Shown one piece after another: positions 1-32,341 of a stretch of 32,341 bases of DNA. The DNA comes from Treponema sp. GTDB lineage: Bacteria; Spirochaetota; Spirochaetia; Treponematales; Breznakiellaceae. The stretch lies in assembly GCA_009781475.1 (NCBI GenBank), contig WQYB01000025.1:1-32341 (forward strand), given 5' to 3'. How positions within the stretch are numbered: position 1 is the stretch's first letter; every line of letters begins with the position of its first letter. A program made the translations under genes and the position numbers. The notes under the pieces were generated by a model, which saw only the letters and a list, made by a program, of their open reading frames with translations, ran no database searches and was not told the origin of the DNA.

Positions 1-431
1 GCGGGTAAAAATCTGTATCCGCCTCCAGCTACCGTAGCGTTTTTTATCCCTTCTTCAGTATCCTGTGTCGAAAATAGGCGTGTTATACTAATCTGTGTAT
101 CTTCTTCCAAAGCTCCCGGTGGTATTATTATCCTGGCTTCTTCAAGCTCTACAACACCTCCTTCAGATGCTGTTATCAATTTTGACTCGCTAGGAGCTAT
201 TAAAGGTACATACACTTCCAACATTTCTGTTTCTACATGTCGTATAACGCTCTCTAACGCTTCGTCTATTACATTTTGTGTTATTATATCCAAACCGTCA
301 GGGTATGTGTTAAAATAATAAGGAAACTTTACAAACTGTACTTCTACACTCGATAACTTAACAGGAAAGAAAAAGACACTCTGGGCAAATACTAATGTTA
401 TTGCTACTGCTTGGCTTATTATCTTTTTCAT
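1..431 (-). CDS. Secreted ZU5-domain protein, probably SpvB/RHS-type surface or toxin protein (3' end outside window)
   Basis: Only the first 143 codons are present; the gene runs off the left edge. The start ATG (431-429) has an AAGGGG ribosome site at 443-438. The N-terminus (MKKIISQAVAITLVFAQSVF) looks like a Sec signal peptide. From about residue 87 the pattern GGVVELEEARIIIPPGAL, then EEDTQISITRL, matches ZU5 domains: a beta-strand, then PPGAL, then an acidic turn and ITR. It continues into GGGYRFLP, which resembles the segment after ZU5 in bacterial SpvB/TcaC-like and RHS-repeat proteins. Those are large exported proteins, often with variable toxic C-termini and a downstream immunity gene, but the part that would decide this is missing. 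The signal peptide and start are well supported. ZU5 is recognised by pattern only, and the SpvB/RHS assignment is an inference. Confidence 0.72.
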   Translation of the reverse strand, partial: MKKIISQAVAITLVFAQSVFFFPVKLSSVEVQFVKFPYYFNTYPDGLDIITQNVIDEALESVIRHVETEMLEVYVPLIAPSESKLITASEGGVVELEEARIIIPPGALEEDTQISITRLFSTQDTEEGIKNATVAGGGYRFLP

Positions 432-437
432 AAATTT

Positions 438-491
438 CCCCTTAGCGAATTAATCATGATAAAAATATACACCATATTTTAATAATTGCAA
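438..491 (-). promoter_or_regulatory. Candidate promoter and ribosome site of the ZU5-domain gene
   Basis: Reading the minus strand, TTGCAA (491-486) is followed after 16 bp by TATATT (469-464), which ends 32 nt before the ATG. AAGGGG (443-438) lies 6 nt before the start. The surrounding DNA is very AT-rich, so chance -10 matches are common. The ribosome site is firm and the promoter is tentative. Confidence 0.4.
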
Positions 492-540
492 TACTTTTTT
501 TAAAATATTTTTATTTATTTTAAAAATTTTCTGTTTTATA

Positions 541-602
541 CAACTGTAGATGTATCATAACATCCAACTATAGTTGGATGTCGCTCATACTTTAGTTGGA
601 TT
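541..602. repeat. Perfect 20-bp palindrome with additional half-sites
   Basis: CATCCAACTA (561-570) is followed directly by its exact reverse complement TAGTTGGATG (571-580). The half-site recurs as TAGTTGGATT at 593-602 in the same orientation as the right arm. A poorer inverted copy, CAACTGTAGATG, lies at 541-552. With no spacer between the arms it is a poor rho-independent terminator. A dimeric protein-binding site some 110 bp upstream of the ZU5-gene start is more natural, but that is inference. Confidence 0.6.
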
Positions 603-884
603 TTTAACATTTTTTTGTGTATATAATATCTTCGTAAATAATTTTTAATTTTTATATATCATACTAACAGCTGTAATTGTAGTAGTAACTTCATTATATG
701 TTTTGTGAATTTTCATACAATTGTCGAACTAGAATTCCTTATATACACCCATATTTCTGTTACTTAGGAATTAATAACACTATTTAAATTAATTAAACTA
801 AATCAAACGCAAGTAAAAAATATTATCTTTTTCATCTTTTAAACAGCAAATTTAATTTTTTTTAATTTATAATTAACGCTGGAT

Positions 885-1030
885 ATACTAACATATCTAC
901 TGAGAAAAGCAGCCATATCAGAGGGGAACCTTCGTATGACCACTCAAAACATGGCTTTACCAAGCAGTGGTCATACTCGGTTGAGGTTTGACGCCTGCGC
1001 GGATTTTCGCTCACGCCTGTTATATAATTC
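885..1030. repeat. GC-richer stem-loop element, possibly a dispersed repeat or recombination site
   Basis: GTATGACCACT (934-944) and AGTGGTCATAC (966-976) are an exact 11-bp inverted repeat around a 21-nt loop. Across a small internal bulge the stem extends by AACC (927-930) with GGTT (979-982). Beyond it, ACGCCTG occurs twice in direct orientation (991-997 and 1013-1019). On the minus strand the element begins near ATATAAC and ends near GCGTTA. That recalls the simple-site boundaries of integron attC elements, although the R and L boxes do not pair well. The base composition differs from the flanks. Whether it is repeated elsewhere cannot be told from one copy. Confidence 0.45.
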
Positions 1031-1077
1031 GCAGCATACATTTTAGCTGACATTTCGTGGTAATATTTTATAATTTC

Positions 1078-1584
1078 TTAACCCTGTTCCCATTTTATAA
1101 GAATAAATAATTCATTAATATCCATAAATAATTCACCAAAAACACCATGACGTATAACTAATATACGATTATCATCTAATTTGAAATGTTCATTATAAAT
1201 ATTTGCTAATCCATCTATTTCAAATAATTCTAAATCATGCAATTTTTTTAAATAATCTATTTCGTGTTTAGAAAGTAATTCCATATAGTGAATTTTAGAA
1301 AAATCATCATCTGGGTTAAAAAAAATTAATCTGTTCTCTCTTATTCTTTTAAAAAACATTTTTTCATTACAATAAAGACCATAATCTTTTCTATTACTTT
1401 TTTCCGGAAAATAAGCAATATATTCATCGCTTCCAGAATACACACATGAAAAATATTTGTATTGTAATTCCTCTTCTATTATCCAATCTTTAGAAGACAA
1501 ACATCTATTTAACTCTACTTTATCAACGTAAGAAAATATAAATTCATCAAAATCATGTAATTTTACTCTATAATTTATTTTCAT
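1078..1584 (-). CDS. Hypothetical 168-aa soluble protein, translationally coupled to the exported protein upstream
   Basis: I do not recognise this family. The product is acidic and aromatic-rich (many Tyr, Phe, Asp and Glu) with no signal peptide or membrane segment. It has alternating strand and helix-like stretches and ends IKWEQG. Its ATG (1584-1582) lies only 3 nt after the stop of the preceding gene, with no ribosome site of its own, so it is probably translated by re-initiation. Small acidic orphans beside large secreted repeat proteins are often immunity proteins, and the ZU5 gene begins about 650 bp further on. However, the tight coupling is to the gene on the other side, so that role is only a guess. 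The GC-richer stem-loop element begins about 50 bp after its stop. Confidence 0.65.
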   Translation of the reverse strand: MKINYRVKLHDFDEFIFSYVDKVELNRCLSSKDWIIEEELQYKYFSCVYSGSDEYIAYFPEKSNRKDYGLYCNEKMFFKRIRENRLIFFNPDDDFSKIHYMELLSKHEIDYLKKLHDLELFEIDGLANIYNEHFKLDDNRILVIRHGVFGELFMDINELFILIKWEQG

Positions 1585-1587
1585 TTA

Positions 1588-2226
1588 TCAATTAGTACCA
1601 GTAAATCGTTCAAGATAAAATATAACTTCTTCGTGTTCAGATGGAAAACGAGTTTGCTCATCCATTCTCCCTGTAATTGTATATCGGTTATACATAAGTG
1701 TAGTATATTGTCTGTATCGTTCAGATTGCCCAGGGGAAATTGGATAGCAATTATATAAAATTACACCTGCTTTATATTCATTTTGAGAACGTATAAATCT
1801 TCCTTCACCATCAAGAACATAGCCAGATAAATATTGTTCCTTCTGTTCTCTAATACTTACGTTTTTATTTCTTAACTCGATATTTAAATCGATTCTTTGT
1901 GTATGAATATAGTGATGTCGATTCAACCTATATTTAAATTGAGGTATTTCAACAATACCATTCTCATTTGTAGTATATTCATAAAAATGTACAATTCTTT
2001 TTGAAATTGAATCAGCTATAAAAAATCTTTCATAACCAATTATATTAACAACAATAACATTTATTCCTTCAAGCGGTTGTCTTGTTTGTGCATCAAGTAC
2101 AGTAAGAGTTACCGGGCGATATTCTATTTCTTTATCTGAAGACCCGGCGGCATAGATACTACTGGTTATTAACAATAAACCAAATATTATAACGATAACA
2201 GGGATTCCAAAAATTATCTTTTTCAT
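1588..2226 (-). CDS. Small exported protein with a carboxypeptidase-regulatory-like (Ig-type) fold, function unknown
   Basis: The product has 212 aa with a clear N-terminal signal or anchor segment (about residues 4-27, ending SIYAAGSSD). There is no lipobox Cys, so it is either cleaved and periplasmic or membrane-anchored. Residues 37-95 read VTLTVLDAQTRQPLEGINVI, then a Tyr-rich stretch and TTNENGIVEIPQF. This is the strand pattern of carboxypeptidase-regulatory-like beta-sandwich domains (V-x-D-x-x-T-x-x-P-L-x-G-x-x-V ... T-x-x-x-G). The rest is unrecognised. The start has AGGAG inside the end of the upstream gene, whose stop is 1 nt away, so the two are co-transcribed. Such domains usually occur in surface or periplasmic proteins, and no enzymatic motif is visible. 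Confidence 0.7.
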   Translation of the reverse strand: MKKIIFGIPVIVIIFGLLLITSSIYAAGSSDKEIEYRPVTLTVLDAQTRQPLEGINVIVVNIIGYERFFIADSISKRIVHFYEYTTNENGIVEIPQFKYRLNRHHYIHTQRIDLNIELRNKNVSIREQKEQYLSGYVLDGEGRFIRSQNEYKAGVILYNCYPISPGQSERYRQYTTLMYNRYTITGRMDEQTRFPSEHEEVIFYLERFTGTN

Positions 2227-2227
2227 C

Positions 2228-3049
2228 TTATTCTCCTGTTATTATTTCATGTCTGCTTTCTTTTTCCATTCCAAGCTCTTCATGTGTAATCCTGCCGTCT
2301 GCCAATGCTTTATTACGCATTTCATAAAATAAGCCGGCTTCGGCGGTCAAATAATACGGACCAACATAAAGTAAATACAAGATACCGCATGTTAACACTG
2401 AAAGCAATAACCAGCCAAGCCAGCTTAAAGTGAAAATAAAAATCTCCCATTTATAACCTTGTGTTATGCGCATGGAAATCTTTATCGCTTCAAGAGCGGT
2501 AACTTTGGGATGAACAGCTAAAATATAAGATGTAAAATAATATGCAAAATATTTTACAATACCGGGAATAATAAGTAATAACATCCATATATATATCCAA
2601 AGTATCATCCACAACATACCGCCGAGTTTGCGGAAGAAATTAATTTTTAAACCGGAAAACATCATTCCAACAGCGGCTTTTTCGTTATTGTATATCTTGA
2701 AAAATTCACCTGTCATGTTGATAATAATTACTATAATCAAAGCAAGTAACGGAATTGCTAAAAACAGCGGAGTAGCATCATATATCTGATTCTCAGATAT
2801 ACTCTCAAAATAATATTGTATTAAAATAAATACTGTATATATAAGTACAAGCAGTATAGCGGTTCCATACTGTTTAATAAAAGCGGCTTTTGCCTGCGCT
2901 TTAATTTCCTGTCTTGTTTTCATGCCCTGGCTATTATCAACTGATGATATTGATTTAATAATATATCCGCATTTAGGACAGGAAAACTCGCTATTGTAAA
3001 GAAAATTTTCATCTTGTGGTATTTCTGCATTACATTTACTGCAAACCAT
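2228..3049 (-). CDS. Zinc-ribbon plus DUF975-family integral membrane protein
   Basis: The first 30 residues hold a zinc-ribbon with two Cys pairs (CSKC at 3-6, CPKC at 24-27). About five to six hydrophobic helices follow between residues 60 and 245. The C-terminal half carries the DUF975 signature: ALEAIKISMRITQGYKWEIF, then a long hydrophobic LSWLGWLLLSVLTCGILYLL segment and VGPYYLTAEAGLFYEMR. Members of this family are uncharacterised inner-membrane proteins, and N-terminal zinc-ribbons on them are thought to mediate interaction. It sits 29 bp downstream of the antiporter and 1 bp before the small exported protein, so it belongs to the same leftward transcription unit. The family call is strong and the function is unknown. 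Confidence 0.82.
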   Translation of the reverse strand: MVCSKCNAEIPQDENFLYNSEFSCPKCGYIIKSISSVDNSQGMKTRQEIKAQAKAAFIKQYGTAILLVLIYTVFILIQYYFESISENQIYDATPLFLAIPLLALIIVIIINMTGEFFKIYNNEKAAVGMMFSGLKINFFRKLGGMLWMILWIYIWMLLLIIPGIVKYFAYYFTSYILAVHPKVTALEAIKISMRITQGYKWEIFIFTLSWLGWLLLSVLTCGILYLLYVGPYYLTAEAGLFYEMRNKALADGRITHEELGMEKESRHEIITGE

Positions 3050-3078
3050 TTTTTCTCCTGTTATATTTTTATATTATA

Positions 3079-5154
3079 TCAACTCTTTTTCTTTGTCATC
3101 AATTCTATAGCTTCATGCTGCGAAGAAGCATTTATAACAGCTTCACGCAAAGTTTCGTTTCTGAAAATCGAACCGACAGCGGCAAGAAATTGCACATAAA
3201 GTCCGCAGTCTGTTTTTGGAGATACAATTAAAATAATTACACGGGAAGATTGTCCGTCCATAGAATCAAAATTAATTCCTTCTTTGCTTATTCCTATGGC
3301 TACTGTAGTTTCTGTAATTCCATCGGTTTTTGCATGAGGAAGGGCAATACTGTGCTCCATACCGGTGCTCATTGTTTTTTCCCGTTCAAAAACATCTTCT
3401 AAAACAAGATTGCGATCCAGGAGTTTACCCTGCGCATCAAGTGAATCAACTAGTTCTGTTATTACCTGTTCTTTTGTATTACCTTTTAATTCCAAAATAA
3501 AACTGCCGTGATTTATTAGAGCTAAAATATCTTTTGTAGTACGCGCTTCTGTATCCAGTAAGTTCTTTTTCATCTTTGCAGGATCAGCGGATGTTTTTAG
3601 TTTTTCAATACTGCTTGAAAGTTCCAATATAACTTCGTAGATTTCATTTTTTACAAACGGCATGTCGGTTTTGGAAGTTGTAATTGTAATGGATTTATTT
3701 TTTTCGGTTATAAATAAAGCAGTTTCGTCTTTACGCGCCTGGGTAAAACCTTTATCTTTGCTCATCGTTTGAACATAAAAACCTTCATTACGAAGTTCTG
3801 CTAAAATATTGCTTGTAACAAGGTCTGCGATTTCTCTGGTTTCAAAAACCCAGTTTTCTGAAACGCTGTTATCATCTATTTCAGGTTTTCTTGTTCCGCG
3901 TCCGGGTATCTTTAACATTAAAGCAAGGATTGGGGGACAGGCAATAATAGACAGAAAAATCATGAACACTGCGGCAGAAAAATTCTGATTATTAATTACT
4001 CCGGCTGCAAGTCCTATACCGCATGTAATCAGCGCTCCCTCTCCGCGCGGAATCATTCCGGCTCCAATACGCAATGCTCCCAAACGGTTAAACCCGGAAA
4101 TCATAGCCATAGCGCCGTTACCGATCATTTTCGCCAATACAACAGCCGCCATGAGCAAAGAGCCGAAAATTAATACAGGCGGTGTAATAATTTCGCGGAC
4201 ATTTACCATCATACCCATTATCGCAAAAAACATCGGTACAAAAAATATATATAAAGAATGAATGCGTTCATGTATAACGGCTGCAATATCCGTTTTAGAA
4301 AGTGAAAGTCCTGCAATGTATGCGCCGATGATTAATGCCAAATCCTGTTTTTCAAGTAATCCAGCCAGAATAAAAGCCACACCAAGAGCAAGTACAGAAA
4401 ACTCAATACTGTTTTTAAATATTTTTAAAAACGAAGCGAGAATCTTGGAACATAATAATAAAAGAGCCGTAGCGCCTAACCAGATGCCGAAAATCCTGCC
4501 TGCCATTAATAAAATTCCTGAAGCTGACGGCACTGATGCTGAACCTGTGCTTACAGCAGAAAAAATTCCAATAACTACCGCTAAAAGAATAATCCATAAA
4601 ACATCTTCAAAAACACCTGCCGAAATTATCGTTACGCCTTCCGGTGAATCCATTTTATTGCGTTCGGATAAAATTCTTGCGCTTATGCCGACAGATGATG
4701 TCATGGCAATTACTCCAAAGAACATACAGCGAGGATCTAAAACAGAAAATTTTAATAAAAAAGCGGCGCATAATGTCCCTGCCGCAAACGAAAGTAAAGC
4801 TCCGATAATTCCGATTAATCCGCCTTTTAATGAATAACGAAGGAACAATCTTAAGTCGGTTTCCAAACCGGAAACAAAAAGTAATACTACAGATGCAACT
4901 GTGGCAAACGAGTACAACTCAACACTTACAGCAAGACCGCTAGCTTCGGAAAATGGAAAAATGCCATTGGGAAAACCCAAACCAGGCAGTGCAATGCCGC
5001 CAAGAGCAAAGGGTCCTATCAGAACACCTGCCGAAAGTTCTCCAAGCACCGAAGGTATTTTTGCTTTCTTTGCCAAAAAACCAAACAAGCGCACGGTAAA
5101 TAAAATAATGCCTATCTGGAGAACCAGCTGGGCAACAAGATCTGTAGTTTGCAT
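3079..5154 (-). CDS. CPA2/Kef-type cation:proton antiporter with C-terminal PTS EIIA domain
   Basis: This 691-aa protein begins with about 12 membrane helices (residues 8-410) of the monovalent cation:proton antiporter-2 family. Visible family features are FGFLAKKAKIPSVLGELSAG near the N-terminus and the paired acidic/Gly segment IIGAYIAGLSLSKTDIA. A soluble linker (about 430-545) precedes a complete EIIA-type-2 domain (about 547-688) with the phosphoacceptor motif IALPHAKTD (His607). In PTS proteins that His is phosphorylated by HPr; fused to an antiporter it is expected to gate ion flux according to PTS phosphorylation state. This fusion is known among spirochaetes and other bacteria. The start ATG has no strong ribosome site. 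The gene is divergent from the AOR operon across 66 bp, and three smaller genes follow it closely on the same strand. Confidence 0.9.
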   Translation of the reverse strand: MQTTDLVAQLVLQIGIILFTVRLFGFLAKKAKIPSVLGELSAGVLIGPFALGGIALPGLGFPNGIFPFSEASGLAVSVELYSFATVASVVLLFVSGLETDLRLFLRYSLKGGLIGIIGALLSFAAGTLCAAFLLKFSVLDPRCMFFGVIAMTSSVGISARILSERNKMDSPEGVTIISAGVFEDVLWIILLAVVIGIFSAVSTGSASVPSASGILLMAGRIFGIWLGATALLLLCSKILASFLKIFKNSIEFSVLALGVAFILAGLLEKQDLALIIGAYIAGLSLSKTDIAAVIHERIHSLYIFFVPMFFAIMGMMVNVREIITPPVLIFGSLLMAAVVLAKMIGNGAMAMISGFNRLGALRIGAGMIPRGEGALITCGIGLAAGVINNQNFSAAVFMIFLSIIACPPILALMLKIPGRGTRKPEIDDNSVSENWVFETREIADLVTSNILAELRNEGFYVQTMSKDKGFTQARKDETALFITEKNKSITITTSKTDMPFVKNEIYEVILELSSSIEKLKTSADPAKMKKNLLDTEARTTKDILALINHGSFILELKGNTKEQVITELVDSLDAQGKLLDRNLVLEDVFEREKTMSTGMEHSIALPHAKTDGITETTVAIGISKEGINFDSMDGQSSRVIILIVSPKTDCGLYVQFLAAVGSIFRNETLREAVINASSQHEAIELMTKKKS

Positions 5155-5220
5155 ATTACTACTGTACTTTATTAATTAATTTATTTCCAGTAAAATGTTT
5201 TAATATTCACGGGGGAATTA

Positions 5221-5643
5221 ATGCCTAAAGTACTTCAGCCTAAAGAAATGAGAAAATGCCTTGGCTGTTTTTCATGCATGAGTGTATGTTCGGTAATTAA
5301 CCATAAAAACCATTCTCTTATTAAAAGCGCAATAAAGGTTCGTACATCGGGAGGCATGGCAAGTAATTTTGTAGCTATAGTGTGCCTTGGCTGCAGCGAA
5401 CCTGCATGTATGGAAGTATGCCCTAGCCATGCTTTGGAAAAACGAAACGGCGGCGGTGTAACACTAAAGGGAGAAAAGTGTATAGGATGCCGCAAGTGCG
5501 AAGGTGCATGCAGCGTTCACGCCATAAATTTCGATGAAGAAACAAAAAAACCAATTATATGCCGCCATTGCGGAATATGCTCGCATTATTGTCCGCACAA
5601 TTGTCTTCTGATGGTAGAAACAAAGGAGGCGGGTAATGCTTAA
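5221..5643 (+). CDS. Four-cluster ferredoxin subunit of aldehyde oxidoreductase (AorA-like)
   Basis: The product has 140 aa with four complete Cys sets for [4Fe-4S] clusters: C13/16/19/23, C55/58/63/67, C87/90/93/97 and C114/117/120/124. There is no signal peptide. This is the HycB/DmsB-like electron-transfer fold that accompanies bacterial tungsten aldehyde oxidoreductases (the AorA type), where it carries electrons between the catalytic subunit and ferredoxin or another acceptor. A strong GGGGGA ribosome site precedes the ATG at 5221. The last 8 nt overlap the start of the catalytic gene (5636-5643), which indicates coupled translation and a stoichiometric complex. No FAD subunit (AorC-like) lies nearby, so electrons probably go straight to ferredoxin. 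Confidence 0.9.
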   Translation: MPKVLQPKEMRKCLGCFSCMSVCSVINHKNHSLIKSAIKVRTSGGMASNFVAIVCLGCSEPACMEVCPSHALEKRNGGGVTLKGEKCIGCRKCEGACSVHAINFDEETKKPIICRHCGICSHYCPHNCLLMVETKEAGNA

Positions 5644-7393
5644 CGAAAAATATATTAAAGTTTTATATATCGATCTTGAAACAGAAAAAATCAGAATAGA
5701 ACAGCGTGAGGATTTAATGCCCTACCTTGGCGGTGTCGGCATTGCAAGTGTTCTATTAAAAGAAAACATCAAACCGGAACTTGAACCTCTAAACCCCATG
5801 CAGCCTGTTATTTTTGCAATAGGATCAGGAGCGTATATTTTTCCGGTTCTTACAAAAACTGTCGCTATGTTTATATCACCGCTTACAGGGGAGCTGGGTG
5901 AAAGTTACGCCGGCGGAAGAATGGCAATGTCTTTGCTGATGGCAGGTTATGACGCACTAGTGTTAACAGGAAAAGCAAAAAACCACAGCTATCTTTCTAT
6001 TTCCACACACAATGTAAATATCCGCGATGCTAGAGCCATGTGGGGAATGCCTGTAAGCACTGTCGGGCAGAATGTCCGCGATAGAGAGCATCACGACGGG
6101 CGAGCAATTGGAAAAAGAACAATTATATGCATCGGACAAGCGGGAGAAAATTGCGTTGCCTTTGCAGGAGTATGCGTCGATACATACCGCCATTTCGGAA
6201 GGATGGGGCTTGGCGCATGTCTTGGCAGTAAAAATATAAAAGCAATTTCAATTTACGGCAACCGTTCTATTCCCGTATTAAACGACAAACAATATTTTAA
6301 GGTTTACAAGGATATTTATAAAAGATGCACCGAAACTGACAGTATGGCAAAGTATCATGATGTCGGCACTCCTATAAATGTTCTTCCTTTAAATAATTCT
6401 GGAGCACTTCCGACATTTAATCTTCGCGCAACATCGTTTGAACACGCAGACCAAATAAGCGGGGAAGCGTTTGCGCATAACAATCTTGTGCGCAAAATGT
6501 CATGTACGGGCTGCCCTGTCGGCTGTATTCACATCGGCATGTACCGCAGAGAGTTTGACAAAGGTCATGAATATGAAGCAATCAGCGTCGCCTACGATTT
6601 TGAACTTATATATGCGCTCGGCACTTTCCTTGGCATAAGAACAACAGATGAAATTCTGGCTATCATAGAAGAAGTAGAAGAATACGGGCTGGATGCAATG
6701 AGTACAGGCGTATGTCTTGGGTGGGCAACAGAAGCATTGGAACATGGTCATATAACCATAGATGATACAATTGTAAAACTGGAATTCGGCGAAAGCAGAG
6801 AATACATTAAAGCAATTAAATATCTTTCTACAGGCGTTAATGAATTCTACCGCGCTCTTGGTAAAGGCAGCCGTTACGCCGCTTCAAAATACGGCGGTGA
6901 AAATTTTGCAATGCAGATCGCCGGCAACGAAATGGCAGGTTATCATACAGGATACGGAGCCCTTGTCGGCGCTGCGGTAGGAGCGAGGCACTCGCATTTA
7001 TGCAACGGCGGCTACAGCGTAGACCAAAGTATGAAGGACTTTAACGAAGATGCATATATAGAAAAACTTTTTGCAGAGGAATGCGAACGCTGTATGACTA
7101 ACTCGCTTGTAATGTGTCTTTTTGCAAGAAAAATTTATGACAGGCAGACAATTCTGGATGCACTTAATTCCATCGGCTGGGATTTAACAAATGACGATCT
7201 TGGTATTATCGGAAAACGTATTTACAAAACAAAACTGGAAATAAAAAAAGCGCTTGGTTTTGAACAGGAAAAGGTAAAACTTCCAAAACGTTTTTTTGAA
7301 ACACCAAGTATGCAGGGCAAACTCGATGAAGAAACCGCGTACAGGATGATCAAAAAGTATTCCGAAAAAACCGAGGCGCTATTACGTGAATGA
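5636..7393 (+). CDS. aor: Tungsten-dependent aldehyde:ferredoxin oxidoreductase, catalytic subunit
   Basis: At 585 aa it is close to the usual family length of about 605. It is expected to interconvert aldehydes and carboxylic acids using a bis-pyranopterin tungsten cofactor and one [4Fe-4S] cluster. Visible features are the N-terminal AOR domain (YLGGVGIASVLL; GGRMAMSLLMAGYDALVLTG), the cluster ligands C290, C293, C297 (SCTGCPVGC) and C494 (LVMCLF), the pterin-binding GLDAMSTG, GLGACLGSKNIKAI, and an EYE segment and a His-rich loop (RHSHLCNGGYS) where the Pyrococcus enzyme has its active-site Glu and His. The segment AGYHTGYGALVGAAVG differs from the YDPRG form of archaeal AOR, suggesting a different subfamily and substrate. 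It is cytoplasmic. It overlaps both neighbours by 8 bp. Substrate is not deducible; fermentation-linked aldehyde or acid conversion is likely. Confidence 0.93.
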   Translation: MLNEKYIKVLYIDLETEKIRIEQREDLMPYLGGVGIASVLLKENIKPELEPLNPMQPVIFAIGSGAYIFPVLTKTVAMFISPLTGELGESYAGGRMAMSLLMAGYDALVLTGKAKNHSYLSISTHNVNIRDARAMWGMPVSTVGQNVRDREHHDGRAIGKRTIICIGQAGENCVAFAGVCVDTYRHFGRMGLGACLGSKNIKAISIYGNRSIPVLNDKQYFKVYKDIYKRCTETDSMAKYHDVGTPINVLPLNNSGALPTFNLRATSFEHADQISGEAFAHNNLVRKMSCTGCPVGCIHIGMYRREFDKGHEYEAISVAYDFELIYALGTFLGIRTTDEILAIIEEVEEYGLDAMSTGVCLGWATEALEHGHITIDDTIVKLEFGESREYIKAIKYLSTGVNEFYRALGKGSRYAASKYGGENFAMQIAGNEMAGYHTGYGALVGAAVGARHSHLCNGGYSVDQSMKDFNEDAYIEKLFAEECERCMTNSLVMCLFARKIYDRQTILDALNSIGWDLTNDDLGIIGKRIYKTKLEIKKALGFEQEKVKLPKRFFETPSMQGKLDEETAYRMIKKYSEKTEALLRE

Positions 7394-8108
7394 AAGATAT
7401 ACAAGGCAGATACAGATACCGCAGATTGGAAATGAAGGACAAAAAAAACTTGGCAGGTCTTCAGTACTTGTGGTGGGTGCTGGAGGATTGGGCTGCCCTA
7501 TCATTACCTATCTTGCTTCAGCCGGTGTCGGCAGAATTGGCATCGCAGATTCTGACACTGTAGCTTTAAGCAATCTTAACCGGCAGTTTTTACACAATAC
7601 AAACGACATTGGAAGACCAAAAACAGATTCGGCAAAAGAAAAAATCAGCGGTTTAAACAATGAAATAAAAATTCTAACCTTTGCCGAACACTTAAACGAA
7701 ACTAATGCCTCGAACATTATAAACGGATACGATATTGTTCTTGGCGCTGTTGATTCTTTTGAAACCCGCTTTATAATTAACAAAACTTGTGTAAAACTTT
7801 CCATACCGTATATTGACGGCGGCATAAACGGTTTTTGCGGCAGTATATTTTTTTCAAATCCGCCGCTTACGCCGTGTTTAAATTGTATTTATCCGCAAAC
7901 TCCGGCAAAAAAAGAAGTACCAGACACAACCAGTGCACTTGGTACTACAGCAGGGGTTACAGGAACAATCGAGGCAAATATTGCTTTAATTTATTTACTG
8001 GGTTTGCCAAATCCGGCGTTTAATAAACTTTTATTATATGACGGATTTCGTATGATTATCGATCATATCGAAATAAAACAAAACGAAAGCTGTCTTGTTT
8101 GTAATTAA
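7386..8108 (+). CDS. MoeB/ThiF-family adenylyltransferase for the AOR cofactor pathway, lacking the usual Cys
   Basis: The 240-aa product is an E1-like enzyme that would adenylate the C-terminus of a MoaD-type protein. It has the nucleotide loop VVGAGGLGCP (about 29-38), D55, the NLNRQF motif (63-68) and both zinc CxxC pairs (C164/C167 and C236/C239). In MoeB/ThiF relatives a Cys sits shortly after the first zinc pair (TCVEAGV-like). Here the stretch is VPDTTSALGTTAGVTG with Thr/Thr/Ser and no Cys. The start is a GTG at 7386, supported by GAGG about 10 nt upstream and by frame, since the nearby ATG at 7390 is out of frame. It overlaps the AOR stop by 8 bp and is followed after 16 bp by a MoaD-like gene. 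The pair is therefore dedicated to tungstopterin synthesis or sulphur transfer for this AOR (inference; aor operons elsewhere carry similar genes). Confidence 0.88.
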   Translation: MNERYTRQIQIPQIGNEGQKKLGRSSVLVVGAGGLGCPIITYLASAGVGRIGIADSDTVALSNLNRQFLHNTNDIGRPKTDSAKEKISGLNNEIKILTFAEHLNETNASNIINGYDIVLGAVDSFETRFIINKTCVKLSIPYIDGGINGFCGSIFFSNPPLTPCLNCIYPQTPAKKEVPDTTSALGTTAGVTGTIEANIALIYLLGLPNPAFNKLLLYDGFRMIIDHIEIKQNESCLVCN

Positions 8109-8124
8109 TGATATATAATAAAAT

Positions 8125-8385
8125 ATGAAAATAATTTTTTACGGCAATGTACTGGAATATACAAACAATGAAAAAACATACGAAGCTAAAAATTGCACAA
8201 ATGTACGCAGTCTTATAGATGAATTAGGTCTTCATTACGGAGAGGGTTTAAAGAATTTTATAATGAGCGATGAAACCTGCTTCTTTCTTGTAAACGGCAA
8301 GGGGATTATGCTGACAGGCGGATTGGAAACAAAATTAAATCAGCAGGACAAGATCGAGCTGATTCCCTTTACCGAGGCTGGCTGA
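8125..8385 (+). CDS. MoaD/ThiS-like ubiquitin-fold protein with atypical Ala-Gly C-terminus
   Basis: The 86-aa product has a beta-grasp pattern: the N-terminal strand KIIFYGNVLEY, helix VRSLIDELGLHYG, FFLVNGKGIMLTGGLETKL, then the final strand QDKIELIPF. MoaD-type proteins carry sulphur as a C-terminal thiocarboxylate for pterin dithiolene synthesis and normally end Gly-Gly. This one ends TEAG, so the penultimate residue is Ala. The C-terminal Gly is kept, so adenylation by the upstream MoeB-like protein remains possible. The ATG at 8125 has no recognisable ribosome site. Context (last gene of the AOR operon, next to its E1) is the strongest argument for function. A sulphur carrier or small protein modifier is an alternative. 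Confidence 0.82.
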   Translation: MKIIFYGNVLEYTNNEKTYEAKNCTNVRSLIDELGLHYGEGLKNFIMSDETCFFLVNGKGIMLTGGLETKLNQQDKIELIPFTEAG

Positions 8386-8424
8386 AAAAGAGCTAAACCT
8401 TTACAATTATCAAACGAGGATAAA

Positions 8425-9102
8425 ATGGAACTTTTAAAATCCGGAAAAACCAAAGATGTGTATAAATTATCAGATGGAAATTATCTTTTAAAATTTAAAG
8501 ATACAATTACGGGAAATGCCAAAGGCGAATCAGACCCCGGAGGCAATAGTGTTGTAGGTTCAATAACAGGATTGGGTTCGTCTGCCTTAAAAATGTCGGT
8601 TTACTATTTTGAATTACTGAAAAAAAATAATATTTTTACGCATTATGTAAATGCTGATATTTCAAAAAATGAAATGATTGTATATCCGGCATCATCTTTG
8701 GGAAAGGGTTTGGAGTTTATTGTCAGGTACAAAGCCACCGGAAGTTTTATAAGAAGATTCGGACTTTACTGCAACGAAAACGATAAACTGCCGAAAATAT
8801 TTGAAGTTACAATAAAAGATGATGAACGCGGCGACCCTCCGATAACAAAAGAAATACTTGCAGCATTAAATATATTATCATTGGATCAATATGATCAAAT
8901 ACATAAAAAAACAATAATGATCTGCGATATAATAAAAAACGATCTTTTATGCCGCGGTCTTGATCTTATAGATATAAAAATCGAATTTGGCATTGTAAAC
9001 GGAGAAATAGCTTTAATCGATGAAATAAGTTCCGGCAACATGCGTGTATATCAAAACGGAAAAAAACTTGATTATTTAACACTGTCAGGTTTAATAAATT
9101 AA
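8425..9102 (+). CDS. purC: SAICAR synthetase (phosphoribosylaminoimidazole-succinocarboxamide synthase)
   Basis: This enzyme joins CAIR and aspartate with ATP in purine biosynthesis. The 225-aa length fits the short bacterial form. Recognisable features run in order: SGKTKDVYKLSDGNYLLKFK at the N-terminus, a DPGGN loop, THYVNADI, GLEFIVRYKATGSFIRRFG, the KDDERGDPPIT motif, and GLDLIDIKIEFG followed by ALIDEISSGNMRVYQNG at the C-terminus. These include the ATP and CAIR contacts of the family. GAGGA lies about 7 nt before the ATG. It is co-oriented with the AOR operon 39 bp upstream but metabolically unrelated, and no other pur gene is in the window, so purine genes are scattered in this genome. 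Confidence 0.95.
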   Translation: MELLKSGKTKDVYKLSDGNYLLKFKDTITGNAKGESDPGGNSVVGSITGLGSSALKMSVYYFELLKKNNIFTHYVNADISKNEMIVYPASSLGKGLEFIVRYKATGSFIRRFGLYCNENDKLPKIFEVTIKDDERGDPPITKEILAALNILSLDQYDQIHKKTIMICDIIKNDLLCRGLDLIDIKIEFGIVNGEIALIDEISSGNMRVYQNGKKLDYLTLSGLIN

Positions 9103-9109
9103 TCTTGAA

Positions 9110-9136
9110 TTGACAAGCCAACTATAATAATAATAC
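9110..9136 (+). promoter_or_regulatory. Weak candidate promoter of the fucosidase gene
   Basis: A perfect TTGACA at 9110-9115 is followed by TAATAC at 9131-9136 with a 15-bp spacer, shorter than ideal. A perfect TATAAT at 9123-9128 is only 7 bp from the -35 and cannot pair with it. The site lies just after the purC stop, so the fucosidase could be expressed independently of purC. Confidence 0.3.
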
Positions 9137-9156
9137 ACTTGTTTAAAGAGGAAATA

Positions 9157-10473
9157 ATGGTTAATAAAAATATTACAGAAAGATGGGAACGTACACAGTG
9201 GTTTAGGCAAGCGCGTTTTGGAATGTTTATTCATTGGGGATTGTACGCAATTCCTTCAAGAGGCGAATGGGTAAGAAGCACAGAAAAAATGCCGCTGGAA
9301 CAATATCAGCAATTTTTTAATGAATTTAAAGCCGAGGAATACCGTCCAAAAGAATGGGCGGCGTTGGCAAAAAAAGCCGGAATGAAATACGCGATACTTA
9401 CCGCAAAACATCATGACGGTTTTTGCCTTTGGGATACAAAATTAACAGATTATAAATCGACAAATACACCTGCCAAAAGAGATCTTGTCCGTGAATATGT
9501 AGATGCCTTTAGGGCAGAAGGAATAAAAGTAGGGCTTTATTTTTCTATCGTTGACTGGCAGCATCAGGATTATCCGCACTTTGAAGACTGGTATCATCCG
9601 ATGCGTGAAAATAAAGATTACAGTAATGAAAAACGCGATACTAACAGATACATCGAATTCATGCACGGACAAATCCGCGAATTATTAACAGGATACGGTC
9701 ATCTAGATATTATGTGGTTTGATTTTTCTTACGGTAAAATGGCAGGTGATACCTGGAAATCCCAGGAATTAATAAACATGGTAAGGTCTATTCAACCTCA
9801 TATTATTATTGATAACCGTCTTGAAGGTTCGGGAGAAAAATCTGGAACAATTTTAACTGATAACCCTTCGGATTTTGCAGGCGATTTTGCATGCCCCGAA
9901 CAAATGGTTCCGCCGGCAGGCATCGTTAACGAATCCGGAGACAGCGTGCCGTGGGAAGCATGTCTTACATTAAACAGCAATTGGGGATACTGCGCGGCAG
10001 ACCAGCATTGGAAACCTGCATCGATGGTAATTCGTATGCTGGTTGAATGTGTATCCAAAAACGGAAACCTTCTTTTAAATGTCGGACCGGATGCAAAAGG
10101 GCGAATACCTGCACAGTCTGTAAAGATACTGGAAGAAGTCGGAAACTGGATGGATAAAAATTCACAAAGTATTTATGACTGCGGCATAGCAGATTTTCCA
10201 AAACCAGAATGGGGACGTTTCACACAAAACGGTAAAAAACTTTACGCGCACATTTACGAGCCGCAAGCCGGAGCTATCAGTCTTATGAACATGGCAGGCA
10301 AATTGGAAAAAGCGCGTCATTTATCGGATGGAAGCGAAGTACGCATCCCGCCGAAAGAATGGAACTTAAGCGAATATAAGGAACACGAATTTTTATATTT
10401 AAAACCCGGTCATGGCAACAATTATCCTTTACCTGATGAGATTGATACGGTTGTAGAAATTACTTTAAAGTAA
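9157..10473 (+). CDS. Glycoside hydrolase family 29 alpha-L-fucosidase, cytoplasmic
   Basis: The start is set at the ATG 9157, which has AGAGGA 4 nt upstream; a TTG at 9139 would add six residues but has no ribosome site. That gives 438 aa. GH29 features are FGMFIHWGLYAIPSRGEW near the N-terminus, the LTAKHHDGFCLWDT motif (about 82-95), GIKVGLYFS, and LDIMWFDFSYG with the likely catalytic nucleophile Asp189. NGNLLLNVGPDAKGRIP follows later. No signal peptide is present, so the substrate must be an imported fucosylated oligosaccharide. Residues after about 350 form a C-terminal beta domain. The 3' end overlaps the convergent symporter gene by 14 bp. The class is certain and linkage preference is not predictable. 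Confidence 0.93.
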   Translation: MVNKNITERWERTQWFRQARFGMFIHWGLYAIPSRGEWVRSTEKMPLEQYQQFFNEFKAEEYRPKEWAALAKKAGMKYAILTAKHHDGFCLWDTKLTDYKSTNTPAKRDLVREYVDAFRAEGIKVGLYFSIVDWQHQDYPHFEDWYHPMRENKDYSNEKRDTNRYIEFMHGQIRELLTGYGHLDIMWFDFSYGKMAGDTWKSQELINMVRSIQPHIIIDNRLEGSGEKSGTILTDNPSDFAGDFACPEQMVPPAGIVNESGDSVPWEACLTLNSNWGYCAADQHWKPASMVIRMLVECVSKNGNLLLNVGPDAKGRIPAQSVKILEEVGNWMDKNSQSIYDCGIADFPKPEWGRFTQNGKKLYAHIYEPQAGAISLMNMAGKLEKARHLSDGSEVRIPPKEWNLSEYKEHEFLYLKPGHGNNYPLPDEIDTVVEITLK

Positions 10474-12193
10474 TTGATTTTAATAAATATTTAAAGAAAT
10501 CTTCTTTATCAAGGGTTTGAATAATTTCATCGATTTCATTTCCGCCTTGCTTACGCAGCATAAAACATAGATTAATTTTAATTCCGTTTTTATTTATGGT
10601 TGTCCAGGTGCGTGACAGATAAAATCCCGGCGGCGGAACGGATATTAAACCTTTTGTTATTACTCCCGCGATTATATCGGCTTTCATTTTCGCAGATTCT
10701 ATTTCCTGCAAGGTCATATTTAAGCTGTCTTTAAAAATCACCTGCCTATTCATCCGTTTTCCTATTTCGTTAATATAAGAAATTTCAAGCCCGCATGGTA
10801 AACCGTTAACACGGTTTAAAAGAGGAACTTTATTCTGCATTTCCTGTATAAAAATTAAAAGCTGCTTTTTGCTGCTTGTGTTTTTCTCTTTATTTTTTTC
10901 CGTACCGGATTGTCCCTGTTTTTTTTCCTTTTTTACAATAAGAGCAGAAGCAGCCATATTAACATATATGTTAAAAAGATTTCTAAACGGGCTGATAACC
11001 GGATCAGCTGCGATAAATATTATCAGTACTGCTTCCAATGGAAGATTTAATGGTTTTAAAACAATACCGAGCATTGAAAGCGCTAAAATCCCTGGCATCC
11101 CGGCGGCTGCGCAGCCTGCTAAAATTGCCGAAGCAAATATTAAAAGATAGTGTGAAGGAGTTAATATGACACCATAAATTTGAGCAGTAAAAAAAGCGCT
11201 AAGAGCAAAAAAGAAAATATTTCCAAATCGTCCCAATGTAATACCGGCAGGAAGAGAGAAATTTACAATTGCAGAATTAAACTCCGGTTTTTTTTCAAAA
11301 TATTTAACCGCAACAGGTAAAGCTGCCAGTTCACTGCGAGCGGAAAACACAAATAATACAGGTTCAAATAATGATACCAGGTTTAAAAACGCCTTAGAAT
11401 TCCGGCAGCGCATCAGAATGATAATGACACAAATAATTAAAATTGAAGCAGTACCTGTTATGAACAAAATAATAAATTTAGACATAACCTTGAATAATTG
11501 AATATCAAAAGCCGCAATATTAACCGTAAAAAAACATATAAGGAAAAACGGGAAAAAATAAAAAATCCAGCTTATCAATTTTTGGAAAGCATTTAAAAAT
11601 GATGTAAAAACTTTGATAAGCAATAGCGCCGATTCTTCCTGTAAAACTCCAATCGCAGCGCCCATGATAACTGAAAATAATAAAACAGCTATTACAATTA
11701 CAGGAGGGATTATAAAATTAAAACTTCTTTGTGCACTTTGCAGCTGCGCTGATTCGCCTGAACCAAGTATTACTTCCGATATACCGCCAGCTCCATCTGT
11801 TCCGTATAATGATACAAGTTTGGAGAAAAAAACACCGTTTTCTCCGTCAAATCCCAAGCCGGGTTGTCCAAAAAAACCAAGTCCCATTCCGCAAGCTGCG
11901 CTGATTGCCATAAAAACAATAAAGACAAAAACCAGACGGGATATTATTTTTGCGCCTTTTTTTGCAAGAACTAATCTTCCAAAACCGCATGTTACAGCGC
12001 AGATTATTACCGGAATAGCGGAAATTTGTAAAATAAAAATATACAGCTCTGTTAATAATGAAAGTATTTTTAAAAATTGGCTGTTATCAACATTAAGAAA
12101 TACTGTTAACTTCTGGTTGTATAAACCTGCAAATACACCGGCTGCCGCACCCAATAAAATAATAAATGGATTTCCTAATAAAGTTTTTTTCAT
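10460..12193 (-). CDS. Divergent DAACS (dicarboxylate/amino-acid:cation) symporter with C-terminal binding-protein-like half domain
   Basis: The product has 577 aa. Residues 1-420 have the hydrophobic profile of the glutamate-transporter fold, with recognisable HP1 (FVFSARSELAALPVAVKYF, 281-299) and TM8 (AAGMPGILALSMLGIVL, then DPVISPFRNLFNIY). Substrate and cation signatures are altered: RSSSGTLP reads RSELAALP, NMDGT reads TLGRFG, and the terminal GD of the NVxGD motif is missing. After a Lys/Gln/Ser-rich linker (421-445), residues 463-550 (NGLPCGLEISYINEIGKRM, ADIIAGVIT, GFYLSRTW) resemble one lobe of SBP_bac_3 amino-acid-binding domains. In this fold the C-terminus should be cytoplasmic. 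The start codon overlaps the stop of the binding lipoprotein gene (TAATG). Substrate unknown; amino or dicarboxylic acid is likely. Confidence 0.8.
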   Translation of the reverse strand: MKKTLLGNPFIILLGAAAGVFAGLYNQKLTVFLNVDNSQFLKILSLLTELYIFILQISAIPVIICAVTCGFGRLVLAKKGAKIISRLVFVFIVFMAISAACGMGLGFFGQPGLGFDGENGVFFSKLVSLYGTDGAGGISEVILGSGESAQLQSAQRSFNFIIPPVIVIAVLLFSVIMGAAIGVLQEESALLLIKVFTSFLNAFQKLISWIFYFFPFFLICFFTVNIAAFDIQLFKVMSKFIILFITGTASILIICVIIILMRCRNSKAFLNLVSLFEPVLFVFSARSELAALPVAVKYFEKKPEFNSAIVNFSLPAGITLGRFGNIFFFALSAFFTAQIYGVILTPSHYLLIFASAILAGCAAAGMPGILALSMLGIVLKPLNLPLEAVLIIFIAADPVISPFRNLFNIYVNMAASALIVKKEKKQGQSGTEKNKEKNTSSKKQLLIFIQEMQNKVPLLNRVNGLPCGLEISYINEIGKRMNRQVIFKDSLNMTLQEIESAKMKADIIAGVITKGLISVPPPGFYLSRTWTTINKNGIKINLCFMLRKQGGNEIDEIIQTLDKEDFFKYLLKSITLK

Positions 12194-13140
12194 TACCGGT
12201 TGTCTCCAAAATGACGTTCAATAAAAAATGCCGGATAAAAATCCTTACCGTTTTGTAAAAGATATTCGTCCAAAAATACATTTAACCATTCCTGCAATAA
12301 AGGAGAACCTGCGGCAACTGCCATAGCCAAATGATCCCGTTTATCACCGAGCAAAATCGGTTTTAAAAAAACAGATGTATCTTTTCTTTTTGCGTCAACC
12401 ATAAGGATTTCTCCTTCGTCATGGTAAACTGCCAAAAGATCACCTTTTAATAAAGCGTTAACGGCATCGTCCCAGCTTTTAAAAGTTTTTATATCGGCGT
12501 TTGGAAAATTGTCCAAGGCGTAATTTTGATAAAGTGAATCAGCCATTACTCCAATACTGCCGTAAAAATTTTTTATAAAATCCGAAAGTTGATTTTCTGT
12601 TCCGATTTTTGCATATTCAAGACGATTAACAAGAAGCGCCTGTTTAAAAGTTACATAAGGATTTGTAAAACGAACCAGTTCAGCACGGCGGACAGTAAGG
12701 CTTAGTTTACTTAAAGCAATATCCGCCTGTCCGTTTATTACTGCCGTTATAACATCATCAAAACTTGCGTTGTTTCTGTTAAACACAGCCTTTACACCCA
12801 TGCGGTTTGCAACAGCGTAAGCCAATTCAACATCCAAACCAATTAATTCACCTGTAATTTCTTCTTTATAAAAAAAAGGCTTGTGATCTTCAATATGCAT
12901 CGCAAAAACCACATACCCCCTGTCAAGAATATCTTTTATTTCAGAAACATGCGATCTTAAACTCCTTGAGCGGATATTCTCATAACGGTTGTTTTCGTCT
13001 TTTAAAATGTATACGCTTTGAAGGGGTGTATTAACAATAACCGGCGGCTGCTCTTTTTGAAACTCCGTTATACAGGAGAAAAAAATAATTAAAGACAAAA
13101 ACGGCAGAAAGTAAAAACATTTTCTTATGAAATGATTCAT
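12193..13140 (-). CDS. SBP_bac_3-family solute-binding lipoprotein
   Basis: The 315-aa product has a type-II signal (hydrophobic 10-22, lipobox IIFFSC, Cys23), so it is anchored in a membrane and faces the periplasm. Residues about 75-300 form a full periplasmic amino-acid-binding domain: GYVVFAMHIEDHKPFFY, GLDVELAYAVANRMGVKAVF, a DIALSKLSLTVRRAELVRFT motif, NPYVTFKQALLV, and the second lobe with SWDDAVNALLKGDLLAVYHD. The ribosome site is GGGAG, 7 nt before the ATG. No ABC permease or ATPase is nearby. Its only partners are the DAACS symporter (1-nt overlap downstream) and a soluble hybrid kinase (27 bp upstream), so it may deliver ligand to the symporter or act as sensor. That pairing is inferred from gene order. 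Confidence 0.9.
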   Translation of the reverse strand: MNHFIRKCFYFLPFLSLIIFFSCITEFQKEQPPVIVNTPLQSVYILKDENNRYENIRSRSLRSHVSEIKDILDRGYVVFAMHIEDHKPFFYKEEITGELIGLDVELAYAVANRMGVKAVFNRNNASFDDVITAVINGQADIALSKLSLTVRRAELVRFTNPYVTFKQALLVNRLEYAKIGTENQLSDFIKNFYGSIGVMADSLYQNYALDNFPNADIKTFKSWDDAVNALLKGDLLAVYHDEGEILMVDAKRKDTSVFLKPILLGDKRDHLAMAVAAGSPLLQEWLNVFLDEYLLQNGKDFYPAFFIERHFGDNR

Positions 13141-13167
13141 TTTTTGCTCCCTGTCTTTATAACCTTT

Positions 13168-15492
13168 TTATTTATTTACAATAGAAGAAATTTTATCGAC
13201 AATTTCAGAATAATTCATTTGATCTACATTTTCACGCAGCCAAGAAGCAAGATTATCGTCTTCTTCATAATCAAAAACTTCTATTTCATTCATGATTCTT
13301 TCTATTTCTTCGATGGCAAAAGATCCGCATGCCGCACACAAATTACGCAGCGCTTCGGAATACGGTTTATCTTTTTTAAGTTTCGTAATAATTTTATCTT
13401 CATCTTCTTTAAATATATCATCTAAATCATCGGTTAGTCCTGTAATTACATCCAGTAAAACCTGATTGTGCTCTAGTACAAATTTTAAATCTCCTGCTTT
13501 GGCGGCTTTTTCAAGCGCTTCTGCCTGATTCCCTGCAGCTTCAGCCGAAATACCGCGGCATGAACTTTTTACTCCGTGTACTATAATCGCATATTCAGCC
13601 AAATTTTCATCATTCACTTCTTTCATTGAATTGATAACAGATCGTGTATTCACTGCAAATGATTTTAATATTTGCAAAAATGTATCCCAATCGCCGCCGA
13701 AACGTTCCAAACCTTTATTGATATTTATCCCTTCAATTTTTTTTGCCAGCAATCGCCTGTCATATCCTCTCCTTCTGTCTCCTTTATCCGATCGCCTGTC
13801 TTCCCCTGTACGTCCGTCAAAAATGGATTCACCGTCAACAATAATTTGCTTGTCTTTTATATTTTTCTCTATTTCTTCATCACGTACCCATTGATTGACA
13901 ATAACGTCAAGACGCTGGACATCTACAGGTTTTGTAATAACTGCCTGGAAACCTTTACTTAAAAACATTTCTTCATTACCGGCAAGAGCGTTTGCAGTAA
14001 AAGCGATTATCGGCACATTTTTGGCATAATCAGTTCCGATTTCTTCACGGATAATTCTTGTAGCTTCAATCCCGTTCATAATCGGCATCATATGATCCAT
14101 AAATATGGTGTTGTATTTAACTTCATTGTTACGGACAGCGTCAACTGCCGCCTGCCCGCTTGTTACGCAATCAACCTCCATTCTGTACGGCTTTAACATT
14201 CCTTTGGCGACATCTAAATTTGTAAGCACGTCATCAACAATAAGCACTCTTGCGTAAGGAAGAATGATTCTTGAAACCCGGGAAAAAGAATTAAACTTTC
14301 TTGATTTATAATGAAAATTTTTAAGATTTTGTATAATATCAGGTGCAATAAGTTTATTATTAACAGCCTTTTGCGGCAGTTTAACGGTAAAAACACTTCC
14401 TTTGCCGTATTCGCTTTTTACAAATATTTTTCCGCTCATTGTTTCTGTTAATGTTTTTGTAATTGAAAGTCCAAGACCTGTTCCTTTAATTTCCCTGTTT
14501 GTCAGCAAATCTATCTGTGAATAATCGGAAAATAAAGCGCCTACATTTTCCTGCGATATTCCAATACCTGTATCACTGACAGAAGCGGAAAAATAAAATG
14601 TATTGTCTTCTCCTTGTTCAAAATTAATGCTTAATTCAACTGTTCCTTCTTTTGTATATTTAAATGCATTTGATAAAAGGTTATTTAAAATTTGTTTTAT
14701 CCTAAGATCATCACCGTATAAAAAAGCCGGAATATTATCTGCAATATTTAATACAAATTCGATGGGTTTTTCATTTTTATACATTATGCTTTGATTGATT
14801 GTATCGCCGATCATTCCGGCAGTATCATATTCTACAGGTACAAGCTCAAATCTTCCTTCCTCGATTTTTGAAATATCCAAAATATCATTAACAATACCCA
14901 AAAGGGAATCTCCGGCATTACATACCTTTTCGATATTTTCACGTACGCTTTCAGTTAAGCTGTCATCCTCTAAAGTCAGTTCCGACAAGCCAATTACAGC
15001 ATTTAAGGGGGTACGCATTTCGTGGCTCATTTTGGCAAAAAACTTGTTCTTTTCTTCCGCCGCTGCTACAATAGCCTGAATTTGAGCGTATCTTTCAAGT
15101 GCTCTAATTTGATTGATTATCTGTATTTGATTTCGAACCCTGGATTTGACAACTTTGGCGCTAAAGGGCTTGTGTATAAAATCGGCGGCATCAAGAGCAA
15201 GCCCTTTTTCCTCGTCTTCTACGCTTTCAAGCCCTGTAATAATAATTACGGGAATATCACAAGTTTTTTCTGATGTTTTTAATATCGAAAGGACATCAAA
15301 ACCATTCATATCCGGCATGATAATATCAAGAAGGATTAAATCGGGTTGGAAATTATTAGCCATATCAATGCCGGAAGAGCCGCTTTTTGTCATTAAAACG
15401 GTATATTCAGAGTTTAATATATTATTTAGAACTTCTAGATTAAATCTTTCATCATCGATTATAAGTACACTATTTTTATCAGAATTTTCCAT
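13168..15492 (-). CDS. Soluble hybrid histidine kinase: REC-HisKA-HATPase-REC-Hpt
   Basis: The 774-aa product has no signal or membrane segment. Order: receiver 1 (1-125, Asp56), a short coiled coil, HisKA with MSHEMRTPLNAVIG (His157), HATPase with NLLSNAFKYT (N box), DTGIGI and GTGLGL, receiver 2 (415-535, Asp466 in MDHMMP), a charged Arg-rich linker (560-582), and Hpt with HGVKSS (His639). A last helical segment (about 705-774) resembles the C-terminal module of two other kinases in the window. Because the input receiver replaces a sensor domain, it probably reads signals from another kinase or from the lipoprotein/symporter pair encoded immediately downstream. Upstream is GGGG 8 nt before the ATG. 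The start region is shared with the divergent receiver/hydrogenase-sensor operon. Confidence 0.93.
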   Translation of the reverse strand: MENSDKNSVLIIDDERFNLEVLNNILNSEYTVLMTKSGSSGIDMANNFQPDLILLDIIMPDMNGFDVLSILKTSEKTCDIPVIIITGLESVEDEEKGLALDAADFIHKPFSAKVVKSRVRNQIQIINQIRALERYAQIQAIVAAAEEKNKFFAKMSHEMRTPLNAVIGLSELTLEDDSLTESVRENIEKVCNAGDSLLGIVNDILDISKIEEGRFELVPVEYDTAGMIGDTINQSIMYKNEKPIEFVLNIADNIPAFLYGDDLRIKQILNNLLSNAFKYTKEGTVELSINFEQGEDNTFYFSASVSDTGIGISQENVGALFSDYSQIDLLTNREIKGTGLGLSITKTLTETMSGKIFVKSEYGKGSVFTVKLPQKAVNNKLIAPDIIQNLKNFHYKSRKFNSFSRVSRIILPYARVLIVDDVLTNLDVAKGMLKPYRMEVDCVTSGQAAVDAVRNNEVKYNTIFMDHMMPIMNGIEATRIIREEIGTDYAKNVPIIAFTANALAGNEEMFLSKGFQAVITKPVDVQRLDVIVNQWVRDEEIEKNIKDKQIIVDGESIFDGRTGEDRRSDKGDRRRGYDRRLLAKKIEGININKGLERFGGDWDTFLQILKSFAVNTRSVINSMKEVNDENLAEYAIIVHGVKSSCRGISAEAAGNQAEALEKAAKAGDLKFVLEHNQVLLDVITGLTDDLDDIFKEDEDKIITKLKKDKPYSEALRNLCAACGSFAIEEIERIMNEIEVFDYEEDDNLASWLRENVDQMNYSEIVDKISSIVNK

Positions 15493-15574
15493 ATAAACCC
15501 CATATATTACGCAAAAACTACTATATTATAAGTATAACATAAAAATCAACCTTGGTGTTAAAATATTATACTCA

Positions 15575-15603
15575 TTGATTTTTTATTGATTTTATAGTAT
15601 AAT
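15575..15603 (+). promoter_or_regulatory. Promoter of the CheY-like / hydrogenase-sensor operon
   Basis: TTGATT (15575-15580) and a perfect TATAAT (15598-15603) are separated by exactly 17 bp. Transcription would start near 15610, giving a leader of about 56 nt. The leader opens with a short stem (TGGGGG at 15613-15618 with TCCCCA at 15632-15637) followed by no T-run, so it is not a terminator and may be a 5' stabiliser. GGAG (15658-15661) is the ribosome site. Confidence 0.65.
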
Positions 15604-15665
15604 TTTATGAAATGGGGGAAATTTAAAAAAATCCCCAATTAATTTATATTTAAGGATGGAGAATT

Positions 15666-16043
15666 ATGGCGCATAAAAAGGTAATTTTGGCAATTGATGA
15701 CAATGTTCAGCAGCTCAGTGAATATAAAAACATGCTGAGTTCAAATTATGATCTTAGGGTTGTAAAATCCGCTTCTGAAGCCATAGCTTTTTTAAATAGA
15801 GAAATTGCGGATATAGTTCTTTTAGATATAGAAATGCCCAATATTTCAGGTTTTGAATTTTTGGATGACATTAAAAAAATTCCAAGTTATTTAAATGTAC
15901 CCATTTTAATCGTTAGCGGAAACAGCGACCAGGAATTCATGCAAAAAGCAAAAAATTCCAAGGCTGTAAATACTTTTACAAAACCTGTTAACCCGGATAA
16001 ATTGATAGATGCAATAAATAAAGCTCTTTCAGCTACCACTTAA
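15666..16043 (+). CDS. CheY-like single-domain response regulator
   Basis: The 125-aa product is a receiver domain only. It has the acidic pair DD (11-12), phosphoacceptor Asp54 (VLLDIEMPN), a Ser in SGNS at the Thr/Ser position, and the conserved Lys in TFTKPV. There is no output domain. It lies 20 bp upstream of the hydrogenase-like chemoreceptor and shares its promoter, so it is probably the dedicated phosphate acceptor or adaptation partner of that receptor or of a kinase it controls. It could equally take phosphate from the Hpt proteins encoded on either side. Fold and phosphosite are certain; partner is inferred. Confidence 0.93.
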   Translation: MAHKKVILAIDDNVQQLSEYKNMLSSNYDLRVVKSASEAIAFLNREIADIVLLDIEMPNISGFEFLDDIKKIPSYLNVPILIVSGNSDQEFMQKAKNSKAVNTFTKPVNPDKLIDAINKALSATT

Positions 16044-16063
16044 AATTAAAATAGGAGAAAAAT

Positions 16064-18214
16064 ATGAGCAGCTCGGTAAAACAAGCGCCTGTAATTGATA
16101 TAGTTTTAGAAAAATGCATTAACTGTTATGCATGTATATCCGCTTGTCCTGTAAAATATTGTATGGATGGTTCGGGAGAAAGACTTACCGTAAATCATGA
16201 TGAATGTATTGGCTGCGGACACTGTGCTGTTATCTGCCATCATGGGGCACGAAAGCCAATTGATGATACCGAGTTATTTTTCCAGGATATTCAAAAGGGC
16301 GAAAAAATTGTTGCTATAGTAGCTCCTGCAATCGCATCTGTTTTTCCCGGCACTTATTTAAACATTAACGGTTATCTTCAATCACTTGGGGTTAGCGCTG
16401 TTTTTGATGTAAGTTTCGGCGCTGAACTTACGGTAATTTCATATATCAATCATATAGAAAAAAATAAACCAAGAGTTGTAATTGCGCAGCCATGCCCTGC
16501 AATCGTAAGTTTTATAGAAATTTATCATCCGGAATTAATACCTTATCTTGCTCCGGCAGACAGCCCGATGCTTCATACCATAAAAATGATCAAGGAATAT
16601 TACAAAAATTTCCGTGATTATAAAGTTGCCGTTATATCACCTTGTATCGCAAAAAAAAGAGAATTTATTGAAACAGGATTAGGCGATTACAATGTTACAA
16701 TGATCGCATTAAAAGAAAAAATTGAAAAGCAAAATATTAATTTATTGGATTTCCCTGCCAATGAATATATGGGAGCTCCTGCAGAACGTGCTGTATCATT
16801 TTCATCTCCCGGCGGCTTACTTGATACTGCTGAACGTTTTATTCCGGGTCTAAGAAGGCTTACAAGAAAAATTGAAGGAACTCATGCCATATATCCTTAT
16901 TTAACCGGAATGGCAGAAGTAATGAATGATCCAAATATTGAATTTCCTCTGCTTATAGACTGCTTAAATTGCGAATTTGGCTGTAATGGAGGACCGGGAA
17001 CAGGAAACAGTCATAGTAATATGGACGCGCTTGAAAGCCCGATTCGAAAACGCAGCGCCATGCTGGAAAAACAGCTGAATCCCAAAAAACAGGAATCATT
17101 ATATAAAAAATATCATAAAAGGTTAAAACGTTTTTGGAAAAACGGTCTTTATGATCGAAAATATAAAAATTTGTCGGCAAATTATATTGTTAAGCAGCCT
17201 AACGAAAGGGAATTAAATGAAGTTTATCTTACCATGAAAAAAACCAGCGCAAGTGACATCATAGACTGTACAGCCTGCGGTTACGGAAGCTGTAAATCTA
17301 TGGCGGTAGCTATATTTAATAAATTGAACATAACCGATAACTGCGCTCATTACAACATGGCGCTTTTGGAAGATGAGAAAAAAACAACAATTTACATTAA
17401 CAACCAATTGGGCGGACATATAAAACGGGCTTTGGATATAATTGAAAACATACACGATCTTGTTGAACGGTTAAATGAAAGAATCAATATACAATCGGAT
17501 GCTGTAACAAGCTCTTCTGCCATTACAGATGAAATGGTGCACTCTTTAAAATCTACTTCCGATCTTTCAAAACAAAAACGTGAAGCTGTTAAGGAAATGA
17601 TCGAAAATGCCGCAAGAGGTCAGGAAGCCATGAAAGAAACAGTCGAAGCTGTTCATGGCATTTCAGAATCTGTTGACGGAATTGGATCTGCAATCAAGAT
17701 TATCAGTCAAATTGCATCTAACACAAACCTGCTTTCCATGAATGCCGCAATAGAAGCCGCTCATGCAGGAGAAGCCGGCAAAGGCTTCGCTGTAGTAGCC
17801 GATGAAATCAGGCGTCTTTCAGAATCTACAAGGCAGAATTCAAGGACTATCTCCCAAACGCTTTCTGATATTATTTCAGGAATCACGACAACTTCTAAAA
17901 GATCGACCGATGCCGGCAGCTTAATTAATCTTATGGCAGGTGAAATTAACAATTTCGCAACTGTAATGTCAGAGTTGATTGATACCTTGTCAGAGTTATC
18001 TGCAAAAAGTTCTGATATAACAAATTCGCTTGATACATTAAAAGAACACAGCTCTTCCGTAAAAACGGATTATACAGAAATGCTTTCGTTAACTGATAAA
18101 ATCAGATACGACATTAACTTCCTTGCAGCTATGTCGGCAGATATTGTTAAAGCGATTGAAAATAAGGACCGGGATTTAATTGCCAAATTAAGCGCAATAG
18201 AAGCAACTTATTAA
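16064..18214 (+). CDS. [FeFe]-hydrogenase-like sensor fused to a methyl-accepting signalling domain (HydS-type soluble chemoreceptor)
   Basis: This 716-aa protein has no membrane segment. In order: two [4Fe-4S] motifs (C18/21/24/28 and C48/51/54/58); an H-cluster domain (about 80-330) with all three signatures, AQPCPAI (Cys144), SPCIAKKREF (Cys194) and DCLNCEFGC (Cys300/303/307); a further Fe-S domain (C402/405/410/427, CTACGYGSC); then coiled coils and a methyl-accepting hairpin around 553-587 (NAAIEAAHAGEAGKGFAVVA). Catalytic hydrogenases have TSCCPGW, whose first Cys relays protons; here that position is Pro, as expected for a sensory rather than turnover enzyme. Hydrogenase-like H2 sensors of this group are known from anaerobes including treponemes. 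It likely reports H2, CO or redox state to the CheA/CheY system or a kinase. AGGAG precedes the ATG. It ends 8 bp from the convergent kinase gene. Confidence 0.92.
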   Translation: MSSSVKQAPVIDIVLEKCINCYACISACPVKYCMDGSGERLTVNHDECIGCGHCAVICHHGARKPIDDTELFFQDIQKGEKIVAIVAPAIASVFPGTYLNINGYLQSLGVSAVFDVSFGAELTVISYINHIEKNKPRVVIAQPCPAIVSFIEIYHPELIPYLAPADSPMLHTIKMIKEYYKNFRDYKVAVISPCIAKKREFIETGLGDYNVTMIALKEKIEKQNINLLDFPANEYMGAPAERAVSFSSPGGLLDTAERFIPGLRRLTRKIEGTHAIYPYLTGMAEVMNDPNIEFPLLIDCLNCEFGCNGGPGTGNSHSNMDALESPIRKRSAMLEKQLNPKKQESLYKKYHKRLKRFWKNGLYDRKYKNLSANYIVKQPNERELNEVYLTMKKTSASDIIDCTACGYGSCKSMAVAIFNKLNITDNCAHYNMALLEDEKKTTIYINNQLGGHIKRALDIIENIHDLVERLNERINIQSDAVTSSSAITDEMVHSLKSTSDLSKQKREAVKEMIENAARGQEAMKETVEAVHGISESVDGIGSAIKIISQIASNTNLLSMNAAIEAAHAGEAGKGFAVVADEIRRLSESTRQNSRTISQTLSDIISGITTTSKRSTDAGSLINLMAGEINNFATVMSELIDTLSELSAKSSDITNSLDTLKEHSSSVKTDYTEMLSLTDKIRYDINFLAAMSADIVKAIENKDRDLIAKLSAIEATY

Positions 18215-18222
18215 TTTTTCAA

Positions 18223-21200
18223 TTAATCCATTCCAAGGTTTTTCTTTAATTTTGATAATGTTGTTACAGCCATTTCAAAATCAAAATCCTCGATTTGAGA
18301 AGCAAGTTCATCTCCTCCGTCAATTCTTCTGATGTCATCAACAAAATTAGAGCAATCAGGGTTACCCATATCAAGCATTGGCTCCAATTTTAAAATCAGC
18401 TGCTTTGCGCTGTCCAAATCCAGTGATACATTTTTACTTACATCCTGCGCCGGAGGCTGTTCATCCATTAAATCCGGAAACTCCTGACTAATTTGCGATA
18501 AAATCAGGTTAAGCTCAGTTTCCAGTAATTTTAGCTGATTTTCATCTGAATTATTTTTTTCGTTTTCAAGACTATGTTCAACATCGGCAGCAGCCTTTTG
18601 AAGGGATTTTTTCCCGATTTGACCTGCGTTACTTTTTAAAGTATGCGCTACCCTGTGCGCTTTTTTAATATCGCCCGATTTAATATTATCCATTATCTGA
18701 GTAAATGAATCTTTACTGCTTTTGACAAATGATAACCTCAGCGATTTCTGGAATTCTACATCTTTTTCAATCAATGGTTTATCCTTTAAATTATTTTGCT
18801 TATCGCCTTCATTAACAGGCGTAAGGTACTTCAATAAACAATGCCATAATTCCTGTGATGTAAACGGTTTTCCTACACAATCATTCATGCCGCTGCGTCT
18901 GTAAATTTCCATATCGTTTGACATTATGTTAGCTGTCATGGCAACAATTGGAATTTTGTTATGCATTAATAATATATGTCTTGCCGCTTCTATGCCGTCC
19001 ATTACAGGCATGTGCATATCCATAAAGATAAGATCAAAGAGTTTTTCGCCTTTTTGAATCCTTTCTTTTACAATATCTACTCCTATTTTACCGTTTTCCG
19101 CTACTACAGTTTTAAGTCCGACGCGGTTTAGATGTTCACAAATTACCTGTTGATTCATAACATTATCTTCACAAAGTAAAATTTCACCTTTAAATGCAGG
19201 TTTTTCTATTTCATTGTATAACATTTTCTTTTCAAAATATACTTCATCAGCAAAATCAATTGTATCAAATGTTATATCAAAACTAAATACAGTGCCGATA
19301 CCGGGTTTACTTTCAACCAAAAGTTTCCCGCCCATTAATTCCACAATGTTTTTGGTAATGGGAAGACCTAGCCCTGTTCCGCCGTATTTACGCGTTGTGC
19401 CGGTTTCAGCCTGAGTAAACGGATCAAATACCTTAACCATCTGTTCGGCAGTCATGCCAATGCCTGTGTCTATTACTTCAAAATGCATTGCAGCTTTTTT
19501 ATCTCTTTTCTCTTTTAATTCCACCAAAAGTTTAACTACACCGGTATTTGTAAATTTTACAGCGTTGGATAACAGATTAACCAAAACCTGACGCAGTCTT
19601 GTAGGATCACCTAACGGTTTCGCTCCAATATTGGGTTCGGCATAAAAGTGCAGCATTATTCCTTTTTCTGCGGCTTTTGGCATAATTAAAGTGCGGCAGC
19701 TTGAAAATAATTCAACCATATCAAACGGAATTCTTTCCAGTTCCATTTTACCTGATTCAATCTTGGAAATATCAAGTATATCGTTAATAATCTGCAACAG
19801 CCATTCGGCATTTTCAAGAATCTTGTCAAGATATACTTTTGTCTTTTGAGAGATTGAATCATCCATCGCAAGTTCTGAAAATCCGATAATACTGTTCATC
19901 GGTGTTCTTATTTCGTGGCTCATGTTCGCAAGGAATGAAGATTTTGAATGAGAAGCGGCAAACGCAGCTTCTTCTACTTCCTTGCGTTTTGTAATATCAC
20001 GGGAAATACCCATAATTCCGATTGTTTTTCCTTCCAGCTTTAAAGGCATTTTAATTGTTTCATAAAGCGGATTTGTTCCGTTAATGCATGGTATATGTTC
20101 TTCCACAGTTATTGTCATTCCGTTGCTGATAACAAGACGATCTTTGTCATTAAACTTCTGCGCTTCTTCCATCGTTATACCAAGACCTTCCTGATCACTT
20201 TTTCCGATAAGATCATCAATAGTTTTTCCGAAATGTTCCAAAAATGTTTTATTGCAATGAAGGAAGTTTAAATCCAAATTTTTTGTAAAAATAAGATCCG
20301 GAATTGAATCAAAAAGCGTAGTTAAAGTGGCTGTTTTAAGCCCAAGTTCGTATGTTTGTTTTTCTACCAGATTTTCCAGCAGCTTCCCTGTCTGTTTGCT
20401 TCTTCCGAAAGAAACAATAACTAAAACCAAAACGCCGAAAAATAAAACTGAAGTAGAAATAAGCAAAGGCATCTGCCTTTTTATAAGTTTACTTTGATAA
20501 TCAAATGTTTTGCTTGTCCATTGATCAGAAATTATTTTTGTATTTACATGAAGCAGCGCTTTTTCGATAATCGAACACAAAACATTTTCATTTTTATTAA
20601 TACCAAATGTTGAATCGTAGGAAAAATCAAACAATAAATTAATTTTATAACCCGTATCTTCCATGTAATGAGTCAAAAATAAAATATCATGGCTGCTTGT
20701 CATAACAACATCCACTTCATCTTTTTTTAAAGCCTTAAAAACCTCGTCTATATTATCGTACTCTGTATAAAAAAGATGATTTGGAAACCATTTATGAAAA
20801 TAATCTGTGTGTGAATAACCTTTAATTAAACCTACTCTTGTATAAAGAATTTCATTTAAAACAACATCATGATAATCTGATTTGGATATTAAAGCTAAAT
20901 TTGCCTTCATTATTGCGATATTCGGCCAAATGAAATGCTCTTCTCTTTCATTTGTATACACTAATTCCGTGATCATGGAAACTTTGCCTTCCTGCACCAT
21001 TTCAACCAAAGTATAAAAATCTGTATTTTCATCATTAACATTTACAAACTTAAGCCCTGTTATTGATTCAATTTTATTCAATACATCAATAGCTATACCT
21101 TGCCATTGTCTTTCCTGAATATTATAAAAACATATTGGATAATTACTGTTTTCAAACGCTACAGGAACAAAAGAAGTATCCCGTATATAAGCTCTTTCTT

Positions 21201-22089
21201 CTTCGGTTAGCTGCAAAAGCAGTTTTGTTTTAATATATTCATGTTCTCCCTGATTATACAGTCTTGTTAAATGGCGCATTCCGCCGTTTTCAATAAACTT
21301 ATCTATAACCGAAATAATTGGTACTAATGCGGGATTTTGTGTACTCAATGAAACAGGAATAAAACTCAATGGATAAAAAGCGTAACTTACTACATCGGGA
21401 TGATCGATAAAAATCGCCTCTATCACGCCGCTGTAAAAAAATGCGTCAATTTCTTCGTTATAAAGAGCATCGTAAATATCGCCGAAATCATCTATAAAAA
21501 CAAGTTCAAATGTTCCCTGTTTTAATTCCGGGTATACTGTTCTAATTGTGGCTGCATTTGTAATAAAGCCGTACCTTATTGGTCTATCTTTTAGTATTTC
21601 ATCAAAATGCCTGCTGCCTGTTATGCGAAAATATTTTATGGGACGAGAGGCTATATTACTTGACATATAATATTTTTCCAGGCGTTCTTCTGTCATTGTT
21701 AATTCGCCGGTAAAAGATATATCCTGTTCTTCCATACCTGTAAGTAAATCATTCCAGTCATATAATTTGGGCTGGAATTTAATACCGAATAATTCTGTCA
21801 GCCACTGGCAGAAAAGCGCAGTAAATCCCCTTATTCCGCCGTCTTCATCTATAAAAGCCTCGGTATTCATTACCATTCCGTATGTAAATGAATCATATTG
21901 TTTTTGCAGCGCTTCAATTGCCTTTTTTTCTTCGTCCGTTATATTCGGAATATTTTTAAATGAATAATAAAATTGGGAATCCTTTCCGTCTTCATTGAAT
22001 CTGTCAGAAAAACCAATAATAAAAACAGTAAAAGCTGCAGCGGCGAAAATAATAATTATTATAAATATTAATTTTAATTTTTCCGGCAA
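18223..22089 (-). CDS. Membrane hybrid histidine kinase with twin SBP_bac_3 sensors: SBP-SBP-TM-PAS-HisKA-HATPase-REC-Hpt
   Basis: The product has 1288 aa. TM1 (7-26) and TM2 (541-561) bracket two tandem periplasmic amino-acid-binding-like domains (about 50-290 and 295-535), each with the short repeat ending L..LT.EE. Inside are a PAS domain (585-700, ending GISRDITKRKE), HisKA (MSHEIRTP, His725), HATPase (NLLSNAVKFT, DTGIGM, GTGLGL), a receiver (Asp1024, MDMHMP) and Hpt (AHTLKSNAG, His1149). A helical tail covers about 1215-1288. It resembles BvgS/EvgS-type sensors. The start is a TTG at 22089, supported by AAGGAG 8-13 nt upstream inside the end of the Hpt gene; the gap to that stop is 2 nt. 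It is a clear paralogue of the kinase upstream (22433-25360), which lacks PAS and Hpt. Confidence 0.94.
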   Translation of the reverse strand: MPEKLKLIFIIIIIFAAAAFTVFIIGFSDRFNEDGKDSQFYYSFKNIPNITDEEKKAIEALQKQYDSFTYGMVMNTEAFIDEDGGIRGFTALFCQWLTELFGIKFQPKLYDWNDLLTGMEEQDISFTGELTMTEERLEKYYMSSNIASRPIKYFRITGSRHFDEILKDRPIRYGFITNAATIRTVYPELKQGTFELVFIDDFGDIYDALYNEEIDAFFYSGVIEAIFIDHPDVVSYAFYPLSFIPVSLSTQNPALVPIISVIDKFIENGGMRHLTRLYNQGEHEYIKTKLLLQLTEEERAYIRDTSFVPVAFENSNYPICFYNIQERQWQGIAIDVLNKIESITGLKFVNVNDENTDFYTLVEMVQEGKVSMITELVYTNEREEHFIWPNIAIMKANLALISKSDYHDVVLNEILYTRVGLIKGYSHTDYFHKWFPNHLFYTEYDNIDEVFKALKKDEVDVVMTSSHDILFLTHYMEDTGYKINLLFDFSYDSTFGINKNENVLCSIIEKALLHVNTKIISDQWTSKTFDYQSKLIKRQMPLLISTSVLFFGVLVLVIVSFGRSKQTGKLLENLVEKQTYELGLKTATLTTLFDSIPDLIFTKNLDLNFLHCNKTFLEHFGKTIDDLIGKSDQEGLGITMEEAQKFNDKDRLVISNGMTITVEEHIPCINGTNPLYETIKMPLKLEGKTIGIMGISRDITKRKEVEEAAFAASHSKSSFLANMSHEIRTPMNSIIGFSELAMDDSISQKTKVYLDKILENAEWLLQIINDILDISKIESGKMELERIPFDMVELFSSCRTLIMPKAAEKGIMLHFYAEPNIGAKPLGDPTRLRQVLVNLLSNAVKFTNTGVVKLLVELKEKRDKKAAMHFEVIDTGIGMTAEQMVKVFDPFTQAETGTTRKYGGTGLGLPITKNIVELMGGKLLVESKPGIGTVFSFDITFDTIDFADEVYFEKKMLYNEIEKPAFKGEILLCEDNVMNQQVICEHLNRVGLKTVVAENGKIGVDIVKERIQKGEKLFDLIFMDMHMPVMDGIEAARHILLMHNKIPIVAMTANIMSNDMEIYRRSGMNDCVGKPFTSQELWHCLLKYLTPVNEGDKQNNLKDKPLIEKDVEFQKSLRLSFVKSSKDSFTQIMDNIKSGDIKKAHRVAHTLKSNAGQIGKKSLQKAAADVEHSLENEKNNSDENQLKLLETELNLILSQISQEFPDLMDEQPPAQDVSKNVSLDLDSAKQLILKLEPMLDMGNPDCSNFVDDIRRIDGGDELASQIEDFDFEMAVTTLSKLKKNLGMD

Positions 22090-22091
22090 AA

Positions 22092-22418
22092 TTACTGCTC
22101 CTTATTAATTATAAGCTCTATTTCATTTAAAGCAATATTTAACTCATCTTCAAGATATTTTAACTGTTCATCTGTTACAGTATTTTTTCCGTCTTTTAAT
22201 ATACATTCAATATTATAAGCCGCTTGTTTAAGATTATTTTTTCCGATTTGTGCGGCATTTCCTTTTATGGAATGTACAAGCCTGTACGCTTCTTTAGTGT
22301 CATCTGATTTAATAATATCAGCTATTTGGCTGAATTTATTGCGGTAATTATTAATAAAATATTTATATAACGCCTGCTGAAAAGCCAAGTCTGCTTCTAA
22401 AAGGGTTTCTTTTTCCAT
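22092..22418 (-). CDS. Stand-alone histidine phosphotransfer (Hpt) protein
   Basis: The 108-aa product is a four-helix Hpt domain with VHSIKGNAAQIG (phosphoacceptor His49) followed by the family's helix pattern. I choose the ATG at 22418 because it has AAAAGGAG directly upstream. An in-frame ATG at 22469 would overlap the kinase gene by 37 nt and has no ribosome site. It lies 14 nt after a hybrid kinase that ends at its receiver domain, and just before a paralogous kinase with a fused Hpt. It most likely completes the phosphorelay of the upstream kinase. Its sequence resembles the fused Hpt (HTLKSNAGQIG), which is consistent with gene fission or fusion. Confidence 0.92.
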   Translation of the reverse strand: MEKETLLEADLAFQQALYKYFINNYRNKFSQIADIIKSDDTKEAYRLVHSIKGNAAQIGKNNLKQAAYNIECILKDGKNTVTDEQLKYLEDELNIALNEIELIINKEQ

Positions 22419-22432
22419 TAATTCTCCTTTTG

Positions 22433-25360
22433 TTACAAAGGTTTTATGTATTTTAAAAGACATCGCCACAGTTCCTGTGAGGTAAACGGTTTGCCAAGGC
22501 AGTCAGGCATACCGCTTATTTTATAAATTTCCATATCTTCAACCATTATGTTAGCCGTCATTGCCACCATCGGAATACCAGTATTCAGTTTGACGATCTC
22601 TGCAGACGCTTCAAAGCCGTCCATAACAGGCATGTGCATATCCATTAATATTAAATCAAAAAGTTTTTCTTTTTTTAACAGCCGTTCTTTAATAAAATCT
22701 ATGCCTATTTTGCCGTTTTCTGCTATAATCGGTTTAAGCCCCACTCTTGTTAGATGTTCAGTTATTACAAACTGATTCATTTCATTGTCTTCGCAAACCA
22801 ATACTTCCCCTGTAAAAAGCGGTTTTTCTATTTCACTGAAAGCTAATTTTCTTTCTATACGCTCTTCATCAGTCACAGGTATTGTATTAAAAACAAGATC
22901 AAAACTAAACTTGCTTCCTATTCCAAGTGAGCTTTCTACAGAAAGTTTGCCACCCATCATTTCAACTATATTTTTTGTAATTGCAAGTCCCAGTCCTGAC
23001 CCGCCGTATTTACGTGTTGTACCGGTTTCCGCCTGGGCAAAAGGTTCAAATATTTTTTCTATTTGATCTTTTGACATACCTATACCGCTGTCTTTTATTT
23101 CAAAATGCATTGTGATGTTATTTTCTGTCTTTTCGGTAATGGCAGATAAAACTTTTACCATACCGTTTTGTGTAAATTTAACAGCATTGGAAAGAAGGTT
23201 AACAAAAACCTGACGCAGTCTTGTAGGGTCACCCAAAGGTTTTACACCTACGCTTGGTTCGGCATAAAAATGCAGTATTAACCCTTTTTCTACTGCTTTA
23301 GGCATTACCAATGCTCTGCAGCTTGTAAAAATTTCATGAATATCAAACGGAATTATTTCCAGTTCCATTTTACCGGATTCTATTTTTGAAATATCTAAAA
23401 TATCATTGATAATTTGCAATAACCATTCAACATTCATCTGAATTTTTTTCAGATACTCGCTTGTTTTTAAAGAAGTTTCTGAATCTAAAGCAAGCTCAGA
23501 AAATCCCATAATGCTGTTCATGGGGGTGCGTATTTCGTGGCTCATGTTTGCAAGAAAAGCTGATTTTGAATTGTTTGCGGCTTTTGCCGATTCAAGCGCT
23601 TCTTTTAAATCTTTTTGAAATGCACTTAATTCCAAAGTCCGCTCTTTTACCTGTTTTTCCAGCCTTTTGCTTTCATTTATTTTTCTGTATAACAAAAGAA
23701 AAAAGAAAAAAATACATATTATAAATACCGGAATACCGGCTAAAACCGGAAGACGAGCATTGGTAAGTTTTACACGATAATCAAAAGTTCTGCGCATCCA
23801 TTGACCGGAGATTCCTTTTACATCAATGAAGGAAAAAGCTTTATTAATTATTGAACACAATATTTCTTCATTTATATTAAATCCAAAAGTTGAAATTAAA
23901 GTACTGTCAAATACAACATTTGCTTTATAATCCGGAAACCCAAGATAATTTGTAAGATGAAGAAATCCATACTGGGAAGACATTACAACGTCAACTTCGC
24001 CCCGATCTAACGCCTTAAAAGCCTCATTTAAACTTTCGTACTCTATTGTATACTCATGATCCGGAAACCAGATATTAAATAATTCTGCATACGCGGTTCT
24101 GCTTGAAAGACCTACTTTTAATGATAATATTTCATTTAAAGAAATATTCGGATAATCAGATTTTGAAATAAGCGCAAAATAATCCGTTACAATTGCAGTC
24201 TCGGGCCATAAAAATTTTTCTTCCCTGTCTTTTGTGCGGATAAGCTCAGTTACAAAAGAAACTTCACCGTTTTCCAGTATTTGTAACATATCAGACCATT
24301 CAATCCGTTTATTATTATTTACATCCTTAAAAGTTAATCCGGAAATTAATTCGACTTCTTTTAATACATCAATAGCGATTCCCTGCAGCTGCTTTTCCTG
24401 GCTGTTATAAAAACAAACAGGATAATTATCATAATCGGCAGCATATAAAACTACAGGGTTTGCATGCAAATAACTTTTTTGTTCATTGGTAAGCTGTGTA
24501 TAAAATTTATAATTTTGATATTCCCGGTATCCGAGCTTGTTAAGTTCTGTTAAATAACGTAAACCTCCGTTATACAGTGCTTTTTGTAAAATGGTTATAA
24601 CCGGTTCAAGAGATGCTTTCCTTGTTGACATAGAAATTGGATTGTAAATTAACGGGAATACAGCTTCCGAAACAATATCACCGTAAGTATCAAATACAAT
24701 TTCCGTTGAACTGTCATCAAAAAAAGCGTCTGCTACGCCGGTTTTTAAATATTCATAAGCGGTTTCATAATCCCTTATAAAAACCGGCTGAAATTGATTA
24801 AAAGCTCCTGATTCAATAAGCTGATTTTGCGTAACAGAACCGTCAAGAAATAAAAATTGTAAAGGACGTGTTTTTTCAATTTCAGATAGCGGCTGTTTAT
24901 CCTTTATACGATAATGCATTAATGTACGCTGAGTAATAGCGCTTGTCATAAAATAAGTTTCCCGCCGCTTTTCTGTTGGAGTTAAATCACCTGAAAAATC
25001 AATTTCTCCCGTTTCAAGCCCGGTAATTAAATCACCCCATTCAAAAACAGCCGGAATAAATTGTATCCCGAAAAATTCTGTAAGCCACTGGCAAAACAGC
25101 GCGGAAAAACCTCTTACATCATTATCTGCTGAATAAAACGCTTCGGTACTTGGAGTCATACCGTAGATAAAGGATCTCCCTTGACTTTTTAGTTCTTCGA
25201 TTGCTTTAATTTCTTCGCTTGTAATGCCTGGAACCTGCGAATAACAAGTATACGGATTTATTGCTGAATATTTATCTTGCAAAGAAGAATCGCAGGATAA
25301 AAACAGCATTACAAAAATGAAAATGAGAAAAATATATATTTGCCGGCTTCTAATACGCAT
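22433..25360 (-). CDS. Membrane hybrid histidine kinase with twin SBP_bac_3 sensors, no Hpt: SBP-SBP-TM-HisKA-HATPase-REC
   Basis: The product has 975 aa. The N-terminus has a hydrophobic stretch ending LFLSC (Cys23), a possible lipobox, so the sensor may be lipid-anchored as well as spanning the membrane at about 537-558. Two tandem binding-protein-like domains (45-290 and 295-535) are followed by a coiled coil, HisKA (MSHEIRTP, His608), HATPase (NLLSNAVKFT, DSGIGM, GSGLGL) and a receiver (Asp907, MDMHMP), ending right after the domain at KYIKPL. Long near-identical stretches with the 1288-aa kinase (KPLGDPTRLRQV; CEDN-MNQ; KPFTSQELW) show tandem duplication. The missing Hpt is supplied by the next gene. 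AAGGG lies 5 nt before the ATG, and an extended -10 promoter is just upstream. Confidence 0.94.
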   Translation of the reverse strand: MRIRSRQIYIFLIFIFVMLFLSCDSSLQDKYSAINPYTCYSQVPGITSEEIKAIEELKSQGRSFIYGMTPSTEAFYSADNDVRGFSALFCQWLTEFFGIQFIPAVFEWGDLITGLETGEIDFSGDLTPTEKRRETYFMTSAITQRTLMHYRIKDKQPLSEIEKTRPLQFLFLDGSVTQNQLIESGAFNQFQPVFIRDYETAYEYLKTGVADAFFDDSSTEIVFDTYGDIVSEAVFPLIYNPISMSTRKASLEPVITILQKALYNGGLRYLTELNKLGYREYQNYKFYTQLTNEQKSYLHANPVVLYAADYDNYPVCFYNSQEKQLQGIAIDVLKEVELISGLTFKDVNNNKRIEWSDMLQILENGEVSFVTELIRTKDREEKFLWPETAIVTDYFALISKSDYPNISLNEILSLKVGLSSRTAYAELFNIWFPDHEYTIEYESLNEAFKALDRGEVDVVMSSQYGFLHLTNYLGFPDYKANVVFDSTLISTFGFNINEEILCSIINKAFSFIDVKGISGQWMRRTFDYRVKLTNARLPVLAGIPVFIICIFFFFLLLYRKINESKRLEKQVKERTLELSAFQKDLKEALESAKAANNSKSAFLANMSHEIRTPMNSIMGFSELALDSETSLKTSEYLKKIQMNVEWLLQIINDILDISKIESGKMELEIIPFDIHEIFTSCRALVMPKAVEKGLILHFYAEPSVGVKPLGDPTRLRQVFVNLLSNAVKFTQNGMVKVLSAITEKTENNITMHFEIKDSGIGMSKDQIEKIFEPFAQAETGTTRKYGGSGLGLAITKNIVEMMGGKLSVESSLGIGSKFSFDLVFNTIPVTDEERIERKLAFSEIEKPLFTGEVLVCEDNEMNQFVITEHLTRVGLKPIIAENGKIGIDFIKERLLKKEKLFDLILMDMHMPVMDGFEASAEIVKLNTGIPMVAMTANIMVEDMEIYKISGMPDCLGKPFTSQELWRCLLKYIKPL

Positions 25361-25392
25361 CTAAACCCTTCAACATAAGAATGACAAATGCG

Positions 25393-25401
25393 ATTATAAC
25401 A
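25393..25401 (-). promoter_or_regulatory. Extended -10 promoter element of the twin-SBP kinase/Hpt/kinase unit
   Basis: On the minus strand TGTTATAAT (25401-25393) is a perfect extended -10 (TGn plus TATAAT) ending 32 nt before the ATG of the 975-aa kinase. No good -35 is present, which extended -10 promoters tolerate. Confidence 0.5.
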
Positions 25402-25447
25402 CCCAGGAATTTTAAATAGTGAAATAAAACGCACAAATTCTCTTTAA

Positions 25448-25477
25448 ATTGTACCATAGGTGCGAAAGAAAACGCAA
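25448..25477 (-). promoter_or_regulatory. Second candidate promoter upstream of the twin-SBP kinase unit
   Basis: TTGCGT (25477-25472), an 18-bp spacer and TACAAT (25453-25448) on the minus strand lie about 90 nt before the kinase start. Together with the extended -10 closer in, this suggests that the last three genes of the cluster can be expressed without the 7TMR kinase and its receiver. Confidence 0.4.
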
Positions 25478-25497
25478 GATAAATTAATATTGTTTAT

Positions 25498-26127
25498 TTA
25501 ATTATTGGAAAACGCCTTACTGTTTTTTATCAGATCCAACAGGCTTTTAATTCTTTGCTGCGCCCGATCAATATTACCTTCGCTAAGATCATCACGGCTT
25601 TTTGATAACTCTGTCACAGCATTTAAAAGGACATCCTGCAGTGAAAGAGCATTTTGGACTTTTTCATGAACCAGTTTCTGAAGATTATCATTGAAGTCCG
25701 CAAGCTCGACCGATTGTTTTTCCAGTTTCCTTTTTTGATCTTCCATTAAAAGATGCATATCAACACGTTTAACCAGCAAAGAAGGATGAAATGGTTTTGT
25801 AATATAATCAACAGCACCAAGCGAAAGCCCCATAAGCTCTTCATTCGGCTCGGCTTTACCTGTAAGAAAAATAACAGGAATATCCTTGGTTGTTTTTTTA
25901 AATTTAAGTATTTTTATGATTTGGTAACCGTCTACCTCGGGCATATCAATATCCAGAAGAATAATGTCCGGTACATTTGTTTCCAAAAGTTCAAAAAGTT
26001 TAACAGCAGAAGGAGCAGTGGCTACACGTTTGTTGGAAGACAATACATTCATTGCACTTTGCAAGGTAGCAGGGTTATCGTCAACCAAAATAATGAATTT
26101 TTTCTCTAATTCTGTTACTTCATTCAT
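25498..26127 (-). CDS. Response regulator with a truncated HD-GYP-like C-terminal stub
   Basis: The 209-aa product has a receiver domain (about 11-130; DD at 16-17, Asp59 in LLDIDMPEVDG, Lys in YITKPF) and then a coiled coil (130-160). The final 45 residues (VQNALSLQDVLLNAVTELSK, then SRDDLSEGNIDRAQQRIKSL) match the opening helices of HD-GYP cyclic-di-GMP phosphodiesterases, which read LQ...ALAELVE-RD--TG-HI-R. The first metal-binding His position is Asn here and the protein stops before the HD and GYP motifs, so it cannot be an active phosphodiesterase. It starts 4 bp after the 7TMR kinase stop and is its likely partner. It could act through its coiled coil or be a decayed regulator. Confidence 0.88.
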   Translation of the reverse strand: MNEVTELEKKFIILVDDNPATLQSAMNVLSSNKRVATAPSAVKLFELLETNVPDIILLDIDMPEVDGYQIIKILKFKKTTKDIPVIFLTGKAEPNEELMGLSLGAVDYITKPFHPSLLVKRVDMHLLMEDQKRKLEKQSVELADFNDNLQKLVHEKVQNALSLQDVLLNAVTELSKSRDDLSEGNIDRAQQRIKSLLDLIKNSKAFSNN

Positions 26128-26131
26128 GCTT

Positions 26132-29100
26132 TTATCTTAGCATATTTTCGATAATTTGTAAAGCGTTGTCATACTCTGCCATTAATATTTCTGAAGATAT
26201 ATTATTTAACGCTTCAATAACATCTGGTTCAAACGATTTTTGGCTTAAATCATCAATAATAATATTAATATCAGAAGCGGGAGCTTTAGATTTTAACATT
26301 GCAACTAAACCATTGAATAAGGAATGGTAATCTGATATGTTTTCATAATTTTCTTTTGATTCTTTTTCTTCATTATCAAAAGCGATTTTAATATTATTTA
26401 CCAACGACTGTAATTGCTGTGTAAAAACAGACAAATTTTCATTAATATAATCCCTGTCTCCGGCTCTTCCGGCTTTTTCAAGCGATGCTGCAACAGCCGA
26501 CAATTCGCCGGCTCCAATAGTTGCCAAAGCGCTTTTTAAAGCGTGAATATGTGTCGTAAATTCGGCAGAAACAGCTTGAGTATTTTTAGCTTCATCATTG
26601 AATAATAAGAGTCTTTCTTGCGTATCCTTGTATAATATTTTCAGAACCCTGCGGTAACCTGCAAATGTTCCGCCTGTCGCCGCTATACCGGACTTAACAT
26701 TTACACCTGGTATGTCAAAAATTACATCATCGTTCATTTTTTCCTTCTCTTGATTTTTTTTATCAATACTGTTTTTTTCCAGTGCAGCTTGCTTTATTGT
26801 CTGTTCACTTTGCTTTTTATAAATCCATTTTTTCAGTACTTCATCAAATTGAATTATATCTATTGGTTTTGAAACAAAACCGTTAAACCCGTTAGACAAG
26901 AACAATTCAATATTACCAACTAAAGCGTTTGCCGTCAACGCGATTATTGGAATTTGGTTATCATCCGAATATGGTTTATCGGGATATAATTTATTAAATT
27001 GATCTTTTTCCCAATCCCTGATACACGTTACAGTTTCCATGCCATCCATACCGGGCATCATATGATCCATAAAAATTAAGTCATATTTTTTTCCGGATAA
27101 AACTAAATCAATAGCTCCCAAGCCGGAAGTTACTATGTCTACCTGAAGACCATAAGGCTCCAAAAGTCCTTGGGCTACCTGTAAATTTACCGGCATGTCG
27201 TCTACGATTAATACTTTTCCATAAGGCATCCAGGGGCGATCAATATTCATTCTTTTGCTTTCACTTGTATAAAGAAAATCTTTTAAGTTTTTGGCAACAT
27301 CATTTCCTATAGTCTGCATATCAGAAATATATTGAATCAGTTCAATTGTAAAAACAGAACCTTTGCCGTATTCGCTTTCAACATTAATGCTGCCATTCAT
27401 CATTTCTACAAGTTTTTTTGTTATTACAAGACCAAGTCCTGTTCCTTCAATTCGCCGGTTTGCTCTTGTATCAAGCTGGGCGTAATCATAAAATATTTTA
27501 TCAAAATCGCTTTTACGGATTCCAATACCTGTATCACGTACAATGAAACGTAAAAGAACAGTTTTAAAACTATCATGCGGCGTAAGAGCATTTTGCGCTG
27601 CATTATTTTCCCATGTTACATTTAAGGTAATACTTCCTTTATTTGTATATTTAATTGCGTTTGAAAGAACATTATTTAAAATTTGTTTTACCCTAAGTTC
27701 ATCTCCTATAAGTTTAGCCGGGAAATCGCCATTAATTTCCAAATAGAAATTTATATTTTTAGAACCAATACGAACCCTGTTTAAGTTTATAGTATCGTTA
27801 ATCATGGAAGCTGTTTCGTATTCTGCCGAAAAAAGTTCAAATCCGCCCGCTTCTATTTTTGAAATATCCAGAACATCATTAATAATTCCAAGAAGCGTTG
27901 AACCTGACTGGTATATTTGATTAATATTATTTTTGCTTTTTTCCGGCAAGCCGCCCTGAAGTTCAATTTCTGATAAACCTATAATAGCGTTAAGGGGGGT
28001 TCGTATCTCATGGCTCATTGTGGCAAGAAACTGGCTCTTTGCTTTTGAAGCCTGGATTGCTATTCTTGTTTGTTCTCTTAATCCCAAGGTACGTTCCTGC
28101 ACAGTATTTTCCAGTACAACATTTGACTGCTCAAGTCTTTTATACATTCTGCTGAAACGGTTTGATAAAGTAAGAGCAATACCAACATGGAAAACAAATG
28201 TACTGTAAAGAAAAAGCCTCATGGAACTGCGGAAAAGCATAATATCCAGAGCATCGAATAATCCGCATGAATAAACCATAAACGCACCAAAAAGTACATT
28301 GAAAAAAGCGCTTGAAGTATTATTTTCATTATCACGGAGAATATTTTTATTATTGTGTTCTTTAAATGAATGTTTTATTATGCCAACCAAAACAATCAAA
28401 AAATATAAAAGCATGGCGATAAAAAATATATGCATTACTTCATCACCATATTGCGATGTAAAGAAAAATTGCGTTATACCTATAAATAATGCAAATGAAA
28501 AAAATCCCCAGCTTATTTTGGAAACCTTATTACGCCCCATTTGCTCAATAAAAATACAAAGTATGGATATAACCAGAAATATTGAAAAATATTCAAGCCG
28601 AATCGCAATATAAGAATTAGGAATTAAAAAATTAATTGTCCCTTCGGATACGATATAATACACACAGAGCATAAAAGAAAGAATACTGTAATATAGATTA
28701 AATATTTCTTCTCTTTTTCTGATGGAAAGAAAAATTAAAAGATAATAAATACCGGTATATCCAAGAACGCCGCAAAAGAAAAAACGTAAATAGTTGCGGT
28801 GCTGTTTTAAAATAATATTGTAATCATCGATATAATATGGTTCGTTATAATATAATCCGGTGCTGTCATAAGCCGGATCTCCGATTATCCGCATTGCAAG
28901 AGTATTTGTTCCGGGTACAAAAATATCCTTATCAAGCGGAAAATGAATATCCCTCCAGGTACGCCCCTGTTTTATTCTCCCTGCGCTGTCAAGATGCACT
29001 TCCGATCTGACAAGATGTCCGTTTAAAAATATTTCCCAATTTTCTCCGACGCAGCTTAGGAAAATTCCCGGTACTAAAGTTGCGTCATTTTTCATTATTG

Positions 29101-29458
29101 ATATAGCTTTGCTGTCAAATTCAAATTGAATAATAAGTGTAAATTCCTGCGCGGGTTTTCCAAAAGGCGAAAGATATGTTCTTATGGGAAGATCAGGCAG
29201 GTTTGAATTGGATATCGTATATGGAGGCGATTCAAAATGTATCCATTTTGCGTCGTTTAAAACATCAGGCAAAATATCGGAAACACTAAACCCGTGTTTA
29301 ATATAAGCAGTACCATCCATAAGATTGCGGTAAATTAAACTGCCGCTGCCATGACGCACACTGCTTTGCTCTGTCCATTGGAAAATAACCATTAGAATTA
29401 TCGCCACAGAGTAAAAAAGAGGAACAGCGAATTTTAACAATCTTTGCGTAAACTTCAT
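26132..29458 (-). CDS. 7TMR-DISM-type hybrid histidine kinase: 7TM sensor-HisKA-HATPase-REC-Hpt
   Basis: The product has 1108 aa. After TM1 (10-27) comes a periplasmic beta-sandwich (about 50-215) of the DISM/galactose-binding type (FLSCVGENWEIFLNG, PGTNTLAMRIIGDP). Seven closely spaced helices (224-435) follow, then a coiled coil (440-475). The kinase core has MSHEIRTPLNAIIG (His483), NVLSNAIKYT, DTGIGI and GTGLGL. A receiver (Asp798, MDHMMP), Hpt (HIHALKSA, His972) and a C-terminal helical module (about 1035-1108) complete it. Sensors of this class bind sugars or other small molecules outside the cell. Its kinase and receiver core is closest in the window to the soluble kinase at 13168-15492. 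There is no ribosome site, and a -10-like TATACT only 10 nt upstream suggests a leaderless or near-leaderless message. Confidence 0.92.
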   Translation of the reverse strand: MKFTQRLLKFAVPLFYSVAIILMVIFQWTEQSSVRHGSGSLIYRNLMDGTAYIKHGFSVSDILPDVLNDAKWIHFESPPYTISNSNLPDLPIRTYLSPFGKPAQEFTLIIQFEFDSKAISIMKNDATLVPGIFLSCVGENWEIFLNGHLVRSEVHLDSAGRIKQGRTWRDIHFPLDKDIFVPGTNTLAMRIIGDPAYDSTGLYYNEPYYIDDYNIILKQHRNYLRFFFCGVLGYTGIYYLLIFLSIRKREEIFNLYYSILSFMLCVYYIVSEGTINFLIPNSYIAIRLEYFSIFLVISILCIFIEQMGRNKVSKISWGFFSFALFIGITQFFFTSQYGDEVMHIFFIAMLLYFLIVLVGIIKHSFKEHNNKNILRDNENNTSSAFFNVLFGAFMVYSCGLFDALDIMLFRSSMRLFLYSTFVFHVGIALTLSNRFSRMYKRLEQSNVVLENTVQERTLGLREQTRIAIQASKAKSQFLATMSHEIRTPLNAIIGLSEIELQGGLPEKSKNNINQIYQSGSTLLGIINDVLDISKIEAGGFELFSAEYETASMINDTINLNRVRIGSKNINFYLEINGDFPAKLIGDELRVKQILNNVLSNAIKYTNKGSITLNVTWENNAAQNALTPHDSFKTVLLRFIVRDTGIGIRKSDFDKIFYDYAQLDTRANRRIEGTGLGLVITKKLVEMMNGSINVESEYGKGSVFTIELIQYISDMQTIGNDVAKNLKDFLYTSESKRMNIDRPWMPYGKVLIVDDMPVNLQVAQGLLEPYGLQVDIVTSGLGAIDLVLSGKKYDLIFMDHMMPGMDGMETVTCIRDWEKDQFNKLYPDKPYSDDNQIPIIALTANALVGNIELFLSNGFNGFVSKPIDIIQFDEVLKKWIYKKQSEQTIKQAALEKNSIDKKNQEKEKMNDDVIFDIPGVNVKSGIAATGGTFAGYRRVLKILYKDTQERLLLFNDEAKNTQAVSAEFTTHIHALKSALATIGAGELSAVAASLEKAGRAGDRDYINENLSVFTQQLQSLVNNIKIAFDNEEKESKENYENISDYHSLFNGLVAMLKSKAPASDINIIIDDLSQKSFEPDVIEALNNISSEILMAEYDNALQIIENMLR

Positions 29459-29485
29459 GAGTTAAGTAAGTATAGTAGATAAACC

Positions 29486-29514
29486 AACATCAGTCACCCT
29501 AGGTGACTGATGTT
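29486..29514. repeat. 13-bp perfect inverted repeat (hairpin) between the 7TMR kinase and the acyl-CoA synthetase
   Basis: AACATCAGTCACC (29486-29498), loop CTA, GGTGACTGATGTT (29502-29514). It begins 2 nt after the synthetase stop codon on the minus strand. A run of T follows it only on the plus strand (29513-29517), so as an intrinsic terminator it is canonical for plus-strand transcription, while both flanking genes are on the minus strand. Its kinase-proximal arm overlaps a possible -35 (GTGACT, 29497-29492) paired at 17 bp with TATACT (29474-29469). It may be an imperfect terminator for the synthetase, an operator for the kinase, or both. Confidence 0.6.
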
Positions 29515-29515
29515 T

Positions 29516-31150
29516 TTAAAGATGTTTATTCCGAAGTTCAACCTTGTTTATTTTCCCAACGCTTGTTCTGTCAAGAGCATCGACAAACTTTATTTTCATC
29601 AATATGGTTTCACGGGAAAGCAAACCAAGATCAATATATTTTTTTATGTGTTTCATCAAATCTCTTTCTCTGATAGTTTCGCCTGCTTTAGGTACTATAA
29701 GAGCGAATGGAACTTCTCCCCAGTTAGCGTGTGGATATCCGATGATAGCGGCTTCAGCAACCCCGGGGAATAAAGTCAGAATATCTTCAATTTCAAGTGA
29801 AGAAACCCATTCCCCGCCGATTTTAATAACATCTTTTGTCCGATCTGTAATACGAATCGAACCTGTGGCATCACGGCATGCAACATCTTGAGTGTGCAGC
29901 CAGCCGCCTTCCCATAATTTTTCAGAGTTAGTTGTATCTTTTAAATACCCTTGAGTAAACCACGGCGCACGTACAACAACTTCACCTGTACTTTTATCAT
30001 CACTGGGTGCTTCCCCTGCCGGACTAATTAATTTTAAATCGACAAAACCTACAGGTCTTCCGGTGCGTACAAGTAAAGAAGCGCGTTCGTCAGGCGGAAG
30101 TTTATGTTCCTGTTCGCTTAAGTGCTGAATAGTAATAACAGGGCATGTTTCCGACATGCCATATCCGCAGTAAATATCAATTCCTCTTTTTAATGCTTCG
30201 ATAACAATGGCTCTGGGTAAAGCCGATCCTCCAATAATTACCTTCCAGCTGGAAAGATCAAAATTTTTCGATGTAGGATCGGTCAGGAGCATATTGATTA
30301 TCGTTGGAACACAATGTGAAAAGGTAACTTTTTCAGCGGCAATAAGTTTTAAAAGTAATTCAGGTATATATCTTCCCGGATAAACTTGTTTGATACCGAG
30401 CATAGTAGCGATAAAAGGAACACCCCAGGCATGAACATGATACATCGGCGTTATCGGCATATAAACATCTTCCATGTGAAAGCGGCTTTTCAACGCAGGT
30501 ATGGTTAACGCTCCCATCATTGCCATAGTATGCAATACTATTTGCCGATGACTGAAATAAACACCCTTAGGTAAACCTGTAGTACCGGTTGTAAAAAAAG
30601 TTGTTGCTCGTGTATTTTCATCAAAATCAGGAAACTCGCCAAGCGGCTTATTTTTGTTTAAAAGCTCTTCGTAATTATCTGAAAGGTTAATTGTTGTATT
30701 CGGTTTTTCATCTTTGCCGCCAAGAAGAATAAATTTTTCCACGGTATTTATCCGCCCTTTAATTTGTTCAAGGAGCGGAAGAAAATCAGGATTTACAAGA
30801 ATGACTTTGTCTTCTGCCTGCGCTATCGTGAAAATCAACTGTTCGGCGGAAAGTCTTATATTGATCATGTGAATGACAGCGCCTATCATGGGAATTGCAA
30901 AATAACATTCAAGATAGCGATGGGAATCCCAATCCATAACAGCGACCGTGTCCCCTGGTTTTACACCCATATTAATTAAAGCAGAAGCAAGTTTTGCTAT
31001 TCTTTCGCGCATTTGGCTGTAGGTAATTCGGTCAGTATCTTTAAATACAATCTCCTGATTTGGATTGTATGCATAAGGGTTTAAAAGAATGTTCTTTATA
31101 AGAAGCGGATAATCATAAGCTGATGGTGTTTTTTGGATCAAAGTTTCCAT
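29516..31150 (-). CDS. Fatty-acyl-CoA synthetase (AMP-binding family)
   Basis: This enzyme activates a carboxylic (probably medium- to long-chain fatty) acid to its CoA thioester via the acyl-adenylate. I place the start at ATG 31150, where GGAG lies 6 nt upstream; the in-frame ATG at 31162 would put that ribosome site inside the coding region. Length is 544 aa. Motifs: the phosphate loop FFTTGTTGLPKG (about 185-196), MYHVHAWGVPF, GGSALPRAI, YCGYGMSET, GWLHTQDVA, RTKDVIKIGGEW with its hinge, and the catalytic Lys in TSVGKINK near the C-terminus. All are complete, so it should be active. The overall pattern resembles DMT-efflux/fatty-acid synthetases of the FadD3/AlkK kind. It is monocistronic with its own promoter. 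Confidence 0.92.
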   Translation of the reverse strand: METLIQKTPSAYDYPLLIKNILLNPYAYNPNQEIVFKDTDRITYSQMRERIAKLASALINMGVKPGDTVAVMDWDSHRYLECYFAIPMIGAVIHMINIRLSAEQLIFTIAQAEDKVILVNPDFLPLLEQIKGRINTVEKFILLGGKDEKPNTTINLSDNYEELLNKNKPLGEFPDFDENTRATTFFTTGTTGLPKGVYFSHRQIVLHTMAMMGALTIPALKSRFHMEDVYMPITPMYHVHAWGVPFIATMLGIKQVYPGRYIPELLLKLIAAEKVTFSHCVPTIINMLLTDPTSKNFDLSSWKVIIGGSALPRAIVIEALKRGIDIYCGYGMSETCPVITIQHLSEQEHKLPPDERASLLVRTGRPVGFVDLKLISPAGEAPSDDKSTGEVVVRAPWFTQGYLKDTTNSEKLWEGGWLHTQDVACRDATGSIRITDRTKDVIKIGGEWVSSLEIEDILTLFPGVAEAAIIGYPHANWGEVPFALIVPKAGETIRERDLMKHIKKYIDLGLLSRETILMKIKFVDALDRTSVGKINKVELRNKHL

Positions 31151-31200
31151 ATATATCTCCATAAATAAAAATCTGTCTCCGGTTATAGGAAGCAGATTAC

Positions 31201-31228
31201 ATTATGACAGTATATGTATTTTTGTCAA
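31201..31228 (-). promoter_or_regulatory. Sigma-70 promoter of the acyl-CoA synthetase gene
   Basis: On the minus strand a perfect TTGACA (31228-31223) and CATAAT (31206-31201) are separated by 16 bp, about 50 nt upstream of the chosen start. This is among the best matches in the window and indicates separate expression from the GDYXXLXY pair upstream. Confidence 0.65.
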
Positions 31229-31284
31229 GTAAAAAATAGCTTTTACAGCACTTTTTTTTATTTATGGTTTCTGCTTATTAGCTT

Positions 31285-31776
31285 TTATTGTTCCCGTTTA
31301 ATTATATCCTCAATGGCAATGCCATTAATATAAAGCCCTGAAATAACTAAGACTCCATTTTTTACACGGACAGTAACATATGCTTCCTGCCCCCCTTGTC
31401 GTGTAAGATTTTCTGCTTTCGGAGCCAATTTTTCATCCATGTAGTATCTGCTAATAGGTAATGAAAAATTATTACTACTATTGCTTTTTATATACACTCC
31501 AGAGTCTGGTTTTTTATCAGATATAGAAGCAATTCTGGCAAAACCTTCCGAATCAACAATTACCATGCCATACTTTCCATTACCTCTCACTTCTTGTATT
31601 GAGAAAATGGACACATATCTTCCGCGAAATGCGTCGTACGGATCTACGGGGTATACCCTGAACTTTAATTCTTCGCCAACTTTAAGAATATAGTATTTAT
31701 TTATAGTTCTGTAAACTGGTACGAATAATTGGATAACAATTATGGCAATAAGAGCCGGCATTAAGAGATTTTTCAT
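31285..31776 (-). CDS. GDYXXLXY-domain membrane-anchored protein
   Basis: The 163-aa product has one N-terminal hydrophobic helix (5-22) that anchors a periplasmic domain. The family signature is present in the form PVDPYDAFRGRYVSI (usual form D-P-x-x-x-x-R-G-D-Y-x-x-L-x-Y; here the Asp is Arg). The remainder is a small beta-rich domain with GVYIKSN and a C-terminal ITGLY-like strand. Genes of this family typically follow a DUF2157/DUF4401 membrane protein, as here, with a 4-nt ATGA overlap, so the two are made together. GAGGTG lies about 8 nt before the ATG. Biochemical function is unknown. Confidence 0.85.
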   Translation of the reverse strand: MKNLLMPALIAIIVIQLFVPVYRTINKYYILKVGEELKFRVYPVDPYDAFRGRYVSIFSIQEVRGNGKYGMVIVDSEGFARIASISDKKPDSGVYIKSNSSNNFSLPISRYYMDEKLAPKAENLTRQGGQEAYVTVRVKNGVLVISGLYINGIAIEDIIKREQ

Positions 31777-32341
31777 ATTTGCACCTCTTGTTTTATTTGC
31801 TTTTTCACGCGCAGAATCTTCAGATTAACAAATAAAAACCCTGCACCAAGTAACAAGAAAACAATTCCACGCCAGAATAAATCCAAATCACTGTCGAAAA
31901 ATCTCATAACAATCAAAACACAAACTGCCGCCATTCCGGTGTTTATATGCGATAAAGCTGTATTCTTTGCGCCGGAAACAATAAACCCCACACCGATTAA
32001 TAGCAGAATCAGATTTGAAGCGCCCGTCAGCATTAAAGCAAAAAACGTGCTGTTGAGATCGAATATTATCCAGATGAAACGTGCAAGGCTTAAAAATATT
32101 AGTGTTATTACGAATAAAAATTTTAATTTGTCGCGTTTAAAAATTCTAACAGTAAAAAACAACGCTGTAATCAACATTACGCCAATCATTATGCCGCTTC
32201 CGGTACTTAAAAAAGATCCTTTATACGACCACATCCTTTCATAAGTCAAAATTGCAACTGTTATAAGACTGCTTAAAGTACCTATAATCTTAACAGGTGC
32301 AAGCAGTTGTTCAGGTAATTCTTCAAACGACAACAATAAAA
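31773..32341 (-). CDS. DUF2157-like multi-pass membrane protein (5' end outside window)
   Basis: The frame is open to the right edge, so this is the C-terminal part, 189 codons. A TTG near the edge is not a credible start, as no ribosome site can be seen. At least six hydrophobic helices alternate with short loops, matching the membrane half of DUF2157 or DUF4401 proteins. The assignment rests mainly on topology and on the overlapping GDYXXLXY gene, which commonly accompanies that family. It ends with a Lys-rich cytoplasmic tail (RVKKQIKQEVQI). No function can be deduced. Confidence 0.7.
   Translation of the reverse strand, partial: LLLSFEELPEQLLAPVKIIGTLSSLITVAILTYERMWSYKGSFLSTGSGIMIGVMLITALFFTVRIFKRDKLKFLFVITLIFLSLARFIWIIFDLNSTFFALMLTGASNLILLLIGVGFIVSGAKNTALSHINTGMAAVCVLIVMRFFDSDLDLFWRGIVFLLLGAGFLFVNLKILRVKKQIKQEVQI

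What the first reader, a model, noticed from the sequence alone, without database searches (positions are those of the whole stretch)
15666..18214. Soluble hydrogenase-like chemoreceptor paired with its own CheY-like receiver
The 716-aa protein joins a ferredoxin module, a complete H-cluster domain, a second Fe-S domain (CTACGYGSC) and a methyl-accepting signalling hairpin without any membrane segment. The proton-relay Cys of catalytic enzymes (first C of TSCCPGW) is Pro, so it should bind but not efficiently turn over H2. Co-expression with a single-domain receiver from one good promoter, inside an island of phosphorelay kinases, suggests that H2 or redox state feeds into motility or into this local relay. 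H2-sensing hydrogenase homologues are established; the direct one-operon coupling to a receiver and the surrounding kinases is the part worth testing.
Basis: partly seen in the sequence, partly recalled or inferred. Interest (0 to 1): 0.75.

Follow-up and report, generated by a model that had tools for sequence, protein, structure and literature searches.

The report
Hydrogenase-fold chemoreceptor with partner receiver
A treponeme gene pair encodes a soluble chemotaxis receptor whose sensing head is a hydrogen-binding enzyme fold adapted for sensing, together with a small signalling partner kept next to it in close relatives; receptors of this type had been predicted before, but the fixed partnership, and the receptor's presence in genomes lacking the usual cofactor-building genes, are leads worth testing.

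Summary
Window 16064-18214 encodes two ferredoxin clusters, an [FeFe]-hydrogenase H-domain, a Cx2Cx4Cx16C motif and an MCP hairpin, with no membrane segment; a 125-aa receiver gene lies 20 bp upstream. The three pocket residues that mark sensory enzymes are Pro143, Ser192 and Leu301, invariant in 22 of 22 aligned homologues; Ser and Leu are those of the characterised group D sensor TamHydS. The kind is not new: HydDB listed '[FeFe] C2, chemotactic (putative)' in 2016. What appears new is lineage-specific coupling. The receiver is directly upstream in 10 of 12 genes of one clade and in 0 of 63 other homologues. It lacks CheY's aromatic switch residue. Homologues of the neighbouring sensorless, receiver-first kinase adjoin the receptor in 7 of 11 clade loci. 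The window genome has HydE, HydF and HydG, but 9 of 26 near-complete genomes with the receptor have neither HydE nor HydG, so H2 sensing is likely, not certain. Verdict: a probable H2/redox chemoreceptor, a new variant of a known putative kind.

The parts
15575..15603 (+). sigma-70-like promoter TTGATT-17-TATAAT ahead of the receiver gene
   Evidence: 10 of 12 consensus match; region total not above shuffles
15666..16043 (+). single-domain receiver (125 aa), phospho-acceptor site intact, no aromatic switch residue
   Evidence: PF00072 79.7 bits; alignment of 11 receivers
16064..18214 (+). soluble hydrogenase-fold chemoreceptor (716 aa)
16100..16249 (+). N-terminal 2[4Fe-4S] ferredoxin module (aa 13-62), with an extra invariant Cys33
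   Evidence: Fer4 matches; Cys invariant 22 of 22
16304..16996 (+). [FeFe]-hydrogenase H-domain (aa 81-311): L1 AQPCPAI, L2 SPCIAKK, L3 DCLNCEFGC
   Evidence: PF02906; motif alignment; columns
17267..17344 (+). Cx2Cx4Cx16C Fe-S motif (Cys402, 405, 410, 427) between H-domain and MCP hairpin
   Evidence: sequence; invariant 22 of 22; same spacing as TamHydS (PMC6984386 and PMC8163306 passages)
17588..18088 (+). MCP signalling hairpin (aa 509-675); N-arm in the heptad register of the genome's other MCPs
   Evidence: PF00015; alignment and offset test
13168..15492 (-). divergent hybrid kinase without a recognised sensor domain: REC-HisKA-HATPase-REC, plus an HGVKSS Hpt-like motif at aa 639
   Evidence: Pfam; motif; synteny

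Best explanation
A cytoplasmic chemoreceptor that most likely senses H2, or the cell's ferredoxin/H2 redox balance. The group-D-like H-domain binds H2 at a slow H-cluster. Electrons or strain pass through the ferredoxin clusters and the C-terminal Cx2Cx4Cx16C [4Fe-4S] cluster into the MCP hairpin. The hairpin's N-arm has the heptad register of the genome's other MCPs (and not that of the MCP beside the second CheA), so it should join the CheA / CheW-CheR / CheX arrays and steer swimming (H2- or energy-taxis). The receiver encoded just upstream keeps its phosphorylation site but lacks CheY's aromatic switch. It is therefore more likely a phosphate carrier or sink that links this receptor's CheA output to the divergent sensorless kinase, whose own input domain is a receiver. 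Shown here: domains, residues, gene layout, clade-wide receiver synteny, N-arm register, maturases in this genome. Inferred: H2 as ligand, co-transcription, direction of response, array membership, and every phosphotransfer step.
For: Domains. H-cluster Cys (144, 194, 303, 307) and Lys197 (CpI K358 site, equivalence recalled) invariant in 22 of 22. Pocket Ser192/Leu301 equals Ser/Leu of TamHydS, a protein shown to hold an H-cluster and to work slowly (PMC6984386 and PMC8163306 passages). Same C-terminal Cys spacing as TamHydS. Window genome carries HydE, HydF and HydG on contig C63. Related H-domains are fused to other signalling outputs: histidine kinases in this genome (C50, C93, C96) and elsewhere, PAS-SpoIIE in a Bacteroidales MAG. 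Hairpin N-arm: zero offset from the tip scores best against 13 of 13 other MCPs tested, and +7 against the MCP of the second CheA system (alignment; CheA sets). Receiver 0-42 bp upstream in 10 of 12 clade genes against 0 of 63 others. Homologue of the neighbouring kinase adjacent in 7 of 11 clade loci. Receptor carriage and HydG go together in 58 genomes at least 90% complete (17 of 26 against 9 of 32; Fisher p = 0.008, relatedness not corrected).
Against: 14 of 42 genomes with the receptor (9 of 26 at least 90% complete) have neither HydE nor HydG over cut-off, yet the ligand residues stay invariant in the seven alignment rows that come from such genomes (A1), so conservation does not prove a [2Fe] subcluster. 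The receiver is missing upstream of 65 of 75 homologues (63 outside the clade, 2 inside), so it cannot be essential to the receptor as such. On the hairpin's C-arm zero offset scores best against only 7 of 13 MCPs, and pairwise BLASTP puts 1-20 gap positions in the alignments, so the register claim rests on the N-arm and the multiple alignment. No structure could be predicted. No expression or biochemical data for this family were found in what I read.
Confidence: 0.58

Rival explanations
1. A redox (energy-taxis) receptor that uses the hydrogenase fold only as a scaffold for [4Fe-4S] clusters, without the [2Fe] subcluster, so it does not bind H2. It would read ferredoxin or oxygen/redox state and signal through the same MCP hairpin.
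For: Nine genomes at least 90% complete carry the receptor with neither HydE nor HydG; eight of these nine also lack HydF, and a direct HydG protein query found nothing in any of the nine while hitting 4 of 4 positive controls. Leu at the M497 site went with poor [2Fe] integration in a catalytic enzyme (PMC10055695 part 2).
Against: The window genome has all three maturases. The nine maturase-poor genomes also carry catalytic-type HydA: of the eight whose copies I looked at, six have a copy with all three canonical motifs; the copies looked at in G061 and G070 have TSCSP in place of TSCCP. So the lack is not specific to the receptor. Ala87-Pro88, Lys197 and Ser167-Pro168 of the pocket are invariant. 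TamHydS has Leu at that site and holds the cluster.
Confidence: 0.25
2. The receptor works in a non-motility local circuit: its receiver and the neighbouring hybrid kinases form a phosphorelay that controls gene expression, and chemotaxis is not the main output.
For: Receiver without aromatic switch; receiver-first kinase without a recognised sensor, conserved nearby; further hybrid kinases and an Hpt protein in the window; three hydrogenase-domain hybrid kinases elsewhere in the genome.
Against: MCPs act through CheA and CheW (recalled), and the hairpin N-arm register matches the MCPs other than that of the second CheA system. 65 of 75 homologues lack the receiver.
Confidence: 0.2
3. An active hydrogenase that happens to be fused to an MCP domain, with catalysis as its main role.
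For: All four H-cluster cysteines are kept.
Against: All three residues altered in sensory enzymes are altered here; a separate HydA with canonical motifs exists in the genome; the L2-L3 region is 40-45 residues shorter than in three catalytic HydA.
Confidence: 0.04

Closest known systems
HydDB [FeFe] group C2, 'Chemotactic (putative)'
   Same: Sensory-type [FeFe] hydrogenase tied to methyl-accepting chemotaxis proteins; proposed H2 sensing (PMC5037454 table passage).
   Different: No dedicated receiver or kinase partner is mentioned in the passages seen; the HydDB classifier could not be run here, so the C2 label is not confirmed for this protein.
TamHydS, group D (M2e) sensory [FeFe] hydrogenase of Thermoanaerobacter mathranii
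   Same: N-terminal cluster motifs, H-domain with Ser at M353 and Leu at M497, lost proton-relay Cys, C-terminal Cx2Cx4Cx16C (passages).
   Different: TamHydS has no PAS or other fused signalling domain in the passages seen; here an MCP hairpin follows the C-terminal cluster.
TmHydS, group C (M2f) sensory [FeFe] hydrogenase of Thermotoga maritima
   Same: Slow, sensory H-domain with an extra C-terminal cluster and a signalling domain.
   Different: PAS instead of MCP; pocket Ala131, Gly177, Ser267 instead of Pro, Ser, Leu.
Treponeme H2 sensors of Ballor, Paulsen and Leadbetter 2012
   Different: Paper not looked up or read; whether it describes MCP fusions is unknown to me.
CheY
   Same: Stand-alone receiver with acidic pair, phospho-Asp, Ser and Lys.
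   Different: No aromatic residue three places before the Lys in 11 of 11 aligned; gene sits with a receptor, not in the cheA cluster on C89.

Membership tests
HydDB [FeFe] group C2 (chemotactic, putative) | Sensory-type H-domain linked to an MCP | tested here: met
   PF02906 and PF00015 in one chain; all three sensory substitutions
HydDB [FeFe] group C2 (chemotactic, putative) | Assignment by the HydDB k-NN classifier and reference sequences | not testable with these tools
   HydDB not on hand; no named group C or D reference sequence was obtained
Group D (M2e) sensory hydrogenase | Ser at M353 and Leu at M497, no Cys at C299 | tested here: met
   Ser192, Leu301, Pro143, each 22 of 22; TamHydS residues from PMC8163306
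Group D (M2e) sensory hydrogenase | C-terminal Cx2Cx4Cx16C motif | tested here: met
   Cys402-405-410-427
Group D (M2e) sensory hydrogenase | No fused signalling domain | tested here: not met
   MCP hairpin fused; hence called group-D-like, not filed as group D
Group D (M2e) sensory hydrogenase | Falls with M2e enzymes in a tree | not tested
   no M2e reference sequence was obtained
H-cluster-binding [FeFe] hydrogenase | Four Cys ligands of the H-cluster | tested here: met
   Cys144, 194, 303, 307, 22 of 22
H-cluster-binding [FeFe] hydrogenase | HydE, HydF, HydG encoded in the same genome | tested here: inconclusive
   present in the window genome; neither HydE nor HydG in 14 of 42 genomes with the receptor
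H-cluster-binding [FeFe] hydrogenase | Spectroscopic H-cluster, H2 binding | not testable with these tools
   bench work
CheY (motor-binding) | Aromatic switch residue at the CheY Tyr106 position | tested here: not met
   Thr in the window, Val in the other 10 receivers; residue number recalled
MCP of the main (CheA / CheW-CheR / CheX) array | Same heptad register as the genome's other MCPs | tested here: inconclusive
   N-arm: zero offset best in 13 of 13; C-arm: in 7 of 13. No 7-residue gaps against these 13 in the multiple alignment; such gaps against the C43 MCP. Four of the 19 PF00015 hits were not compared

The most novel reading that the evidence does not exclude
Treponematales use a hydrogenase-fold chemoreceptor family that works without the HydEFG-made [2Fe] subcluster, or with one made by an unknown route: near-complete genomes keep every ligand residue of the receptor (and mostly a canonical HydA) but have no detectable HydE, HydF or HydG. 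In one clade the receptor has acquired a private receiver and a receiver-gated kinase, giving a two-output H2/redox circuit (motility and phosphorelay).
Probability: 0.25. Interest if true: 0.78.

Novelty: new variant of a known kind. Interest (0 to 1): 0.52.

Why it matters
No [FeFe]-hydrogenase chemoreceptor had been tested in anything I read; group C2 is 'putative, undetermined role' in HydDB. This gene set gives a compact system in which H2 or redox input, CheA output and a private receiver can be assayed together. The absence of HydE, HydF and HydG in many treponemes that keep HydA and the receptor turns 'does this fold need the H-cluster to sense?' into a direct test.

Tried and rejected
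Rejected: an active catalytic hydrogenase (sensory pocket, shortened L2-L3 region); a conventional CheY (no aromatic switch); chance adjacency of the receiver (10 of 12 in clade, 0 of 63 outside); membrane receptor (no hydrophobic segment). My first thought that absent HydG proves a [4Fe-4S]-only receptor was dropped as a firm claim: 23 of 50 genomes at least 90% complete with catalytic-type HydA also lack HydE and HydG, so the lack is not specific to the receptor.

Led nowhere: structure prediction (switched off), so no fold search; a direct comparison with TmHydS and TamHydS sequences (not obtained; only residues quoted in papers were used). The PDB search (67 matches, 60 shown) listed hydrogenases, MCPs and ferredoxins and no fusion by name. 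Literature searches on hydrogenase-linked chemoreceptors, sensory hydrogenases or H2-taxis: among the papers I opened, MCP-linked hydrogenases came up only in HydDB and in an acetogen survey that discarded its C2 hits (passages). Searches on hydrogenases lacking maturases listed no title on treponemes without HydEFG; I opened none of the papers listed, and of those listed only PMC9431212, for another question. Statements that something is not in print rest on these searches alone. Papers opened as passages without use in the argument: PMC6776011, PMC4070709, PMC13067680, PMC12483993.

Dropped rows and own choices: genes were collapsed when their first 300 aa were identical, frames without both ends of the receptor were left out, and 6 of 81 rows (one a duplicate of the window gene) had under 450 bp upstream and were not counted. 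One search used tables transcribed by hand, with 500 bits (receptor) and 250 bits (catalytic HydA) as my thresholds; sub-threshold fragments count as absent there (HydG pieces in G016 and G085; a contig-edge piece in G027, which is one of the 14 but not of the 9). The tree is a quick one; the receiver clade has SH-aLRT 85. An earlier count said HydF was missing in 11 of 12 such genomes; the right count is 12 of 13.

Full report
What is there. The window is the whole of contig C25 of a 216-contig, 93% complete genome. It holds a 125-aa receiver gene (15666-16043) and, 20 bp on, a 716-aa gene (16064-18214) on the same strand. The second protein reads, from the N-terminus: two [4Fe-4S] ferredoxin motifs, an [FeFe]-hydrogenase H-domain, a Cx2Cx4Cx16C motif and an MCP signalling hairpin. 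Hydropathy shows no membrane segment. The spacing and the lack of a terminator-like site fit one transcript, but no expression data were available, and promoter-like matches in the region are no more numerous than in shuffles.

The H-domain is of the sensory type. Aligned with the genome's own catalytic HydA, the proton-relay Cys is Pro143, the M353 site is Ser192 and the M497 site is Leu301. All three are invariant in 22 of 22 receptor homologues, as are the four H-cluster cysteines, Lys197, the eight ferredoxin and the four C-terminal cysteines; two more cysteines, 33 and 300, are also invariant. Chongdar et al. 2023 (PMC10055695, parts 1 and 2 of 6 read) say these three sites are the ones altered in sensory enzymes, with Pro in about 10% at C299 and Ser in about 32% at M353. 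Land et al. 2020 (PMC8163306, passages) give Leu at M497 and Ser at M353 in the group D enzyme TamHydS, and the same C-terminal motif. So the sensing head looks like group D, while the MCP output is what HydDB calls group C2, 'chemotactic (putative)' (PMC5037454, table passage). The C-terminal cluster domain is described as a unifying feature of groups C and D whose role in signalling was proposed but untested (PMC13104023, passages). Here it lies between the H-domain and the MCP hairpin, which makes it the natural relay (inference).

Distribution. Of 98 genomes searched (own included), 42 have a match of 500 bits or more (list). A scan of named genomes, capped at the best 80 loci, found H-domain plus MCP outside spirochaetes too, for example in Auribacterota, Ignavibacteriota, Fibrobacterota, Verrucomicrobiota, Planctomycetota and Bacteroidota MAGs. 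Related heads are fused to histidine kinases (three in this genome, on C50, C93 and C96; others in G042, G048 and a Sedimentisphaerales MAG) and to PAS-SpoIIE in a Bacteroidales MAG, so the head is a module that changes outputs.

The receiver. In a tree of 97 head-domain rows the window gene falls in a clade of 12 distinct genes. Ten have a homologous receiver 0-42 bp upstream on the same strand; the two without are both in genome G019. One (L149) has a second receiver just downstream. Among the other 63 genes with at least 450 bp upstream, none has one upstream; one (L117) has a weak receiver match downstream. A homologue of the 774-aa kinase that is divergent in the window is a neighbour in 7 of 11 clade loci examined, the window included: five near full length and divergent (56-78% identity in the relatives), two (G007, G005) on the other side, alike over about 620 residues only. 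That kinase has no recognised sensor domain and starts with a receiver (the same in the G013 copy), with an HGVKSS Hpt-like motif near its end; Pfam reported no Hpt domain in it. The receivers keep the acidic pair, the phospho-Asp, Ser and Lys, but have Val (10) or Thr (window) where CheY has its aromatic switch (the CheY position is recalled). I read this as a phospho-acceptor or sink shared between CheA and the kinase, not a motor-binding CheY. This is inference.

Chemotaxis context. The genome has 19 PF00015 hits and two CheA: one with a CheW-CheR fusion and CheX on C89, one with CheW and its own MCP on C43. In a multiple alignment with 14 other MCPs the receptor hairpin has no 7-residue gaps against 13; the C43 MCP has such gaps on both arms. 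In an ungapped test anchored at the tip, zero offset is best on the N-arm against 13 of 13, and +7 against the C43 MCP; on the C-arm zero offset is best against only 7 of 13, and the C43 result is not clear-cut. Pairwise BLASTP alignments hold 1-20 gap positions. The receptor is therefore expected to join the C89 set, on N-arm evidence. Four further hits were not compared.

H-cluster supply. HydE, HydF and HydG lie together on C63 of this genome. Against a simple H2-sensor story, 14 of 42 genomes with the receptor have neither HydE nor HydG over cut-off; among genomes at least 90% complete it is 9 of 26. HydF was sought in 17 genomes: 12 had no match at E <= 1e-40, among them 8 of those 9 (G061 has HydF). 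A HydG protein query found nothing in the 13 presumed-negative genomes and hit 4 of 4 positive controls. These genomes are not hydrogenase-free: 23 of 50 genomes at least 90% complete with catalytic-type HydA lack both HydE and HydG, including three single-contig genomes whose HydA keeps the canonical motifs. Of the nine receptor genomes I looked at HydA copies in eight: six have a TSCCP copy with canonical L2 and L3, while the copies looked at in G061 and G070 read TSCSP. Receptor carriage and HydG are positively associated in the 58 genomes at least 90% complete (17 of 26 against 9 of 32; Fisher p = 0.008, relatedness not corrected). So H-cluster use is favoured in this genome, while in other lineages either the fold senses without it or the cluster is made another way.

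Verdict. It is a new variant of a known, still putative kind: a group-D-like head, MCP output, and a lineage-specific private receiver and receiver-first kinase.

Noticed in passing
genomes G060, G063, G092 (L085-L088) and 20 others listed: Treponematales genomes at least 90% complete with catalytic-type HydA but neither HydE nor HydG over cut-off (23 of 50); HydA of G060, G063 and G092 keeps canonical L1-L3 motifs.
   Followed up: partly
L062, L063, L090, L092, L095, L096: Several HydA copies in maturase-poor genomes read TSCSPGW instead of TSCCPxW at L1, with MPCTAKK and E(V/I)MTCPGGC kept.
   Followed up: no
L149:3595-6560: Receptor gene flanked by a receiver gene on each side, both homologous to the window receiver.
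   Followed up: no
G000:C50, C93, C96 (L042, L043, L044): Three hydrogenase-domain hybrid histidine kinases in the same genome (Fer4, H-domain, HisKA, HATPase, receiver; Hpt in two, PAS in one).
   Followed up: partly
L140:1603-5388 and L147:3977-7777: Bacteroidales proteins of about 1260 aa with a relative of this H-domain; L140 carries PAS repeats and a SpoIIE phosphatase domain (L147 not scanned).
   Followed up: partly
G000:C89 (L204): The cheA - cheW/cheR - cheX cluster is not followed by a recognisable cheY; the next ORFs, by eye, look like a nucleotidyltransferase/HEPN-type pair.
   Followed up: no
window 5221-8108: Poly-ferredoxin, aldehyde:ferredoxin oxidoreductase and MoeB/ThiF-like genes in a row: another ferredoxin-linked gene set in the window.
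   Followed up: no
window 18223-29458: Minus-strand run: a 1288-aa hybrid kinase with SBP_bac_3 heads, a 125-aa Hpt protein and a 209-aa receiver protein, plus 975-aa and 1108-aa ORFs that look like hybrid kinases by eye; best matches to the 1288-aa kinase lie near the receptor in four relatives.
   Followed up: partly
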